Part shown: in pieces, positions 1 through 64,000 of the stretch
Position numbering within the stretch: the stretch's first letter is position 1
Layout: every line of letters begins with the position of its first letter
Origin: Quadrisphaera setariae
GTDB lineage: Bacteria; Actinomycetota; Actinomycetes; Actinomycetales; Quadrisphaeraceae
NCBI RefSeq assembly: GCF_008041935.1
Contig: NZ_VKAC01000003.1
Location: 62,001-126,000 of the forward strand
Direction: 5' to 3'
DNA length: 64,000 nt
Position numbers and translations under genes: made by a program
Notes under the pieces: generated by a model
Seen by the model: only the letters and a program-made list of their open reading frames with translations
Databases searched by the model: none
Told to the model about the DNA's origin: nothing

Positions 1-566
1 GCGAGGAGGGCTTCCCGATGACCGTGGTACGCCCCTCGCACACCTACGACCGCACGCTGGTGCCCTTCGACGGCGGCTGGTCGTTCGTGGAGCGGATGCG
101 GCGCGGGCAGCCCGTCGTCGTCCCCGGAGACGGCACCTCGCTGTGGACCCTCACCCACCACACGGACCTCGCCGGGGCGCTCCTGCCGCTGCTCGCGCAG
201 CCGCGGGCGCTGGGGGAGGCCTTCCACATCACCGGCGACGACGCCTGGACGTGGGACCAGATCGCCCGGGCCCTGGGCCGCGCCGCCGGGGTGACCGACC
301 CCGAGCTGGTCCACGTGCCCTCGGAGGCCATCAACGCCGTCGACCCCGAGTGGGGTGCCGGGCTCCTCGGCGACAAGGCCCACTCGATGGTCTTCGACAA
401 CAGCAAGGTCAAGGCCCTCGCGCCCGGGTGGCGCGCGGTCGTGCCGTTCGAGCGAGGTGCGGAGGAGATCGTCGCCTGGCACGACGCCGACCCCGCGCGC
501 CGCTCCCTCGACGAGCGCTGGAACGGCGTGGTCGACGGCCTGGTGGAGCGCTTCCGGGTCCGCTGA
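1..566 (+). CDS. NAD-dependent epimerase/dehydratase family protein, C-terminal part (truncated by window edge)
   Basis: An open frame enters from the left edge (first complete codon at base 3) and ends at TGA 564-566. The visible C-terminal part reads [10 protein letters not shown], then a stretch about a stored product ([20 protein letters not shown]), as in extended short-chain dehydrogenases of the nucleotide-sugar epimerase type. The Rossmann glycine motif and the YxxxK catalytic pair lie outside the window, so the substrate cannot be judged. ATG 18 is inside the conserved region and is not the start. Alternative: isomerase or nucleoside-diphosphate-sugar reductase of the same fold. Confidence 0.7.
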
Positions 567-589
567 CGGTGGGCCGGCGGTCGACTGGG

Positions 590-687
590 GGCGTCTCCCA
601 TGTCGATCAAGACCTGGGGCGAAAGTCCTCATGGTCCTCTGCCGATGGTCGGGGGGTCAGCCGCCAGCCCCCCGAACGGGAGACGCC
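590..687. repeat. Inverted repeat flanking the chemotaxis-receptor promoter
   Basis: GGCGTCTCCC at 590-599 and its exact reverse complement GGGAGACGCC at 678-687 bracket the presumed promoter; the right arm contains the ribosome binding site (GGGAG) of the receptor gene. Inside it a second hairpin pairs CGGGGGG 650-656 with CCCCCCG 668-674. Either could form an RNA structure that hides the ribosome binding site, if transcription starts upstream of 590, or act as a DNA operator. Function is inferred only from the symmetry. Confidence 0.5.
621..648 (+). promoter_or_regulatory. Sigma-28 (FliA/WhiG-type) promoter candidate
   Basis: GAAAGTCC at 621-628 and GCCGATGG at 641-648 match the flagellar/chemotaxis sigma factor consensus TAAAGTTT-N11-GCCGATAA with a 12-base gap instead of 11. 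It lies 40 bases before the GTG of a chemotaxis receptor, exactly the class of gene this sigma factor serves. A second TCAAG-like element at 607-611 could be an alternative upstream box. Confidence 0.55.
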
Positions 688-2277
688 GTGTTCGCTCGCC
701 TGCGCGACCTCAAGGTCGCCACCAAGCTCTTCGCCGCGTTCGGCGTCGTCTGCGTCCTCCTGCTGACCGTGCTCGGCATCGGGGTGCTGCGGCTGTCCGA
801 GGCGCAGGAGCGGCTCGACGACATGTACTCCGGCAACCTCATCTCCCTGGAGGCGCTCGCCGCGGCGCGCCTGGACATCCAGCTGCTGCGCCAGGACACC
901 TCCCGCGCCCAGGCGGGCATCAACGACCCGAAGACCATGAAGCTGGCCCTGGACGGCAACGTCGAGCACGAAGCCGCCCTGGACGAGGACTGGAAGCGGT
1001 ACGACTCCGGGAAGACGGGAGCCACCGCAGAGCAGCGCGCCGAGGCCTGGAAGCTGGTCGGCCAGTGGCGCGAGGAGCGCAAGGCCCTCTTCACCTTCGC
1101 CCAGGCGGGCGACAACGCGGGGTACAGCAAGCACCGCGACGACGTGGTCGCCCCGCTGACCACCCAGATCGCCAAGGCGATGGACGGCCTCTACGCGGCG
1201 GAGCTCGCGAACGGCGCGGCCGACGCGAAGGCCGGTGCCGCCGCGTTCCGCAGCGCCATGACCCTCATGGTCGGCGCGGCCGTCATCGCCCTCGCGATCG
1301 CCGTCACCACCGCCGTGGTCCTGGCGCGCTCCATCTCCCGCCCGCTGACCCGCGTGCTCGACGTGGTCAAGGGCCTGGCCGAGGGCCGCCTGGACCAGCG
1401 CACCGGCATCACCAGCAGGGACGAGGTCGGTCAGCTGGCCAGCGCCACCGACGAGTCGGTGGCGAACCTCGCCGGGGTGGTCCGCACCATCAAGACCCGC
1501 GCCGACGACCTGACGCGCGCCTCCGAGGGCCTGACCGGCGTCTCGGCGCAGCTCTCGGCGGGTGCCGAGGAGTCCTCGGTGCAGGCCAACCTGGTGGCGG
1601 CGGCCTCCGAGGAGATCTCGGTGTCGATGTCGACCATCGCCGCCGCCGGTGAGGAGATGACGTCCGCGATCGGCGAGATCGCCGCTTCCACCGCCACCGC
1701 GGCCCAGACCGCGGCCGACGCCGTGTCCACCGCGCAGGAGGCGGACGCGATCCTGACCCGCCTGGGCACCTCCAGCCGCGAGATCGGCGAGGTGGTCAAG
1801 CTCATCACCTCCATCGCCGAGCAGACCAACCTGCTGGCGCTGAACGCCACCATCGAGGCCGCTCGCGCCGGCGAGCTCGGCAAGGGCTTCGCGGTGGTGG
1901 CCGGCGAGGTCAAGGAGCTGGCCCGCCAGACCGCCCAGGCCACCGACGAGATCGTCGGCAAGGTCTCGGCCACCCAGGCGGACGCCGCTGACGCCACTGC
2001 GGCGATCTCGCAGATCAGCGAGGTCATCGGTCGCATCGACGCGCTCCAGGCCACCGTCGCCTCGGCCGTGGAGGAGCAGTCGGCCACGACGGCGGAGATG
2101 GTGCGGTCGGTGACCGAGGTGTCGTCAGGGACGCGCGAGATCAGCGCCAACATCGTCGGTGTGGCGACGGCGGCTCGCGAGACCACCTCCAGCGCTCAGG
2201 CCACGACGACCACCGCTGACGACCTGCAGCGCACCGCGCGCGAGCTGCGCGAGTCGGTGGCGGCGTTCCGCCTCTGA
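688..2277 (+). CDS. Methyl-accepting chemotaxis protein
   Basis: Membrane receptor that signals to CheA/CheW. GTG 688 is chosen because GGGAG sits 6-7 bases upstream and the product begins [20 protein letters not shown], the usual short cytoplasmic tail before TM1 (about residues 13-33). An extracytoplasmic four-helix-type sensor region follows, then TM2 at about 189-214, HAMP to about 268, and a long coiled-coil signalling domain whose hairpin tip ([19 protein letters not shown], about 377-395) is the CheA/CheW-binding signature. The 529-residue length is normal. The ligand is unknown; the sensor domain is small and has no recognised PAS or Cache motif. A sigma-28-like promoter precedes it and a hairpin terminator follows. 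Confidence 0.95.
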
Positions 2278-2292
2278 GGCCGACGTCCGGAC

Positions 2293-2317
2293 GCCTCGGC
2301 CCGCCCCGGGCCGAGGC
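2293..2317 (+). terminator. Hairpin terminator after the chemotaxis receptor
   Basis: Perfect 10-bp arms GCCTCGGCCC (2293-2302) and GGGCCGAGGC (2308-2317) with a 5-base loop, 15 bases after the stop codon. No U-tract, as is usual in high-GC actinomycetes. Confidence 0.6.
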
Positions 2318-2420
2318 CGGGGGCCCGGCCCTGAACGGGACCTGAACACCAGCCTCCGCAGGCCCCCGGACGGGCCTTCCGGGTGGTGCCAGCGGCCCCC
2401 GACCTGCCTAGCGTCGACCC

Positions 2421-2477
2421 ATGACCGCACAGACCGGGCAGACCGGCCGCTCCGGACGCGCCGAGGACCAGCGATGA
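2421..2477 (+). CDS. Possible 18-residue leader ORF, leaderless, overlapping the next start
   Basis: ATG 2421 opens an 18-codon frame (MTAQTGQTGRSGRAEDQR) whose TGA (2475-2477) overlaps the ATG (2474) of the downstream gene as ATGA. A -10-like TAGCGT lies at 2409-2414, six bases before this ATG, the same arrangement as several leaderless genes in this window. It could be a leader peptide coupling translation of the next gene. It has no visible ribosome binding site and no recognisable homology; it could equally be chance. Confidence 0.3.
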   Translation: MTAQTGQTGRSGRAEDQR

Positions 2478-3475
2478 CCCTCCGCGTGGTGTACCGCTCC
2501 TACGGCGGCGACAACCACAAGGACCGTCCGCGCGGCTACAGCAAGCTGCTGTGCCTGCAGTCGTTCGTGCGGGCCCTGGAGGGGGTGGACGTCGACGTCG
2601 TCTTCCTCAACGACGGCCCCGTGCCCGTCGAGCTGCTGGAGCTCATGCGCGGCGCCGGCCGCGTGGAGCAGCTGGTGGGGTCGGGCATGCGCGCCTCCTA
2701 CTGGGGTGCCCTGCAGCTGGCCACCCGCAGGCCCGGCTGGCACGACGACGACGTCGTCTGGTTCAGCGAGGACGACTACCTCTACCGCCCCGACGCGCTG
2801 CGCGCCCTCGCCCGAGCCGCTCAGGACCCGGCCACGGCGTCAGCGGACTACTTCGCCCTGTACGGCTCCACGCCGGGACGCTCGGTGCTGCGACCGGAGG
2901 AGAGCGAGCTGCCGGACCCGCGCGGCTGGCAGGCGGGGGAGCCGCGCGTGGTGGGCGAGCAGGAGTGGCGGCGGCTGCGCAGCACTGCCTCGACGTTCGG
3001 CGGCCGCGTCCGCGCTCTGCGCCAGGACCTGGGGATCTTCAGGCTGTGCATGTGGCCGCACAAGACGATGCTGCGCGACCACGACACCTGCCTGGTGCTC
3101 CAGGGCTCCTCGCCCTACACGGCCTCGGACCTGCTGCGGCCCGTCGTGCAGCCGGTCCTCGGCGGCGGGCGCGGGCTGAGCGGCGCGGTGCGCCACGCCG
3201 TGCTGCTGCCGTTCCTGGCGGCGACGGCCCTGCGGTCGCTGCGGCGCCCGAGCCGCCGCCGCACCTTCCTGGCCGCGGCCCCCAACCTGGCCACGCACAT
3301 GGAGGACGGTCGCCTCGCTCCCGGCACCGACTGGGCCCGGGTGGCCGAGGAGGTCCGCTCCTGGGCGGCTCAGCCGCCGGTGCTCGACCTCGACGACGAG
3401 CGGGAGCGCAGCAGCTCCACGGCCACGGGGATGAGCGAGACCACGACCACCACCGCGATGATCGGCAGCAGGTAG
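2474..3475 (+). CDS. Putative glycosyltransferase-like protein of unknown specificity
   Basis: 333 residues from ATG 2474 (MTLRVVYRSYGG). The N-terminal third has a nucleotide-sugar-transferase look: a beta strand VDVVFLNDGP, and later VVWFSEDDYLYRPDAL, where SEDD stands where GT-A enzymes carry the DxD metal/nucleotide motif. The C-terminal part has short hydrophobic and arginine-rich stretches. No signal peptide. The last 35 codons run through the 3' end of the convergent DedA gene, so the true stop may have been lost or the tail is non-essential. I do not recognise a specific family member; function is inferred from fold-like motifs only. Confidence 0.55.
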   Translation: MTLRVVYRSYGGDNHKDRPRGYSKLLCLQSFVRALEGVDVDVVFLNDGPVPVELLELMRGAGRVEQLVGSGMRASYWGALQLATRRPGWHDDDVVWFSEDDYLYRPDALRALARAAQDPATASADYFALYGSTPGRSVLRPEESELPDPRGWQAGEPRVVGEQEWRRLRSTASTFGGRVRALRQDLGIFRLCMWPHKTMLRDHDTCLVLQGSSPYTASDLLRPVVQPVLGGGRGLSGAVRHAVLLPFLAATALRSLRRPSRRRTFLAAAPNLATHMEDGRLAPGTDWARVAEEVRSWAAQPPVLDLDDERERSSSTATGMSETTTTTAMIGSR

Positions 3476-3999
3476 GCGTCGATCCCCGGGATCCGCGTGC
3501 CCAGCACGTACCCGGCCAGGGTCACGCCCAGGCTCCACACGAGCCCGCCGACCACCTGCCACAGCGCGAACCTGCTGGCCGGCACCCCGACGGTGCCGGC
3601 CAGCGGGTTCATGAGGGTGCGCACCACGGGGATGAACCGCGCCAGCACCACCGCGCGGCCGTGGCCGTAGCGGTCCAGCACCTGCTGGGCTCGGCGCACC
3701 CCGGCCTGCAGCTTCGGGCGGTCGGGGCGGTCCAGCAGCGCCGGGCCCACCCGGCGCCCGATGAGGTAGCCGACCTGTGCCCCCAGCACCGCACCTGCAG
3801 CGCCGGCCAGCAGCACCCGGCCCAGCGGCAGGTGCGCCGCGCTGGCCGCGGGTGTGGCCGCGAGCAGCCCGGCGGTGAACAGCAGGGAGTCACCGGGCAG
3901 GAAGAAGCCGATGAGCAGCCCCGTCTCGGCGAACAGGATGACGAACAGCCCCACCGCGCCGAAGGAGCCGAGCAGGTGCTGGGGGTCGAGCAGGCTCAT
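3370..3999 (-). CDS. DedA family membrane protein (undecaprenyl-phosphate/lipid flippase type)
   Basis: 209 residues. The N-terminus LFAETGLLIGFFLPGDSLLF is the DedA/SNARE-associated signature, followed by a re-entrant/TM region and the conserved R-F-I-P-V-V-R-T block (ARFIPVVRTLMNP, about 120-132) with the basic residues typical of proton-coupled polyprenyl-phosphate or phospholipid flippases. Several membrane segments. ATG overlaps the stop of the upstream membrane-protein gene by ATGA, so the two are translationally coupled. The 3' end overlaps the convergent glycosyltransferase-like gene by 106 bases. Confidence 0.9.
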   Translation of the reverse strand: MSLLDPQHLLGSFGAVGLFVILFAETGLLIGFFLPGDSLLFTAGLLAATPAASAAHLPLGRVLLAGAAGAVLGAQVGYLIGRRVGPALLDRPDRPKLQAGVRRAQQVLDRYGHGRAVVLARFIPVVRTLMNPLAGTVGVPASRFALWQVVGGLVWSLGVTLAGYVLGTRIPGIDAYLLPIIAVVVVVSLIPVAVELLRSRSSSRSSTGG

Positions 4000-4874
4000 G
4001 CGGCCTCCCGGCCCGCCACCGCGCGAGCAGCGGGGCGCTGGACGTCGGCGCGGGTCACGGCCAGCACCCCCACCAGCGCGGCGATCGCGGCCAGCGCCAC
4101 CACGGTCACCAGCCCGTCACCCAGCCCCACACCGCCCCCGACGTGCGCGGGCTTGCCCAGCCAGTCCGCGAACGAAGCCCCGAACGGGCGGGTCAGCACG
4201 TACGCGGACCAGAACGCCACCACCGGGCTCAGCCCCAGGCGCCAGGCGGCCAGCGGCACCAGCATCGCCGCGCCGAACAGCAGCCCCGAGGCCAGGAACC
4301 CCCATCCCAGCGCCAGGCCGGTGAGGTCACCGGCGGCGGTGCCCAGGGCGAAGGTGGCCAGCACCGTGGCCCAGTAGGAGCACTCGCGGCGGGTGGAGTC
4401 GACGGCGTGGATGGACAGCGTCCCCTCCACCTTCCACCAGGCGGTGAACAGGACCGCGACGACGACGGCCCACGCCGCGGTCGTGACCGCGTAGGACAGG
4501 CCCGTGACCACGTGGGTGATGTCGGCGGTCATGGTGCCGAAGACCGCCACCGCGGACACGGCCGTCCAGTAGCGGACCGCGGAGTACTCCCGGGCGCGCA
4601 GCTGCCAGGCCAGCGCGCCCACCAGCGATCCGACGCCCACGAGTCCGCCGAGCACGAGGCTGGTCTCGCCGAGGTAGTCCGAGGCGGCCTCGCCCATGCC
4701 GGTGGTGAGCACCTTCACCAGCCAGAACACGGCGGTGATCTCGGGGACCTTCGCGGTACGGGCGGTCGTCCAGCCCGTCGTCCAGCCGCCGCTGCGGCGG
4801 CGCGGCGTCCGCGTGGTCCGGGGAGTGGTCGGAGGCGTGGTGGTCGGAGGCGTGGTGGTCGGAGGCGTGGTCAT
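3996..4874 (-). CDS. COG4705-like multi-pass membrane protein
   Basis: 292 residues. ATG 4874 is preferred over an upstream in-frame start because AGGAG lies 8 bases before it. A Thr/Pro/Arg-rich cytoplasmic head (about 1-40, partly encoded by 15-bp tandem repeats) precedes an internal duplication: KVPEITAVFWLVKVLTTGMGEAASDYL near residue 45 and a second, weaker E-Y-W...GTAAGDLTG copy near 165, each followed by hydrophobic helices. This is the pattern of the uncharacterised membrane-anchored COG4705 family, often next to sensor kinases or metal-response genes. Role unknown. Coupled to DedA downstream. Confidence 0.75.
   Translation of the reverse strand: MTTPPTTTPPTTTPPTTPRTTRTPRRRSGGWTTGWTTARTAKVPEITAVFWLVKVLTTGMGEAASDYLGETSLVLGGLVGVGSLVGALAWQLRAREYSAVRYWTAVSAVAVFGTMTADITHVVTGLSYAVTTAAWAVVVAVLFTAWWKVEGTLSIHAVDSTRRECSYWATVLATFALGTAAGDLTGLALGWGFLASGLLFGAAMLVPLAAWRLGLSPVVAFWSAYVLTRPFGASFADWLGKPAHVGGGVGLGDGLVTVVALAAIAALVGVLAVTRADVQRPAARAVAGREAA
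4839..4872 (-). repeat. 15-bp tandem repeat inside the membrane-protein N-terminus
   Basis: About two and a half units of GTCGGAGGCGTGGTG (plus strand) encode the repeated TTPPT tract. In-frame length changes here would alter only the cytoplasmic head. Confidence 0.6.
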
Positions 4875-5012
4875 GCAGCGGTCTCCTGGGCGGCGTCGGG
4901 GCGCAGGGCTCACGACCCTGCCCGGGCAGCGTGCGCCGCCGCTCCTGAAAACCTCCTGAGCAGCCTCCGAGGTGGGCGCCCGGACGGCCCGGCGCTCGCC
5001 CGAGGGGCGCCT

Positions 5013-6494
5013 TCAGCTGCCGGGGAGCACGAGGTCCACCGCTCCGCCGCCGTCCGGTCCGGCGGGGTGCGGCACCACGGCGCCGCCGGCGCCGCTGGCC
5101 AGGCGCTGCGCCAGGGCCAGGCCCAGCCCGGCACCGGGGTGCCCGTCAGAGGGGTCGGCGCGGAAGCCCGGTTCGAGCACCCTGCCGACCACGGCGGCGG
5201 GGATGCCCTCGCCGTCGTCGTGGACGCCGACCACCACGTCCTGGCCGTCGCGGCGGGCGCTGACCACCACCCGGTGCCGCGCGTGCCGGACCGCGTTGGC
5301 GACCAGCGGCGCCACCGCCCGCTCGAGCACCGCGGTCTCGACACCCGCCACCAGCCCTGCGGGCACCTCGACGGACACCGCGACGTCGTCGTCCTCGGGG
5401 GGGCGGTCGGCGCGGGCGACCGGGCCGCCGGTGACCTCCTCGACGGCGGCGCGCAGGGCGGAGGCCACGTCGCAGCGGCCCGCCGTCGCGGCGCTGGTGC
5501 GCGCCGAGGCGAGCAGCGCGTCGATGACGCCGCGCATGCGCGCGGCGGAGGCGTCCAGCACCGCCAGCGACTCCTCGCGCTGGTCGGCGGTGCGCTCGTC
5601 GGCGCGCAGCCAGTCGAGCTCGGCCTGCAGCTGGGCCAGCGGGGTCCGCAGCTCGTGGGAGAGCTCAGCGGTGAGGAGCCGCTCGTGGCGCAGCACCGCA
5701 GCGATGCGGGCCAGCAGGCCGTCGAGCGTCCCCGACAGCTCGGCCAGCTCGGTCGGGCGGTGCTCCTGGCCGAGGCGCTGCTCCGGGTCGTCGGTGCTCC
5801 ACAGCTCCACCTGCGCGCTCATCTGCGCGACCGGCGCGAGGGCCCGGCCCAGGGCCGCCCGCAGCACGAGGTGCACCACCACGAGCAGGCCCAGCCCCAG
5901 CACGGCGCTGGCGACGACGGCGGTGTCTCGCAGCCGCGCGTAGGGGTTGAGGGAGGCGCTGGTCACCACCGCGCCCACGGCGTCGCCGTCCCGCTGCACC
6001 GGCAGCGCCACCAGGCGCACCGGGTCGTCGAGGTCCACGGTGCCCGCCAGGGACCCCTCCGCGCCCGTGCCCCTCCCGGCCAGGGCGTCGCGGGCCAGCG
6101 CCGCCGCGCCGTCGGTGGCCTCCTCGCCGGCGCCCCAGGGCGCCTTCACCACCACCCCGCCGGCGTCCACCACCCACGTGCCGGTGACCAGGGCGCGGTC
6201 GTCGTCGGGGCCGATGACGCTGAGCAGGCCGTCGGGCCCGATCTGGACGGCGGAGGACGCCGCCTCGGCGCGGGCGAGCAGCGAGTCGTCGGCGGCGCGG
6301 CTCAGGGAGGCGGCCACCAGCAGGTTCCCGCCCACGCCGAGGGCCAGCACCCACCCGGCGGTCACGGCCGTGGCGGACCAGGCGACGCGGCTGCGCAGGC
6401 TCCCCGGGCCGCGCCGGACCCACCACCGCGGCTGCCACCGCGCTCGAGGGCGGTCGCGAGCCGGCGCGCCACCCGCCGCGGTCGGGGCGCTCAC
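5013..6494 (-). CDS. Two-component sensor histidine kinase
   Basis: 493 residues from GTG 6494, which overlaps the regulator stop as GTGA. Layout: basic N-terminus, TM1 about 37-62, an extracytoplasmic sensor of about 120 residues, TM2 about 183-210, HAMP-like linker, H-box LSHELRTPL with the phospho-accepting His near 280, N-box LVANAVRHA near 398, ATP lid DDGEGIP and GAGLGLALAQ. All catalytic motifs are present. The sensor domain resembles no family I know, so the signal is unknown. Pairs with the regulator just upstream. Confidence 0.93.
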   Translation of the reverse strand: MSAPTAAGGAPARDRPRARWQPRWWVRRGPGSLRSRVAWSATAVTAGWVLALGVGGNLLVAASLSRAADDSLLARAEAASSAVQIGPDGLLSVIGPDDDRALVTGTWVVDAGGVVVKAPWGAGEEATDGAAALARDALAGRGTGAEGSLAGTVDLDDPVRLVALPVQRDGDAVGAVVTSASLNPYARLRDTAVVASAVLGLGLLVVVHLVLRAALGRALAPVAQMSAQVELWSTDDPEQRLGQEHRPTELAELSGTLDGLLARIAAVLRHERLLTAELSHELRTPLAQLQAELDWLRADERTADQREESLAVLDASAARMRGVIDALLASARTSAATAGRCDVASALRAAVEEVTGGPVARADRPPEDDDVAVSVEVPAGLVAGVETAVLERAVAPLVANAVRHARHRVVVSARRDGQDVVVGVHDDGEGIPAAVVGRVLEPGFRADPSDGHPGAGLGLALAQRLASGAGGAVVPHPAGPDGGGAVDLVLPGS

Positions 6495-7210
6495 GAGAAC
6501 CGGTGACCGACGCCGTGCACCGTGGTGATCTGGTGCTGGCCGTCGCTGGCGGCCGCCACCTTGCGGCGCAGCCTCGCCACGTACTGGTCGAGGGTGTTGT
6601 CCGAGACGATGGCGCCGTGCGACCAGCCGGCCGCCGCGAGGGCCTTGCGCCGCACCACCTCGCCGGGGGCGTTGACCAGCACGGCCAGCACCCGGTACTC
6701 GGTGGGGGTCAGCGGCTGCTCCGAGACCCCCACCAGCCGGTGCCCGACAGGGTCGAGGCGCAGCGCAGCAGGCGCACCGGCGCCGGTCGCGCTGGCGCTG
6801 TCGGGCACCGGCTCCGGCGCCGGGACCGTCCCGGTGGCGGAGCCCGGGCGGTGGGCGAGCGCCCCGAGGCGCACCAGCAGCTCGGGGGTGCGGAACGGCT
6901 TGGACAGGTAGTCGTCCCCTCCGGCGCCGAAGCCGGACACGACGTCCTCCACCTGGCCGCGAGCGGTGAGGAAGAGCACCGGCGCGGTGATGCCGCGGCT
7001 GCGCAGCGCCTGGCAGACGTCGCGGCCGTCGGAGTCGGGAAGGCCGATGTCGAGCACCACCACCGCGTAGGGGCAGGTCGGGCCGGGGCCGGCGGCGGCG
7101 AGGGCGCCCTGCCCGGTGCCGGTCGCGTGCACGCGGGCGCCCGCCTCGCCCAGGGCGCGGGAGACGGCGGCGCGCAGCCTGGCGTCGTCCTCGACCAGCA
7201 GCACGGGCAC
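6491..7210 (-). CDS. OmpR/PhoB-type response regulator
   Basis: Receiver domain with acidic pair EDD at 7-9, phospho-acceptor Asp54 (VVLDIGLPDSDG), Thr/Ser switch (FLTARG) and Lys near 106 (LSKPF), a Pro/Ala linker, then a winged-helix domain ending TLDQYVARLRRKV...TTVHGVGHRFS. GTG 7210 (VPVLLVEDD) is the shortest sensible start; GTG 7264 and 7282 are also in frame and none has a convincing ribosome binding site. Forms a coupled pair with the downstream kinase. A palindrome lies upstream between this gene and the divergent small membrane gene. Confidence 0.92.
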   Translation of the reverse strand: MPVLLVEDDARLRAAVSRALGEAGARVHATGTGQGALAAAGPGPTCPYAVVVLDIGLPDSDGRDVCQALRSRGITAPVLFLTARGQVEDVVSGFGAGGDDYLSKPFRTPELLVRLGALAHRPGSATGTVPAPEPVPDSASATGAGAPAALRLDPVGHRLVGVSEQPLTPTEYRVLAVLVNAPGEVVRRKALAAAGWSHGAIVSDNTLDQYVARLRRKVAAASDGQHQITTVHGVGHRFS

Positions 7211-7343
7211 CTGCTCCAGGCCGAGGCTGGCGCGGATGGCGCTGGAGGCGTGGGTGGGGCGCACCCGGCGATGATGCGGCACCGACGGGCGTTCGCGCGC
7301 CCCGCCGAGCCGCGGATGACCCCGTTCGCCTCGAGGGGCGGGG

Positions 7344-7367
7344 CTGTTCCTTACGGTGTAAGAACAG
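7344..7367. promoter_or_regulatory. Palindromic operator candidate between divergent genes
   Basis: CTGTTCCTTAC (7344-7354), a 3-base centre, then GTAAGAACAG (7358-7367): arms match over 10 bases with one extra C in the left arm. It is the most AT-rich spot in the 230-base divergent region, suitable for a -10 box, and its core TTACGGTGTAA is like TetR-family operators. The natural candidate binder is the adjacent response regulator, but its sites are usually direct repeats. Confidence 0.5.
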
Positions 7368-7438
7368 GAGGTCGCCGCGTCGGCGCGGTGGCTGCGGCGC
7401 CACGTCTGCGCCGCCGGCTCCAGACCGAGGAGGCCGTC

Positions 7439-7852
7439 GTGGCTCGTTCCGTGTCGTACTCGTCCCGCAGCGCGGCGCAGCGCCGCCGCGTGCCCACCCG
7501 CTTCGTCGCCGCCGGCGTCGGAGCCGCGCTCGTGGTCCTCACCGGACTGCTCGTGCTCGGACCGGTGCTCGGGCTCGTCGCCGCCGCCGCCAGCGCCGGG
7601 CCGCTGCTGTCGATCCCCGTCGGCTCCATCACCGCTGTGGTGGTGCTGGGGTACCTGCTGGCCCTGGGGCTGCTGGTGGCGGCGGCCCTGTCGCGGCTCC
7701 CGGTGGCGTCGTGGACGCTCGTCGTCGTCGCCTGGCTGGTGTCGCTGGTGGTGTCGGTGTGGCCGATCATCGCCACCGCCGACCAGGCCGTGGACCGGGG
7801 GCGCGACATCTGGCCCTGGATCCAGCAGCTGGTGCAGCAGGTCAGCTCCTGA
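7439..7852 (+). CDS. Small membrane protein of unknown function
   Basis: 137 residues from GTG 7439 with GAGGAGG 6 bases upstream. Basic, Ser/Arg-rich N-terminus, then about four hydrophobic helices (FVAAGVGAALVVLTGLLVLG; SITAVVVLGYLLALGLLVAAAL; SWTLVVVAWLVSLVVSVWP). No motif identifying a function. The 14-base leader CCGAGGAGGCCGTC is identical to the leader of the next gene at 7965, so the two may be expressed at similar strength. Confidence 0.7.
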   Translation: MARSVSYSSRSAAQRRRVPTRFVAAGVGAALVVLTGLLVLGPVLGLVAAAASAGPLLSIPVGSITAVVVLGYLLALGLLVAAALSRLPVASWTLVVVAWLVSLVVSVWPIIATADQAVDRGRDIWPWIQQLVQQVSS

Positions 7853-7964
7853 CGGCTCACCGCGGCTCGGCCCGCGCCTGACGGCGGTGCCCGGACCGGC
7901 TGCGGGGTAGGGGGCCTCCGGCGGGCTCGAGCGACCGGCGCCCGCCGCAGCCGAGGAGGCCGTC

Positions 7965-8780
7965 ATGACCCGCACCTGGACCCCGTCCCCCGCCCGCACT
8001 CCTGCGGCGCCCGCCCTGCTGGACGGAAGGGCGCTCGGAGGTCTCGCGGCCGGAGCGGCCCTGGCGGCTGGCGTCGTCCTGGCGCGCAGGGTCGCGGGGG
8101 TGGCCCGTGGGAGCCACGGCACGTCGCTGCGGCTGCGGGCGCTGGACACCGCGGCCGGGGTGCTGCAGCGCAAGCGGCCCCTGGAGGCGGTGAGCACCTG
8201 CCTCAACGGGTTCCACTTCTACGCCGACGACCTCGGCCGCCAGGTGGAGGCGACCCACCTGTGCAGCCACCGGAGGCCCGGCCTGCACCAGTGCGTCATC
8301 TACGACAGCGACGCGCCCGACGCGCGCCTCATCGGCGTGGAGTACATCGTCAGCGAGGAGCGCTTCAGGTCGCTGCCCGAGGAGGAGAAGCGGCTGTGGC
8401 ACAGCCACCGCCACGAGGTGCGCTCGGGCACGCTCGTGGCGCCCGGTGTGCCGCAGGCCGCCGAGCACGCCCACGTCGAGCACCTCGCCGGCACGTACGG
8501 CAAGACCTTCCACACCTGGCAGTACGACCGCGACGACGAGGTGCCCCTGGGGGTGCCCCAGCTCATGATGGCCTTCACCGGTGACGGCCAGCTGCGCCCG
8601 GACCTGCTGCGGGCCCGCGACCAGCGCCTGGGCGTCTCGGCCGAGCGCAAGCGGCGCCAGCGCGCGGACGTCGCTGTGGGCGGTCCGGTGCCGGGCGCCG
8701 ACGCGTGGGAGCACGGCACCACGCCGCAGCTGCGGGTGGAGGAGGTCCCGGTGCGCCGCCCCGTGCGCCCGAGCCCCTGA
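7965..8780 (+). CDS. OBAP (oil-body-associated protein, DUF1264) family protein
   Basis: 271 residues from ATG 7965 with GAGGAGG 6 bases upstream. Residues about 75-215 carry the hallmark blocks of the OBAP1/DUF1264 family: a His-rich segment TCLNGFHFYADD, HLCSHRRPGLHQCVIYDSD, ARLIGVEYIVSEE, LPEEEKRLWHSHRHEV and a second TFHTWQYDRDDEVPLG. The family is best known from plant lipid droplets; its biochemical activity is not established. Unusually, a hydrophobic segment (GGLAAGAALAAGVVLARRVAG) precedes the domain and may anchor it in the membrane. The C-terminus is charged and low complexity. Confidence 0.8.
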   Translation: MTRTWTPSPARTPAAPALLDGRALGGLAAGAALAAGVVLARRVAGVARGSHGTSLRLRALDTAAGVLQRKRPLEAVSTCLNGFHFYADDLGRQVEATHLCSHRRPGLHQCVIYDSDAPDARLIGVEYIVSEERFRSLPEEEKRLWHSHRHEVRSGTLVAPGVPQAAEHAHVEHLAGTYGKTFHTWQYDRDDEVPLGVPQLMMAFTGDGQLRPDLLRARDQRLGVSAERKRRQRADVAVGGPVPGADAWEHGTTPQLRVEEVPVRRPVRPSP

Positions 8781-8792
8781 CGGCGCCCGGGC

Positions 8793-8811
8793 GGGCGTCC
8801 AGGTGACGCCC
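8793..8811. terminator. Bidirectional hairpin between convergent genes
   Basis: GGGCGTC (8793-8799), loop CAGGT, GACGCCC (8805-8811), 12 bases after the OBAP-family stop and 7 bases beyond the stop of the opposing small ORF. Its placement supports that small ORF as real. Confidence 0.6.
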
Positions 8812-8818
8812 GGGAGGG

Positions 8819-9022
8819 CTACCCCTGGGCGCGCCGCTGCCAGCCGATGGCCTGGTCGCGCAGAGCCCTGAGCTCCTCGAGCTGGCGCTCGTAGGCGGCC
8901 TGCTCGCGCGGGCTGCGCGGCCACGTCCTCTCGCCGGTGCGGTGGTCACCCGCGTGCAGGGTGGTCAGGGCGCACCGGCGACGCAGTCCCTGCCGCCCGT
9001 GGCACCTGCTCGTCGACTCCAC
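8819..9022 (-). CDS. Small hypothetical protein (about 67 residues)
   Basis: A frame too short to stand out: GTG 9022 with GGAGG four bases upstream runs to TAG 8821-8819. The last 30 residues (REQAAYERQLEELRALRDQAIGWQR) look like a charged amphipathic helix. It lies 146 bases downstream of the APC transporter on the same strand and ends against a terminator hairpin. No known family. Codon use is GC3-rich, consistent with coding, but the evidence is modest. Confidence 0.4.
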   Translation of the reverse strand: MESTSRCHGRQGLRRRCALTTLHAGDHRTGERTWPRSPREQAAYERQLEELRALRDQAIGWQRRAQG

Positions 9023-9168
9023 GTCACCTCCGGGTGCGGACCCTCGGGCGAGGGACGGCTGCGGCTGTCGCTCGACATCCTGGCGGACGCCGACCGTCCC
9101 GTGCGGCCCGGCCGAGGACCTCGACCGCTCCCCTCGGGGGGACGCGCCGACGCCTGGCAGGCCGCCTG

Positions 9169-10605
9169 TCAGGGCTGGCGCGCGAGCGCCGACCGCCTGC
9201 GCCCGTAGAGCGCGTACAGCGCCAGGCCCAGCAGCATCCACGCGGCGAAGACCACCCACGTCGTCCCGTGCAACCCGACCATGAGCAGCACGCACAGCGC
9301 GACGCCCAGCAGCGGCGTCACCGGGAACAGCGGCGTGCGGAAGGTGCGCGGCAGGTCGGGACGGCTGCGCCGCAGCAGCAGCACACCGACGTTCACCAGC
9401 GCGAACGCGAACAGCGTGCCGATGCTGGTGGCGTTCGCCAGCTCGCCCAGCGGCACCACGCCCGCCAGCACGGCGACGACCGCCCCGGTGATGACCACGT
9501 TGGCCACGGGCACCCGCTGGCGGCCGCTGACGCGGGAGAAGACCCGCGGGACGAGCCCGTCGCGGGACATCGCGAAGAGGATGCGCGTCTGGCCGTAGTA
9601 GACGGTGAACACCACGCTGGCGATGGCGACCACCGCGCCCACGGACAGCAGCACGGCGGGCCAGGTGCTGCCGACGGCGCTGCGCAGCACGTCCGCCAGC
9701 GCCGCCTCGGACCCGTCCAGCTGCCGCCACGGCACCGCGCCGAGGGCGGCCAGCGCCACGAGGCAGTACACGGCGGTGACCACCACCAACGAGATGAGGA
9801 TCGCCCGCGGGAGGTCGCGGCGCGGGTCCCGCGCCTCCTCGCCGGCCGTGGAGGCGGCGTCGAAGCCGATGTAGGAGAAGAACACCTGGGAGGCGGCGGC
9901 CGTGACGCCGGCGGCGCCGAGCGGAGCGAAGGGCGCGAGGTTGCCCGCGCGGAAGGCCGTGAAGGCCACCGCGCAGAAGAACACGAGCACCGCCACCTTG
10001 AGGACGACGACGGCGGTGTTGACGCGGGCGCTCTCCTGCGTGCCGCGCAGCAGCAGCGCCATCGCCAGGAGCACCACCACCACGGCCGGCACGTTGAACA
10101 CGCCGCCGTCCCCCGGAGGGCCGGACAGGGCCTCCGGCAGGGTGGTGCCGACGGTCGCCCGGGCGAGGTCGTCGATGTAGGCGCCCCACCCGACGGCGAC
10201 CGCCGAGACGGACACCCCGTACTCCAGGAGCAGGCACCACCCGCACACCCACGCCGCGACCTCGCCCATGGTCGCGTAGACGTAGGAGTACGAGGAGCCC
10301 GAGACGGGGATGGTGCCGGCGAGCTCCGCGTACGACAGCGCCGAGAAGAGGGCGGTCACCGCCGCCAGCACGAAGGACAGCACCACCGCGGGCCCGGCCA
10401 GGGGGGCGGCCTCGCCGAGGATGACGAAGATCCCCGTGCCCAGCGTGGCGCCGATGCTGAGCGCGGTGAGCTGCCACAGGCCCATGGAGCGGCGCAGGCC
10501 GCCGGCGCGCTCGTCGGACTGCTGCGCGAGCAGCGTCTCGACGGGCTTGAGGCGCAGCCCGCCGCGCGGGGCGCGGGGACTGGCCGGTGGGGTGGCGGCG
10601 GTCAC
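9169..10605 (-). CDS. APC-superfamily amino acid permease (cationic amino acid transporter type)
   Basis: 478 residues. GTG 10605 is chosen because GGAGGAG lies six bases upstream; the in-frame GTG 10620 overlaps that site. A cytoplasmic head containing LKPVETLLAQQ (a motif of the CAT/YhdG-like group) precedes about 12 membrane helices. The substrate-backbone motif GATLGTGIFVILGE occurs in TM1, FFSYIGFDAASTAGEEARDPRRDLPRA in the TM6-7 region, and MSRDGLVPRVFS after TM8. Probably imports basic or neutral amino acids with protons. A small ORF follows downstream. Confidence 0.9.
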   Translation of the reverse strand: MTAATPPASPRAPRGGLRLKPVETLLAQQSDERAGGLRRSMGLWQLTALSIGATLGTGIFVILGEAAPLAGPAVVLSFVLAAVTALFSALSYAELAGTIPVSGSSYSYVYATMGEVAAWVCGWCLLLEYGVSVSAVAVGWGAYIDDLARATVGTTLPEALSGPPGDGGVFNVPAVVVVLLAMALLLRGTQESARVNTAVVVLKVAVLVFFCAVAFTAFRAGNLAPFAPLGAAGVTAAASQVFFSYIGFDAASTAGEEARDPRRDLPRAILISLVVVTAVYCLVALAALGAVPWRQLDGSEAALADVLRSAVGSTWPAVLLSVGAVVAIASVVFTVYYGQTRILFAMSRDGLVPRVFSRVSGRQRVPVANVVITGAVVAVLAGVVPLGELANATSIGTLFAFALVNVGVLLLRRSRPDLPRTFRTPLFPVTPLLGVALCVLLMVGLHGTTWVVFAAWMLLGLALYALYGRRRSALARQP

Positions 10606-10704
10606 GGACGGCTCCTCCACGTGCTGGTGGTCCGGTCGCCCGAGGATGCCGCAGCCCGGTCCACCCCTGCGCGGGCGGGGTGGGCGGGGTGGGAGGGTGC
10701 CGCC

Positions 10705-11649
10705 GTGGTGTCAGACCTGACCGCCCTGGTCGGGACCGGGGTCGTCCCCGTGGTCCTGCTCCTGGTGGCCGGTGCTGCGCTGCGGCGCTGGGCGCTGCGC
10801 GACGAGCAGCTCTGGAGCGGGCTGGGGTGGCTCGTGTACTGGGTGTTCACGCCGGCGCTGTTCGTCTCGGTGATCGGGCAGACCGACCTGGGAGCCGTTC
10901 CGGCCGCCTCCCTCGCGCTGAGCACGGCCGTCCCGATCGTCGTCGTCACCGGTCTGGTGCTCGGCGCCGGGCTGGTGCTGCGCGCCCCAGGGCCCCGTCT
11001 CGCCTCGCTGGTGCAGGGCAGCATCCGGCTCAACACCTACGTCGGTCTGCTGCTCGCCTCGGCGCTGCACGGTGCCGCCGGGGTGGCTGCCTTCGCGCTG
11101 GCCGGCGCCCTGGTGGTGCCGCTGGTCAACGTGATCAGCGTGGTGGCGCTCACCCGCCTGGGGGACCAGGTGGCGGGGGTGCGGCCCTCGCTGCCGCGGG
11201 AGGTGGTGACGAACCCGTTCGTGCTGGGGTGCGCCGCGGGGCTGCTCGTCAACGCGGCTGGGGTGCCCCTGCCCGCGCCCGTGGTCGCGAGCCTGGACGT
11301 GCTCTCCGCGCCCGCGCTGGCCTGCGGCACCCTCGTGGCGGGTGCCGCCCTGCGGCTGCGGCTGCGCCGCTCCGAGGTCGCCGCCGTGCTCGTGGTCAGC
11401 GGCGTCAAGCTCGTGGTGCTGCCGCTGGCAGCGGCCTGGGCGGCCACCGGTCTGGGGGTGGCGGGGGCGGCGCTGACGGGCGTCGTCCTGGCGTGCGCGC
11501 TCCCGACCGCCCCGTCGTCGTACGTCCTGGCCGCGCGGCTGGGAGGCGACGCACCGCTCACGGCCTCGCTGACGGCCGTGCAGACGGTCGCGTCGGTCCT
11601 GACGCTGCCCGCCGTGCTGTCGGTCGCGCAGCTGCTCGCAACCCGCTGA
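10705..11649 (+). CDS. AEC-family (auxin efflux carrier-like) transporter
   Basis: 314 residues from GTG 10705, GGGAGGG seven bases upstream. About ten helices in two halves separated by a loop near residue 165, with the AEC features TNPFVLGCAAGLLVN and the C-terminal half motif ACALPTAPSSYVLAARLGGD (A-x-P-x-A...Y-x-A). Members export or import organic acids or auxin-like compounds; the substrate cannot be read. Divergent from the APC permease and upstream of a LacI regulator by 143 bases. Confidence 0.85.
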   Translation: MVSDLTALVGTGVVPVVLLLVAGAALRRWALRDEQLWSGLGWLVYWVFTPALFVSVIGQTDLGAVPAASLALSTAVPIVVVTGLVLGAGLVLRAPGPRLASLVQGSIRLNTYVGLLLASALHGAAGVAAFALAGALVVPLVNVISVVALTRLGDQVAGVRPSLPREVVTNPFVLGCAAGLLVNAAGVPLPAPVVASLDVLSAPALACGTLVAGAALRLRLRRSEVAAVLVVSGVKLVVLPLAAAWAATGLGVAGAALTGVVLACALPTAPSSYVLAARLGGDAPLTASLTAVQTVASVLTLPAVLSVAQLLATR

Positions 11650-11792
11650 CTCCCACCCCGCTCGTCCTCGACGCCCCCACGGGCCCGCCGAGGTCGAGCG
11701 CCCGCGCCGTGCGGACGGCCGAGCCGAGCCGCGCCGCTCGAGGGGAGCGAGGGGTTGCTAGCGTCCGCCAGCAGCTGGTCCGGGAGGGCGCG

Positions 11793-12872
11793 ATGGGGGA
11801 CGGCGAGGGCGCCGAGGTCACGATCTACGACGTCGCTGCGGCAGCCGGGGTCGCCGCCTCCACCGTCTCGCGCGCGCTGTCCAAGCCCGGGCGGGTGAGC
11901 TTCAAGACCGCCGAGCACGTGCGCCGCGTGGCCGCGGAGCTGGGCTACCGCTCCTCGCGCATCGAGCTGCCGCTGTCGCAGCGCGGCACGGGCGTGCTGG
12001 CGGTGGTGGTGGCCGACATCGCCAACCCCGTGTTCGTGGGCGTGGTCCGCGGGGCCGAGCGCGCCGCCGACCAGCACGACCTGACCCTCGCGGTGGTCGA
12101 GACGCAGGAGTCCGAGGCCGTCGAGCAGCGGGCCCTCGCCCGCCTCGAGGCGACGGTCGACGGGTTCGTCCTCGCGTCCTCGCGGCTCACCGACCAGGCG
12201 ATCCGCGCCGTGGCGAAGCGCCGCGCCGTCGTCGTCCTCAACCGGACCGTCGGGTCGGTGCCGTCGGTGGTCAGCGACAACGGGCGCGCCATCACGCAGG
12301 CCGCCGAGCACCTCGTGGGGCTCGGGCACACGTCCATCGCCTACCTCGCCGGCCCGGAGGCCTCCTACGCCGACGGCACGCGGTGGCGCAGCCTCAGGGA
12401 GGCCGGGCTCGAGCTGGACGTGCGCGTGGTGCGCGTGGGCCCCCACCTGCCGACGCTGCGCGGCGGGGGAGCGGCGGCCGCGGCGTGGCAGCAGCGGCCC
12501 ACCACGGCGGTCATCGCCTACAACGACCTCATGGCCATCGGCTTCATCCAGGCCGTCACGGCTGCGGGACGGCGCGTGCCCGCGGACGTCAGCGTGGTGG
12601 GGTTCGACGACATCGTCGATGCCGAGATCGTGAGGCCACCGCTCACCACCATCGCCGCACCGACGGTGGACATGGGCGCGTCCGCCGTCGGCCACCTGGT
12701 CTCCTCGCGGCGCGACACCGCGCGTCCCAGCGCCCCTGACGGCACCACCGGCGAGCCCGTGCTGCTCCCGGCGTGGCTGGTGGTGAGGGCCTCGACGGGC
12801 CCTGCGCCGGCGCCGGCCGCCGCGGGTGGGAGCGCTGCGCGTCGGGCACCGGCCCCACGGCCCACCGGCTGA
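11793..12872 (+). CDS. LacI-family transcriptional repressor
   Basis: 359 residues from ATG 11793 with GGGAGG five bases upstream; a -10-like TAGCGT lies at 11759-11764. N-terminal helix-turn-helix TIYDVAAAAGVAASTVSRAL and hinge helix region, then a periplasmic-binding-protein-like ligand domain starting GVLAVVVADIANPVFVG. The effector domain ends with FDDIVDAEIVRPPLTTI. A 30-residue Ala/Pro tail is extra. No enzyme gene adjoins it, so its target is unclear; the preceding AEC transporter is one possibility. Confidence 0.92.
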   Translation: MGDGEGAEVTIYDVAAAAGVAASTVSRALSKPGRVSFKTAEHVRRVAAELGYRSSRIELPLSQRGTGVLAVVVADIANPVFVGVVRGAERAADQHDLTLAVVETQESEAVEQRALARLEATVDGFVLASSRLTDQAIRAVAKRRAVVVLNRTVGSVPSVVSDNGRAITQAAEHLVGLGHTSIAYLAGPEASYADGTRWRSLREAGLELDVRVVRVGPHLPTLRGGGAAAAAWQQRPTTAVIAYNDLMAIGFIQAVTAAGRRVPADVSVVGFDDIVDAEIVRPPLTTIAAPTVDMGASAVGHLVSSRRDTARPSAPDGTTGEPVLLPAWLVVRASTGPAPAPAAAGGSAARRAPAPRPTG

Positions 12873-12901
12873 GCGACCTCGACCGGGGGCCCGCAGCTCC
12901 T

Positions 12902-12916
12902 GCTACGTTCTGTCAC
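12902..12916 (+). promoter_or_regulatory. BlaI-type operator candidate overlapping the blaI -10 box
   Basis: GCTAC-GTTCT-GTCAC, two mismatches from the symmetric GCTAC-N5-GTAGC found at 14305. It includes the -10-like TACGTT (12904-12909), which is seven bases before the ATG, and ends at the base before that ATG. Binding here would shut off the gene, i.e. autorepression. Confidence 0.5.
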
Positions 12917-13318
12917 ATGACGAGTCCCCAGGACTCCCGGCTGGCGGCGCACTTCGGACCGCTGGAGCTCGCGGTGCTCGAGGCGTGCTGGTCCAGCCCT
13001 CCGCTGGACGTGGCGGAGTGCTGCCGCCTCGTGGACGGCCCACAGGCGTACACGACCGTGAAGACGGTGATGGAGCGCCTCGTGGCCAAGGGGCACCTGC
13101 GGCGGCGCAAGGAGTCGAGGGCGTACGTCTACTGGCCGGCCGCGACGCGCGAGGAGGTGGCGGACTCCCTGGCCGCTGCCTCGAGCCAGCGCCTCGTCGA
13201 GGACTTCGGGCCCCTCGCGGTGGTGCACTTCGTCGACGCGGTCAAGGGCGACCCCGAGCAGCTCGCCCACCTCAAGGCCCTCCTCGACCGGATCGCCGCT
13301 GACGAGGAGCGGCGGTGA
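12917..13318 (+). CDS. BlaI/MecI/CopY-family repressor
   Basis: 133 residues. Winged-helix domain: FGPLELAVLEACWSSPPLDVAECCRLV, AYTTVKTVMERLVAKGHLRR with the typical wing (KESRAYVYWPA), then a C-terminal dimerisation/proteolysis region. In classical systems a membrane M56 protease cleaves BlaI after sensing cell-wall stress; here the M56 gene follows with a 4-base GTGA overlap. ATG 12917 lies seven bases after TACGTT, so the transcript is probably leaderless. Confidence 0.92.
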   Translation: MTSPQDSRLAAHFGPLELAVLEACWSSPPLDVAECCRLVDGPQAYTTVKTVMERLVAKGHLRRRKESRAYVYWPAATREEVADSLAAASSQRLVEDFGPLAVVHFVDAVKGDPEQLAHLKALLDRIAADEERR

Positions 13319-14211
13319 GCGACTGGTCGTGGCTCGGGTACCCGCAGGTGGTGCTCACCCTGTGGTGCCCTGTCGTGGTGCTCGGCGCGTGGCGCCTCGC
13401 GGGCCGGTGGCGGCGTCGGCTGGCGCCTCGCGAGCGGTTCTTCCTCGCGGCCACCGCGGCCCTGGTCCCGGCCCTCGCGCTCTTCGTGCCGTACCTGCCG
13501 GGCCTGGCGCTGAGGGACGCCCTGCCCTGGCGCGCTCCCATCGCCTGGGGCGTCACCAGTGCGGTGGGCGTCGGTCAGGTGACGCGGCCGGTCGCGGCGG
13601 CCCTGACGGTCCTCTGGGTGCTGCCGCTGCTCTCCCTGGCGGTCTCGTTCGCGTGCGGTGGCCTCCAGGCCCGGCGTGCGTCCGTGCGCGCGCGGCGGCT
13701 CCCGGTGGTGCGCGACGCCGGGTACGGGGTGGTGCACGAGCGGGGGTTCGTGGCGAGCAGCGTCGGGCTCCTCCGCCCGCGGGTCCTCGTGGGGATCGAC
13801 GTCGTCGAGGCGTCCGCGGTCGACGCGGTGGTGGAGCACGAGAGGTGCCACTGCCGCCACCGGCACGCCCTGTGGGTGTTCCTGGCGACCTGCGCGCTGC
13901 GCGCCTGGTGGTGGGTGCCGGGGCGTCGTGCCGTGCTCGCGGAGCTGGCGCTGTCCGGGGAGCTGTGGGCGGACGACGACGCCCGGGCGCGGCACGGGGC
14001 GGCCGCTGTCGCCCGCGCGCTGTCGGTCGCGGTCGGCGCGAGGAGCGGGCCGTCACCGATGGGAGTCGCAGCGTTCACCGACCCCGGCCGCTCCCTGCTC
14101 CTCAGGGTCGAGGCGCTCGGTGCGCCTGCGCCGGTGAGGAACCGCGGGCGGGCGTGGGCGGTGCGCGCGAGCGCGGTGTGCCTGGCGGGGGTCGTCGTCG
14201 TCCTCCTCTGA
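13315..14211 (+). CDS. M56-family (BlaR1/MecR1-like) membrane metalloprotease
   Basis: 298 residues, GTG 13315 overlapping the blaI stop. Membrane helices at the N-terminus (PQVVLTLWCPVVVLGAWRLAG; a second pair at about 40-60 and 85-115), then the zinc site HERCH (H175-E176-x-x-H179) with a downstream acidic ligand candidate in ELALSGELWADDDA. It lacks the extracellular penicillin-binding sensor domain of BlaR1, as is common in actinomycetes. Presumed to inactivate the adjacent BlaI-type repressor. Confidence 0.85.
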   Translation: MSDWSWLGYPQVVLTLWCPVVVLGAWRLAGRWRRRLAPRERFFLAATAALVPALALFVPYLPGLALRDALPWRAPIAWGVTSAVGVGQVTRPVAAALTVLWVLPLLSLAVSFACGGLQARRASVRARRLPVVRDAGYGVVHERGFVASSVGLLRPRVLVGIDVVEASAVDAVVEHERCHCRHRHALWVFLATCALRAWWWVPGRRAVLAELALSGELWADDDARARHGAAAVARALSVAVGARSGPSPMGVAAFTDPGRSLLLRVEALGAPAPVRNRGRAWAVRASAVCLAGVVVVLL

Positions 14212-14261
14212 GGCGGCGGGACGCGGCGCGCCACGGCGCGGGCCGAGCCGCGCGGCCATTT

Positions 14262-14276
14262 GCTACACGGCGTCGC
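14262..14276 (+). promoter_or_regulatory. BlaI-type operator candidate upstream of the ABC genes (distal)
   Basis: GCTAC-ACGGC-GTCGC: same geometry as the site at 14305-14319 with one arm mismatch; in the leader of the ABC operon, 29 bases upstream of the second copy. Confidence 0.4.
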
Positions 14277-14304
14277 AGATGTCAGGGTGGGCGCCCGCCC
14301 CACT

Positions 14305-14319
14305 GCTACAGGAGGTAGC
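14305..14319 (+). promoter_or_regulatory. Perfect GCTAC-N5-GTAGC palindrome over the ABC-gene ribosome binding site
   Basis: Arms GCTAC and GTAGC enclose AGGAG, part of the ribosome binding site three bases before ATG 14322. CTAC/GTAG half-sites are of the BlaI type. It may be a DNA operator or, as a weak hairpin, may hide the binding site in RNA. Confidence 0.5.
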
Positions 14320-14321
14320 GG

Positions 14322-15083
14322 ATGACGACGACGAGCTCGCACGGACCAGCGCAGACGCCCGCAGACCGGCACGCGGCGCCTCCGCTGACCGTCGAGACCA
14401 CCGGCCTCTCCCGAGCCTTCCGCGGGCGGGCCGTGGTCCGGGACGTCTCGCTGCGGGTGAGGCCGGGGCGCACCTACGGGCTGCTCGGTCCGAACGGGGC
14501 CGGCAAGAGCACCACCCTCAAGATGCTGCTCGGACTCCTCGCGCCGTCGGCAGGACGGGTGCAGCTGTTCGGCGAGCCGTTCTCGCGCGCCGCCCTGCGC
14601 CGCGTCGGCGCCAGCATCGAAGGTCCGAGCCTGTACGGCCACCTGTCGGCTCGCCAGAACCTGCGGGTGCACACGCTCCTGCTGGGGCTGGGCGACGAGC
14701 ACGCCGAGCGCGCCCTGGAGCAGGTCGGACTGACCGGGACCGGCCGCGCTCGCGCCCGCAGCTTCAGCACGGGGATGAAGGGCCGCCTCGCGCTCGCCAC
14801 CGCCCTGCTCGGCGATCCCGACCTGCTGGTGCTCGACGAGCCCCAGAACGGCCTGGACCCCGAGGGCATCGCAGCCCTGCGGCAGCTCGTCTCCCAGCGG
14901 ACGTCGGACGGCGGCAGCGTCGTGGTCAGCAGCCACCTGCTCGCCGAGGTCGCCCACGTCGCCGACGACATCGGGCTCATCGTCGACGGTCGGCTCCTCT
15001 TCCAAGGGACCGCGGAGGAGTTCGCCCCCGACGGCGACCTCGAGCGCGCCTACTTCACCCGCACCAGCGAGCGGGCCGCGTGA
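14322..15083 (+). CDS. ABC transporter ATP-binding protein
   Basis: 253 residues, cytoplasmic. Walker A GPNGAGKST at about 56-64, signature FSTGMKGRLAL near 147, Walker B LLVLDEPQNGLDP near 168, switch His in VVVSSHLLAEV. The CcmA/DrrA-like type with an LVDGRLLFQGT C-terminus, usual for exporters of drugs, peptides or lantibiotics. Forms a pair with the permease, which starts on its stop (GTGA). Likely under the BlaI-type repressor just upstream. Confidence 0.93.
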   Translation: MTTTSSHGPAQTPADRHAAPPLTVETTGLSRAFRGRAVVRDVSLRVRPGRTYGLLGPNGAGKSTTLKMLLGLLAPSAGRVQLFGEPFSRAALRRVGASIEGPSLYGHLSARQNLRVHTLLLGLGDEHAERALEQVGLTGTGRARARSFSTGMKGRLALATALLGDPDLLVLDEPQNGLDPEGIAALRQLVSQRTSDGGSVVVSSHLLAEVAHVADDIGLIVDGRLLFQGTAEEFAPDGDLERAYFTRTSERAA

Positions 15084-16618
15084 GCGCGCCAGCGGCCTCG
15101 GCCGCAGGCGGCACCACCCGGCTCCAGGACGCCCTGCGGTCCGAGCTCCACCGCTGGCGCCGCAGCGCCGCCGGACGCCTGCCGCTGCTCGGCGTCGCCT
15201 TCGGCGGGCTCGTCAGCGCGCTGTTCCTCGCCTCGGGCTTCAACCGCACCTGGCCGCGGGTGCTGGCCTTCGAGAACCTGTGGGTGGTCTTCCTCGGGCC
15301 GCTGGGCGCCGCGCTGCTCGTGGCCACGGTCTGCCACGCCGACCGACGCGACCGCGGCGGGGGGACGCTGTGGCGCCCGCTGAGGCCCGTCACCGCACGC
15401 ACGAGCCGCTTCGCCGTGCTCGCCGCGCTCGTCCTGGTGATGAACGCGCTCGCCGTCGCGACGCCGTTCACGGTCGCGGCCGCGCTGCTCGAGGGGCCGC
15501 CGCCGTGGCTGCGCGCGCTCGAGCTGGTCGCGGTGCTCGGGCTGTCACAGCTGGGCCTGGTGGCGCTCGTGCTGCGCGTGGCGGGCCGGGTCGGTCGCCT
15601 GCCCGCGATGGCCGTCGGAGCGGCCTGGACGATGACCGGTCTGCTCACCGCCGAGTCCCCGGCGTGGGTGGTCGTCCCGCCGGCCTGGCTGGTGCGCGGC
15701 GCCCTGCCCCTCATCGGCACCCACGCCAACGGAGTGGCGCTGGAGCCCGGTGCCGCCCTCGCGTCGGCCTCTCCGTGGCCTGCGGCGCTGCTGGGTGCGC
15801 TCCTGGCCCTGCCGGTGGTGCTCGTGCCCTCGCCCCGACCGCTCCGAGCCCCGCTCGGGCGGCGGGTGGAGGCGCGAGCGGCGGCCCCCACGTCGTCCGC
15901 GGCGCGGGTCGCGTGGACTCCGCGCGCAGCCCGCCCCGCGGACCGAGCGGGCACGCGGTCGGATGCGGTGCCCGGGAGGCCACGGGTGCTGGCCGCGGTG
16001 CTCCGGGCGACCCGCTGGACCGCGGTCGGGTGGGTGCCCGTCGCCGCCGTGCTCCTCGTCGCCCTGGTCGTGCCGTGGCAGGGGGTGGAGGCTGCCGCAG
16101 AGCTGTACGCGCTGCTCGTGCTGCCGGCCGCGGCCGCCGTCCTGCCGCTGGTCGTGTGGGGGGCGGTGGCCCAGGGGTGGGTCGCTGTCGCGAGCCGGCC
16201 GACGGGGACGTCCCGCCCCGCTCGAGCGGTCGTGGTCTCCACCGTCGCCGTGGGACTGCTGATGGACCTCGCGGTGGGGGCGGTCCTCGCCGCGGGTGGG
16301 CTGCCGGGGAGCGTCGTCGTGGTCCTGCTCCTGGCCTGCGCGGTCACCGGAACGCTGCTGGTCTGCGGGTCCCTGTGGCTGGTGGTGCGCTTCGGCGCTG
16401 CCGCCGCCCTCGGGACCGGGATCGGTGGGGTGCTGCTGGCGGCGCTGGTCGGCGGCACCGGGCTGCAGCAGCGCCTGTGGCTGGTGACCCCCTGGGCCTG
16501 GGGCGCGTGCACCGCGCGCGAGCAGCTCGTCGTCACCGTGCCTGCGGCGGTGGTGCTGGCCCTGCTCGGGAGCTCCCTGGCCGTCCGGGCCGCCCGCTCC
16601 GCGGTGCTCGCGCGCTGA
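15080..16618 (+). CDS. ABC transporter permease, multi-pass membrane protein
   Basis: 512 residues, GTG 15080 overlapping the ATPase stop. The first half resembles ABC-2 type permeases with six helices (RLPLLGVAFGGLVSALFLASG, FLGPLGAALLVATV, FAVLAALVLVMNALAVATPF...), followed by a Pro/Arg-rich cytoplasmic linker (about 245-310) and a second set of about six helices. The second half may be a fused second permease, making one polypeptide do for both. Probable exporter; substrate unknown. Confidence 0.8.
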   Translation: MSAPAASAAGGTTRLQDALRSELHRWRRSAAGRLPLLGVAFGGLVSALFLASGFNRTWPRVLAFENLWVVFLGPLGAALLVATVCHADRRDRGGGTLWRPLRPVTARTSRFAVLAALVLVMNALAVATPFTVAAALLEGPPPWLRALELVAVLGLSQLGLVALVLRVAGRVGRLPAMAVGAAWTMTGLLTAESPAWVVVPPAWLVRGALPLIGTHANGVALEPGAALASASPWPAALLGALLALPVVLVPSPRPLRAPLGRRVEARAAAPTSSAARVAWTPRAARPADRAGTRSDAVPGRPRVLAAVLRATRWTAVGWVPVAAVLLVALVVPWQGVEAAAELYALLVLPAAAAVLPLVVWGAVAQGWVAVASRPTGTSRPARAVVVSTVAVGLLMDLAVGAVLAAGGLPGSVVVVLLLACAVTGTLLVCGSLWLVVRFGAAAALGTGIGGVLLAALVGGTGLQQRLWLVTPWAWGACTAREQLVVTVPAAVVLALLGSSLAVRAARSAVLAR

Positions 16619-16630
16619 TCCGGGAGCGGC

Positions 16631-17611
16631 TCAGGTCTCGCGGACGGCCTCGAGGTCGATGGTGATGCGCAGGGTGGTGCCGAAGATCGCCACTCCCAGG
16701 CCGAAGGCCTCCCTCCACCTCATCGCGAAGTCGTCGCGGCTCAGCTGCGCGGTGGCCTGGAAGGCGACCCGGTGACCACCCCAGGGGTCGGTCCCGGTGC
16801 CGGTGCACCGCAGCCGCAGCGGCACCGGACGGGCGGTCCCGTTGAGCGTCAGGTGACCGTCCAGCTGCCACCCCCCGGCACCGTCGGGCAGCAGACCCCG
16901 CCCCTCGTAGGTGATCCACCGGTGGTTCTCGGCGTCGAGGAAGTCGGCGCTGCGCAGGTGCGCGTCCCGGGCCGCGACGCCGGAGTCGACGCTGGCGGCG
17001 TCGATGCGCACCTCCACCGAGGAGCCGCTGAAGACCTCCGCCACCTCGATGACCCCCTCCACCACGGACAGGCGCCCGCTGACCGCGGACAGGCCCAGGT
17101 GGTGGGCGGTGGCGACCAGCGAGGTGTGGTCGGGGTCGATCTTCCAGCGTCCGGCCTCAGGGAGCTCCTCTGCGCCCACACGGGCCAGGCGCAGCTCTCC
17201 GACGTCCACGACCACGTCCTCGGGCCGGGTGGCGCCGGGGGACTGCACCGCGATGGACAGGGCGTGGGGCTCGTGCCCGGCGCAGGCGACCAGCAGGGTC
17301 GCCGGGCCGGTCTCCACCTGGGTCAGGACGAACCGGCCGTCCGCGCCGCTGGTGGTCCGCGCGCTGCCCGTGCCGTCGGTGGCCAGGAGGGTGACCGAGG
17401 CCGCGGGCAGCGGCCAGCCGTCACGGGTCAGGACCGACCCGTGGACGCGCGCACCTGCGGCTCCGGTCGGCAGGTGCGGTGCGCGGCCCTCGCCGCCGTG
17501 GGCGGCGTGCGGCGGCTGGACGTCCGGGATCGGGGCGTGCACGACCAGCGGTTCAGCGACCGGCTGCGCTGCCGTGGCGCGGCGTCGTCCGGTGGGGCGG
17601 CCGAACCTCAC
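16631..17611 (-). CDS. YceI-family protein with an N-terminal carboxypeptidase-regulatory-like domain
   Basis: 326 residues from GTG 17611, on the stop of a small upstream ORF (GTGA). Residues about 55-135 form a CarboxypepD_reg-like beta sandwich (VHGSVLTRDGWPLPAASVTLL...GADGRFVLTQVETGPATLLVAC). Residues about 150-326 are a YceI lipocalin-like domain (WKIDPDHTSLVATAHHLGL, DFLDAENHRWITYEGRG, LTLNGTARPV, RDDFAMRWREAFGLG). YceI proteins bind polyisoprenoids and are usually exported; no signal peptide is seen here, so a cytoplasmic role is likely. Ends 12 bases from the convergent ABC permease. Confidence 0.85.
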   Translation of the reverse strand: MRFGRPTGRRRATAAQPVAEPLVVHAPIPDVQPPHAAHGGEGRAPHLPTGAAGARVHGSVLTRDGWPLPAASVTLLATDGTGSARTTSGADGRFVLTQVETGPATLLVACAGHEPHALSIAVQSPGATRPEDVVVDVGELRLARVGAEELPEAGRWKIDPDHTSLVATAHHLGLSAVSGRLSVVEGVIEVAEVFSGSSVEVRIDAASVDSGVAARDAHLRSADFLDAENHRWITYEGRGLLPDGAGGWQLDGHLTLNGTARPVPLRLRCTGTGTDPWGGHRVAFQATAQLSRDDFAMRWREAFGLGVAIFGTTLRITIDLEAVRET

Positions 17612-17805
17612 CGCGAGCCGCCCAGCAGCATGTGGACGGACGTCATCTGCTGGTCCTGGACGTCGACCGGGGTCTTGACGGGGGCCTGCCCGGTGTCCAC
17701 CTGCACCACGGTAGCCGCCGACGAAGGGCTCAGCGCGTCTCGGGCCAGCACGACGGGGGTCTGGACGCGGCCGCCAGACCGGGCCCGTGGTCGATCGAGG
17801 CTCAC
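17608..17805 (-). CDS. Possible small ORF coupled to the YceI-like gene
   Basis: 65 codons from GTG 17805 (ending SVHMLLGGSR); its TGA overlaps the next GTG. The composition is not compelling, but the overlap is of the coupled type used throughout this window. Its start lies three bases from the divergent membrane-protein start, which leaves no room for promoters unless they lie inside the genes; so a shorter version, starting after the -10-like TACCGT at about 17710-17715, is possible. Confidence 0.3.
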   Translation of the reverse strand: MSLDRPRARSGGRVQTPVVLARDALSPSSAATVVQVDTGQAPVKTPVDVQDQQMTSVHMLLGGSR

Positions 17806-17807
17806 CG

Positions 17808-18236
17808 GTGTGGAGCTCCGCCTGGTTCAGCGCGGCGGCGCGCCTCCTCGCCGTCGGCGTCGTCACCGGTGCCCTCGCCGCCGTGGTCCTCGTGCTCGGC
17901 GTGACAGCGCTCGAAGGGGGCACGCTCCTCGACGTCGGGGAGTTCCTCTTCTTCGCCGCTGCGGTGGGGGCGGCGTGCGCAGTGCCCACCGCAGCGGCCT
18001 GCGCCGCGACGGGACTGGTCGTCGCTGCTCGGTGGCCTCGGCGGCGAAGGCTCGCCCTGGGCCTCCTCATGACGTGGCCGGTCGTTGCGACAGCACTGGC
18101 CGTGCGGTGGGTCGTCTCCTCCACCGACCAGGCCCCCGCGGCTGCGGCCCTCCTCGGGGGCGCGCTGCTCGGGCTCGTCGCTGCGTGCGTCGCCGTCACG
18201 CGCAGGTGGGTCACGGCTCCGCTCAGCTCTGCGTGA
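17808..18236 (+). CDS. Small membrane protein of unknown function
   Basis: 142 residues from GTG 17808, GAGG eight bases upstream. Four hydrophobic helices (LLAVGVVTGALAAVVLVLGV; FLFFAAAVGAACAVPTAAACA; ALGLLMTWPVVATALAV; AAAALLGGALLGLVAACVAV) with Arg-rich loops between. No recognisable family. Divergent from the YceI-like gene. Confidence 0.6.
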   Translation: MWSSAWFSAAARLLAVGVVTGALAAVVLVLGVTALEGGTLLDVGEFLFFAAAVGAACAVPTAAACAATGLVVAARWPRRRRLALGLLMTWPVVATALAVRWVVSSTDQAPAAAALLGGALLGLVAACVAVTRRWVTAPLSSA

Positions 18237-18374
18237 GCGACGAGCCGCGGTGGTCTTCTGCGGACTGACCGGGCACTGTGGGCGCTGCGCGACGGGGTGC
18301 ACCGTCTCGAGGGGCTGCTCTCGAAGTCCAACGGGCCTGACCGGTGCTCCGGAGACGCACCGCCGGGGGGCGCC

Positions 18375-18782
18375 TCAAGCGCGAGCGGTGGTCTCAGGTC
18401 GCACGACCGCGGACAGGTGCACGGCTGCCGCTGCGACCAGTACGAGCCCGACTGAGACCACGGCCTCCTGCAGCGCGGGAGCCTGCAGGACCAGTCCCGC
18501 GCAGGTGCCAGCGCTGGTCCCACCGGCCAGCGCCTGCGCCCAGCGCTGCGCTCGCGCCGAGGCGCTCCCTCGAGCCGTCAGGGCCCTCACGACTCCCGCG
18601 ACCAGTCCCGCGACGACACCGCACGCACCACCGACGAGAGCGCTCAGCACCCCCAGCCACGCCGAGTACGCGGTCTCGCCGGCCGCCACAGCGATCGTCA
18701 CGCTCACCGCCGTGCACAGCCCCGAAGTGAGCAGGGCGGTCTTGACGATGTGCGAGCCGTGCAGCAGCAGGTGCCTAGGCAC
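18375..18782 (-). CDS. Small membrane protein of unknown function
   Basis: 135 residues from GTG 18782 with GGGGGAG five bases upstream. About four helices (IVKTALLTSGLCTAVSVTIAV; AWLGVLSALVGGACGVVAGLVAGVV; ALQEAVVSVGLVLVAAAAVHL). A 10-bp palindrome TGCCTAGGCA (18772-18781) overlaps the start codon. The helix pattern is similar to the previous membrane gene but the sequences are not clearly related. Confidence 0.55.
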   Translation of the reverse strand: MPRHLLLHGSHIVKTALLTSGLCTAVSVTIAVAAGETAYSAWLGVLSALVGGACGVVAGLVAGVVRALTARGSASARAQRWAQALAGGTSAGTCAGLVLQAPALQEAVVSVGLVLVAAAAVHLSAVVRPETTARA

Positions 18783-18940
18783 AGCAGCTCCCCCCCTCAG
18801 AGCACGGACCAGTCGGGGAGATCTTCGTCGGCTGAGCAGCGTTCCGTCATCCGACTCGGGAAGGAGCCGGCTGCAGGCGAGTGCGCCCGGACCAGTACCA
18901 GCAGGGGGCGATCTCCGGAGGAGGGCGCGACCATGGCCCT

Positions 18941-19300
18941 GTGGCCGATCGCTCCGCACCGCACCTGCACCCGGTGCGGTTCCACGAGCTGGCCGAGTGG
19001 GAGCAGGCTCGAGCGCCTCGGCACGTCTTCGTCTGGGTCGCGTTCGACCACCGGCTCGTCGCCACTGGTGAGCACGAGGGGCCTGACAACCACGCCGGCG
19101 TGTGGTCCGCCGGTGGGTTCCTGACCACCTGGCCGCAGCGACTGGTCGGCACCCCCGGCGCGTGGCTGCTCGGCCACGTCCAGCGGATGGCGCACGGGGA
19201 GGACGTGCGCGACGCCGTCCTGGCGGACTTCGCCGCGCGCCACGGCGGCGCGTCCCCCTCCACGACCGTGTGGCCGTTGGCGCTCGAGCCGCCCCGGTGA
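18941..19300 (+). CDS. Hypothetical protein, start uncertain
   Basis: About 119 residues from GTG 18941 (VRFHELAEWEQARAPRHVFVWVAFDHRLVATG...). GC3-rich codon use and aromatic residues in sensible places favour this frame. However, the good ribosome binding site GGAGGAGG (18917-18924) is correctly spaced for ATG 18933, which is in another frame and yields only a 64-residue Ser/Thr/Arg-rich peptide. Either the real start is upstream (GTG 18881) or a frameshift separates start and body. No family recognised. Confidence 0.5.
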   Translation: MADRSAPHLHPVRFHELAEWEQARAPRHVFVWVAFDHRLVATGEHEGPDNHAGVWSAGGFLTTWPQRLVGTPGAWLLGHVQRMAHGEDVRDAVLADFAARHGGASPSTTVWPLALEPPR

Positions 19301-19381
19301 TCGACCGGTGACCGGGTGCCCCAGCGCCTCCCGGTGGCTGGCCGGCAGGGGGGAGTGGGCTGCTGCGGACACCTCTCGTGG

Positions 19382-20104
19382 TCAGCCGCAGACCATCTCC
19401 AGGACGTCCGCCGTGGTGCGGACGTCGCCGAACGTGCGGTAGACGGTCGTGAGCGTGGCGTTCTGGGCGGTGTCGTCGACGGCAGCGTTGGCGTCGGCGA
19501 CGAAGACGACCCGGTAGCCGAGTGTTGCGGCGTCGCGAGCGGACGACTCGCAGCAGACGTTGGTGACCATCCCCGTGATGACCACCGTGTCGATGTCGCG
19601 GTCCTCCAGCAGCTGGGGCAGGTCGCAGCGGTCGGGGAAGAAGGCGCTGGCTGCGGTCTTCTCCACGACCAGGTCCTCGGGGTGGACGTCGAATCCGGGC
19701 CACAGCCGCTCTCGTGGGCTCCCGCCGCCACCGGAGGCGGCGTACAGGTCCGCCACCCGCTGGCCGAAGAACTCCACGGCCGCGGGCGTGGGCGGCGTCC
19801 CCGTGCCCGGGGAGACCACCCAGGCGGTGGTGCCGCCGGCGGCGCGCAGCGCCTCGGCCAGAGCGACGATCTGAGGCAGGACCCCGCGGCAGTGGGGCAG
19901 GTCCGGCTCGTCGACGAAGAAGGGCATCACATCGATGACCACGAGCGCTGTGCGAGCCGGGTCGAGGTGCGTGTAGGCGTGCCGGCGGCCGCGGCGGGCC
20001 TCCATCCGCTCGTACTCGCGCTGGGCGATCGACCAGTCGTGGACCCTTGCGTCCAGCCCGCCGGAGTCGGTCGCGGTGACGGCGTGGTCAGGTCGGACCG
20101 GCAT
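19382..20104 (-). CDS. Isochorismatase-family cysteine hydrolase
   Basis: 240 residues. Catalytic triad of the family is visible: Asp in LVVIDVMPFF, Lys in LVVEKTAASAFF, Cys in VTNVCCESSARDAATLGY with the usual cis-peptide region before it. Such enzymes hydrolyse amides or vinyl ethers (nicotinamide, N-carbamoyl compounds, isochorismate). An N-terminal extension of about 55 residues (DWSIAQREYERMEARRGRRHAYTHLD) is typical of the cysteine hydrolase subgroup rather than PncA. ATG 20104 is chosen because TAGCGT (20112-20117, minus) lies seven bases upstream, the leaderless pattern. Confidence 0.88.
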   Translation of the reverse strand: MPVRPDHAVTATDSGGLDARVHDWSIAQREYERMEARRGRRHAYTHLDPARTALVVIDVMPFFVDEPDLPHCRGVLPQIVALAEALRAAGGTTAWVVSPGTGTPPTPAAVEFFGQRVADLYAASGGGGSPRERLWPGFDVHPEDLVVEKTAASAFFPDRCDLPQLLEDRDIDTVVITGMVTNVCCESSARDAATLGYRVVFVADANAAVDDTAQNATLTTVYRTFGDVRTTADVLEMVCG

Positions 20105-20305
20105 GGGCGCGACGCTAGCCACCGCCTGCGACAGCCGACGGCGTCGCGGCTCCGACGATGGCCGCTCCCGCCCCCCACCGGCTGCGCTGGACGTGGTGCG
20201 GGGGCGGCCGGAGCGACTGCACGTGGTGGCGGTCGCCCTGCTGCTGCTGGTGGTGCTGGGCGTGGCGCCGAGGGTGTCGACGCAGACGGTCCTGGGCGGA
20301 GGTGG
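20105..20305. other. Intergenic stretch without a supported gene
   Basis: About 200 bases. A plus-strand frame here contains a hydrophobic run (HVVAVALLLLVVLGVAP) but has no ribosome binding site and runs antisense into the flanking genes. It holds the leaderless -10 box of the isochorismatase-family gene. Confidence 0.4.
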
Positions 20306-20938
20306 TCAGCGGGGCGACGCCGACCGTTCGGCACGCCACTGCTCGAAGCCGTCGACGTCGCGCACGCCGTCGTCGAGGACCGCCCGGTAGATGTCGGCGC
20401 TGGAGACCACCGTGCCGTACTCCGACCTGCCTGCCCACCTCTCCTTGATGAGCAGGACGGCGTCGCGAGCCCCTCCGTCGAGGAGCGGGGGCAGGGTCTG
20501 CACGTGACGCAGGTCGGGCTGGCGCTCGGGCTGGTCGACGAACCAGATGTCCAGCTTCCACTCCTCGCGGTCCTCCTGGGCGGCCCTGACCTGCAGGTAG
20601 ATGCCGTCGGGGTAAGTCTCCGGGTCGGTGTTGAGGCGACCGACCTCGGAGCGCACCGCGACTTCGCGCACGTCGCCGCGGGCGACCAGGTCTCCGGCGA
20701 GGAGACCCACAGCGCGGATGTCGAGGTGGTCGCAGACCACGGTGATGTCGATGTCGCGCCACACCACCAGCCCGAGGCGGGAGCTGCCCACGCGGTGCGG
20801 CCGCCCGACCCTGCGCAGCAGAGCGTCGAGGGCGAGGTCGTCGACGACCTGGTCGGCCTCGTGCTGGAGCGCGTCCTGGCGCTGGCGGCGGTGCAGGCGC
20901 TCGACGGCGTCGGACGGGGTGGGAGTGCTGGCAGCCAT
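20306..20938 (-). CDS. Nucleotidyltransferase-fold hypothetical protein
   Basis: 210 residues from ATG 20938 with GGAGG five bases upstream. RVGSSRLGLVVWRDIDITVVCD (about 48-69) matches the nucleotidyltransferase pattern G-S...W-x-D-x-D, with the two Asp as likely metal ligands; a further acidic residue in EEWKLDIWFVDQ (about 123) could complete the triad. The rest is alpha-helical. Function unknown: it could be a tRNA/antibiotic nucleotidyltransferase-like or toxin-like protein. No partner gene adjoins. Confidence 0.6.
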   Translation of the reverse strand: MAASTPTPSDAVERLHRRQRQDALQHEADQVVDDLALDALLRRVGRPHRVGSSRLGLVVWRDIDITVVCDHLDIRAVGLLAGDLVARGDVREVAVRSEVGRLNTDPETYPDGIYLQVRAAQEDREEWKLDIWFVDQPERQPDLRHVQTLPPLLDGGARDAVLLIKERWAGRSEYGTVVSSADIYRAVLDDGVRDVDGFEQWRAERSASPR

Positions 20939-21010
20939 GGAGTCCTCCGGAGGTGGGCAGCCGCGCAACGCACCGCGACCGGCAGCGCTGGCGTGCTCGA
21001 CCCCGGGCGG

Positions 21011-22417
21011 TCAGGCGAGAGCGTCGACCTGCTCGGCCACCAGGCGCACCAGCTCGTCGTCGTCGGTGAGACCGGTCCGCAGCAGCTCCAGCACCGCGGC
21101 GACGCTCCCGTCGCCGGAGCGCGCCGCAGCCTGCGCGGCCTCCGCGCCCGGGTCCTCGACCGGCGTCCCTCGGCCGCGCAGGTGCCAGACCCACGCCGCC
21201 ACGGCGCGGGCAGCGCCGACAGGTGAGCGCCCGGCCGCACGCTCCGCCAGGAGCGTCGGCACGATCCGCACCGGCAGCTTCAGCGACCCGCCGGAGGCGA
21301 TCTGGGCCAGAAGGTGCCGCACCCGCGGGTTCGAGTAGCGATCCAGCAGTGCTGACCGGTAGGTCGTCAGCTCCTCGGCCGGCATCGGCAGGTGCCGGCA
21401 CGCCTCGTCCCAGTACTCCTCCACCCAGCCGCGGCAGACCGGGTCGGCGATGGCCTCGGCCACGGTGGTGCGCCCCCGCAGGGACGCGCCGTAGGCGAGC
21501 AGCGAGTGCGAGCCGTTGAGCAGCCACAGCTTGCGCTGCTCGTAGGGCCTGGCGTCGTCGACGACGAGCGCACCCGCGCTCTCCCACGCCGGGCGCCCGG
21601 CGGGGAACGCGCCGGCCAGCACCCACTCGGTGAACGGCTCGGTGGGCACGGGCGCGGCGTCAGCCAGGCCGGTGGCTTCGGCGGCGGCGCGCACGTCGTC
21701 GTCGGTGGTGGCGGGAGTGATCCGGTCGACCATGCTCGAGGCGAAGTCGACGTGCTCGTGCACCCACGCGGCCAGCCCTGCACCAGCGCTGGAGTCGACC
21801 AGGGCCGCGAGCTCCAGCACGCCCGTGCGCGCCACCGTCCCGTTGTGCGGGAGGTTGTCGCACGGGAGCACCGTGACCGGACCGGCCCCCGCAGCGCGGC
21901 GCGCCGCCAGGCCGGCGAGCAATCGGGCGGGCAGCGTCGACACCGGCGCGGTGAGGTCGGCGCGCAGCGCCGCGAGGTCGGCCGCGAGCGCGTCGTCGTC
22001 GACGGCGAGGTGCCCGTCCGCGCGCACGAGGTACGCGGACTCCGTCAGCGTGGTGGTGACGACGGCGACCTCCGGCCGGCGCAGCAGCTCCAGGTAGGTC
22101 GCGTGCTCGCTGGCGGCGTGCACCTGAGCCACCGAGCCGACGACCTCCGCGGCGTCGCCGTCGGGGTGGCGCACGAGCAGCGTGTACAACCCGTCCTGCG
22201 GAGCCAGCACGTCAGCGGCGTCGGGGCGGCGACCGGTGAACGCGGCGTAGCCCCAGTCCGGGGCGTCGGAGGCGTGCGCGGTGTACCAGGCCTGGTGGGC
22301 GCGGAAGAAGTTGCCGAGCCCGAGGTGCACCAGCCGCACCGGAGGGGCGGGCGGCGCGTCGGGCAGGGAGCGAGCCAGGCGCGTGCGCGCGGTCGTCTCC
22401 GCGGTGGTCGTGGTCAC
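21011..22417 (-). CDS. uxuB: Mannitol-dehydrogenase-family protein, probable D-fructuronate reductase
   Basis: 468 residues, GTG 22417 overlapping the uxaC stop as GTGA. VHLGLGNFFRAHQAWYT is the family NAD-binding start; the C-terminal half carries the conserved Lys-x5-N-x2-H segment (RKLWLLNGSHSLLAY) that contains the catalytic Lys, Asn and His. Members act on mannitol, fructuronate or tagaturonate. Coupling to a glucuronate isomerase argues for D-fructuronate to D-mannonate (UxuB); a tagaturonate reductase is the alternative. Confidence 0.85.
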   Translation of the reverse strand: MTTTTAETTARTRLARSLPDAPPAPPVRLVHLGLGNFFRAHQAWYTAHASDAPDWGYAAFTGRRPDAADVLAPQDGLYTLLVRHPDGDAAEVVGSVAQVHAASEHATYLELLRRPEVAVVTTTLTESAYLVRADGHLAVDDDALAADLAALRADLTAPVSTLPARLLAGLAARRAAGAGPVTVLPCDNLPHNGTVARTGVLELAALVDSSAGAGLAAWVHEHVDFASSMVDRITPATTDDDVRAAAEATGLADAAPVPTEPFTEWVLAGAFPAGRPAWESAGALVVDDARPYEQRKLWLLNGSHSLLAYGASLRGRTTVAEAIADPVCRGWVEEYWDEACRHLPMPAEELTTYRSALLDRYSNPRVRHLLAQIASGGSLKLPVRIVPTLLAERAAGRSPVGAARAVAAWVWHLRGRGTPVEDPGAEAAQAAARSGDGSVAAVLELLRTGLTDDDELVRLVAEQVDALA

Positions 22418-23844
22418 AGGCGGAAGGCCTTCCGGGGGGTGGTGGTCGTCAGGTCGACGATGGTCTCGGCCGCCTCGTCCTCCTCGAGGCGGTGCTCCAC
22501 CACCAGCTGCGCGAGGTGCCCGGCGTCGAGGCGGCGGGCCATGTCGTGGCGGGCGGGGATGGAGCAGAACGCCCGGGTGTCGTCGATGAAGCCCGACGTC
22601 TTGGAGAAGCCGGCCGTCTCGGTGACGGCGGCGCGGTAGCGGCGGATGGCGTCGGGGGCGTCGAGGAACCACCACGGCGCGCCGGCGTACACCGACGGGT
22701 AGAAGCCGGCCAGCGGCGCGACCTCGCGGGAGAACGTCGTCTCGTCGAGGGTGAACAGCACCAGCTGGAAGACGGGGTGGGTGCCGAAGTCGTCCAGCAC
22801 CGGCTTCAGCGCGGCCGGGAACTCCACGGTCCGCGGGATGTCGCAGCCCACGTCGTGGCCGAACCGCGCTGCCGTGGGGGTGTGGTGGTCTCGGTGCACG
22901 CCCGGGTGCAGCGTCATGACCAGGCCGTCCTCGGCGGACATGCGCGCCATCTCCCACACGAGGTGGCGGCGCAGCGCCGTGGCCCCCGCCGGTGTGAGCT
23001 CGCCCCTGCGGGCCAGGTCGAACAGGTCGCTCGCCTCGGGCTGGGTGAGCTTGTCGGCGCGGGCGTCGGCGTGGCTGTGGTCGGCCGAGACCGCGCCGTG
23101 CGCGCGGAAGTGGTCGCGCCGGTCCTGCAGGGCGGCGAGGAACCCCGCCCAGGTGCCGGTCCCCACTCGGGAGACCTCGCCCAGCCGGTCGGCCAGGGCG
23201 TTCCACCCCGGTGCGCCCACCTCGAGGTACCTGTCGGGGCGGAACGTCGGCACCACGCGGCCGTGCCAGGTGGGGTCTTCCGTGAGGGCGTGGTGAGCGG
23301 CGAGGTCGTCGCAGGGGTCGTCGGTGGTGGCGAGCACCTCGATGCCAAACCTGTCGTACAGCGCCCGCGGGCGGAACGCCTCGTCAGCCAGGGCGGCTGC
23401 CACCTCGTCGTAGATCTCGTCGGCGGTGTCTGCGGAGGGGCGCACCCGCACCCCGAAGAGCTCGGCGAGCTGGACCTCCAGCCAGTACCGCACGGGCGTG
23501 CCGCGGTAGACCGACCAGTGCGAGCACAGCAGGCGGAACGCCCGGCGGGAGGCGGCCTCGTCCAGCGGACCATCAGCCTCGGAGCGGCCGACCCCGAGGT
23601 CGGCGAGGTCCACGCCGTGCGCGTGCAGGAGGCGGGTGACGTAGTGGTCGGGCGTGATGAGCAGCGACGTCGGGTCGCGGAAAGGGGCGTCTTCGGCCAG
23701 CCAGGACGCCGGTACGTGGCCGTGCGGCGAGACGACCGGCAGGTCACGCACCTGCAGGTGGAGCCGACGGGCGACGTCGCGGACCACCGGGTCGCAGGGC
23801 AGGAGGCGGTCCGCGTGCAGCTGCAGCGGCGCGGCGGTGGCCAT
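22414..23844 (-). CDS. uxaC: Glucuronate/uronate isomerase
   Basis: 476 residues, the normal UxaC length. ATG 23844 is chosen; AGGA lies seven bases upstream. Amidohydrolase-like barrel with SPHGHVPASWLAEDAPF, the conserved DDPCDDLAAHH, VPTFRPDRY, and GLVMTLHPGVHRDHH with metal/substrate His residues. Isomerises D-glucuronate to D-fructuronate (or galacturonate to tagaturonate). Forms a coupled pair with uxuB. A tandem GTTGCC site lies 41 bases upstream. No mannonate dehydratase (uxuA) or KDG kinase is in the window. Confidence 0.93.
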   Translation of the reverse strand: MATAAPLQLHADRLLPCDPVVRDVARRLHLQVRDLPVVSPHGHVPASWLAEDAPFRDPTSLLITPDHYVTRLLHAHGVDLADLGVGRSEADGPLDEAASRRAFRLLCSHWSVYRGTPVRYWLEVQLAELFGVRVRPSADTADEIYDEVAAALADEAFRPRALYDRFGIEVLATTDDPCDDLAAHHALTEDPTWHGRVVPTFRPDRYLEVGAPGWNALADRLGEVSRVGTGTWAGFLAALQDRRDHFRAHGAVSADHSHADARADKLTQPEASDLFDLARRGELTPAGATALRRHLVWEMARMSAEDGLVMTLHPGVHRDHHTPTAARFGHDVGCDIPRTVEFPAALKPVLDDFGTHPVFQLVLFTLDETTFSREVAPLAGFYPSVYAGAPWWFLDAPDAIRRYRAAVTETAGFSKTSGFIDDTRAFCSIPARHDMARRLDAGHLAQLVVEHRLEEDEAAETIVDLTTTTPRKAFRL

Positions 23845-23884
23845 GGCCTCATCCTGCGGCGGAGCCCGGTGGTCGCCGCCAGCA

Positions 23885-23900
23885 GTTGCCGACAGTTGCC
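23885..23900. promoter_or_regulatory. Operator candidate GTTGCC-N4-GTTGCC upstream of uxaC
   Basis: Two GTTGCC half-sites (23885-23890 and 23895-23900) spaced exactly one helix turn apart, 41 bases before the uxaC ATG. The same arrangement occurs twice in the divergent region at 25.3-25.4 kb. The regulator is unknown. Confidence 0.6.
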
Positions 23901-24042
23901 GGTGCGTGAGCAGGACGACGAGCCGCCGCACGGCGGGACCGCGCTGAGCACCGCTTCGCTGCGTGCCAGCCCGCAGGTGTGGCGCTCAGGTGCTCGATCG
24001 TGGCGGGGAGGGGGGCGGAGACGGGGCGAGAGCAGGTGGGTG

Positions 24043-25254
24043 TCAGGGAGCGAGGCGGGCGCGGCGCTCGGGGAAGGTCCCCTCGGCGCGGATGCGGGCG
24101 TTGAGCTCGCGCAGGTACACGTCCTCGTCGAAGTCGAGCGGCACCTCCCGGCCGAGCCAGCTCGACAGGTGGATCGCGTTGGCCAGGCGGACACCCCTGA
24201 TGCCTTCGCTGCCGGGCGCGATGAGCGGCGTGCCGTGGAGGACGTTGGCGGCGAAGTTCTCCATGACGCCGGCGTGCTGGGCCCAGAACTCCACGGGGAA
24301 CTCCAGCACCTCCTGGGTGTACAGGGTGCTCGGGTCGAAACCGCCGCGGAACAGGTCGCGGACCTGCTCGGCGCTCATGCCGTCGGAGATGGCGCGCTCG
24401 TCGTCGACGAGGCGCGTCACCGTGGCGCTCTTCGACCCCTCCACCACGACCTTGCCGCGGTCACCGAGGATCTCGAACCTGTCGGTGCCGACGAGGTCGT
24501 GCACGGCGGTGGTGAACGTGCCGGTGACGCCGTCGCCGTGGTCGACCACGGCGACCACCTCGTCCTCCACGGCGATGTCGCGCCGGAACCCGTAGGCCAC
24601 CTTCGCGAAGACCGACTGCGGCACGCCGCAGATCCACTGCCACAGGTCGAGCTGGTGGGGTGCCTGGTTGACCAGCACGCCGCCGCCCTCACCGCCCCAC
24701 GTGGCGCGCCACGCCGACTGCTCGTAGTACCCCTGGGGGCGCCACCACGTGGTGATGGTCCAGCTGGAGCGGCGGACGGCGCCGATCTCGCCGGTCTCGA
24801 CGATCTCCTTGACGCGCCGGAACAGCGGGTTGCTGCGCTGGTTGAACATCATCGCGAACGTCAGCTCGGGGTGCGCCGCGGCGACCTCGTTGAGCTCGGC
24901 CACCTGCGAGGTGTGCACGCCGGCCGGCTTCTCCACGAGCACGTGCACGCCGGCGCGCAGCGCGGCGATGGCGATCTCCGGGTGCAGGTAGTGGGGGACG
25001 CAGACGACGACGGCGTCCGCGTCTCCGCTGGCCAGCAGTGCGTCGGAGCTCTCGTGCACCGGGACGCCCCACGCGGCGGCGGCCGCGCGACGCTCGGGGC
25101 TGAGGTCGGCGACGGCGCCGAGCCTCGCGCCCGGCACGCGCCCGTCGAGCAGCAGCTGCGCGTACGCGCTGCCCTCAGCGCCGGTGCCGATGATGCCGAG
25201 GCGGACGCTGCGCTCGCCGCCGTCGCCGGTGGGTCGAGTGGTCGGGTCGGGCAC
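24043..25254 (-). CDS. Gfo/Idh/MocA-family oxidoreductase
   Basis: 403 residues from GTG 25254 with GAGGAG six bases upstream. Rossmann motif RLGIIGTGAEGSAYAQLL, the family signature VLVEKPAGVHTSQVAEL (the EKP Lys), and a C-terminal domain with GGGVLVNQAPHQLDLWQWICG, whose Asp/His pair is catalytic. NAD(P)-dependent dehydrogenase of a sugar or inositol. Divergent from two TIM-barrel isomerases, which together resemble inositol/sugar-acid pathways (IolG plus IolE/IolH types). Two identical operator-like sites lie in the shared promoter region. Confidence 0.9.
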   Translation of the reverse strand: MPDPTTRPTGDGGERSVRLGIIGTGAEGSAYAQLLLDGRVPGARLGAVADLSPERRAAAAAWGVPVHESSDALLASGDADAVVVCVPHYLHPEIAIAALRAGVHVLVEKPAGVHTSQVAELNEVAAAHPELTFAMMFNQRSNPLFRRVKEIVETGEIGAVRRSSWTITTWWRPQGYYEQSAWRATWGGEGGGVLVNQAPHQLDLWQWICGVPQSVFAKVAYGFRRDIAVEDEVVAVVDHGDGVTGTFTTAVHDLVGTDRFEILGDRGKVVVEGSKSATVTRLVDDERAISDGMSAEQVRDLFRGGFDPSTLYTQEVLEFPVEFWAQHAGVMENFAANVLHGTPLIAPGSEGIRGVRLANAIHLSSWLGREVPLDFDEDVYLRELNARIRAEGTFPERRARLAP

Positions 25255-25320
25255 GGGTGCTCCTCGTCTGGACGGCGGACTGCGACCAGCCTCGTCTCGC
25301 CCGGCTGCGCCCGCCGAGCG

Positions 25321-25415
25321 GTTGCCACGTGTTGCCCCGCCGTCGCCCGGTCCACACCGTCGGTCGCCGTCCTCGTCGTCGTGCTGGTCCCGCGGCGGCG
25401 GCAACACGTGGCAAC
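25321..25415. promoter_or_regulatory. Pair of identical operator candidates on opposite strands, divergent promoter
   Basis: GTTGCC-ACGT-GTTGCC at 25321-25336 on the plus strand and the same 16 bases at 25400-25415 on the minus strand, centres 79 bp apart. Each copy thus faces one of the two divergent transcription units. The site upstream of uxaC (23885) differs only in the 4-base spacer. A shared regulator of uxaC-uxuB, the dehydrogenase and the isomerases is inferred. Confidence 0.65.
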
Positions 25416-25455
25416 GCCGCGACACCGCGAGCGACCTGCCGCCACCGTGGGCGGC

Positions 25456-26283
25456 ATGTGGACGCTGTCAGGCTTCTCCGACGAGATCTCCGACGACTTC
25501 CAGGAGCAGTGCTCGGTGGTCCGGGGCCTCGGCATGGGCCACCTGGAGCTGCGCTCCGCGTGGGGGACCAACGTGCTCGACCTCGACGAGGCGCAGGTGC
25601 GCCGCGCGCTCGAGGTGCTGCAGGCCCACGACCTGCGGGTCTCCTCGATCGGCAGCCCGGTCGGCAAGGTCCACCTGGACGCCGACGTCGCCGAGCACCT
25701 CGACCGCGCCCGCCGCGCCGTGGAGCTGGCGCAGGCGTTCGGCGCCCGCTACGTCCGCGTCTTCTCCTTCTTCCTGCGACCCGACGAGGCGCCCGAGCAG
25801 GTCCGCGACGCCGTGCTCGAGCGCATGGCCGCCCTCGCCGAGGTGGCCGCCGCCGGCGACGTCGTCTTCCTCCACGAGAACGAGAAGGGCATCTACGGAG
25901 ACGTACCGGCCCGCTGCGCCGACGTGCTCTCGAGCGTGGCCTCGCCCCACCTGCGCGCCGCGTGGGACGCGGCCAACTTCGTGCAGGTGGGTGTGCGGCC
26001 CCACACCGAGGGCTACGCGCTGCTGCGCCCGCACCTGGAGTACGTGCAGGTCAAGGACGCCCATCTCGCCACCGGTGAGGTGGTGCCCGCGGGGCGGGGC
26101 GACGGCGAGGTGCTCGACACGGTCCGCGCGCTGCACGAGGACGGCTTCGACGGGTTCTTCTCCCTCGAGCCGCACCTGGCGCAGGCGCACGAGCTGGGCG
26201 GGTTCTCCGGCCCCGAGCTCTTCACCACCGCTCACACCGCGTTCACCGGCCTGCTGCGGGCCGAGTCCATCAGCTACCGCTGA
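25456..26283 (+). CDS. TIM-barrel sugar isomerase/epimerase
   Basis: 275 residues. Starts MWTLSGFSDEISDDFQEQC, typical of the xylose-isomerase-like TIM-barrel group; metal ligands are recognisable as Glu in VVFLHENEKGIYGD, Asp/His in HLRAAWDAANFVQ and YVQVKDAHL, and Glu in GFFSLEPHL. Likely acts on a free sugar or inositol derivative. ATG 25456 has no ribosome binding site. First gene of a two-gene plus-strand unit. Confidence 0.82.
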   Translation: MWTLSGFSDEISDDFQEQCSVVRGLGMGHLELRSAWGTNVLDLDEAQVRRALEVLQAHDLRVSSIGSPVGKVHLDADVAEHLDRARRAVELAQAFGARYVRVFSFFLRPDEAPEQVRDAVLERMAALAEVAAAGDVVFLHENEKGIYGDVPARCADVLSSVASPHLRAAWDAANFVQVGVRPHTEGYALLRPHLEYVQVKDAHLATGEVVPAGRGDGEVLDTVRALHEDGFDGFFSLEPHLAQAHELGGFSGPELFTTAHTAFTGLLRAESISYR

Positions 26284-26313
26284 CCCGCTGACCGACCCCT
26301 GGAGGAGGAAGCC

Positions 26314-27165
26314 GTGGCGACCATCGGCGTCCAGATGATGATGCTGCGCGAGCAGGTCGAGCAGACCGGCCCGCACGAGGTGCTCCGGCGCCTGTCCGAC
26401 CTCGGCTTCGACACCGTCGAGGTCAGCCAGATCCCCATGACGGCCGACGCCGTCACCCAGATGCGGCGCGCCGCCGACGAGCTCGGCACCGTCTTCGGGG
26501 CGCTGTCCGCGGGCCTGGGGCCCGGCCCCAACGACTCCCTGGTCGACGACGCCGACAAGGTGGTCGCCGACGCGCGGGCGCTGGGCTGCACGCGGGTGCG
26601 GATCGGCATGATGCCCCTGCCCGCCTTCACCTCCCACGAGGCGCTCGTGGCGGCCAGTCGCCAGGCGGAGCAGGCCGCGCGCCGGCTCGCCGACGAGGGC
26701 ATCTCGCTCAGCTACCACAACCACCACGTCGAGTTCGCCCGGCGCGACGGGACCACCCTGCTCGACACCATCCGCGCCGAGGCGCCCTCGCTGACGCTCG
26801 AGGTGGACGTCCACTGGGTCCAGCGCGGCGGCCGCGACCCGGTGCGCACGCTCGGCCAGCTCACCGGAGACGTGGACCTCGTCCACCTCAAGGACTACCG
26901 CGTGGCCGTGCCCACCGAGCAGCTGCTGGCCGACGTGGCCAGCGGCGGCCCCGGGGGCTTCATGCGCGCCTTCACCGACCTCGTGCAGTTCGCCGAGGTG
27001 GGCGAGGGCAGCCTCGACTGGCCCGAGGTGGTGCCCGCGGCGCTCGCCGCCGGCGCCCAGCACCTCTTCATCGAGCAGGACGTGCAGTACGGGCGCGACC
27101 CGTACGACTGCCTGCGCACCTCGCGGGAGAACCTCGTGGCGATGGGCTTCGGGCACCTCCTCTGA
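26314..27165 (+). CDS. TIM-barrel sugar isomerase/epimerase (second)
   Basis: 283 residues from GTG 26314 with GGAGGAGG six bases upstream. Same superfamily as the previous gene but not a close copy: LSYHNHHVEFAR gives one acidic ligand, LEVDVHWVQRGG and DLVHLKDYRV the next, and LFIEQDVQYGRDPYD the last Glu. Resembles 2-keto-myo-inositol isomerase or epimerase relatives. Thirty bases after the previous stop, so co-transcribed; followed by a long hairpin. Confidence 0.82.
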   Translation: MATIGVQMMMLREQVEQTGPHEVLRRLSDLGFDTVEVSQIPMTADAVTQMRRAADELGTVFGALSAGLGPGPNDSLVDDADKVVADARALGCTRVRIGMMPLPAFTSHEALVAASRQAEQAARRLADEGISLSYHNHHVEFARRDGTTLLDTIRAEAPSLTLEVDVHWVQRGGRDPVRTLGQLTGDVDLVHLKDYRVAVPTEQLLADVASGGPGGFMRAFTDLVQFAEVGEGSLDWPEVVPAALAAGAQHLFIEQDVQYGRDPYDCLRTSRENLVAMGFGHLL

Positions 27166-27233
27166 CCACAGCGCCTCCAGGGCGACCCGTGCCGCTGCTC
27201 GGGCGGCGCAGGCAGCCCTGGAGGCGGCTGTGG
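27166..27233 (+). terminator. Long hairpin after the isomerase unit
   Basis: Left arm 27166-27183 (CCACAGCGCCTCCAGGGC) pairs with 27215-27233; 18 pairs with one bulged base. It starts directly after the stop codon and lies between two convergent genes, so it probably ends both. The 31-base loop is GC-rich and can fold further. Confidence 0.65.
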
Positions 27234-27390
27234 TTCGAGTGCTCGACAGGCTCAACGCAGGTCCCTTCGCAGGTGCTGGCCGGTGCGGCCCTCACCCGCC
27301 GATCGGTGGGGTGCGCTGCCGACGTGAGCCGAGCGCCGAGATGCGCAGGACCTTCACGGCTCCGTCACAGGGAGCGCGACCTCCGCGTGC
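27234..27390. other. Intergenic stretch, no gene seen; REP-like core
   Basis: About 160 bases without a supported frame. It contains CTCGACAGGCTCAAC at 27240-27254, resembling the core of the palindromic repeats scattered through many actinomycete genomes. Only one copy is in this window, so the identification is tentative. Confidence 0.3.
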
Positions 27391-28362
27391 TCAGCTCCTC
27401 ACGGCGCCGGGCTCGCCGATGCGCTCGAGGGCGTCGACCACCAGGTCCCAGAAGCGCTCGCGGTCCAGCTCCACCGCCGCCGACGTGGCGCAGCCCGGCG
27501 GTGCGGGGGCGCGCCGGTCGGCGACGGTCATGCCGAGGGTGTGGGTGCCGGTGGTCTCCACGACGATCGGCATGCGGACCGCGCGCACGACCGTCGGGTC
27601 GATGACGTGGGCGACCGCGCACGGGTCGTGCACCGGTGGGTGCTCGAAGCCCTGGGCGTCGCGGTAGGCGCGGGTGAAGTGCTCGAAGAGCTCCCCGACG
27701 AACCGCGCGGGGCCCGTGCCCACCCGGGCGACGCGCTCCACGACGTCGGGGGTGGCCAGCGCCTGGTGCGTCACGTCCAGCCCGACCATCGTCACGTCCC
27801 AGCCGGCGGAGAAGACGATCGCCGCGGCCTCGGGGTCGATGACGATGTTGAACTCGGCCACCGGGCTCCAGTTGCCCACGGCGACGCCGCCACCCATGAG
27901 CACCACGCGGTTGACGCGCTCGACGAGGCGCGGCTCCCTGCGGACCGCCAGGGCGATGTTGGTGAGCCCACCGGTGGGGACGAGCGTCACGGTGCCGGGT
28001 TCGTGGGCCATGACCGTGTCGATGATGAGGTCGACGGCGTGCCGCGGGTCCAGCTCGAGGTCCGGTTCCACCAGCTCGGGACCGTCCATGCCCGTCTCGC
28101 CGTGGACGTCCGGAGCGGTCTGCACCTCGCGCAGCAGCGGCCTGTCGGCGCCCGCGGCGAACGGCACGCCCGTGATGCCGGCGACCCGCGCCACCACGAG
28201 GGCGTTGCGGGTGACCTTCTCCAGGGTCTGGTTGCCCACGACGGTGGTGACCGCCAGCAGCTCCACGTGCGGGCTGCCGTGGGCCAGCAGGATCGCCACG
28301 GCGTCGTCGTGGCCGGGGTCGCAGTCGATGATGATCTTCTCGGGTGCTTCGGGACGGGGCAC
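27391..28362 (-). CDS. Inosine-uridine-preferring nucleoside hydrolase
   Basis: 323 residues from GTG 28362 with GAGAGGTG just upstream. The calcium and ribose-binding cluster DCDPGHDDA occurs at the N-terminus, followed by TTVVGNQTLEKVTRNAL, VPTGGLTNIALAV, MGGGVAVGNWSPVAEFNIVIDPEAA and a C-terminal HDPCAVAHV with the catalytic His/Asp. Splits purine or pyrimidine ribonucleosides into base and ribose in the cytoplasm (salvage). Transcribed alone. Confidence 0.93.
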   Translation of the reverse strand: MPRPEAPEKIIIDCDPGHDDAVAILLAHGSPHVELLAVTTVVGNQTLEKVTRNALVVARVAGITGVPFAAGADRPLLREVQTAPDVHGETGMDGPELVEPDLELDPRHAVDLIIDTVMAHEPGTVTLVPTGGLTNIALAVRREPRLVERVNRVVLMGGGVAVGNWSPVAEFNIVIDPEAAAIVFSAGWDVTMVGLDVTHQALATPDVVERVARVGTGPARFVGELFEHFTRAYRDAQGFEHPPVHDPCAVAHVIDPTVVRAVRMPIVVETTGTHTLGMTVADRRAPAPPGCATSAAVELDRERFWDLVVDALERIGEPGAVRS

Positions 28363-28437
28363 GTCACCTCTCCTCGTCGTCGGGGCCGGGCGCCTGCGCG
28401 GGCTCGTCATCCTCGACCAGCCCTCGGTGCGGGTGCC

Positions 28438-28467
28438 TTGTGGGTGCCCGCGCCGCGGGGCTACCTT
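28438..28467 (+). promoter_or_regulatory. Promoter candidate for tryptophan 2,3-dioxygenase
   Basis: TTGTGG (28438-28443), 18-base spacer, TACCTT (28462-28467) in the 290-base gap before kynA. This would leave a leader of about 180 bases, in which I see no riboswitch or ORF. Confidence 0.35.
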
Positions 28468-28652
28468 CTGCGGCACCCGCCTCGCGCTGCGCCCCTGCTG
28501 GTGCACGTCGGGCGGACCCAGGTCTCCCGAGACCGAGACGGACCCGCGCCCGGAGGTGACCGGACCCGGAGCCGTGGGCGCTACCGGGGCCGTCACCGGC
28601 CGGTGCGCTCCGCTCCGACCGCACCCGCCGCGCCGTCACCTCCGGAGGCACC

Positions 28653-29528
28653 ATGACGTCCGCACACCCCACCCCCGGCACCAGCGCGAACACGCGGGAG
28701 GTCGAGGACGGCGTCGTCACCGACTTCACCCGCGAGATGTCCTACGGGGCCTACCTGCACCTGGACGAGCTGCTGTCCGCCCAGCACCCGCTGAGCGTGC
28801 CCGAGCACCACGACGAGCTGCTCTTCATCGTCCAGCACCAGACCTCCGAGCTGTGGCTGAAGCTCGTGCTCCACGAGCTGCGCGCCGCCATGGCCGCCCT
28901 GGCCGCCGACGACCTGCGCGGCGCGCTGAAGAACATCGCCCGCGTCAAGCACGTCCAGAGGACGCTCACCGAGCAGTGGTCGGTGCTGGCCACGCTCACC
29001 CCCACCGAGTACGCGCAGTTCCGCGGCTTCCTCGCCAGCTCCTCGGGGTTCCAGAGCCACCAGTACCGGGCGGTGGAGTTCGCGCTCGGCAACAAGAACG
29101 CCGCGATGCTCGCCGTCTTCGCGCACGAGCCGGCCCAGCAGGCCCAGCTGCGCGAGCTGCTGGAGTCCCCGAGCCTGTACGACGAGTTCCTCCGCCTCCT
29201 CGCCCGCCGCGGCCACGACGTCCCGCCCCTGCTGCTGGAGCGCGACGTCACGAAGGCCCACGTGCACACCCCGGAGCTGGTGGCCGTGTTCCGGCGCATC
29301 TACGAGGACGCCCGCGCGCACTGGGACGAGTACGAGGCCTGCGAGGAGCTGGTGGACCTGGAGGAGAACTTCCAGCTGTGGAGGTTCCGCCACCTCAAGA
29401 CCGTCGAGCGGACCATCGGCTTCAAGCGCGGCACCGGCGGCTCCTCCGGCGTCGACTTCCTCGCGCGGGCGCTCAGCCTGACGTTCTTCCCCGAGCTGTA
29501 CGCCGTCCGCACCGAGGTCGGTGTCTGA
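28653..29528 (+). CDS. kynA: Tryptophan 2,3-dioxygenase
   Basis: 291 residues from ATG 28653 with GGAGG four bases upstream. Haem enzyme that opens the indole ring of L-tryptophan to N-formylkynurenine. Signature [13 protein letters not shown] at the N-terminus, [19 protein letters not shown] with the distal His, [12 protein letters not shown] with substrate-binding Phe/Arg, and the proximal-His helix near residue 245 ([16 protein letters not shown]). No formamidase, kynureninase or transporter adjoins, so the rest of the pathway is elsewhere. Confidence 0.96.
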
Positions 29529-29529
29529 T

Positions 29530-29589
29530 CCCTTCGTGATCATGGGCGTCGTGCGCAGTGGTGTGCGCAACGCCGATGATCACGAAGGG
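29530..29589. terminator. Bidirectional hairpin, repeat-family member
   Basis: The 14-base stem CCCTTCGTGATCAT (29530-29543) pairs with 29576-29589, extended by GGGCGT/ACGCC and TGCGCA stretches. It lies directly between kynA and the convergent helicase gene. Its first 21 bases match 18 of 21 with the hairpin at 48849, so the two belong to one repeat family. Confidence 0.7.
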
Positions 29590-29597
29590 GGGCGGGG

Positions 29598-32060
29598 TCA
29601 GGGGGTGAGGCCCTCCTCGAGGGCGTCGGTGAGCAGGCCCACCAGCGCCTCCAGCTGCACGTCGACGGAGTCGCCGACCTCCTCGTCGGAGCCGTCCAGC
29701 GCCCGCGCCGCCAGTCCCGCCTTGCTGTCGATCATCGCGGCGATCCGCGCGTCCAGCGTCTGCGCCGCGATGACCCGCCACGCCGTCACCGGCTCGGTCT
29801 GGCCGATGCGGTGGACCCGGTCGATGGCCTGCGTCTGCTCCGCGTCGGTCCACGACAGCTCGGCGAGCACCACGTCGGAGGCCACCTGCAGGTTGAGCCC
29901 CACGCCGGCTGCCGTGAGGGAGCACACGACGACGGCGACGTCGGGGTCGGTGACGAACGCGTCGACGTTGCGCTGGCGCACCTCCGGCGTCTGCCCGCCG
30001 CGCACCGAGGAGAACCGCAGGCCCTGCCGGGAGAACAGCTCCTCGGCGGCGTCCATGACCTCCACGTGCTTGGCGAAGAGCACGACCTTGCCGGCGCTGC
30101 GCGCCAGCTGCGCGGTGTAGTCCGCCGCCAGCTCCGCCTTGGCCCGGCCGATGCGGCGCACCACGCTGAAGACGTTCTCGCCGGTGCCGGTCTCGCCGTC
30201 CTTGAGCTCGGCCTTGGCCACCCGCCGCACGAGCGCGGCGTCGATGACCGGCTCGGGCGCGTCAGGCGTGGCGCCGAGGGCCTCGTAGGCCTCCTCGACC
30301 ACCGCGGCGGCCTCGGCCGCCGCCTGGGCGGCTGCCTCGGCCTCGGTCTGGGCCCCGATGGTCGGCACCGCGTCGGCCACGGCGTCCGCCGGCGCCTCGG
30401 CAGCAGGTACCTGCGCGCCAGTGCGGGTCACGTCGACGCGCTCGTCGTCGTCCTCCGCCCCCATGGCCAGCGCGCCGTCCAGGCCCGCGGCGGCGCGGTG
30501 CGCGAGTGCGCGGTGGTACCGCTCGACCATGCGCAGCGCGAGGTCGCGCTCGGCGGCGCGCACGGAGCGGCCGGCGGGCCCGTCGAGGTCCACGGGGAGG
30601 TCCGCCACGCGGCGGGAGGGGATGTCGGCGGCGACGTCCACCTTGCGGCGCCGCACGATGCCCATGTCCACCACGGCTCGGCGGGCGCCGGGGTAGAAGT
30701 CCGGGTCGGCGGGGGTCCTGTCGAGCTCCTCCAGGGCCTCGAGCAGCTGCGGCACCGGGCGGGTGCCGTCGGTCCAGCCGAGCAGCTGCCAGATGGCGCG
30801 GAAGTCGTCGACGTCGTTGATGAGCGGCGTGCCGGTCAGCGCCATGACCAGCGGGTCGGGCGTGCGGGTGCGGACGCGGTCGGCGATGGCCAGCACGTTC
30901 TGGGACCGCTGGGAGGTCTTGTTCTTGATGAAGTGCGCCTCGTCGACCACCATCCCGCGGAAGCCGAAGTCGCCCAGCCACCCCAGGTGGCGGTCGAGGA
31001 CCTCGTAGTTCACCACCACGACGTCGGCGAAGCCGTTGACGCTCTCACCGCTGCCCTGCACCACGGTGGTGGAGCGGTGCGGCACCCACAGCCCCGCTTC
31101 GCGCGCCCAGTTGGTCTTCACCACGCTCGGGACGACGACGAGCAGCGGGTACGCCATCGCGGCCTCGGCTGCGAGCAGCGCCTGCGCGGTCTTGCCCAGG
31201 CCCGGCTCGTCGGCGAGCAGGAAGGTGCGGTGGCCCTGCGCGGCGGCGGCGACCAGCTCGCCCTGGTGCTGCATGAGGTCCTTGCCCGCCGGCGTGTACT
31301 GGGCGGTCGGCTCGGGCAGCTCCATGCACGCGGCCTCGCCGCCGCTGGCCCGCTCGAAGGAGCTCAGCAGCGCCGCGACGAGGTCCCAGCCGCCGAGGCG
31401 GCGGGGGAGGAAGGCGTGGTCGGGCTGGGGCGTGAACACGGGCGCCAGGAACGGGTTGGCCAGCTGGCGGGAGGCGACCGACGTGGGCACCACGGCGCGC
31501 TCGGAGGCCGCCGCGGGCGCCGCTGCGCCGGTGGGCGGCGCGAACGGCGAGGTGACGGCGGCCGTCGCGGTCGCCTGCTGAGCCGGGACGTCCTGCGGGG
31601 CGGGCTCGATGCCGGCCTCGCGCTGCATCTCGCGCAGCAGCGCCCGCGAGCTGGGCGCGATGACGGCGTCGTCGGAGAGCAGGTGCAGCAGCCCCGCGTC
31701 GCGCACGGCCGCCACGGCCAGCTGGGCGGCCACCTGGTCGAGGCGCTTGAGCCGCTCGGAGCGCCTGGCCTCGGTGATGGCCGCGCCCTGGACGCGGGCG
31801 CGCTCCTCGCGCAGCAGCAGCGCCACGGCCTGGAACCGCGAGCGGACAGCCGGCGTCAGGCGCCCCGTCTTCACCGCCTGCTGGACCTCGCGGACGCCGT
31901 CGGACAGGACGGCGACCACGTCCTTGCGCTGGCGGGTCGCGCCGCGGCGCACACCCCCGCCGCTGCCGCCGCTGCCGCGTCCGTCGCGGCGGGTGTCACC
32001 GCGGGTCGAGCTGCCGTTGCTGCTGCGGCGTCCGTCGCCGCCGCGCTGGCCCTGGGCCAA
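29598..32060 (-). CDS. SNF2/HepA-family DNA-dependent ATPase (helicase-like)
   Basis: About 820 residues. Residues 1-50 are a Gly/Arg/Ser-rich basic head; a helical region (about 50-260) follows; the motor starts at about 255: Walker A LADEPGLGKT near 285, VVDEAHFIKN near 370, LTGTPL motif III, and a C-terminal RecA domain with VVVCSLTAAGVGLN and QAIDRVHRIGQ. An acidic, alanine-rich insert (about 530-600) separates the lobes. TTG 32060 is preferred (AGGAGG five bases upstream); GTG 32066 overlaps that binding site. DEPGLGKT replaces the common DEMGLGKT. Acts on DNA or RNA-polymerase complexes; partner unknown. Confidence 0.9.
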   Translation of the reverse strand: MAQGQRGGDGRRSSNGSSTRGDTRRDGRGSGGSGGGVRRGATRQRKDVVAVLSDGVREVQQAVKTGRLTPAVRSRFQAVALLLREERARVQGAAITEARRSERLKRLDQVAAQLAVAAVRDAGLLHLLSDDAVIAPSSRALLREMQREAGIEPAPQDVPAQQATATAAVTSPFAPPTGAAAPAAASERAVVPTSVASRQLANPFLAPVFTPQPDHAFLPRRLGGWDLVAALLSSFERASGGEAACMELPEPTAQYTPAGKDLMQHQGELVAAAAQGHRTFLLADEPGLGKTAQALLAAEAAMAYPLLVVVPSVVKTNWAREAGLWVPHRSTTVVQGSGESVNGFADVVVVNYEVLDRHLGWLGDFGFRGMVVDEAHFIKNKTSQRSQNVLAIADRVRTRTPDPLVMALTGTPLINDVDDFRAIWQLLGWTDGTRPVPQLLEALEELDRTPADPDFYPGARRAVVDMGIVRRRKVDVAADIPSRRVADLPVDLDGPAGRSVRAAERDLALRMVERYHRALAHRAAAGLDGALAMGAEDDDERVDVTRTGAQVPAAEAPADAVADAVPTIGAQTEAEAAAQAAAEAAAVVEEAYEALGATPDAPEPVIDAALVRRVAKAELKDGETGTGENVFSVVRRIGRAKAELAADYTAQLARSAGKVVLFAKHVEVMDAAEELFSRQGLRFSSVRGGQTPEVRQRNVDAFVTDPDVAVVVCSLTAAGVGLNLQVASDVVLAELSWTDAEQTQAIDRVHRIGQTEPVTAWRVIAAQTLDARIAAMIDSKAGLAARALDGSDEEVGDSVDVQLEALVGLLTDALEEGLTP

Positions 32061-32287
32061 TGCCACCTCCTGGAGGCGTCGAGGCGCCGGGGCGCCACGT
32101 CGTCACCCGCTGCCGCGGCGGCGCTCGCGCTGGAGCTGGCCGCTGGACCACCGGGCGTCGAGCCCGGGTCTTCGCGTCAGGGGGCGTTGCCCCCATGGTA
32201 GGCGGACGACGCGCCCCCTCCGGACGTGATCCCGCGACCTGCGTAGCCTCGCCGCCACCGTCCTCCGTCCGCGACCGTCGACCGCTC

Positions 32288-32311
32288 GTCGACTCCTCAT
32301 CGACTCCTCAT
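32288..32311. repeat. Short tandem repeat upstream of the esterase
   Basis: TCGACTCCTCA occurs twice in a row (about 32288-32310) in the 260-base gap before the esterase gene; a -10-like TAGCCT lies at 32244-32249. Significance unknown. Confidence 0.4.
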
Positions 32312-32328
32312 CCACCCAGGGAGGTGCC

Positions 32329-33285
32329 GTGGCCGCTCGTCCGCGCTTCGACCCCGAGCTCCGGGCCGGGCTGGCCGTCGTCGGCGGCGTCTTCCCGCCC
32401 ACCATCACCCCGGAGCTCATCCCGTTCATGCGGCGCTCCTACGCCTCGCCTCCGCTGGAGGAGTCGCTGGCGGGACGGTCGGTGGTGAGCGAGGACGTGA
32501 CCGTCGAGGGCCACGGGGGCACGCCCATCACCGTCTCCGTGCTCCGAGACCCGCGCCGGAGCGGCCCTCGGCCGGGAGTGCTCTACGCGCACTCGGGCGG
32601 GATGGTGTTCGGAGACCGCTTCAGCGGGCTCGACATGGTCTTCGACTGGGTGGAGCGCCTGGGGCTCGTGGTGGTCACCCCGGAGTACCGCCTGGCTCCC
32701 GAGCACCCCGACCCGGTTCCGAGGGAGGACTGCTACGCGGCTCTGGTGTGGATGGCGCAGCAGGCCGAGCAGCTGGGCGTCCGCCCCGACCGGCTGGTGG
32801 TGGGCGGAGCCAGCGCCGGCGGCGGACTGGCCGCCGGTCTCGCGCTGGCCGCGCGCGACCGGGGCGGGCCGGCGCTGGTCGGCCAGCTGCTCGACTGCCC
32901 GATGCTCGACGACCGCGGGCTCACCCCCTCCACGCGCGCCTTCGACGGCGTCGGCGTGTGGGACCGGACCAGCAACGAGACGGGGTGGAGGGCGCTGCTG
33001 GGAGACGCCGTCGGCGGTCCGGACGTGCCACCCCTCGCAGCGCCGGCGCGGGCGTCGGACCTGCGCGGCCTGCCGCCGGCCTTCCTCAGCGTGGGCGAGG
33101 CCGAGATCTTCCGCGACGAGGCGGTCGCCTACGCCTCGGGGCTCTGGGCCGCCGGGGTGGACGCCGAGCTCCACGTGTGGCCGGGCGGCTTCCACGCCTT
33201 CGACATCTTCGCCCCGCACACCGCCCTGGCCCGGTCCCTCGTGGCGGTGCGGACCGCGTGGCTGGAGCGCCTCCTGGAGGACTGA
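32329..33285 (+). CDS. Alpha/beta hydrolase, HSL-type esterase/lipase
   Basis: 318 residues from GTG 32329, GGGAGG four bases upstream. Hormone-sensitive-lipase family: oxyanion motif HSGGMVFGD (about 84-92), nucleophile GASAGGG (Ser near 164), acid in EIFRDEAVAYAS and His in WPGGFHAFD (about 285). Cytoplasmic (no signal peptide), so it likely hydrolyses acyl esters of small molecules. A separate unit before the PucR-like regulator. Confidence 0.9.
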   Translation: MAARPRFDPELRAGLAVVGGVFPPTITPELIPFMRRSYASPPLEESLAGRSVVSEDVTVEGHGGTPITVSVLRDPRRSGPRPGVLYAHSGGMVFGDRFSGLDMVFDWVERLGLVVVTPEYRLAPEHPDPVPREDCYAALVWMAQQAEQLGVRPDRLVVGGASAGGGLAAGLALAARDRGGPALVGQLLDCPMLDDRGLTPSTRAFDGVGVWDRTSNETGWRALLGDAVGGPDVPPLAAPARASDLRGLPPAFLSVGEAEIFRDEAVAYASGLWAAGVDAELHVWPGGFHAFDIFAPHTALARSLVAVRTAWLERLLED

Positions 33286-33347
33286 CGGCCCTGGTCCGCC
33301 CGGTCGGGCGCTGGTCACCGGGCTGCCCGCGGCGCGAGGATGGACGG

Positions 33348-34385
33348 GTGCAGGAACTGCTCGGGCGCCTCACGGCGCTCGACCCCGACGCCAGCCACGG
33401 GCTGCGCGTCATCGCGTGCTTCGACGAGCTGGTGCTCGGCAACGTCGGCACGCGGGCCCTGCTGAGCGCGGCCGCCGCGCTGGCGGGCTGCCCCGCGGGC
33501 TTCCAGCAGGACCACCCTCCCCTGCAGGTGCGGGTGGCGGGCACCGGGGACCTCCTGCCACCCGCGCCGCCCCCGGCCGGGGTGGAGCGCGTGGACGGCC
33601 AGGTCAGCTGGCTCGACCGCGACGGTCCTCCCGGCCCGCACGACGCGATCATCGTGGAGCGGCTGGCGCTGGCACTGCGCATCCGCCACGGCAGGGGTCG
33701 AGCGGCCCTGGCCGACCGCCGCCACATGGCGGTGCTCCTGGACGCGACGGTCCCGGTGACGGCCCGGCGCGAGGCGGCCAGCGCGCTGGGGGTGCGAGGC
33801 GAGCGCCGCAGCTGCGTGGTGGTGGCGCCGCTGTTCGCCCGCTGGACGGCGCACCCCGTGGTCCCCGAGGACGTGGTGCCCTCCCCGCACGGTCCCCTGC
33901 ACGTGCTGGTGGTCCCCGAGGGGGTCGAGGTGGTGGGCGCCTCGCCGAGCGGCACCAGCGCTCCGACGGCCGTCGACGACCTGCCGCGCGCGCTGCGCAC
34001 GGCCACGACGGCGCTGCGCCTGTGGGACGAGGGCTGCGGCTCCACGTCGCACGTGGACAGGTTCGGCGGGCTCGTCGAGCTGCTGGTCGACCTCCCCGAC
34101 GAGCCGGGCAGCAGCGGAGACGTCGACCGGCTGGAGGCCGTGGTCGCCCACGGCTGGGGGGCCACCACGCTGGAGGCCCTGGTGCAGGCGGCCTCCGTCC
34201 GGCAGGCGGCGCGCCTCGCGGGCGTGCACCACAAGACCATGACCGCGCGCGTCGAGGAGGTCACAGCGGCGCTGGGCTTCGACCCGCTGGCCGGGTACGG
34301 CCGCGCACGGCTGGGTGTCGCGTGGCTGAGGTGGCGCCTGCGGCACTCCCGCGTGCTCGACCTTCCGGCACCGCACCGGCCCTGA
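33348..34385 (+). CDS. PucR-like transcriptional regulator
   Basis: 345 residues from GTG 33348. The C-terminal block (TLEALVQAASVRQAARLAGVHHKTMTARVEEV, about 280-312) is a PucR/CdaR-type helix-turn-helix (HTH_30) with the terminal wing helix. The N-terminal part has no recognisable sensor domain. Cytoplasmic. The MetX-like hydrolase 120 bases downstream is a plausible target, but the two may be unrelated. Confidence 0.7.
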   Translation: MQELLGRLTALDPDASHGLRVIACFDELVLGNVGTRALLSAAAALAGCPAGFQQDHPPLQVRVAGTGDLLPPAPPPAGVERVDGQVSWLDRDGPPGPHDAIIVERLALALRIRHGRGRAALADRRHMAVLLDATVPVTARREAASALGVRGERRSCVVVAPLFARWTAHPVVPEDVVPSPHGPLHVLVVPEGVEVVGASPSGTSAPTAVDDLPRALRTATTALRLWDEGCGSTSHVDRFGGLVELLVDLPDEPGSSGDVDRLEAVVAHGWGATTLEALVQAASVRQAARLAGVHHKTMTARVEEVTAALGFDPLAGYGRARLGVAWLRWRLRHSRVLDLPAPHRP

Positions 34386-34505
34386 GCCGCGCCCGCCAGC
34401 TGGCGGGGGAGGCGACCCCGCTCGGCCGACGGCTGCCGGTTCCGCCGTCCTCCGGCCGGGGGCAGCCTTCGCAGTGACGGACGACGACGTCTGGAGGAGC
34501 GCCCC

Positions 34506-35567
34506 GTGATCGAGAACAGCTACTACACCCACGAGCACCACGGCGAGTACGAGCTCGTCAGCATCGGCGAGCTGCAGCTGGAGGAGGGCGGGGTCATCCC
34601 CGACTGCCAGCTGGCGGTGGCCACCTTCGGTGAGCTCAACGCGGCGCGCGACAACGCGATCCTCGTCTCCACCTGGTACTCGGGCACCCACCAGATCTGG
34701 CGCGACGCCTACATCGGCCCCGGTCACGCCCTGGACCCCTCGACGTACTTCATCGTGGTGGTCGACCAGATCGGCAACGGACTGTCGACGTCGCCGCACA
34801 ACGCCACCGGGGCCAACGCCGGCATCGCCATGTCGGGGTTCCCCCACGTGCGCATCGGCGACGACGTCGTCGCGCAGGAGCGGCTGCTGCGCGAGCACTT
34901 CGGCATCGAGACCCTGCAGCTGGTGACCGGTGGTTCGATGGGCGCCCAGCAGACCTACGAGTGGGCCGTGCGCTTCCCCGAGAAGGTCGAGCGGGCCGCC
35001 CCCATCGCCGGCACAGCGCAGAACACCCCTCACGACTTCCTCTTCACCAAGGCGCTCATCGACACCATCACGTGCGACCCCGGCTTCGCCGGTGGGGAGT
35101 ACACCTCCCACGAGCAGGTGGTGGACGGGCTCGAGCGCCACGCCGGCATCTGGGCCGTGGTCGGCTTCTCCACGGAGTACTTCAAGACCGAGGCGTGGCG
35201 CTCCCTGGGCTTCGAGACCGTCGAGCAGTTCATGGAGCAGTTCCTCGAGCCGTACTTCACGGCCATGGACCCCAACGACCTGCTGACCATGGCGTGGAAG
35301 TGGCAGCGCGGTGACGTCGCGCGCCACACCGGCGGTGACCTCGCCGCCGCCCTGGGACGCATCACGGCCAAGACCTTCGTCATGCCCATCAGCGAGGACA
35401 TGTTCTTCCCCGTGCGCGACTGCGCCGCCGAGCAGGCCCTCGTCCCCGGCAGCCAGCTGCGCGTCATCGACGACGTCGCCGGGCACCTCGGCCTCTTCGG
35501 CGTCTCCGCGGGCTACATGCCCCAGGTCGACGCGCTCCTGTCCGAGCTCCTGGCCACCCCGGCCTGA
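34506..35567 (+). CDS. MetX-like alpha/beta hydrolase (homoserine O-acetyltransferase family)
   Basis: 353 residues from GTG 34506. Nucleophile elbow GGSMGAQQTYEWAVRFP with Ser near 144, ISEDMFFPVRD with the Asp, and a C-terminal GHLGLFG with the His: the complete triad. Homoserine acetyltransferases share this; but the N-terminal CQLAVATFGELNAARDNAILVSTWYSGTH and missing conserved acetyl-CoA residues suggest a hydrolase or other acyltransferase. Clean hairpins follow. Confidence 0.75.
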   Translation: MIENSYYTHEHHGEYELVSIGELQLEEGGVIPDCQLAVATFGELNAARDNAILVSTWYSGTHQIWRDAYIGPGHALDPSTYFIVVVDQIGNGLSTSPHNATGANAGIAMSGFPHVRIGDDVVAQERLLREHFGIETLQLVTGGSMGAQQTYEWAVRFPEKVERAAPIAGTAQNTPHDFLFTKALIDTITCDPGFAGGEYTSHEQVVDGLERHAGIWAVVGFSTEYFKTEAWRSLGFETVEQFMEQFLEPYFTAMDPNDLLTMAWKWQRGDVARHTGGDLAAALGRITAKTFVMPISEDMFFPVRDCAAEQALVPGSQLRVIDDVAGHLGLFGVSAGYMPQVDALLSELLATPA

Positions 35568-35574
35568 CAGACCA

Positions 35575-35602
35575 GCCGCAGCACGCCCCCCCGGGCTGCG
35601 GC
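35575..35602 (+). terminator. Hairpin terminator
   Basis: GCCGCAG (35575-35581) pairs with CTGCGGC (35596-35602), 8 bases after the MetX-like stop codon. Confidence 0.55.
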
Positions 35603-35607
35603 CGTGA

Positions 35608-35654
35608 ACCCCCCTCCGGGTTCGCCCTGGACCAGGGCGAGCCCGGAGGGGGGG
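35608..35654. terminator. Bidirectional hairpin before the pca cluster end
   Basis: ACCCCCCTCCGGG...CGCCCTGG pairs with CCAGGGCGA...CCCGGAGGGGGGT; about 22 pairs with one mismatch, 35608-35654, between the MetX-like gene and pcaJ (stop at 35655). Serves the pca operon from the opposite side. Confidence 0.65.
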
Positions 35655-36326
35655 TCAGCCGGCGCGGTGCAGCGGGACGGGCAGCCGGGCGGCCAGCTCG
35701 TCCACCGACGTCCCCCAGGTCTCCAGGACGACGACCCCGGGTCCGCTGACGTCGAACAGCGCGACCTCGGTGTAGACCCGGCTGACGCACCCGACGCCGG
35801 TCAGGGGGTACGTGCACGCCGGGACGAGCTTGGCCGATCCGTCCTTGGCGAACAGCGTCATCATCACGAGGACGTCCTTGGCGCCGTTCGCGAGGTCCAT
35901 CGCCCCGCCGACGGCGGGGATGGCGTCCGGGGCGCCGGTGTGCCAGTTGGCGAGGTCGCCGCTCGCGGAGACCTGGAACGCGCCGAGCACGCACACGTCG
36001 AGGTGACCGCCGCGCATCATGGCGAAGGAGTCGGCGTGGTGGAAGTACGCCGCCCCCGGCGGCTCGGTGACGGGCACCTTGCCGGCGTTGGTGAGGTCGG
36101 GGTCGACCTCGTCGCCGTGGGCCTCCGGGCCCATCCCGAGCATCCCGTTCTCGGTGTGCAGCACGACGCCGGCCTCCGGGCGCAGGTGCGCCGCGACGCT
36201 CGTGGGCTGCCCGATGCCGAGGTTGACGAAGGAGCCGTCCGGGATGTCCCGGGCCACGACGGCGGCCATCTCGTCGCGCGAGAGCGGCCCGCGGTCGAGG
36301 TGCTCGAGCGTGGTCGTCGTCGTCAT
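35655..36326 (-). CDS. pcaJ: 3-oxoadipate CoA-transferase, subunit B
   Basis: 223 residues. Second half of the succinyl-CoA:3-oxoadipate transferase. Catalytic-glutamate motif ENGMLGMG (about 60-67), GLGIGQPTSVA substrate-loop start, and a C-terminal TGVGCVSRVYTEVALFDV. ATG 36326 overlaps the pcaI stop by ATGA. Last gene of the pcaF-pcaI-pcaJ operon; a long hairpin follows. Confidence 0.93.
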   Translation of the reverse strand: MTTTTTLEHLDRGPLSRDEMAAVVARDIPDGSFVNLGIGQPTSVAAHLRPEAGVVLHTENGMLGMGPEAHGDEVDPDLTNAGKVPVTEPPGAAYFHHADSFAMMRGGHLDVCVLGAFQVSASGDLANWHTGAPDAIPAVGGAMDLANGAKDVLVMMTLFAKDGSAKLVPACTYPLTGVGCVSRVYTEVALFDVSGPGVVVLETWGTSVDELAARLPVPLHRAG

Positions 36327-37032
36327 CGTCCCTGCTCCTCCGTGCCGGTCGTCGCCGGTGTTCCCGACGAGAGGTCGACCACGTGGTCGACGTAGATGCG
36401 GGGAGTCACCACGGCCTCGGGGTCGAGGGAGCCGGTGGGCACCACCTCGTCGACCTGGACCACGGTGACCGCGGCCGCCGTCGCCATGACGGGACCGAAG
36501 TTGCGGGCGGTCTTGCGGTACACGAGGTTGCCGACGCCGTCGGAGCGGTGCGCGCCGACCAGCGCCACGTCACCGCGCAGCGCCGTCTCGAGCACGTGCT
36601 CGCGCCCGTCGATGACGCGGGTCTCCTTGCCCTCGGCCAGCAGCGTGCCGACCCCGGTGGGGCAGAAGAAGGCGCCGATGCCGGCGCCCGCGGCGCGCAT
36701 CCGCTCGGCGAGGGTGCCCTGCGGCACGACCTCCAGCTCGATCTTCCCGGCGCGGTAGAGCCCGTCGAAGACCCAGGAGTCGTGCTGGCGGGGGAAGGAG
36801 CAGATGACCTTGCGCACCCGGCCCGCGGCCAGCAGCGCGGCCAGGCCGGTGTCGCCGTTGCCGGCGTTGTTGCTCACCACCGTGAGGTCGTCGGCGCCGT
36901 GGCGGATGAGGGCGTCGACCAGGGCCACCGGCATGCCGGCCATCCCGAACCCGCCGACGAGCACCGTCATGCCGGAGGTGATGCCCGAGGCGGCGAGGGC
37001 GGCGTCGGCGGCCTCGTGGAAGTGCGTGCGGC

Positions 37033-37036
<4 letters not shown>
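36323..37036 (-). CDS. pcaI: 3-oxoadipate CoA-transferase, subunit A
   Basis: 237 residues from GTG 37036 with AGGAGG seven bases upstream, overlapping the pcaF stop. VLVGGFGMAGMPVALVDAL, then CSFPRQHDSWVFDGLY, which is the 3-oxoadipate-type pattern rather than the acetoacetate type, and [26 protein letters not shown]. With PcaJ it moves CoA from succinyl-CoA to 3-oxoadipate. Confidence 0.93.
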
Positions 37037-38232
<1,196 letters not shown>

Positions 38233-38309
38233 GTCGATGACGCTAGGCCGCTGATCGATCGACGTCCAAGACCGGTTGTTGCGCCACTGATAAGCGATGT
38301 GCATGAGTA
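38233..38309. promoter_or_regulatory. Divergent pcaF / LysR promoter region
   Basis: The 83 bases up to the LysR GTG 38316 hold a minus-strand -10 box TAGCGT (38245-38240), seven bases from the pcaF ATG, and a LysR-type T-N11-A element with imperfect symmetry at 38279-38293 (TTGCGCCACTGATAA). This is where the adjacent LysR would bind. Confidence 0.5.
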
Positions 38310-38315
38310 GTGGTC

Positions 38316-39203
38316 GTGGAGACCCGGCTGCTGCGCTCGTTCGTCGTCCTCGCCGAGGAGCAGCACTTCGGGCGGGCCGCCGCGCGCCTGCACGTCGCGC
38401 AGCCCGCGCTGTCCCAGCAGCTCAAGCAGCTCGAGCAGCAGGTGGGCGCCCGCCTGCTGGAGCGGACCACCCGCCGGGTGGAGCTCACCGCCGCGGGCGC
38501 GCTGCTGCGCGAGCGCGCGCTGCGGGTGCTGGCCGACCTCGACCGGACCGCCGCTGACCTCGCGCTCGTGGCCGCCGGCCGGTCCGGACGCGTGCGGCTC
38601 GGCTTCGTCGGGACGGCGACCTACGCCCTGCTGCCCAGCGTCGCGCGGCGCGTGCGCTCCGAGCTGCCCGACGTCGAGCTGGTGCTCCACGGCGAGCAGC
38701 TGGCCCCCGCCCTGCTCGACAGGGTGCTCGCCGACCACCTCGACCTCGCGGTGCTGCGCCCCTCCGGTCCGGCGCCCACCGGGCTGGTGGTGGAGGAGCT
38801 GCGCCGCGAGCCGCTCGTGGTGGCGCTCCCGGCGGGGCACGCGCTCGCAGGGCTCGACGAGGTGCCGCTGGCCGACCTGGCGGGGGAGCCCCTCGTGGCG
38901 CACCCCTCCGGCCGGCGGTCGACCCTGCAGCCCCTCGTGCTCGACGCCTGCCGCGCCGCGGGCTTCGAGCCGGAGGTCATCGAGGTGGGGGAGACCGGCA
39001 CGCTCGTGGCGCTGGTCGCCGCGGGCCTGGGGTTCGGGCTCGTGCCCGACGCCGTGCGCGCGCTGCGCCTGGACGGCGTCGTCTACCGCCCGCTCGCCGG
39101 AGACCCGGTGCAGGTGCCGCTCGCCCTGGCGCACCGCGCCGACCCGGCCCCGGTGGTGCAGCGCGTGGCAGCCCTCCTCCGAGCCGCCACCTCACCCCCG
39201 TGA
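38316..39203 (+). CDS. LysR-family regulator (PcaQ-like position)
   Basis: 295 residues. GTG 38316 (VETRLLRSFVVLAEEQHFGRAAARL) is chosen because it matches the usual LysR beginning; GTG 38310 is also in frame. N-terminal helix-turn-helix GRAAARLHVAQPALSQQLKQLE, then a two-domain effector-binding region (VRLGFVGTATYALLP...). Divergent from pcaF-pcaI-pcaJ, so most likely controls that operon, like PcaQ or CatR in other bacteria; the ligand is unconfirmed. Confidence 0.85.
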   Translation: METRLLRSFVVLAEEQHFGRAAARLHVAQPALSQQLKQLEQQVGARLLERTTRRVELTAAGALLRERALRVLADLDRTAADLALVAAGRSGRVRLGFVGTATYALLPSVARRVRSELPDVELVLHGEQLAPALLDRVLADHLDLAVLRPSGPAPTGLVVEELRREPLVVALPAGHALAGLDEVPLADLAGEPLVAHPSGRRSTLQPLVLDACRAAGFEPEVIEVGETGTLVALVAAGLGFGLVPDAVRALRLDGVVYRPLAGDPVQVPLALAHRADPAPVVQRVAALLRAATSPP

Positions 39204-39234
39204 CCACCGCCACGTCCGTCGTGGGACGGGGGCC

Positions 39235-40410
39235 TCAGGCCTCGCCGTCCTCGGCGAGGACCTGCTGCGCGACCCGGAACGCGGTGTTCGCGTCGGGCAC
39301 GCCGCAGTAGATGGCCGCCTGGAGGATGACCTCCTTGATCTCCTCCACGGTCAGCCCGTTGCGGCGCGCGGCGCGCACGTGCATCGCCAGCTCCTCGTGG
39401 TGGCCGCGGGCGATGAGGGCTGTGAGCACGCCCACCGAGCGCGAGCGCCGGTCCAGGCCGGGCCTGGTCCAGATGCCGCCCCAGGCGTACTCGGTGATGA
39501 ACTGCTGGAACTCGCGCGTGAGGTCTGTGGCAGCCGCCGTCGCCCGGTCCACGTGGGCATCCCCGAGGACCTCGCGCCGCACCACCATCCCCGCGTCGCG
39601 CACCTCCGCCAGCGTCAGGGCGCTGCGCGCCGCGCCCCGGGCGTGCTCGCGCACCAGCGCGGCGACCCGCTCCGAGGCCTCCACCGGAGCGAGGTGCGCG
39701 ACGTCCTCCAGCACCACCAGGCGCCCGCGCTGCACGCCCTCGGCCACCTCCCGCAGGCTCTGCGGCGGGGTGGCAACGTCGTGGGCGCCGGCGAGCGCGA
39801 GCACCGGCGCGCCCACCTCGCCCAGCCTGCCGCGGACGTCGAAGGCCGCCAGCGCCCCGCACACGGCGGCGTACCCGGCGTCGTCGGCCTGGGAGAGCGC
39901 GTGCAGCAGCGCTGAGCTGCGGGCGGGCTCGCGCTCGACGAAGCCGGGTGCGAACCACCGCTGAGCCGAGGCTGACACGAGCGACGGCGTGCCCGAGGCG
40001 CGCACCGCCGCAGCGCGCTCGGCCCACGACTGAGGGGTGCCGATGGCCGCGCCGGTGCACAGCAGCACCGCCGAGCGCACGCGGGCGGGCGCGTCGAGGG
40101 CCAGCTGCAGGGACACCGCCCCGCCCACGGAGTCACCGGCGACGTCGAAGGTGGCGCCCGGTCCGGCGAGGGCGTCGACGGCGGCGAGCACGTCGGCCGC
40201 GAGGTCGGCGATCGTCAGCTCGGTGCCGTCGGCGGGCACCCAGGGGTTGCGCCCGTGACCGGGCAGGTCCCAGGCGACCACGTGGAAGGCGTCGCCGAGG
40301 TGCTCGGCCGCCGCGGACCACAGCGCCTCGACGCTGGTGCCCAGCGAGGGGCCGACCACGAGCAGCGGCAGGCCGTCGTGCCCGGCCAGCCGGACGAGGG
40401 TGGTGCTCAC
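39235..40410 (-). CDS. pcaL: Fused 3-oxoadipate enol-lactonase / 4-carboxymuconolactone decarboxylase (PcaD-PcaC)
   Basis: 391 residues from GTG 40410, AGGAGG four bases upstream, overlapping the pcaB stop as GTGA. N-terminal alpha/beta hydrolase (about 1-255): DLPGHGRNPW, nucleophile GDSVGGAVSL, GAHDVATPP (Asp), VAHLAP (His). C-terminal decarboxylase domain (about 260-391): REFQQFITEYAWGGIWTRPGLDRR and RRNGLTVEEIKEVILQAAIYCGVP. Catalyses two consecutive protocatechuate-branch steps. The fusion is usual in actinomycetes. Confidence 0.95.
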   Translation of the reverse strand: MSTTLVRLAGHDGLPLLVVGPSLGTSVEALWSAAAEHLGDAFHVVAWDLPGHGRNPWVPADGTELTIADLAADVLAAVDALAGPGATFDVAGDSVGGAVSLQLALDAPARVRSAVLLCTGAAIGTPQSWAERAAAVRASGTPSLVSASAQRWFAPGFVEREPARSSALLHALSQADDAGYAAVCGALAAFDVRGRLGEVGAPVLALAGAHDVATPPQSLREVAEGVQRGRLVVLEDVAHLAPVEASERVAALVREHARGAARSALTLAEVRDAGMVVRREVLGDAHVDRATAAATDLTREFQQFITEYAWGGIWTRPGLDRRSRSVGVLTALIARGHHEELAMHVRAARRNGLTVEEIKEVILQAAIYCGVPDANTAFRVAQQVLAEDGEA

Positions 40411-41699
40411 AGGTCCTCCTGCACGGTGCTGTCGGTGCTCTTCGCGGGGTGTGCGAGGTGGTCGGCCGCCCGGGCGAGCGCCGCGTCGACGAGGTCGTCC
40501 ACCAGGCCGAGGTAGTCCCCGGACGCCGGTCTGCCCGTGAGCGCGGCCATCGAGTGCTGCTCGGCGCGCACGGCGTCGTCGAGCTCGCGCAGCCGGGCGG
40601 CCATGCGCGCGGAGTCGACGTGGAGGCCGCGCAGCAGCTCGCTCGTCTGGCTCGCCGCCACGGCGGTGCGGCGCAGCAGCAGGGCGAGGGTGTGCCACTC
40701 CACGTGCCAGCCGCCGTCGGCGCGCTCGTCGACCTGCTCAGCCGCGGCCAGGTGGAGGCTCGCGGCGAGCTGCGGGGCGGCCAGGGCGGTGCGCCGCACG
40801 AGGACGGCGAGGGTGGGGTTGGCCTTGTGCGGCATGGTCGAGGAGCCGCCCGCGGAGCCGTCGCGGAGCTCACCGACCTCGGGTCGCCCCAGGGCCAGCA
40901 CGTCGTTGGCGATCCGCCCCCACGCGTCGGTGGCGGTGGTGGCGGCGTCGCCGAGGCGCGTCACCGGGGTCCGGCGGGTGTGCCACGGCGGCGACGGGTC
41001 CAGCCCCAGCGCGGCCGGCACGGAGGTGCGCAGCGCGCGGGTGCGCTCGGCTCCGGCCAGCTCGACCACCGCGGACAGGGTCCCCGCGGCCCCGCCCAGC
41101 TGCACGGGCCAGCGCAGCGCCGCCAGGGCGTCGTCGGCGTCGAGGAGCCCGTGGAGCCAGCCGGCGGCCTTGGCGCCGAAGGTCGTGGGGACCGCGGGCT
41201 GCGTGAGGGTGCGCGCCACCAGCGGCGTGCTCCGGTGCTCCTCGACGAGCGCGGCGAGGCGCTCCACCTGCGCGCCCAGCTGGCGCCGCACCGCCGTGAC
41301 GGCCTCCCGGGCGCACAGGAGGACGGCGGTGTCCATGACGTCCTGGCTGGTCAGCCCGCGGTGCAGCCAGGTTCCCGCGGTCTCCTGGCCGGCCGCGCGC
41401 AGGTCGGCGCGCAGAGCCGCGACGAGCGGCATGACCGGGTTGCCGCCCGACTCGGAGGCCTCCGCCAGTGCCCGCTGGTCCACGTCGCTGACCAGGGAGG
41501 CCAGGTCCGCCCGCGCCTGCGGCGGCGCCACCGCGGCGTCCACGAGCGCGTCGAGCCAGACCTGCTCCACCCGCACCGCCGTGCGCAGCAGAGCGGCGCC
41601 GCCCATGAGCCCGCCCGCCCGGTGGTCACCGGGCCACCACAGGCCGTCGGCGGGGGAGCCCGTCACCGCTGGCACGTCGTCGTCATCGCCGTCGTCCAC
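40407..41699 (-). CDS. pcaB: 3-carboxy-cis,cis-muconate cycloisomerase
   Basis: 430 residues from GTG 41699. Fumarase/adenylosuccinate lyase superfamily: RGLTSQDVMDTA, then GGSSTMPHKANPTLAVLVRRTA (the flexible catalytic loop), and a C-terminal helical bundle with VEWHTLALLLRRTA. Converts 3-carboxymuconate to 4-carboxymuconolactone. The N-terminus is acidic (DDGDDDDVPAVTG) and less conserved, so the exact start is less certain. Lies 25 bases after pcaG. Confidence 0.93.
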   Translation of the reverse strand: MDDGDDDDVPAVTGSPADGLWWPGDHRAGGLMGGAALLRTAVRVEQVWLDALVDAAVAPPQARADLASLVSDVDQRALAEASESGGNPVMPLVAALRADLRAAGQETAGTWLHRGLTSQDVMDTAVLLCAREAVTAVRRQLGAQVERLAALVEEHRSTPLVARTLTQPAVPTTFGAKAAGWLHGLLDADDALAALRWPVQLGGAAGTLSAVVELAGAERTRALRTSVPAALGLDPSPPWHTRRTPVTRLGDAATTATDAWGRIANDVLALGRPEVGELRDGSAGGSSTMPHKANPTLAVLVRRTALAAPQLAASLHLAAAEQVDERADGGWHVEWHTLALLLRRTAVAASQTSELLRGLHVDSARMAARLRELDDAVRAEQHSMAALTGRPASGDYLGLVDDLVDAALARAADHLAHPAKSTDSTVQEDL

Positions 41700-41724
41700 G
41701 CCCTCGATCCTGCCGGGGAGCCGG

Positions 41725-42300
41725 TCACCGGCCCGCGCGGGGATGGGCCAGGAAGACCGTCTCCCGCTCGCCCTGCAGCGCGATGTCGAAGCGCAGGCCG
41801 TCCTCGTCGTCGACGCACAGCAGGGTGCCCGAGCGGTCACCGGCGGACCGCAGCAGCGCGTCGGGCTCGGCGCCGTCCAGCGGCAGGTAGGCGCGCGTGA
41901 AGAGGCGGTGCATGAGGCCGCGGGCGAAGACGGCCACCGCGAAGAACGGCAGCCCGCCCTCCACGGAGCCCGGGCGCAGCGTGGTGAACGCGTACCGGCC
42001 GGTGCGGTCGGTGCTGCAGCGGCCGAAGCCCGTGAACGCGTGGCCGTCGCGGCGCAGGGAGCCGTGGCGCTGCACCACGTGACCGGCGGGGTCGGCCTGC
42101 CAGATCTCCACGAGGGCGTCGCGCACGGGCAGCCCGGAGCCGTCGGTGACGGTGCCGTGCAGCAGCAGGGCCCCGGGGATGCCGGGGGCCACCAGCTGGC
42201 GGTCGCCGTCGTAGGGGAGCGCGTAGTGGAAGAACGGGCCGACCGTCTGGCCCGGCGTCGGCGGCAGGGCCGCCGCAGCGCCCGTCGTCGTGAGGGTCAT
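41725..42300 (-). CDS. pcaG: Protocatechuate 3,4-dioxygenase, alpha subunit
   Basis: 191 residues, ATG 42300 overlapping the pcaH stop (ATGA). Intradiol dioxygenase fold: PGQTVGPFFHYALPYDG, VEIWQADPAGHV, FTGFGRCSTDRTGRYAFTTLRPG. As expected for the alpha chain it lacks iron-binding Tyr/His residues; it partners PcaH in the alpha-beta complex. Confidence 0.95.
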   Translation of the reverse strand: MTLTTTGAAAALPPTPGQTVGPFFHYALPYDGDRQLVAPGIPGALLLHGTVTDGSGLPVRDALVEIWQADPAGHVVQRHGSLRRDGHAFTGFGRCSTDRTGRYAFTTLRPGSVEGGLPFFAVAVFARGLMHRLFTRAYLPLDGAEPDALLRSAGDRSGTLLCVDDEDGLRFDIALQGERETVFLAHPRAGR

Positions 42301-43133
42301 CGGCCGGCCTCCTCGTCCTCGCTGCGCTCCACGTCGAGGTCGCCCTCGAGCGGGGTGCGGTGGCTCCCGGTGAGCACCACGTCCCACCGGTAGCCGGTGG
42401 CCCACTCGTGCTGGGTGAGGTCGTGGTCGTAGGTGGCCACGAGCCGCTCGCGCGCCCTCGGGTCCACGATCGACTGGTAGATCGGGTCGAGGGCGAACAG
42501 CGGGTCTCCGGGGAAGTACATCTGCGTCACCAGGCGCTGCGTGAAGTCGGTGCCGAACAGCGAGAAGTGGATGTGCGCCGGACGCCACGCGTTGTGGTGG
42601 TTGCGCCACGGGTACGGGCCCGGCTTGATGGTGGTGAACCGGTAGCGGCCCTGGTCGTCGGTGATGCAGCGGCCCACGCCGGTGAAGTTCGGGTCCAGCG
42701 GTGCCGGGTGCTGGTCGCGCTTGTGCACGTACCGACCGCCCGCGTTGGCCTGCCAGACCTCCGCCAGCTGGTGGCGCACCGGGCGCCCGTCGCCGTCGAG
42801 CACGCGGCCGGTCACCACCATGCGCTCGCCGATCGGCTCACCGCCGCCCTGGATGGTCAGGTCGGACTCGAGCGGGTCGACGTCGCGCTCGCCGAAGCAC
42901 GGGGCCCACAGCTCCACACCCTCCGGGTCCGCGTGGTGCAGGTCCTTGGTGGGGTGGCGCAGCAGGCTCGAGCGGTAGGGCGCGTAGTCGCGGCGCGGCT
43001 GGAGCTCGTCGGCGCCCGCGGCCTCGTAGGCGCGGCGGTGCTCGGCGATCTCCTCGTCGATGACGTGCTGGTGCACGAGCCCCGTGCTGGGGTGGCGCGT
43101 CGCTGCGCCCTGGATCACCCGCGAGCTGCTCAT
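42297..43133 (-). CDS. pcaH: Protocatechuate 3,4-dioxygenase, beta subunit
   Basis: 278 residues from ATG 43133. Opens the protocatechuate ring to 3-carboxy-cis,cis-muconate. Iron site: Tyr in KPGPYPWRNHHNAWRPAHIHFSLFG (with the two His of the NHH/HIH segment) and Tyr upstream; also EVWQANAGGRYVHKRDQ. A -10-like TACGGT lies at 43146-43141 (minus), seven bases from the ATG, and an IclR-type palindrome 45 bases upstream. First gene of pcaH-G-B-L. Confidence 0.95.
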   Translation of the reverse strand: MSSSRVIQGAATRHPSTGLVHQHVIDEEIAEHRRAYEAAGADELQPRRDYAPYRSSLLRHPTKDLHHADPEGVELWAPCFGERDVDPLESDLTIQGGGEPIGERMVVTGRVLDGDGRPVRHQLAEVWQANAGGRYVHKRDQHPAPLDPNFTGVGRCITDDQGRYRFTTIKPGPYPWRNHHNAWRPAHIHFSLFGTDFTQRLVTQMYFPGDPLFALDPIYQSIVDPRARERLVATYDHDLTQHEWATGYRWDVVLTGSHRTPLEGDLDVERSEDEEAGR

Positions 43134-43140
43134 GCCGGTG

Positions 43141-43192
43141 ACCGTAGGGCCGCCGAGCACGACGCACCCGCACCCGCTTCCGGCCAGCGGAA
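43141..43192. promoter_or_regulatory. pcaH promoter with IclR-type operator
   Basis: Minus-strand -10 box TACGGT at 43146-43141 and palindrome TTCCG-GCCAG-CGGAA at 43178-43192 (8 further bases are symmetric as CTTCCG/CGGAAG). The same 15-bp palindrome precedes pobA and vanA. It also lies 66 bases from the divergent IclR start, so it may serve both directions. Confidence 0.65.
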
Positions 43193-43258
43193 GTCCCTTC
43201 GGGTGGTCGCCACCACCCCGCACTCCCGCCGCGGCCCCGCCGGCGCCAGACTCGCCCC

Positions 43259-44056
43259 GTGGCGGGAGGCAGCAGGGCGGCGGGGGCGAGCGTCACCTCG
43301 CGCGCCCTCAGCCTGCTCGCCGCCTTCGACGACGAGCACCGCCGCCTCGGGCTCACCGCGCTCGCGGAGCGCGCGCGGATGCCGCTGCCCACGGCGCACC
43401 GGCTGGTGGCCGACCTCGTGGAGTTCGGCGCGCTGGCGCGCACGCCGTCCGGCGACTACGTGGTGGGCCGGCGCCTGTGGGACATCGGCCTGCTCGCCCC
43501 CGTGCAGTCAGGGCTGCGCGAGGTGGCGTCACCGCACCTGCAGGACCTCTTCGGCGCCACCCGCGCCACCGTCCACCTCGCGGTCCGCGACGGCGTGCGC
43601 GCCCTCTACGTGGACCGGCTGCGCGGGAACGCCTCGCTGCCGGTTGTCGCCACCGTCGGGTCGCGGCTGCCGCTGCACGCCACGGGCGTGGGCAAGGTGC
43701 TGCTGGCGCACGCGCCGCAGCCCGTGCAGGAGGAGGTCTTCCGCGAGCTGCCGCGCCTGACGCCCTTCACCATCACCGCGCCGGGCAGCCTGAGGCGCCA
43801 GCTGACGCTCGTGCTGCGCGACGGCTACGCCACCACCGCCGAGGAGATGGGGCTCGGCGCCTGCTCGGCGGCCGTGCCCGTGTCGCAGCGCGGACGGGTG
43901 GTGGCGGCGCTCGGCGTCGTCGTCGCCTCCCTCACGCGCGACCGGCCGCGGCTCGTGGCCGCCCTGCAGGTGGCGGCCCAGGGCATCTCCCGGTCCCTGG
44001 AGCGGGCGCCTGCCGTGGGCGCGGAGGGCGACGGGGCCGCCGAGAGGGCGCTCTGA
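43259..44056 (+). CDS. IclR-family regulator (PcaR/PobR-like position)
   Basis: 265 residues from GTG 43259. N-terminal winged helix (SVTSRALSLLAAFDDEHRRLGLTALAERARMPLPTAHRLV) and C-terminal effector domain (LPLHATGVGKVLLAHA, TAEEMGLGACSAAVPVSQRGRVVAALGV). Its sequence is closest within this window to the IclR protein at 59723, to which it is an evident paralogue. Sits between pcaH and pobA with a shared operator type on both sides, so it likely controls both. Confidence 0.9.
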   Translation: MAGGSRAAGASVTSRALSLLAAFDDEHRRLGLTALAERARMPLPTAHRLVADLVEFGALARTPSGDYVVGRRLWDIGLLAPVQSGLREVASPHLQDLFGATRATVHLAVRDGVRALYVDRLRGNASLPVVATVGSRLPLHATGVGKVLLAHAPQPVQEEVFRELPRLTPFTITAPGSLRRQLTLVLRDGYATTAEEMGLGACSAAVPVSQRGRVVAALGVVVASLTRDRPRLVAALQVAAQGISRSLERAPAVGAEGDGAAERAL

Positions 44057-44065
44057 GCGCGGGGC

Positions 44066-44080
44066 TTCCGCCCAGCGGAA
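44066..44080. promoter_or_regulatory. IclR-type operator before pobA
   Basis: TTCCG-CCCAG-CGGAA, 43 bases before the pobA ATG, between the IclR stop and the pobA start. It differs from the pcaH site by one base. Confidence 0.65.
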
Positions 44081-44123
44081 CCCCCGTGTTGGTGATCGCG
44101 GTGGCGCGGCGTTCCATGGGCGC

Positions 44124-45335
44124 ATGACGCAGAGCGGCGGCACCCGGACCACCACCCGCACCCAGGTGGGCATCGTGGGCGGCGGCCCGGCGGGGCTGAT
44201 GCTGGCCCACCTGCTCGACCTCGCCGGCATCTCGACCGTGGTGGTGGACGACCGCACCCGCCACGAGATCTACACGACGGTGCGCGCCGGGATCCTCGAG
44301 CACGACACCGTCCGGCTGCTGGTCGACTCCGGCGCCAGCAGGCGGGTGCTCACCGAGGGGTACGAGCACGAGGGCATCGAGCTCGCGTTCGGCGGGGGCC
44401 GCCACCGCATCGACTTCGCCGAGCTCGTGGGCGCGTCGGCGTGGCTGTACCCGCAGACGGAGGTCTTCGCCGACCTCGCCGACGCCCGCGAGCGCGCCGG
44501 CGGTGACGTCCGCTGGGGCGTGCGCGGCACCGAGGTGCTCGACACCACCTCCGACGCCCCGCGCATCCGGTTCACGGCGGCGGACGGCAGCGCGCAGGAG
44601 GTGGTGTGCGACCACCTCGTGGGCGCTGACGGCTCGCGCAGCCAGTGCCGGCGCTCGATCCCCGAGGAGGCGCGGGTGCAGACCGGCAAGGAGTACCCCT
44701 TCGCCTGGTTCGGCATCCTCTGCGACGCGCCCCCCAGCGCCCCCGAGCTGGTCTACAGCCACTCCCCGCTCGGCTTCGCGCTGGTGAGCCAGCGCACCGA
44801 GTCGGTGCAGCGGATGTACTTCCAGTGCGACCCCGACGAGGACGCCTCCGCCTACAGCGACGACCGGATCTGGTCGGAGATGGCCGCCCGCCTGGCGCCG
44901 AACGGCGTCGAGGTCGTCCAGGGGCCCATCACCTCGAAGGCCGTCCTGCGCTTCCGCAGCTTCGTGCACGAGCCCATGCGCCACGGGCGGATGCTGCTCG
45001 CCGGTGACGCCGCGCACACGGTGCCGCCCACCGGTGCGAAGGGCCTCAACCTGGCCCTGGCCGACGTGCGGCTGCTGGCCGAGCTGCTGGAGCGGGCCGT
45101 CAAGAAGGGCGACGACGACGCCCTCGAGGAGTACACGGGCCGGGCGCTGGCGCGCGTGTGGAAGGCGCAGCACTTCTCGTACTGGATGACGACGATGCTC
45201 CACGCCCTCCCGGGGGCGACGCCGTTCGACGTGCGCCGCCAGGAGGCCGAGCTGGCCTCGCTGGTCTCGAGCCGCGCGGGGCGGACGTTCCTGGCGGAGG
45301 GCTACACCGGCTGGCCGGAGCGCGCTGCTCGCTGA
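44124..45335 (+). CDS. pobA: 4-hydroxybenzoate 3-monooxygenase
   Basis: 403 residues. FAD/NADPH aromatic hydroxylase; GIVGGGPAGLMLAHLL (ADP-binding), VGADGSRSQCR (DG motif), LAGDAAHTVPPTGAKGLNLALADV (GD motif), and FVHEPM plus LVYSHSPLGFAL of the PobA substrate site. Converts 4-hydroxybenzoate to protocatechuate. The 3' end overlaps the convergent IclR gene by 34 bases. IclR operator lies upstream. Confidence 0.95.
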   Translation: MTQSGGTRTTTRTQVGIVGGGPAGLMLAHLLDLAGISTVVVDDRTRHEIYTTVRAGILEHDTVRLLVDSGASRRVLTEGYEHEGIELAFGGGRHRIDFAELVGASAWLYPQTEVFADLADARERAGGDVRWGVRGTEVLDTTSDAPRIRFTAADGSAQEVVCDHLVGADGSRSQCRRSIPEEARVQTGKEYPFAWFGILCDAPPSAPELVYSHSPLGFALVSQRTESVQRMYFQCDPDEDASAYSDDRIWSEMAARLAPNGVEVVQGPITSKAVLRFRSFVHEPMRHGRMLLAGDAAHTVPPTGAKGLNLALADVRLLAELLERAVKKGDDDALEEYTGRALARVWKAQHFSYWMTTMLHALPGATPFDVRRQEAELASLVSSRAGRTFLAEGYTGWPERAAR

Positions 45336-46099
45336 GCGAGGCCCTGGCTGAGCCGGTGGGCGTGGTCGAGCAGCAGCCGGCCCAGCACCCGGCGGCGCTC
45401 CGGGCCGAAGCGCGTCTCCACACCGGTGAGGCTGAGCGCACCGCTCGGCTCGCCGGTGTGGTCGAACACGGCCGCGCCCATGCCCCAGCTGCCCTCCACG
45501 AGCAGAGCGGGGTTGGTGGCGTACCCGTCGGTGCGGGTCTGCCGCAGCCGCTCGCGCAGGGCCGCGTCGCCGTGCGCCTCGCCCCAGGCGGCGGTCAGGT
45601 CGTGGGCGGTCAGGTAGCGCTCGGCCTCGGCGGTGGGCAGGTGCGCGAGGATCGCCAGCCCCGCGGAGGCCACCCCGAGCGGAAAGCGGACACCCTCGTG
45701 CAGCACGAAGGAGCGCAGCGGGAAGCTGCCCTCCTCGCGCAGCAGGCACACGGTCTCGTCGCCGCGGCGCACGGAGTAGAACGCGCTCTCGCCGGTGGCT
45801 CCCGCCAGTGACCTCACGACGTCGCGGGCCAGGGCCGTGACGTCGTAGCGGCGCGCGGCGACGGCGCCCAGCAGGTAGGTCTCCGGCCCGAGCAGCCAGC
45901 GCCCGGTGGTGGTCGGTCGGTCGAGGAGCCCGTCGCGCGCCAGCGCGCTGGCGATGCGGTGCGCGGTGGACCTGTTGATGCCCGTCGCCGCGGCGAGCTC
46001 GGTGGTGGTGAGCCCCTCGGCGGGGGCGCGGCCCACGGCCCGCAGCACCGCGCTGGCGCGGCTCACCGCCTGGTCACCACCCGTCGCCGTCGTGTTCAC
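45302..46099 (-). CDS. IclR-family regulator of the ScoAB/thiolase operon
   Basis: 265 residues. GTG 46099 lies seven bases after TACCGT (46112-46107), so the transcript is probably leaderless. Winged-helix start (QAVSRASAVLRAVGRAPAEGLTTTELAAATGINRSTAHRIASAL) and IclR effector domain (FPLGVASAGLAILAHL, GAAVFDHTGEPSGALSLTGVE). Divergent from the CoA-transferase genes. A perfect palindrome covers its own -10 region and start, implying autorepression. Confidence 0.9.
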   Translation of the reverse strand: MNTTATGGDQAVSRASAVLRAVGRAPAEGLTTTELAAATGINRSTAHRIASALARDGLLDRPTTTGRWLLGPETYLLGAVAARRYDVTALARDVVRSLAGATGESAFYSVRRGDETVCLLREEGSFPLRSFVLHEGVRFPLGVASAGLAILAHLPTAEAERYLTAHDLTAAWGEAHGDAALRERLRQTRTDGYATNPALLVEGSWGMGAAVFDHTGEPSGALSLTGVETRFGPERRRVLGRLLLDHAHRLSQGLAQRAARSGQPV

Positions 46100-46108
46100 T
46101 TGGTGAAC
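46094..46108. promoter_or_regulatory. Perfect palindrome over the IclR -10 box and start codon
   Basis: GTTCAC-TTG-GTGAAC. The palindrome contains the whole 7-base gap between the regulator's -10 box (TACCGT) and its GTG and overlaps both. It differs from the TTCCG-N5-CGGAA sites, suggesting a different binding specificity for this IclR. Confidence 0.65.
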
Positions 46109-46164
46109 GGTAGCGAGGTCGATGTGCACGTGCTGACCGATCTCACCCGTGATCGCCCGACCGC

Positions 46165-46194
46165 TTGCCGTGCCGAGGGAGGCGTTCGTAGCGT
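46165..46194 (+). promoter_or_regulatory. Promoter of the scoA-scoB-thiolase operon
   Basis: TTGCCG (46165-46170), 18-base spacer, TAGCGT (46189-46194), 83 bases before the GTG. Lies 57 bases from the IclR palindrome, so a repressor bound there may or may not reach it. Confidence 0.5.
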
Positions 46195-46276
46195 GCGGGA
46201 GCGGAGCGACGCAGCCGTCCACCTGGTGGTCGTGCTGCGCCGCACAGATGCGACGCCGAGCACGAGGGAGTGGCTT

Positions 46277-46993
46277 GTGGCACTGGAGCGCTGCGCCAGC
46301 GCGCGCGAGGCCCTCGAGGGAGTGGTCCACGACGGGATGACCGTGGCGGTCGGCGGGTTCGGCCTGTCCGGCATCCCCACCAACCTCATCCGCGCGCTGC
46401 GCGACACCGGGGTGCGCGACCTCACCGTCGTCTCCAACAACATGGGGGTGGACGGCAAGGGGCTCGGCCTGCTGCTGGAGGCAGGGCAGGTGCGCAAGGT
46501 CCTGTCCAGCTACGTGGGGGAGAACAGGCTGTTCGCGCAGCAGTACCTCTCCGGCGAGCTGGAGGTCGAGTTCGTCCCGCAGGGCACCCTCGCCGAGCGG
46601 CTGCGCGCCGGTGGCGCCGGCATCCCCGCGTTCTACACGGCCACCGGGTACGGCACCGAGGTGGCCGAGGGCAAGCCCACCGCGGAGTTCGACGGCGTGC
46701 ACGCCGTGCTGGAGCGCGGCATCGTCGCCGACCTCGCCCTGATCCGCGCCCACACCGCTGACCCCGCCGGGAACCTCCGCTACCGCCTGGCCGCCCGCAA
46801 CTTCAACCCGCTCGTGGCCACCGCGGGCCGCGTGACCGTCGTGGAGGCCGAGCACCTGCTCGAGACGTTCCTCGACCCCGACGACGTCGTCACGCCCGGC
46901 GTCTTCGTGCAGCGCCTCGTGCAGGTCGAGGACACGACCAAGGACGTCGAGCAGCGCACGGTCCGCCCGCGCCGGGAAGAAGGAGCCGCCTGA
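46277..46993 (+). CDS. scoA: 3-oxoacid CoA-transferase, subunit A (SCOT type)
   Basis: 238 residues from GTG 46277 with GGGAG six bases upstream. [67 protein letters not shown]: the succinyl-CoA:acetoacetate type (ScoA), unlike PcaI at 36 kb, which has the SFPRQ motif. Partner ScoB follows on TGATG. Probably acts on acetoacetate or a similar 3-oxo acid from another aromatic route. Confidence 0.92.
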
Positions 46994-47670
46994 TGTGGAC
47001 CCGTGACGAGATGGCCGCCATCGCCGCCGAGGAGCTGGAGGACGGCGCGTACGCCAACCTCGGCATCGGCATCCCCACCCTGGTGGCCAACCACCTGCCA
47101 CCCGGGGTGCACGTGACCTTGCAGAGCGAGAACGGCCTGCTCGGCATGGGCCCGTTCCCGTACGAGGGCGAGGAGGACGCCGACCTCATCAACGCCGGCA
47201 AGCAGACCGTCACGCTGCTGCCGGGCGCCGCCGTCTTCGACTCCGCGACGTCGTTCGGGATGATCCGCGGCGGCCACATCGGCGTCGCCGTCCTCGGGGC
47301 CCTGCAGGTCTCCGGCTCCGGCGACCTCGCCAACTGGCAGGTGCCCGGAAAGGTGGTCAAGGGCATGGGAGGGGCGATGGACCTCGTGGCGGGCACGCCC
47401 CGCGTCGTCGTCCTCACCGAGCACGTCGCCAGGGACGGCTCGCCGAAGGTGGTCGAGCGGTGCACGCTGCCGCTGACCGGGGTCGGTGTGGTGGACCGGA
47501 TCATCACCGACCGCGCGGTCTTCGACGTCGTCGACGTCGTCGACGACGGCGGGCGCCTCGTCCTGCGCCGCCTGGCGCCCGGGCAGGACCTGGAGGAGCT
47601 GCGCTCCCTCACGGGCGCGCCCTTCACCGCCGACCTGGACGGCAGTGCGCTCGAGGGGGCCGTGCGATGA
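46993..47670 (+). CDS. scoB: 3-oxoacid CoA-transferase, subunit B (SCOT type)
   Basis: 225 residues; ATG 46993 shares one base with the scoA stop. [14 protein letters not shown], catalytic [43 protein letters not shown] and MGGAMDLV are ScoB features. Completes the transferase. The thiolase follows with an ATGA overlap. Confidence 0.93.
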
Positions 47671-48848
47671 GCGGCTCGCGCTCCGCCGTCGTCGTCGGGT
47701 ACGCCCGCACGCCGTTCGTCAGGTACTGCGGCCGCTTCGCCGCCGTGCCCGCCGTCGACCTGGGGGCGCACGCGATCCGCGCGGCGCTCGCCCGCGCCGG
47801 TGTCGAGGCGGCCGACGTGCAGCGCGTGCTCGGCGGCCACGTGCTGCAGGGCGGGGCCGGGCAGAACCCCGCCCGCCAGGCGGCCGTGGCTGCCGGGATC
47901 CCGCTGACCACCCCGGCGAGCACGCTCAACGCCGTCTGCCTGTCGGGCGTGCAGGCCGTGGCCGACGGCGCTGCGCTCATCGAGGGCGGGCGCGTCGACG
48001 TCGTCGTCGCGTTCGGGATGGAGTCGATGAGCCTGGCGCCGCACGTCGCGCCGATGCGCTCAGGGCAGCGGTACGGGGCGCTGGAGCTGGTGGACACCCT
48101 CGAGCACGACGGTCTCACCGACGCCACCGAGCGCCGCTCGATGGGCGCGTCGACCGAGGCCCGCAACGCCGGGCTGGGGCTGGCGCGGGCCGAGCAGGAC
48201 GCGTGGGCCGCCGCCAGCCACCGGCGCGCCGCGGCGTCGGAGCAGTGGCTGGCGGGAGAGGTCGAGCCGTTCGCGGTCCCGACGCGCAAGGGCACCGAGC
48301 TGGTGACCTCCGACGACGGCGTCCGCCCTGACACCACCGCGGAGGGCCTCGCGCGGCTGCGCCCCGCGTTCTCCGCTGACGGAGGCATCACCGCCGGCAA
48401 CGCCTCGCAGGTCACGGACGGTGCAGCGGCGCTCGTGCTGACCAGCGCCCGGTGGGCGGCGGCCCGGGGGCTCGCGCCGCTGGCGGAGGTGCTGGCGACG
48501 TCGTTCGTGGCGGGGCCCGACGTCTCGTTGCACGCCCAGCCCGCAGCGGCCGTCGAACGGGTGCTGGCCGAGGTGGGTGCCTCGGCGCACGAGCTGGCGA
48601 GCCTGGAGGTGAACGAGGCGTTCGCCGCGGTGGCCGTGCACTCCACGCGGCTGCTCGGGGTGGATCCCGAACGCGTCAACCCTCACGGCGGCGCCATCGC
48701 GCTGGGGCACCCGCTGGGTGCGTCCGGGGCGCGGATCGTCGGGACGCTGGCGCGCACGCTGGTGGACGTCGGCGCGGGGAGCCTCGGAGCGGCCGCGCTC
48801 TGCGGGGGAGGCGGGCAGGGCGCCGCCGTCCTCCTGCGCTCCCTCTGA
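47667..48848 (+). CDS. Acetyl-CoA C-acetyltransferase (thiolase)
   Basis: 393 residues, ATG 47667 overlapping the scoB stop. Nucleophilic Cys in [39 protein letters not shown], and second Cys in [12 protein letters not shown]. Lacks the PcaF-specific GCANQAGEDNRNV block, so it is the acetoacetyl-CoA type. With ScoAB it would convert acetoacetate to two acetyl-CoA. A long hairpin follows the stop. Confidence 0.92.
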
Positions 48849-48913
48849 CCCTCCGTGGTCGTGGGCGTCTGCCACCTCGCAGGGTGGCGGACACCCACGA
48901 CCACGGGGGAGGG
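48849..48913. terminator. Bidirectional hairpin, repeat-family member
   Basis: Stem CCGTGGTCGTGGGCGTCTGCC (left, from 48853) pairs with 48884-48906 with two mismatches; loop around CTCGC. It separates the thiolase from the convergent aldehyde dehydrogenase, and its first 21 bases match 18 of 21 with the hairpin at 29530. Confidence 0.7.
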
Positions 48914-48914
48914 A

Positions 48915-50420
48915 TCAGAGGGGGTACTGGCCCGGCTCGCGGCGCAGGGTGATCCAGCGGGTCTCGGTGAACGCCTCCACGTTCGCCTGCGCCCCGCCGT
49001 GGCGCGATCCCGTGCCGGAGGCGCCGACGCCGCCGAACGGGGTGTTGGCCTCGTCGTTCACCGTCTGGTCGTTGATGTGCACGATGCCGGTGGGGATGCG
49101 CCGGGCCAGGTCCAGCGCCCCGAGCGCGTCCTTGCTGACGATGCCCAGCGACAGCCCGTACTCGGTGGCCGAGGCCAGCTCCACCGCCTCGTCGTCGGTC
49201 GCGTACGACACCACCGACGCCACCGGCCCGAAGACCTCCTCGCAGTACGCCTGGGCGTCCTTCGGGGTGTGCGCCAGCACGGTGGGGCGGTAGAAGAGCC
49301 CCTCGTAGGTGCCGCCGGCGCGCAGCTGCGCGCCCTGGGCGACGGCGTCCTGCACGAGCGAGTGCACGCGGTCGCGCTGGACCTCGTCGATGAGCGGGCC
49401 GAGGTGCACCTGCCCGGCGGCCGGGTCACCCACGTGCATCGAGTCGGCCTTGGCAGCGAGCTTCTCGACGTACTCGTCGAAGACCGACTCGTGCACGATG
49501 TGGCGCCCCACGGTCATGCAGATCTGGCCCTGGTGGAGGAACGAGCCCCACGTGGCGAGGTTGACGGCCTTGTCGACGTCGGCGTCCTCGCGCACGAGGA
49601 AGGCGCTGTTGCCGCCCAGCTCCAGGTGCGCGCGCTTGAGGTGGCGCCCGGCGAGCTCGCCCACGGCGCGCCCGGCGCGGGTGGAGCCGGTGAACGCGAT
49701 GACGCGCACGCGGGGGTCGGTGACGAGCGCCTCGCCGACGTCGGCGCCACCGGGCACCAGCTGCAGCAGGCCCGGGGGCAGGCCCGCCTCCTCGAAGATG
49801 CGCACGAACGCCACCCCGCCGGTCATGACGGTGCGGGGGTCGGGCTTGAGCAGCACGGCGTTGCCCAGGGCGAGGGCCGGGGCGACGGCGCGGATGCCGA
49901 GGATGAGCGGCACGTTGAACGGGGAGATGACGCCGACCACGCCCACCGGAACCTGCTCGGCCAGGGACAGGCGCGGCTGCTCGCTGGACAGCACCGTGCC
50001 CAGCGGCGCCGAGGGCAGCGAGGCCGCCTCGTAGCACTCGGCGGCGGTGACGTGCAGGGCGAAGCCGGCCAGCGGCGGGATGGCGCCGACCTCGCGGATG
50101 TTCCAGCCCATGACCTCCTCGGCGTGCTGCTCCCACAGCTGCCCGGCACGGCGCAGGACGGCGGCGCGCTCCGGGTGCGAGGTGGCGGCCCACGCCTTCT
50201 GGGCGCGGGCGGCGCCCTCGGCGGCGCGGGCGACGTCGTCAGGACCGGCGATGCCGACCGTGGCGATGGTCTCGCCGCTGGCGGGCGCCAGGGAGGCGAG
50301 CGTCGAGGCTCCCTGCACCCAGCGGCCGTCGATGAAGATCTTCCCGCTGACGGCCGCCTCGTCGATGAGGCTCCCCGTGGGGGCGGGCGTGGTGGTGCTG
50401 GTGTGGGCGGTGGCGGTCAT
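48915..50420 (-). CDS. Benzaldehyde/vanillin-type aldehyde dehydrogenase
   Basis: 501 residues, ATG 50420 overlapping the upstream stop (ATGA), AGGAGG seven bases before it. NAD site FTGSTRAGRAVGE, general base LELGGNS, nucleophile GQICMTVGRHIVHE. The VISPFNVPLILGIRAVAPALALGNAVLLKPDP pattern and FLHQGQICMTVGR resemble benzaldehyde and vanillin dehydrogenases rather than betaine or lactaldehyde ones. Last gene of the nine-gene operon; would oxidise an aromatic aldehyde to the acid (vanillate, 4-hydroxybenzoate). Confidence 0.88.
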   Translation of the reverse strand: MTATAHTSTTTPAPTGSLIDEAAVSGKIFIDGRWVQGASTLASLAPASGETIATVGIAGPDDVARAAEGAARAQKAWAATSHPERAAVLRRAGQLWEQHAEEVMGWNIREVGAIPPLAGFALHVTAAECYEAASLPSAPLGTVLSSEQPRLSLAEQVPVGVVGVISPFNVPLILGIRAVAPALALGNAVLLKPDPRTVMTGGVAFVRIFEEAGLPPGLLQLVPGGADVGEALVTDPRVRVIAFTGSTRAGRAVGELAGRHLKRAHLELGGNSAFLVREDADVDKAVNLATWGSFLHQGQICMTVGRHIVHESVFDEYVEKLAAKADSMHVGDPAAGQVHLGPLIDEVQRDRVHSLVQDAVAQGAQLRAGGTYEGLFYRPTVLAHTPKDAQAYCEEVFGPVASVVSYATDDEAVELASATEYGLSLGIVSKDALGALDLARRIPTGIVHINDQTVNDEANTPFGGVGASGTGSRHGGAQANVEAFTETRWITLRREPGQYPL

Positions 50421-51331
50421 CGTCGAACCTCCTGCTGGGTCGGGACTGCCGGGTGGAGCTGTCGGGTGCTGGCCGCGTGGTGCACCAGCTGGAACGCGCG
50501 CTCGGCCAGACCGAGCCCGTCGTCGTACGGCGAGCGCCAGATGGCCAGCGCGTCGGCGACGGCGCCCGGCATCAGCGCACGGGAGAAGGCTTCCACGCCC
50601 ACGCGCCCGGTGTACCCCCCGGCCAGGGCCGACCGGAGGACCCCGGCCACGTCCACCGCTCCGGTGCCGAGGTCACCGCGCCCCGACTGCCCCAGCTCCA
50701 GGTAGCGCAGGTGGGGCAGCGCCGTGAGCACGGCGCCGGGGAGGTCGGCCTCCTCGATCCCCATGTGGAACGTGTCGAGGTGGATGCCCAGGTGGTCCGA
50801 GCCGCTCGCCTCCACGTACCGCACCGCCTGGGCGGCGGTGTTGACCAGGCCCTCCTCGTAGCGGTTGAGCACCTCGAAGGTGAGCTGGACGCCGCGGCCC
50901 GCCGCCAGGTCGGCCACCTCGCCGACGACCCGCGCGCTGCGCTCGAACGCGGCGGGGTCCGGAGCTGCGGCCGGCTTGCCGAACAGCCCGTAGGGGACGC
51001 CGTTGAGCTGGTCCGCGCCCACCGCGACGGCGAGGTCCACCGCCGCGAGGAGCGCCGCGCGCCCGGCGGCGCGCTCGTCGTCGTCGTCCGAGGAGACGTC
51101 CTGGCCGGGGGCGAGGCCGACCATGGCGATCGGCGCCAGGTCCGCCCGCTCGAAGGCCGTCCGCAGCGACGCGGCGTCGGTGTCCGCCGGCACGAGCGGG
51201 GGCAGCACCGCCCGCCGGTACCCGATCTCGCGCAGCCGCAGGAGCACGGGTGCCAGTGCGTCGCCCTCGGGCGCCACCGGGAGGGCTGCGGTGTGGAAGG
51301 CGAGGTCGGGCCCGTCCGCCGCGGAGGACAC
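50417..51331 (-). CDS. TIM-barrel sugar isomerase/epimerase
   Basis: 304 residues from GTG 51331, GAGG eight bases upstream. Xylose-isomerase-like fold: LTFEVLNRYEEGLVNTAAQA (Glu), LGIHLDTFHMGIEEAD (Asp, His), LGQSGRGDLGTG and VGVEAFSR (last Glu). The metal-ligand set of the ketose 3-epimerase/isomerase group is complete. Nine bases after the SDR stop on the same strand. In the proposed arylglycerol route it would interconvert the keto forms; in a sugar route it is a ketose epimerase. Confidence 0.85.
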   Translation of the reverse strand: MSSAADGPDLAFHTAALPVAPEGDALAPVLLRLREIGYRRAVLPPLVPADTDAASLRTAFERADLAPIAMVGLAPGQDVSSDDDDERAAGRAALLAAVDLAVAVGADQLNGVPYGLFGKPAAAPDPAAFERSARVVGEVADLAAGRGVQLTFEVLNRYEEGLVNTAAQAVRYVEASGSDHLGIHLDTFHMGIEEADLPGAVLTALPHLRYLELGQSGRGDLGTGAVDVAGVLRSALAGGYTGRVGVEAFSRALMPGAVADALAIWRSPYDDGLGLAERAFQLVHHAASTRQLHPAVPTQQEVRR

Positions 51332-51339
51332 GCCAGGCC

Positions 51340-52122
51340 TCAGAACGTCGGCAGGTCGAAGCGCTGCTTGAAGACGGAGTAGCCGTCGTCGCAGCTCACG
51401 ACCGTGCCGTTGATGACGTTCGACGCGTCCGAGGCGAGGAACGCGACGACGTCGGCGACCTCCTCGGGCTGCGTCATCGTGTTGCGCAGCAGCTCGGAGG
51501 CGAACAGCGCCCGCAGCTCGGGGCTGAACTGGTTGATGATCGGCGTCGCCACGCGGCCCGGGGTGATGGCGACCACGCGGGTGCCCTGGTGGGCCAGCTC
51601 GTACGCCGCGGAGCGCGTGAAGGAGATGACGGCGGCCTTCGCCGCGCTGTAGGTGAAGGCCAGCTCCGCCGCCTGCTCCCCGTAGATGGAGGAGGTGTTG
51701 ATGATGACGCCGCCACCGCCCTGGGCCCGGAACTGCCGGCCGGCGGCGAGGATGCCGTAGTACACGCCGTCCTGGTCGACGCGGATCATCGGGGCGTAGT
51801 CGACCGCGGGGTCGTGCTCGAGCAGCGGCTTGCCGCCGGCGATGCCGGCGTTGTTGAACATCACGTCGAGGCGCCCGAAGCGGTCGACCGCGGCGGCGAC
51901 GGCGGCCTCGACCTGCTCGAAGACGGACACGTCGACGCCCACGGACGCGACCGACCCCGGGGTCCCCTCGTCGGCGACCTCCTCGGCGGCGGCCTTGGCG
52001 CGGACCTCGTCCACGTCGGCGACCACCACCTTGGCGCCCTGCCGCAGGAACGCGCGGACCGTCGCCAGCCCGATGCCGCCGGCACCCCCGGTGACCAGGG
52101 CGACCTTGTTCTCGAGTGTCAT
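51340..52122 (-). CDS. Short-chain dehydrogenase/reductase
   Basis: 260 residues. ATG 52122 is chosen over ATG 52128 because AGGAG lies six bases upstream of it only. VTGGAGGIGLATVR (Rossmann), NNAGIAGG, catalytic Ser in INTSSIYGE and YSAAKAA (YxxxK). Classical NAD(P)-dependent alcohol dehydrogenase; acceptance of sugar alcohol or arylglycerol cannot be judged. Follows an intra-operon hairpin. Confidence 0.93.
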   Translation of the reverse strand: MTLENKVALVTGGAGGIGLATVRAFLRQGAKVVVADVDEVRAKAAAEEVADEGTPGSVASVGVDVSVFEQVEAAVAAAVDRFGRLDVMFNNAGIAGGKPLLEHDPAVDYAPMIRVDQDGVYYGILAAGRQFRAQGGGGVIINTSSIYGEQAAELAFTYSAAKAAVISFTRSAAYELAHQGTRVVAITPGRVATPIINQFSPELRALFASELLRNTMTQPEEVADVVAFLASDASNVINGTVVSCDDGYSVFKQRFDLPTF

Positions 52123-52153
52123 GCTCATCTCCTCTGTGGAGACGTCCGGCGCC

Positions 52154-52186
52154 CGGCCGGGCGGGACGGGAGGCCCCGCCCGGCCG
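52154..52186 (-). terminator. Strong intra-operon hairpin between binding-protein and SDR genes
   Basis: CGGCCGGGCGGG (52154-52165) pairs perfectly with CCCGCCCGGCCG (52175-52186), 9-base loop, starting 13 bases after the binding-protein stop. Such hairpins often protect the highly translated binding-protein mRNA and attenuate downstream genes. Confidence 0.6.
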
Positions 52187-52198
52187 AGCGCGAGGGCG

Positions 52199-53200
52199 TC
52201 AGCTGCCGAGCTTGTCCGACGGGGTGATCGAGGCGGCGTTGTCCTTGGTCACCAGCGTGGTGGCCACCGCGTCGAAGTTCTTCGACGGCTTGGTGCCGTC
52301 CTTCTGGTAGGCCGTGATCGCGTCCTCCACGGTCTTGTTCACCGTCAGCCACGGCTGCTCGACGGTGGCCACCAGCGGGCTGCTCCCCGACTGGATGGCG
52401 GCGAGGGCCTCGCTGGAGGCGTCACAGCCGGTGACGATGGCCTTCGAGCCGGACTCGCTCACGCCCTGGGCGGCGCCGAGCGCGGCGTCGTCCCAGCCGA
52501 CCCAGACGGCGTCCAGGCCGTTCGGGTTGGCCGTGAGGTAGTCGCTGACGAGGGCGAGCGCCTCGGTGCGGCCCGTGGCCGGGGACTTCACCTTCTGGAT
52601 GGCCCCGCCGGCGATGTTCGCGCCCGCCTTCTTCAGCTCGGCCTCGGCCAGGCTGGCGCGCATCCGGATGCCGGGGTGCGGGTCGTGGCCGATGACCATG
52701 ACGTTCTTGCCCTGCAGGCCGCCCAGCTGCGTGCTGATCTCCTGCACGGTCTGGTCGGCGATGCCCTGCTGGTTCGAGGTCACGTTCAGCGCGAAGGCGT
52801 CGTTCGCCTCGGTGCCGGCGTCCACCGCGAAGATCGGGATGTCGGAGTCCTTGGCCGCGGTGACGATGGAGCTGATCGAGGCGACGTCGGTGTAGCCGTC
52901 GAAGATGGCGTCGGCGCCCTGCCCGATGGCGCTCTCCACCTGCGGGTTCATCTTCTGGAAGTCGAAGTCGCCCTGGATCATGGTCAGGTCCCAGCCGTTG
53001 GTCTTGGCGTCGGCCTGGACCTGCTTGACCCACCAGGCGCCGATGGGGGTCTGGTTGCCCGAGGTGAAGGCGATGACCTTGAAGGGCTTGCCGCCGTCGC
53101 CCTCGCCGCTGCCTGCGGCCTGGCCGCTGCCGCCGCACCCGGACAGGACGGTGGCCGCGGCGATGGCAGCTGCGGCGAGTGCGGTGAACCTCATGCGCAT
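52199..53200 (-). CDS. Sugar ABC transporter substrate-binding lipoprotein (CUT2 type)
   Basis: 333 residues from ATG 53200, AAGGAG five bases upstream. Signal peptide FTALAAAAIAAATVLSGC with lipobox LSGC (Cys anchor), then a periplasmic-binding-protein domain starting FKVIAFTSGNQTPIGAWWVKQV. The ribose/rhizopine-binding group, taking up sugars or polyols. With the permease and ATPase forms an RbsABC-like importer. A hairpin GGGCGC-CGCA-GCGCCC (53279-53294) lies upstream. Confidence 0.93.
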   Translation of the reverse strand: MRMRFTALAAAAIAAATVLSGCGGSGQAAGSGEGDGGKPFKVIAFTSGNQTPIGAWWVKQVQADAKTNGWDLTMIQGDFDFQKMNPQVESAIGQGADAIFDGYTDVASISSIVTAAKDSDIPIFAVDAGTEANDAFALNVTSNQQGIADQTVQEISTQLGGLQGKNVMVIGHDPHPGIRMRASLAEAELKKAGANIAGGAIQKVKSPATGRTEALALVSDYLTANPNGLDAVWVGWDDAALGAAQGVSESGSKAIVTGCDASSEALAAIQSGSSPLVATVEQPWLTVNKTVEDAITAYQKDGTKPSKNFDAVATTLVTKDNAASITPSDKLGS

Positions 53201-53316
53201 GGTGACTCCTTCGTCAGTGCGTGGAAGACCTGCCCCGCGGCGGACGCCGCGCGGCTGAGGACGTGTGGGGGACCGGCTGGGCGCCGCAGCGCCCGCGGGG
53301 GTGGTGATGGAGGTGG

Positions 53317-54317
53317 TCAGCGGCTCCGCGTCTTCAGCGACGAGAGCGTGACGGCCGCGATGATGATGATCCCGGTGACCACCTGCTGGACGTAGGAGTT
53401 CACGCCCAGGATGTTGAGGCCGTTGCTCATCACCCCGATGATCGCGACCCCGATGACCGTGCCGCCGAGGTTGGCCGCCCCGGAGCGGATGACGGTCATG
53501 CCGAGGAAGACGGCGGCCACGGAGAACATGAGGTTGTCGCTGCCCTGCACGGCGCTCGACGAGCCGAGCCGGGCGGCGAGCAGCACGCCGCCGATGCCGG
53601 CCACGAGGCCGGCGACGGTGAAGGCGAGGAGCCGCGAGCGGCGCACGGAGATGCCGGACAGCCGCGCCACCTCCACGTTGCCGCCGATGGCGTACCAGCT
53701 GCGGCCGGTGGTGGTGAAGCGCAGCACGGCCCACGCCACGAGGGCGATGAGGACGGCGAGGTAGACGGGCATCGGGATGTTGAACAGGCGGCCCTGGCCG
53801 AGCTGCGTGAAGCCGGCCGGGAAGTTGAACAGCGTGGTGCCCTCGGTGACGAGGTAGGCCGCGCCGACGATCGAGGTCATCGACGCCAGCGTCGCCACGA
53901 AGGCGGACAGGTTGAGGTAGGCGACCAGCAGGCCGTTCACCAGCCCGATGGCCAGTCCCACCGCGACCGCGGCGACCACCGCGACGGTCACGGACTGGCC
54001 CGCGGTGAGCAGCGCGCCCGCCACCGACCCGGCGAGGCTGGACGTCGCCGCCACCGACAGGTCGAAGTCTCCGACCACCATGACGACGGTCTGGGCCACG
54101 GCGATGATCGCCAGGATCGACACCTGGTAGAGGATGTTGCGGACGTTGGTGAAGGTGAGGAAGACGTCCGGCCTCATCGCGAAGAAGAACAGGACCAGCA
54201 CGACCAGGGCGAGCACGGTGCCGCCCGAGAGGGCGCGCTGGCCGAGGGACCTGCGGGGCACGGCGAGCACCCCTGCCGAGGTGTCCTCGATCCCCGGGTT
54301 GCGGGTGGGGGTGGCGG

Positions 54318-54321
<4 letters not shown>
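53317..54321 (-). CDS. Sugar ABC transporter permease (RbsC-like)
   Basis: 334 residues, ATG 54321 overlapping the ATPase stop (ATGA). About eight to ten helices; conserved LNLSAFVATLASMTSIVGAAYLVTEGTTLF and the C-terminal GSSSAVQGSDNLMFSVAAVFLGMT of the CUT2 permease family. Membrane channel of the importer. Confidence 0.93.
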
Positions 54322-55903
<1,582 letters not shown>

Positions 55904-55907
<4 letters not shown>

Positions 55908-56965
55908 ACCAGCTCCTCGACGTCGTTGCAGCGGATGACGACCTTGGGGAACCTGCCCGACAGGTGGACCTCGAAGGCCTCCTCGGCGTCCTCGAGGTCG
56001 ACCACGGCCTGGGTGAACTCCTCGAGCTGCAGGTGGGGGAGCAGCTGCAGCGCGCGGGGGAAGGCGTACGGGGAGACGAACAGGCCCGTCAGGGTCAGCT
56101 CGCGCAGGTAGAGGTACTCGGACAGGTCGAGCGGCAGCTCGTAGCCGGTCGGGTACATCGCCCCGTAGACGACGGTCCCGCCCTTCGCGGCGATGTCGAG
56201 CAGGCCCCGGGTCGCGCGGGTCGAGCCCGAGGCGTCGATGACGACGTCGTAGCCGCGCCCCTGCGTGATCTCCATCGCGCGCTGGCCCTGGTCGTCGCTG
56301 ACCGGGTCGATGACGTGCTCGGCGTCGCAGCGCTGCGCGAGCGCTCGGCGCTCCGCGATGGGCTCGATCATCGTGAGCGAGGTGGCGCCGTACCGGCGCA
56401 TGACCTGCAGCGCCAGCTGCCCGATGGGGCCGCCGCCGCAGACCGCCACGCGGTCGCCGACGCGGATCCTCGTCTTGTCGGCGATGCGCACCGCCACCGA
56501 GACCGGCTCCAGCAGGCAGCCCTGGAGCAGGGAGACGGCGTCGGGCAGCTTGTAGACCTGCGACTCGTGCCAGGTCACCGTCTCGGACATGCCGGGGCGG
56601 TTGTAGTCCTGGATGTGCTCGCAGAACTGCTGCCTGCCCTCCTGGCAGGGCCGGCAGGTGCCGCAGAAGCGCAGGAAGTTGCCGGCGACGCGGTCGCCGA
56701 CGCGCAGCCCGTTCCGCGTGGCGCGCTCGCCCAGCGCCTCCACGACGCCGGACACCTCGTGGCCGAGGCCGATCGGCACGTCCGTGCCGAAGAAGCCCTC
56801 GGCCAGGTGCGGGTCGGAGCCGCAGATCGCCGCGTACGCCACGCGGATGCGGACGTCCTCCGGGCCCAGCGGCTGGTCGGGGAAGTCGACCACGCCGATG
56901 CGGCCGCGGGCGCCGGCATCGGCGGCCCTGAGGCTGCCGATCTTCGTGACGGCGACGGTCCTCAC
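55904..56965 (-). CDS. Zinc-dependent alcohol dehydrogenase (sorbitol/threonine DH type)
   Basis: 353 residues from GTG 56965, overlapping the transketolase stop. Catalytic zinc: CGSDPH and GHEVSGVVEA; structural zinc cysteines in CGTCRPCQEGRQQFC; NAD fold VAVCGGGPIGQLALQV. Medium-chain reductase of the polyol/threonine group. In a polyol or arylglycerol pathway it would oxidise a secondary alcohol to a ketone. Confidence 0.93.
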
Positions 56966-57927
56966 GGCCGGGCTGCCAGGACCCGCCGCGTGGCGGCGAC
57001 CGTGGCGGACAGCCCGTAGCCGTGCTTGTCGCGCAGCTGCTCGTCGTCGCCGAAGCCGGCGTACACCTGCGGGATGCCGAGGCGCTCGAAGGCGGTCAGG
57101 TGGATGCCGCGGTCGGCGACGACGTCGGCCACCCGCGTGGCCAGCCCGCCGTAGGCGAGGTGGTCCTCGAGCACCACGAACCGGCCGCCGGTCTCCTCGG
57201 CGCACTGGGCGATCAGGTCGGCGTCGATCGGCTTGAGGGTGAACATGTCCACCACGCGGACCGAGCGGCCGTCCTCGGCGAGGGCCTCAGCGGCCTGGAG
57301 GGCCTGGGCCACCGTGGTGCCGTGGGTGAAGATCGTGGCGTCGGTGCCCCGGCGGGCCACGATGCCCTTGCCGATGCGGATGTCGTGCTCGCCGGGCTCG
57401 TAGAGCACGACGTCCTTCTTGCCGACGGCGAGGCGGATGTAGATGGGGCCCTGCATCGCCATCGACTGGCGGATGACCTCGCCGACCATGAGCGGGTCGC
57501 CGATGGAGGTGACGGTCATGTTGGTGAGCGCGCACATGAGGGCGAGGTCCTCGACGGCGTAGTGCGTGGAGCCGCCGTTGCCGACCAGTCCGCCGTGCGT
57601 ACCGATGATCTTGACGGGGAGGTTGGGGTAGCAGACGTCGGTGCGCACCTGCTCCAGCGCCCGCATGCTGAGGAAGGGGAGCATCCCGGAGACGACGGGG
57701 ATGTTGCCGTCGTAGGCGAGGCCGGCGGCGATGCCGACGCAGACCTGCTCGGCCAGGCCGACGTCGAGGAACCGGTCCGGGTACTTGTCCCGGAACTCCA
57801 CGAGGGTCGCCCCGATGTCGGGGGTCAGCACCCACAGGTTCTCGTGGGTCTCGCCGAGCTCGGCGAGGGTCGACCCGATGACGGAGCGGGCCGACAGCAT
57901 CTCGCCGAAGGTGAAGGTGACGGGCAT
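56962..57927 (-). CDS. Transketolase-like protein, C-terminal half (split subunit)
   Basis: 321 residues, ATG 57927 sharing a base with the previous stop. GLAEQVCVGIAAGLAYDG carries the Glu that activates the thiamine ring; IIGTHGGLVGNGGSTHYAVEDLALM binds the pyrimidine/substrate side; C-terminal transketolase domain follows. Together with the next gene it makes a complete thiamine-diphosphate enzyme, in two chains as in the archaeal/actinobacterial split type. Acts on a ketose or hydroxyketone, moving a C2 unit. Confidence 0.9.
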   Translation of the reverse strand: MPVTFTFGEMLSARSVIGSTLAELGETHENLWVLTPDIGATLVEFRDKYPDRFLDVGLAEQVCVGIAAGLAYDGNIPVVSGMLPFLSMRALEQVRTDVCYPNLPVKIIGTHGGLVGNGGSTHYAVEDLALMCALTNMTVTSIGDPLMVGEVIRQSMAMQGPIYIRLAVGKKDVVLYEPGEHDIRIGKGIVARRGTDATIFTHGTTVAQALQAAEALAEDGRSVRVVDMFTLKPIDADLIAQCAEETGGRFVVLEDHLAYGGLATRVADVVADRGIHLTAFERLGIPQVYAGFGDDEQLRDKHGYGLSATVAATRRVLAARP

Positions 57928-58832
57928 CAGACGTTCTCCTTCGCGGCGCGGGTGGAGGTGCCGCGCGAGGCGGCGTAGGCGGTGTTGAGCGCGGTGAGCG
58001 CCCGCTCCAGGTCGGCCTTGCCGAGGGAGCCGGCGTGCCAGGCGAGGTTGCGCTCCATGAAGTCGACGCCCTTGCCCTTGACCGTCTCGGCGATGACCAC
58101 GGTGGGGCGGTCGCTGCTGGGCGCAGGCAGCTCGTCGACGGCGCGGACCAGAGCGGCCATGTCGTGGCCGTCCACGTGCACGACGTTCCAGCCGAAGGCG
58201 GCCCACTTGTCGGGGTACGGCTCGAAGACCACGCGCTCCTCGGCCATGCTCGTCATGAGCTGGCGGTTGCGGTCGACGAACGCCACCAGGTTGCCCAGCT
58301 TGTTGCTGCGGGCGGCCATCGCGGCCTCCCACACCGAGCCCTCGCCGGTCTCGCCGTCTCCCAGCAGGCAGAAGACCCGGTGCTGCTCGCCGCGGCCGCG
58401 TGCGCTCAGCGCCATGCCGACGGCCAGCGGAAGGCCGTGCCCGAGGGATCCCGTGGAGGCCTCCACGCCGGGCAGCTGCACCTTGCACGGGTGCATGCCG
58501 TAGGCGCTGTCGAGCTGGCCGTAGCTGTCGACGATGCCCTCGTAGGAGAAGAAGCCCCGGATGGCCATCGCGATGTACATGCACACCGCGGCGTGGCCCT
58601 TGCTCAGCACGAACCTGTCGCGCTGCGGGTTGGCGATGTCGTCGGGGTCGACGCTCATGCCGTACTCGAAGAGGACGGTGAGGATGTCGGCGGCGGACAG
58701 GTCGCCGCCGATGTGCACGGCCCCCTCGTAGGTGCCGCACAGCTCGAGCAGCTTGGTGCGCAGCTCGTGGGAGAGGTCCTCGAGCTCGGCGACGCTGAGC
58801 TCTCGGGCAGCCGTCAGGGGTTGGGCGGTCAT
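57927..58832 (-). CDS. Transketolase-like protein, N-terminal half (split subunit)
   Basis: 301 residues from ATG 58832, GAGGAG seven bases upstream. GGDLSAADILTVLFEYGM, DRFVLSKGHAAVCMYIAM with the diphosphate-binding His, GSLGHGLPLAVGMAL, and the TPP motif GDGETGEGSVWEAAMAARSN...DRN (GDG-x-N). First gene of the nine-gene operon; promoter and operator lie upstream. No kinase accompanies it, which is unusual for sugar-phosphate transketolases. Confidence 0.9.
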   Translation of the reverse strand: MTAQPLTAARELSVAELEDLSHELRTKLLELCGTYEGAVHIGGDLSAADILTVLFEYGMSVDPDDIANPQRDRFVLSKGHAAVCMYIAMAIRGFFSYEGIVDSYGQLDSAYGMHPCKVQLPGVEASTGSLGHGLPLAVGMALSARGRGEQHRVFCLLGDGETGEGSVWEAAMAARSNKLGNLVAFVDRNRQLMTSMAEERVVFEPYPDKWAAFGWNVVHVDGHDMAALVRAVDELPAPSSDRPTVVIAETVKGKGVDFMERNLAWHAGSLGKADLERALTALNTAYAASRGTSTRAAKENV

Positions 58833-58975
58833 CGCGTGTCTCCTCGTCGATGCACACGGGTACGGGGCCCCCGGTCGTGCGGGAGCGGTCTGCGGCGCGT
58901 CGTCGACGCCGGCAGCGAGTGGTGCCACCTGGGTGGAAGGCCCTCCGACGTCCGTGTCGGCGAGCGGTGTGCCGG

Positions 58976-59005
58976 AACGTAACAGCCGGCGGGTTGACAT
59001 GTAAA
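58976..59005 (-). promoter_or_regulatory. Operon promoter with TTGACATGTAAA operator over its -35 box
   Basis: Minus strand: TTTACA (59005-59000), 18-base spacer, TACGTT (58981-58976). The imperfect palindrome TTGACATGTAAA (58994-59005 on plus) covers the -35 box. A similar palindrome TTCACATGTCAA precedes the aldehyde dehydrogenase at 62.8 kb in the same relation to its -35 box. A second palindrome AACAA-C-TTGTT lies at 59017-59027. Confidence 0.55.
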
Positions 59006-59077
59006 CACCGTCATGGAACAACTTGTTGGGTCGTCGACGAGGATGGCGGCACGGGGCCGCAAGGGTGCACGCCCTCT

Positions 59078-59092
59078 TCCGCCTGGTGGAAA
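59078..59092. promoter_or_regulatory. Weak IclR-type operator before the MarR-IclR pair
   Basis: TTCCG-CCTGG-TGGAA, one arm mismatch from the palindrome before vanA (TTCCG-CCTGT-CGGAA); 37 bases upstream of the MarR ATG. Could be the autoregulatory site of the coupled IclR gene. Confidence 0.45.
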
Positions 59093-59129
59093 CTCGTCAG
59101 ACCCCGACAGCTCCTGGAACGAGGCCCCC

Positions 59130-59726
59130 ATGACCAGCGCGCACGAGTGGCCCAACGGCGGTCGCGCCGCCGAGGACATCGTCACCGAGCCCCTGAGCAC
59201 GCGGATCGACCTTGAGGAGTTCACCCCGCGCCTGGTCTACCTGGTCTCCAACGCGCTGGTGTGGCAGGAGTCGCACGAGATGCGCCGCCGCTTCGGCCTG
59301 GGCACCAACGACTGGCGCGTCATCTCCGCGCTGGGCTGGCGCCCCGGGCTGTCGGCCACCGAGGTCGCGGCCTTCCTGGGCGTCAACAAGGCCGTGGTGT
59401 CCAAGAGCGTCGCCGTGCTGGTCGACCGCGCGCTCGTGGCCCTGCTGCAGGGGCCGCGCGGATCGCGGCCGATGTACCTCACCCGCGCCGGGGCGCAGAT
59501 GCACGACCAGATGGTCCCCGTCTCGAGCCGGGGCCACGAGCTCATCACCACGGGCCTCGAGCCCGAGCAGGTCGCGCGGCTCAACGAGCTGCTGCGCGAG
59601 ATGCTCGGCCAGCTGCGCGGCCAGAGCGTCGAGGGGGACGGCGCCGTCCCCGTCGGCGACATCGTCCAGCCGCCCGTGCGCCTCGAGCCGCGGCGCCGCA
59701 ACGACGAGGTGCCCGGAGAGCCGTGA
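59130..59726 (+). CDS. MarR-family regulator
   Basis: 198 residues from ATG 59130, GAGG about six bases upstream. Winged-helix core: VYLVSNALVWQESHEMRRRFGLGTNDWRVISALGWRPGLSATEVAAFLGVNKAVVSKSVAVLVDRALV with the wing GPRGSRPMYL. MarR proteins in aromatic clusters typically sense phenolic acids. Divergent from the transketolase operon (298 bases apart) and coupled (GTGA) to the IclR gene; it is the likely binder of the TTGACATGT-type sites. Confidence 0.85.
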   Translation: MTSAHEWPNGGRAAEDIVTEPLSTRIDLEEFTPRLVYLVSNALVWQESHEMRRRFGLGTNDWRVISALGWRPGLSATEVAAFLGVNKAVVSKSVAVLVDRALVALLQGPRGSRPMYLTRAGAQMHDQMVPVSSRGHELITTGLEPEQVARLNELLREMLGQLRGQSVEGDGAVPVGDIVQPPVRLEPRRRNDEVPGEP

Positions 59727-60478
59727 CCCTCACCACCCGCACCCTCGCCGTCCTCAGCGCCTTCACCGCGCGCCACCCGCGGCTGCGGCTGGCCGAGGTG
59801 GCCGTGGCCAGCGGGCTGCCGCTCACCACGGCCCACCGCATCGTCAACGACCTCGTGGCCTGGGGCGCGCTGGAGCGCTCCTCCGACGGCACCCTCTCGG
59901 TGGGACTGCGCCTGTGGGAGCTCGCCTCCCTGGCGCCGCGCGGACCCGAGCTGCGCGAGGTGGCGCTGCCGTTCCTCGAGGACCTCTACACCGCCACGCG
60001 GGAGAACGTCCAGCTGGCCGTCCGCGAGGACCTGGAGAGCGTGTTCGTCGAGCGGCTCACCGGCCCGGACTCCGTGGGCGTGATGACGCGCGTCGGCGCA
60101 CGCTTCCCGCTGCCGTCCACGGGGGTGGGTCGCGTGCTGCTCGCGCACGCCCCCGCCGCGGTGCAGGAGGCGGCGCTCGCCGTGCCCCTGCGCCGGTGGA
60201 CCGAGCGCACCGAGACCGACCCCGAGCGCCTGCGCGCGCTGCTCGCCGAGGTGCGCCGGACCGGGGTCGCCTTCAGCGACCAGCAGGTCACCGACGGAGC
60301 GGCGTCGGTGGCGGCGCCGGTGCGCCGCGGTCGCGGGGAGGTGGTGGCCGCCGTGTCGGTGGTCTACAGCACCGCCCGCACCACCGCGGCACCCCTCGTG
60401 CCGGCCGTGCGGGCCGCCGCGCTGGGCATCTCCCGCGCTCTCGCCGCCCGCGCGGACGCGCACCACTCACCGCGCTGA
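59723..60478 (+). CDS. IclR-family regulator of vanAB
   Basis: 251 residues, GTG 59723 overlapping the MarR stop. Winged helix (TLAVLSAFTARHPRLRLAEVAVASGLPLTTAHRIV) and effector domain (FPLPSTGVGRVLLAHAP). Paralogue of the IclR at 43259. Located before vanA with a TTCCG-N5-CGGAA palindrome in between, so it likely controls vanAB in response to vanillate or protocatechuate. Confidence 0.9.
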   Translation: MTLTTRTLAVLSAFTARHPRLRLAEVAVASGLPLTTAHRIVNDLVAWGALERSSDGTLSVGLRLWELASLAPRGPELREVALPFLEDLYTATRENVQLAVREDLESVFVERLTGPDSVGVMTRVGARFPLPSTGVGRVLLAHAPAAVQEAALAVPLRRWTERTETDPERLRALLAEVRRTGVAFSDQQVTDGAASVAAPVRRGRGEVVAAVSVVYSTARTTAAPLVPAVRAAALGISRALAARADAHHSPR

Positions 60479-60488
60479 CCAGCGTCCC

Positions 60489-60503
60489 TTCCGCCTGTCG
60501 GAA
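60489..60503. promoter_or_regulatory. IclR-type operator before vanA
   Basis: TTCCG-CCTGT-CGGAA, symmetry extends to CCCTTCCG/CGGAAGGG (60486-60506). It lies 11 bases after the IclR stop and about 82 bases before the vanA ATG. Confidence 0.7.
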
Positions 60504-60584
60504 GGGCAGGCGCGGCGGCTCGTCGTCGTCGTCGATCCTCCCCGGACCACGACGACGTGACGCACCACGGTGAGGAGCACCCCC

Positions 60585-61688
60585 ATGACCGACGTGCAGG
60601 CAGAGCCGCTGGCCGCACCCGGGCAGGTCAACGCCAAGATCTTCCCGTTCCCCCTCAACGCCTGGTACGTCGCCGCGTGGGACCACGAGGTGACGTCCAA
60701 GAAGCCACTGGCGCGAACGGTCGCAGGGCAGCCGATGGCGCTCTACCGCACGGCCGACGGCCGCCCGGTGGCCCTCGCCGACGCCTGCTGGCACCGCCTG
60801 GCGCCGCTGTCGATGGGGAAGCTCGTCGGGCGCGACGGCATCCAGTGCCCGTACCACGGTCTGCAGTACAACTCCGCAGGTCGCTGCACCAAGATGCCCG
60901 CGCAGGAGACGGTCAACCCCAGCGCGCTGGTGACCTCCTACCCGGTGGAGCAGCGGTACCGCTACGTGTGGGTGTGGCCCGGAGACCCGCTCCTCGCGGA
61001 CCCGGCGTCCATCCCCGACATGCACCAGATGGACTCCCCGGAGTGGGCCGGGGACGGCCTCACCATCGAGGCGCCGTGCAACTACCAGCTGGTGCTCGAC
61101 AACCTCATGGACCTCACGCACGAGGAGTTCGTGCACCACTCGAGCATCGGCCAGGAGGAGCTGTCCGAGTCGGACTTCACCACCCGCCGCGAGGCCGACG
61201 GCTCGGTGACGGTGACGCGGTGGATCCGCGACGTGACGCCGCCGCCGTTCTGGCTGAAGAACATCCGCGACAGGTTCCCCGGCTTCGAGGGCCGCGTGGA
61301 CCGCTGGCAGATCATCCACTACTACGCCCCGTCGACCATCTGCATCGACGTGGGTGTCGCGCCCACCGGCACCGGCGCGCCCGAGGGCGACCGCAGCCAG
61401 GGCGTCAACGGGTACGTCATGAACACCATCACGCCCGAGACCGAGCGGTCCTCGCACTACTTCTGGGCGTTCATGCGCAACTACCGCCTCGACAGCCAGC
61501 TCATCACCACGCAGCTGCGCGAGGGCGTCCACGGCGTCTTCGGGGAGGACGAGGCGATGCTCGCCGCGCAGCAGCGCGCCATCGACGCCAACCCCGGCAA
61601 GGAGTTCTACTCCCTCAACATCGACGCCGGCGGCATGTGGGTGCGGCGCATCCTCGACGAGATGCTGCGCGCGGAGGGGCGCGCGTGA
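60585..61688 (+). CDS. vanA: Vanillate O-demethylase, oxygenase subunit
   Basis: 367 residues from ATG 60585, GAGGAG seven bases upstream. N-terminal Rieske centre CWHRLAPLSMGKLVG...CPYHGLQYN (C-x-H, C-x2-H); non-haem iron ligands DNLMDLTHEEFVHHSS (D-x2-H-x4-H). The PFPLNAWYVAAWDHEV head is typical of VanA-type aryl O-demethylases. Removes the methyl group of vanillate (or a similar methoxybenzoate) to protocatechuate and formaldehyde, using electrons from VanB, coded directly downstream. Confidence 0.93.
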   Translation: MTDVQAEPLAAPGQVNAKIFPFPLNAWYVAAWDHEVTSKKPLARTVAGQPMALYRTADGRPVALADACWHRLAPLSMGKLVGRDGIQCPYHGLQYNSAGRCTKMPAQETVNPSALVTSYPVEQRYRYVWVWPGDPLLADPASIPDMHQMDSPEWAGDGLTIEAPCNYQLVLDNLMDLTHEEFVHHSSIGQEELSESDFTTRREADGSVTVTRWIRDVTPPPFWLKNIRDRFPGFEGRVDRWQIIHYYAPSTICIDVGVAPTGTGAPEGDRSQGVNGYVMNTITPETERSSHYFWAFMRNYRLDSQLITTQLREGVHGVFGEDEAMLAAQQRAIDANPGKEFYSLNIDAGGMWVRRILDEMLRAEGRA

Positions 61689-62764
61689 GCGCACCCGCGC
61701 TCCCCGGGGCGGTCGGCCCTGCGGGGGCCACGACGACGGCGGTGCGGCCGGCGCGCGTCGTCGAGGCGCGCGACGTCGCCGACGGGGTGCGGCGCGTGGT
61801 CCTCGAGCACGCACCCGGCCGCCCCGCCGAGCCCGGCGCCCACCTGCAGCTGGTCGTCCACGTCGACGGGCCCGGCGGTCGGCGGAGGGAGGTGCGCTCG
61901 TACTCCGTGGTCGACGCCAGCCCCGACGGCACGCGCTCGGCGATCTCGGTGCTCCTCACCCCCACCTCGCGCGGCGGCGGCCGGTACGTGCACTCCCTCT
62001 CCGCCGGGGACGACGTCGAGTGCAGCGCGCCCCTCCAGGGGTTCCCGCTGCGCCTGGGCGCCGGGCGCTACCACCTGGTGGCCGGCGGCATCGGCATCAC
62101 CGCACTGGTGGCGATGGCCCGGCACCTGGCCGCGCGCGGCGCCGACGTGGTCCTGGACCACGTGGTGCGGACGCGCTCGCGGGCCGCGTACGCCGACGAC
62201 CTCGCCGCGCTGCTGGGGGACCGGTACCGGCTCCACGTCGACGACGAGCACGGCGCCTTCGACGTCGGCGCGCTGCTCGACGAGGTCGCTGCCGCCGACG
62301 GTGACGGGGAGGGGGCGGTGCCGGGCGGTGCTGAGGCGTACGTCTGCGGTCCGATCCGCCTCATGGACGCCGTGCGCCGCGGCTGGGAGGCCCGCGGCCT
62401 GCCGGCCAGCACGCTGCGGTTCGAGACGTTCGGCAGCTCCGGCTGGTACGCGCCGCAGCCCTTCACCGCCTGCATCCCCGAGATCGGGCTGCGCACGACC
62501 GTCGGCCCCGACACCACCCTGCTGGAGGCGCTGCAGCGCGCCGGCGCGGACCTCATGTACGACTGCCGCAAGGGCGAGTGCGGCCTGTGCCGCATCGACG
62601 TCGCCTCCGTGCGCGGCGTCCTCGACCACCGCGACGTCTTCCTCAGCCGCCGCCAGCAGGAGGCGGGAACGTCGATGTGCGTGTGCGTCTCGCGCGTCGC
62701 CGCCCTCCCCGCCGCTCAGGGCGGTGACGGCCAGCCCGCTGAGCTGGTGCTGCGCCTTCCGTAG
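61685..62764 (+). CDS. vanB: Vanillate O-demethylase, reductase subunit
   Basis: 359 residues, GTG 61685 overlapping the vanA stop. Three domains: FAD/FMN-binding (REVRSYSVVDAS), NAD-binding (GGIGITALVAM...YVCGPIRLMDAV), and C-terminal plant-type [2Fe-2S] ferredoxin with Cys in DCRKGECGLC and MCVC. Class IA phthalate-type reductase; feeds electrons to VanA. Confidence 0.93.
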   Translation: MSAPALPGAVGPAGATTTAVRPARVVEARDVADGVRRVVLEHAPGRPAEPGAHLQLVVHVDGPGGRRREVRSYSVVDASPDGTRSAISVLLTPTSRGGGRYVHSLSAGDDVECSAPLQGFPLRLGAGRYHLVAGGIGITALVAMARHLAARGADVVLDHVVRTRSRAAYADDLAALLGDRYRLHVDDEHGAFDVGALLDEVAAADGDGEGAVPGGAEAYVCGPIRLMDAVRRGWEARGLPASTLRFETFGSSGWYAPQPFTACIPEIGLRTTVGPDTTLLEALQRAGADLMYDCRKGECGLCRIDVASVRGVLDHRDVFLSRRQQEAGTSMCVCVSRVAALPAAQGGDGQPAELVLRLP

Positions 62765-62793
62765 CGTCCGCCACCTCGACCGCCCGCTCGGTC

Positions 62794-62827
62794 TTCACAT
62801 GTCAAGTCCAAAGGTCCATGCTGGACC
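62794..62827. promoter_or_regulatory. Aldehyde-dehydrogenase promoter with two operator candidates
   Basis: Plus strand -35-like TTCACA (62794-62799), 17-base spacer, -10-like CATGCT (62817-62822). The palindrome TTCACATGTCAA (62794-62805) covers the -35 box; a perfect palindrome GGTCCA-TGC-TGGACC (62813-62827) covers the -10 box. A further GTCCA half-site is at 62805-62809. Good candidate for MarR control and a second regulator. Confidence 0.55.
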
Positions 62828-62862
62828 TGTCGATCCCTCCAGCACGAAGAGGTGCTCACCAG

Positions 62863-64000
62863 ATGACTGACACGCTCGACGCCCCCGCCGCCTCCCAGAC
62901 CGCTCCGGTGGAGACCGGGCTCTACATCGGAGGGGAGGCGCGCACCACCTCCGACCACCTCGACGTCGTCGACCCCGCCCGTCCCTCGCGGGTGGTGGGG
63001 CGCGCGGCTGCCGCCACCGCCGCGGACGTGTCCGAGGCCGTCGCGGCGGCGAAGGCGGCGTTCCCCGCCTGGGCCGCCCTCACGCCGGCGCAGCGCGCCG
63101 AGCAGATGACGGCCGCCATCGCCGACCTCGCCGCCGAGCGCGACGGCGACGCCGCCGTGCTCGCCCAGGAGAACGGCAAGGTCGTCCACGAGGCCTGGGT
63201 CGACGCCCTCGTCTTCGAGATCCGCTGGCAGCTCGCCCTCGCCCACACCGACGAGGTCGAGGCCGCGACGGTCCTGCCGCCCGCTCCGGGCATCGCGGTG
63301 GAGACCACGGTCTCCTACCAGCCGCTCGGCGTGGTGACCGTGATCGTGCCCTTCAACTGGCCGCTCGCCATCCTGGCCGCCGCCCTGCCGCACGCGCTCC
63401 TCGCCGGCAACACCGCGATCGTCAAGCCGCCGCCCTCGGCGCCCCTGGCCACCGCCCGCCTCGTGCAGCGCGTGGCGGAGAAGCTGCCTCCGGGCGTGCT
63501 CAACGTCATCACCGGGCGAGACTCCGAGATGTCCGGCCTGGTGGAGAACACCGACGTGGCCAAGGTCTGCTTCACCGGCAGCGTCGGCGGCGGCAAGCGG
63601 ATCATGGAGATGGCCGCTCGCAGCCTCACGCGCGTGACCCTGGAGCTGGGTGGCAACGACCCGGCGATCATCCGCGCGGACGCCGACCTCGGCGACGAGG
63701 CCCTCGACCGCCTCTTCGGCGCCGTCTACGACACCACCGGCCAGATCTGCATGAACGCCAAGCGGCTGTACGTGCACTCCTCCCGCCGCGACGAGCTGGT
63801 GGCCGGGCTCTCGGCGCGCCTCGAGCGCACCAAGCTGGGCCACGCGCTCGAGGAGGGCACCACCATGGGGCCGCTCCACTCGCGCGCCCAGCGCGACTTC
63901 GTCGCCGAGCTCATCGCCGAGGCCGAGGAGTCCGGCGCCACGGTGCTGCGCTTCGGCGAGCTGCCCGGCGGCGACCTCGCGGACGGCAACTTCCTGCAGC
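62863..64000 (+). CDS. Aldehyde dehydrogenase, C-terminus beyond the window
   Basis: The frame from ATG 62863 is open to the right edge (379 codons). VTVIVPFNWPLAILAAALPHALLAGNTAIVKPPPSAPLA, FTGSVGGGKRIMEMA (NAD), TLELGGNDPAII (base), TTGQICMNAKRLYVH (nucleophile Cys). NAD(P)-dependent aldehyde oxidation; position after vanAB suggests an aromatic or side-chain aldehyde, or formaldehyde released by VanAB is less likely for this family. Only moderately similar to the dehydrogenase at 48.9 kb. Confidence 0.88.
   Translation, partial: MTDTLDAPAASQTAPVETGLYIGGEARTTSDHLDVVDPARPSRVVGRAAAATAADVSEAVAAAKAAFPAWAALTPAQRAEQMTAAIADLAAERDGDAAVLAQENGKVVHEAWVDALVFEIRWQLALAHTDEVEAATVLPPAPGIAVETTVSYQPLGVVTVIVPFNWPLAILAAALPHALLAGNTAIVKPPPSAPLATARLVQRVAEKLPPGVLNVITGRDSEMSGLVENTDVAKVCFTGSVGGGKRIMEMAARSLTRVTLELGGNDPAIIRADADLGDEALDRLFGAVYDTTGQICMNAKRLYVHSSRRDELVAGLSARLERTKLGHALEEGTTMGPLHSRAQRDFVAELIAEAEESGATVLRFGELPGGDLADGNFLQ

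What the first reader, a model, noticed from the sequence alone, without database searches (positions are those of the whole stretch)
48915..58832. Kinase-free split-transketolase operon between the pca/pob and van blocks: possible arylglycerol side-chain cleavage pathway
Seen: a tight minus-strand operon of split transketolase, zinc polyol-type dehydrogenase, CUT2 sugar importer, SDR, TIM-barrel isomerase and a benzaldehyde/vanillin-type aldehyde dehydrogenase, with no sugar kinase, lying between the pca/pob and van genes. Known: transketolase cleaves HOCH2-CO-CHOH-R to R-CHO plus a C2 unit and accepts aromatic R groups in the reverse (synthetic) direction. Inference: an arylglycerol from lignin (guaiacylglycerol type) is imported like a polyol, oxidised at the beta carbon to an aryl-dihydroxyacetone, cleaved by transketolase to an aromatic aldehyde such as vanillin, then oxidised to vanillate and passed to VanAB and the pca pathway. 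Main alternative: a sugar pathway, e.g. for apiose or another pentose, merely sited here.
Basis: partly seen in the sequence, partly recalled or inferred. Interest (0 to 1): 0.82.

Follow-up and report, generated by a model that had tools for sequence, protein, structure and literature searches.

The report
Transketolase operon for lignin aryl-glycerols
A gene set that looks like a sugar-eating operon, built around a split transketolase with a remodelled active site, sits among vanillate-degrading genes in many soil actinobacteria and most likely cuts the three-carbon side chain off lignin fragments, which would be a new job for this classic enzyme.

Summary
The operon is real and as described: nine tightly packed minus-strand genes, 58832 down to 48915. 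The TIM barrel is best placed in the ketose 3-epimerase family. Close TkB relatives (76-93%) occur in 56 of the best 80 loci kept; the other 24 are at 39% or less.

Results favouring the aromatic reading: (1) Neighbours recur: VanA, and the unrelated vanillate demethylase LigM. Among 315 Microbacterium genomes LigM is in 48 of 50 operon carriers and 40 of 265 others (VanA alone is not enriched: 1 and 20). (2) Catalytic histidines are kept, but E. coli R520 is Val in 57 of 57 family members and Arg in 28 of 28 other split transketolases; laboratory variants accepting benzaldehydes carry D469T/R520Q/S385Y. (3) The ALDH's nearest solved relatives are aromatic-aldehyde dehydrogenases. (4) LigM, DesA-like and LigAB genes lie just past the window.

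New here: a stereochemical role for the epimerase, and a palindromic operator found before TkA in 46 of 56 loci, always with MarR.

The substrate is inferred. Binding-protein specificity and the C2 acceptor are undetermined, and 8 of 30 carriers checked outside the Microbacterium-labelled loci, all metagenome assemblies, lack both demethylases.

The parts
57927..58832 (-). TkA, N-terminal (ThDP-binding) half of split transketolase, 301 aa
   Evidence: PF00456 1.1e-40; best PDB hit 6yak split transketolase N-chain; H26/H66/H100/H261 equivalents kept, R91 to Gly
56962..57927 (-). TkB, Pyr + C-terminal half of split transketolase, 321 aa
   Evidence: PF02779, PF02780; 6yaj; R520 place Val in 57 of 57 family members, Arg in 28 of 28 other split TKs
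55904..56965 (-). zinc-dependent polyol-type dehydrogenase, 353 aa (GTG start)
   Evidence: PF08240, PF00107; closest NCBIfam scyllo-inosose 3-DH and threonine 3-DH, far below cut-off; zinc ligands in 46 of 46 rows
54318..55907 (-). CUT2 sugar ABC importer ATPase, 529 aa
   Evidence: PF00005; RbsA/AraG-like below cut-off
53317..54321 (-). CUT2 permease, 334 aa
   Evidence: PF02653
52199..53200 (-). CUT2 substrate-binding lipoprotein, 333 aa
   Evidence: PF13407; AlphaFold model mean pLDDT 89.2; nearest PDB folds are mostly sugar binders at 15-25% identity
51340..52128 (-). SDR dehydrogenase, 262 aa
   Evidence: PF13561 1.7e-52
50417..51331 (-). TIM barrel of the ketose 3-epimerase family, 304 aa
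   Evidence: PF01261; 5zfs 1e-42, 3vyl 3.4e-40; active-site Glu, Asp, His 48 of 48 and last Glu 47 of 48 kept, one metal-site His replaced by Glu in 48 of 48 rows
48915..50420 (-). aromatic-type aldehyde dehydrogenase (ALDHar), 501 aa
   Evidence: best PDB hits 4-hydroxybenzaldehyde DH, benzaldehyde DH, salicylaldehyde DH, vanillin DH
58993..59006 (.). palindromic operator GTTTAC-N2-GTAAAC (1 mismatch), probable MarR site
   Evidence: 1 site in window, 0.01 expected; 55 of 59 sites in the 56 loci lie at this place
59130..59726 (+). MarR-family regulator (alternative start 59013)
   Evidence: PF12802; homologue hit in 45 of 56 loci
59723..60478 (+). IclR-family regulator
   Evidence: PF01614, PF09339
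60585..61688 (+). VanA-type Rieske O-demethylase oxygenase
   Evidence: PF19112 6.6e-52, PF00355; no specific NCBIfam match
61685..62764 (+). VanB-type ferredoxin reductase (start 61685 or 61742)
   Evidence: PF00111, PF00175
62863..64000 (+). second aldehyde dehydrogenase (aldh8), runs past the window end (L104:363-1859)
   Evidence: 76% to the aldh8 family that shares the operator-bearing gap with TkA in many relatives
37033..48848 (.). protocatechuate branch: pcaF-like, pcaDC, pcaB-position lyase, pcaGH, PcaR/PobR-type regulator, pobA, CoA-transferase, thiolase
   Evidence: NCBIfam and Pfam

Best explanation
The operon imports and breaks down a lignin-derived C6-C3 polyol, most likely guaiacyl- and syringylglycerol. 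Inferred steps: the CUT2 system takes up the arylglycerol as if it were a polyol. The Zn-dehydrogenase and the SDR, each for one configuration, oxidise the middle (beta) carbon to 1-aryl-1,3-dihydroxyacetone. The 3-epimerase-family enzyme inverts the benzylic carbinol, which is C3 of this 'ketose', so that all stereoisomers reach the form transketolase accepts. The split transketolase (TkA+TkB) cuts C2-C3, releasing vanillin, syringaldehyde or 4-hydroxybenzaldehyde and passing the C2 unit on thiamine diphosphate to an acceptor, so that no sugar kinase is needed. ALDHar and/or aldh8 oxidises the aldehyde to the acid. VanAB or LigM/DesA removes the methyl groups and pca or lig genes open the ring. 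Shown by computation: gene content, conservation, retained catalytic histidines, a changed substrate-recognition site, aromatic ALDH kinship, co-occurrence with demethylases, a common operator. Not shown: substrate, reactions, C2 acceptor.
For: Two non-homologous demethylases recur near the operon: a VanA homologue in 4 and a LigM-family gene in 12 of 56 loci within the fetched flank; the LigM representative tested scores 881 bits, cut-off 580. Microbacterium: LigM (1e-100) in 48 of 50 carriers and 40 of 265 non-carriers, Fisher p 1e-29 without phylogenetic correction; LigM or VanA in 49 of 50 and 60 of 265; a printed LigM within 20 kb of TkB in 30 of 50 carriers. In 30 other operon loci's genomes (of 56 loci; left out: 21 Microbacterium-labelled and 5 metagenome loci) LigM or VanA is in 22, including 20 of 20 whose locus shows ZnDH, ABC, SDR and EPI. 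Own genome: LigM, DesA-like, MetF, PurU, LigA, LigB, LigK within L104. Quadrisphaera: LigM over cut-off in 2 of 6 genomes, the two carriers. Active site: R520 to Val, R91 and D469 to Gly, the sites changed in E. coli TK evolved for benzaldehydes, D469 and R520 among them (PMC5073344, abstract and passages). ALDH kinship. In 7 loci EPI follows TkB with no ZnDH in the sequence held. A fungal beta-etherase releases guaiacylglycerol (PMC4560021, passages).
Against: The binding protein's nearest folds are ordinary sugar binders. R91 and D469 are also changed in most outgroup split TKs (Asn in 26 and 23 of 28), so R520 to Val is the clean separator. In Microbacterium VanA alone is in 1 of 50 carriers and 20 of 265 others, no enrichment. 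Eight of 30 carriers, all metagenome assemblies, lack both demethylases; L030 and L045 among them have no SDR or EPI, and L030 has a LacI regulator and FAD/ETF genes, so variants with other substrates may exist. 30 of 56 loci show no aromatic marker in the fetched flank, and ALDHar is in only 15. aldh8 fits no specific family. A phosphofructokinase gene follows EPI in L022 and L056. The vanillate specificity of this VanA is untested.
Confidence: 0.7

Rival explanations
1. A sugar or polyol operon (apiose, a pentose or tetritol) that merely lies among aromatic genes: the importer takes up the sugar, the TIM barrel isomerises or epimerises it, and TkAB splits the free ketose.
For: CUT2 importer, polyol-type DH, 3-epimerase family and SBP folds are all sugar-like. 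First SBP hits 4ry0/5ibq; 5ibq is recalled as an apiose complex. Phosphofructokinase beside the operon in 2 of 56 loci.
Against: The operon tracks LigM or VanA across genera; ALDHar is aromatic-type; the R520-type Arg is gone, which speaks against apulose 4-phosphate; apulose has no H at C3 to epimerise (chemistry, recalled).
Confidence: 0.12
2. The substrate is another methoxylated C6-C3 compound (an aryl hydroxyketone of the Hibbert or beta-hydroxypropiovanillone type, or an arylglycerol glycoside aglycone), with the dehydrogenases acting at the alpha carbon; TkAB still cuts an aryl ketol.
For: All the aromatic evidence applies equally; 7 loci hold TkA-TkB-EPI without ZnDH in the sequence held, as if the ketone arrived ready made.
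Against: Two dehydrogenases plus a polyol-type importer fit a fully reduced polyol better; transketolase needs a hydroxymethyl ketone with an adjacent carbinol (established TK chemistry, recalled).
Confidence: 0.15
3. A variant of the main mechanism, not exclusive of it: TkAB has lost C2 transfer and acts as a lyase that releases free glycolaldehyde, which aldh8 oxidises to glycolate.
For: Loss of the R520 Arg; aldh8 in 35 of 56 loci, often across the operator-bearing gap from TkA; 9 loci and the window region have both ALDHs.
Against: R358 and H461, also placed in the phosphate site (recalled), are kept 47 of 47; phosphofructokinase neighbours in 2 loci hint at sugar phosphates.
Confidence: 0.3

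Closest known systems
Split-gene transketolase of Carboxydothermus hydrogenoformans (6yak/6yaj; PMC7661550, abstract start and passages)
   Same: Two-chain transketolase with the same domain split; best PDB hit for both halves
   Different: Keeps Arg at the R520 place and Asp at the D469 place (read from the alignment); the passages seen mention no operon or aromatic catabolic role
Engineered E. coli transketolase S385Y/D469T/R520Q (PMC5073344, abstract and passages)
   Same: Changed substrate-recognition residues; accepts benzaldehyde derivatives that the wild type does not
   Different: Laboratory variant used in synthesis; here D469 to Gly, R520 to Val and R91 to Gly occur naturally; the S385 place aligns to Thr in a gapped stretch
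Apulose-4-phosphate transketolase AptAB (recalled; one search found no paper in the library)
   Same: Split transketolase in a sugar catabolic gene set
   Different: Acts on a phosphorylated sugar after a kinase (recalled); here no kinase and no R520-type Arg
Sphingomonad beta-aryl ether and aryl dimer pathways (PMC11837543, PMC12997858, passages)
   Same: Funnel lignin pieces to vanillate or syringate, using stereospecific dehydrogenases and aromatic ALDHs
   Different: Other side-chain chemistry; the word transketolase occurs 0 times in either main text
LigM/DesA folate-dependent O-demethylation modules
   Same: The LigM neighbours tested score over the NF047885 cut-off
   Different: They would act downstream of the operon described and are not part of it

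Membership tests
Transketolase (split) | TkA with Transketolase_N, TkB with Transket_pyr and Transketolase_C domains | tested here: met
   these three over cut-off
Transketolase (split) | catalytic and ThDP-site histidines (E. coli H26, H66, H100, H261, H473) | tested here: met
   47 of 47 rows (H26 45 of 47, 2 gaps)
Transketolase acting on sugar phosphates (EC 2.2.1.1 type) | substrate phosphate site R358, S385, H461, R520 (set recalled; S385 also in PMC5073344) | tested here: not met
   R358, H461 kept 47 of 47; R520 Val in 47 of 47 joined rows and 57 of 57 TkB rows; S385 Thr in 46 of 47 (alignment uncertain)
Transketolase | C2 transfer activity | not testable with these tools
   needs enzyme assay
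Ketose 3-epimerase | TIM barrel with metal-site Glu, Asp, His, Glu (recalled) | tested here: inconclusive
   Glu 48, Asp 48, last Glu 47 of 48; the metal-site His is Glu in 48 of 48
CUT2 sugar importer | double ATPase, BPD_transp_2 permease, Peripla_BP_4 binding protein | tested here: met
Aromatic aldehyde dehydrogenase | ALDH fold with catalytic Cys and kinship to benzaldehyde/vanillin DH | tested here: met
   PF00171; best PDB hits; G-Q-I-C-M in 16 of 16 rows
Apiose (AptAB) pathway | apulose kinase in the operon (recalled) | tested here: not met
   no kinase among the nine genes
Arylglycerol catabolic pathway | growth on and cleavage of an arylglycerol | not testable with these tools
   needs culture and assay

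The most novel reading that the evidence does not exclude
A stereoconvergent natural route in which two dehydrogenases plus a 3-epimerase bring all four arylglycerol stereoisomers to one aryl-dihydroxyacetone, and a transketolase that evolved away from sugar phosphates cuts it, feeding the C2 unit straight into sugar phosphates (or onto formaldehyde from VanAB, giving dihydroxyacetone), so that aromatic and central carbon metabolism are joined in one ThDP reaction.
Probability: 0.4. Interest if true: 0.92.

Novelty: new variant of a known kind. Interest (0 to 1): 0.82.

Why it matters
Guaiacylglycerol is what a fungal hydrolytic beta-etherase releases from the commonest lignin linkage (PMC4560021, passages), yet the searches made here listed no bacterial pathway that takes it up and no natural transketolase acting on an aromatic donor. 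If right, it gives the fate of an important lignin fragment in soil and freshwater actinobacteria, a natural counterpart to laboratory-evolved transketolases, and a ready gene set for lignin conversion. The question is directly testable with two purified subunits.

Tried and rejected
Considered and set aside: (a) ordinary pentose-phosphate transketolase: the genome has five other Transket_pyr genes and this pair lost the R520-type Arg. (b) Apiose: no kinase, 3-epimerase chemistry not possible on apulose, demethylase association unexplained; not excluded. (c) Formaldehyde as general C2 acceptor: LigM, which makes none, is the commoner companion, so kept only as a special case.

Led nowhere: the binding-protein model and fold search do not tell the ligand. 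aldh8 could not be assigned. In the TkB tree the family is one side of a 100/100 branch with a long stem (the tool warns of long branches); many inner forks are open, so no order of origin was read.

Limits: the Microbacterium table is not corrected for phylogeny. 'Microbacterium' is the genus of unnamed G069, named because its contig length and coordinates equal those of L049 (M. suaedae). Distances use only the LigM rows that one search printed ('more matches are not listed'), so they are upper limits. One search kept the best 80 of 185 relatives. One search shows two further paralogues at 72% (G960, G897), so the identity gap is from 72% to about 42%. Flank counts are lower bounds, since many contigs end early, and rest on clusters of which only representatives were run against family models. 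Searches took 30 of 56 loci; left out were 21 Microbacterium-labelled loci and L033, L048, L054, L055, L065. At least three genomes stand in both samples (same coordinates: L041 and G926, L062 and G707, L016 and G899), all three among the 20 full-operon cases. L017's VanA hit is two fragments. VanA thresholds were 1e-80 and 1e-60. Gene calls are by my own codon-usage script. L048 is labelled Gammaproteobacteria and is perhaps mis-binned. E. coli numbering was read from a Tkt of Escherichia whittamii (L101), whose residues at 11 positions fit the recalled E. coli ones. One search used one plain shuffle per region.

Literature: ten searches. Searches included transketolase; the arylglycerols. 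No title or abstract start listed describes this pathway; some searches showed only part of their hits, and the library lacks most subscription journals and bioRxiv. No paper was read whole.
Full report
WHAT IS THERE. Pca/pob genes lie on one side and van-type genes on the other. The TIM barrel belongs with ketose 3-epimerases (best solved relatives D-allulose and L-ribulose 3-epimerase). The ALDH's best solved relatives are mostly 4-hydroxybenzaldehyde, benzaldehyde, salicylaldehyde and vanillin dehydrogenases.

A DISCRETE FAMILY. One genome-collection scan found 185 relatives and kept 80: 56 with TkB 76-93% identical to the window's (L015-L070) and 24 at 39% or less. One search adds two paralogues at 72%. 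The 56 include Microbacterium, Agromyces, Naasia, Geodermatophilus, Sinomonas, Arthrobacter, Citricoccus and Aurantimicrobium; one is labelled a gammaproteobacterium and is perhaps mis-binned. Patchiness: 8 of 297 genomes of the order at 1e-60, 4 of them (own genome included) 86% identical or more; 2 of 396 of the phylum at 1e-80, own genome included; 50 of 315 of Microbacterium at 1e-100. In the tree the 57 form one side of a 100/100 branch on a long stem. By my gene calls EPI is present in 47 of 56 loci, TkA 46, ZnDH 45, MarR 41, SDR 35, many contigs being cut short; counted by plain ORFs, 40 of 56 have ZnDH, ABC ATPase, SDR and EPI together. Seven have EPI after TkB but no ZnDH in the sequence held (L050, L051, L055, L060, L064, L066, L070).

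AROMATIC NEIGHBOURS. The recurrent neighbour f11 is the LigM family; its tested representative scores 881 bits as vanillate/3-O-methylgallate O-demethylase, cut-off 580 (5x1i 733 bits), with MetF- and PurU-like genes beside it. Within the flank fetched, the LigM family is in 12, VanA in 4, a 3-hydroxybenzoate-hydroxylase-like gene in 5 (representative: 2dkh 630 bits) and ALDHar in 15 of 56 loci; 26 of 56 have at least one of these or a PobA-like gene, 30 have none. VanA and LigM are unrelated proteins doing the same job, which argues against chance hitch-hiking.

CO-OCCURRENCE. In 315 Microbacterium genomes LigM (1e-100) is in 48 of 50 operon carriers and 40 of 265 others, Fisher p 1e-29; this ignores shared ancestry. 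VanA (1e-80) is in 1 of 50 and 20 of 265, so by itself shows no link; either is in 49 of 50 and 60 of 265. Of the two carriers without LigM, G920 has VanA 71 kb away; G847 has neither, but its operon contig carries CoA-transferase- and thiolase-like genes, aldh8 and ALDHar. A printed LigM lies within 20 kb of TkB in 30 of the 50 (30 of the 40 with one on the same contig). In the genomes of 30 further loci (at least 3 of them also in the 315) LigM is in 18, VanA in 7, either in 22. All 20 whose locus shows ZnDH, ABC, SDR and EPI have one; the 8 without are metagenome assemblies: L030, L045, L050, L051, L059, L060, L066, L070. In Quadrisphaera LigM over cut-off is in 2 of 6 genomes, the two that carry the operon; G007, a non-carrier, has a below-cut-off relative. 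Past the window end in its own genome lie aldh8, MarR, MetF, LigM (858 bits), PurU, LigA (108.1 bits against 108.6), LigB, a DesA-like gene (below cut-off) and LigK, so guaiacyl and syringyl acids may both have an exit. In another carrier, G865, LigM sits with a CHA aldolase, an oxalomesaconate tautomerase-like and an extradiol dioxygenase gene.

THE TRANSKETOLASE SITE. Against a Tkt from E. whittamii, whose residues fit E. coli numbering, the family (47 joined TkA+TkB rows) keeps H66, H100, H261, H473, R358 and H461 in all and H26 in 45, with 2 gaps. R91 is Gly, D469 Gly and R520 Val in 47 of 47. At the R520 place all 57 family TkBs have Val and all 28 other split TKs Arg. R91 and D469 tell less, since 26 and 23 of the 28 have Asn there. 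R520 is recalled as a ligand of the substrate phosphate. The paper seen says that S385 interacts with phosphate, that D469 forms a salt bridge with R91, that the R520 side chain obstructs the funnel, and that the S385Y/D469T/R520Q variant acts on benzaldehyde derivatives on which the wild type is inactive (PMC5073344, abstract and passages). So the natural enzyme changed where laboratory evolution changed it.

EPIMERASE LOGIC. In HOCH2-CO-CH(OH)-Ar the benzylic carbon is C3 of a ketose. A 3-epimerase there would let both configurations reach a stereoselective transketolase; two dehydrogenases would cover the two configurations at the neighbouring carbon. This is inference; it would explain why EPI stays next to TkAB where ZnDH is not seen. 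The active site is modified: one metal-site His is Glu in 48 of 48.

REGULATION. A palindrome GTTTAC-N2-GTAAAC lies between MarR (or aldh8) and TkA. The window has one site, 58993-59006, with 0.01 expected. In 47 regions before TkA, 36 have a match with at most 2 mismatches to GTTTACATGTAAAC, against 0 of 47 shuffled. In the 56 loci (1.0 Mb) there are 59 sites with at most 2 mismatches to the N2 form; 55 lie before TkA, in 46 loci, and 4 elsewhere. MarR hits occur in 45 loci, all with a site; the one locus with a site and no MarR hit is L032, whose contig starts nearby; the 10 loci without a site have no MarR hit. No site was found before LigM or VanA in the stretches scanned, so the regulon looks private to this operon and aldh8.

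C2 ACCEPTOR. Unknown. R358 and H461 are kept, and a phosphofructokinase gene follows EPI in L022 and L056, which hints at sugar phosphates. Loss of R520 and the frequent aldh8 (35 of 56 loci) would suit free glycolaldehyde.

AGAINST. The binding protein looks like a sugar binder. L030 and L045 lack SDR, EPI and both demethylases; L030, the one annotated, has a LacI regulator and FAD/ETF genes, so part of the family may serve another substrate. The small-genome freshwater loci with TkA-TkB-EPI mostly lack both demethylases too. No biochemistry is available.

SUPPLY AND NOVELTY. An extracellular fungal enzyme cleaves the beta-O-4 model dimer to guaiacylglycerol and guaiacol (PMC4560021, passages), so the proposed substrate can exist outside cells. 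Searches listed no title or abstract start on a transketolase in arylglycerol or lignin-monomer breakdown; some lists were cut and the library is partial. VERDICT: observation confirmed; aromatic role likely (about 0.85 in my judgement); arylglycerol cleavage by transketolase the best single account (0.7).

Noticed in passing
window 62863-64000 and L104:363-15323: The aromatic island runs on past the window: aldh8, a second MarR, MetF, LigM, PurU, genes that read by eye like a sensor kinase and response regulator, LigA/LigB, DesA-like and LigK, so this genome may have both 3,4- and 4,5-cleavage routes.
   Followed up: partly
window 58993-59006; gap before TkA in 46 of 56 loci: Palindromic operator GTTTAC-N2-GTAAAC, three copies in L022, L054 and L056, absent from the 10 loci that also lack a MarR hit.
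   Followed up: yes
L030, L045: Variant operon with a divergent binding protein, extra Zn-dehydrogenases and no SDR or EPI; in L030 a LacI regulator and FAD/ETF genes (L045 looks alike in gene sizes, not annotated).
   Followed up: partly
L022:19679-20707, L056:17442-18470: Phosphofructokinase gene directly after the epimerase gene.
   Followed up: partly
L056 (Aurantimicrobium minutum): A freshwater actinomycete with a genome of about 1.7 Mb carries the full operon with PobA-like, ALDHar-like (56%), VanA/VanB-like and LigB genes in one 21-kb stretch.
   Followed up: partly
L100 (G960) about 8090-12145: Second TkB paralogue, 72% identical to the window's, with ZnDH, SDR and EPI but without the CUT2 importer beside it.
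   Followed up: no
L077-L084, L086-L094: Separate family of split transketolases in enterobacteria (31-37% identity) with Asn at the D469 place and Arg at the R520 place; substrate not examined.
   Followed up: no
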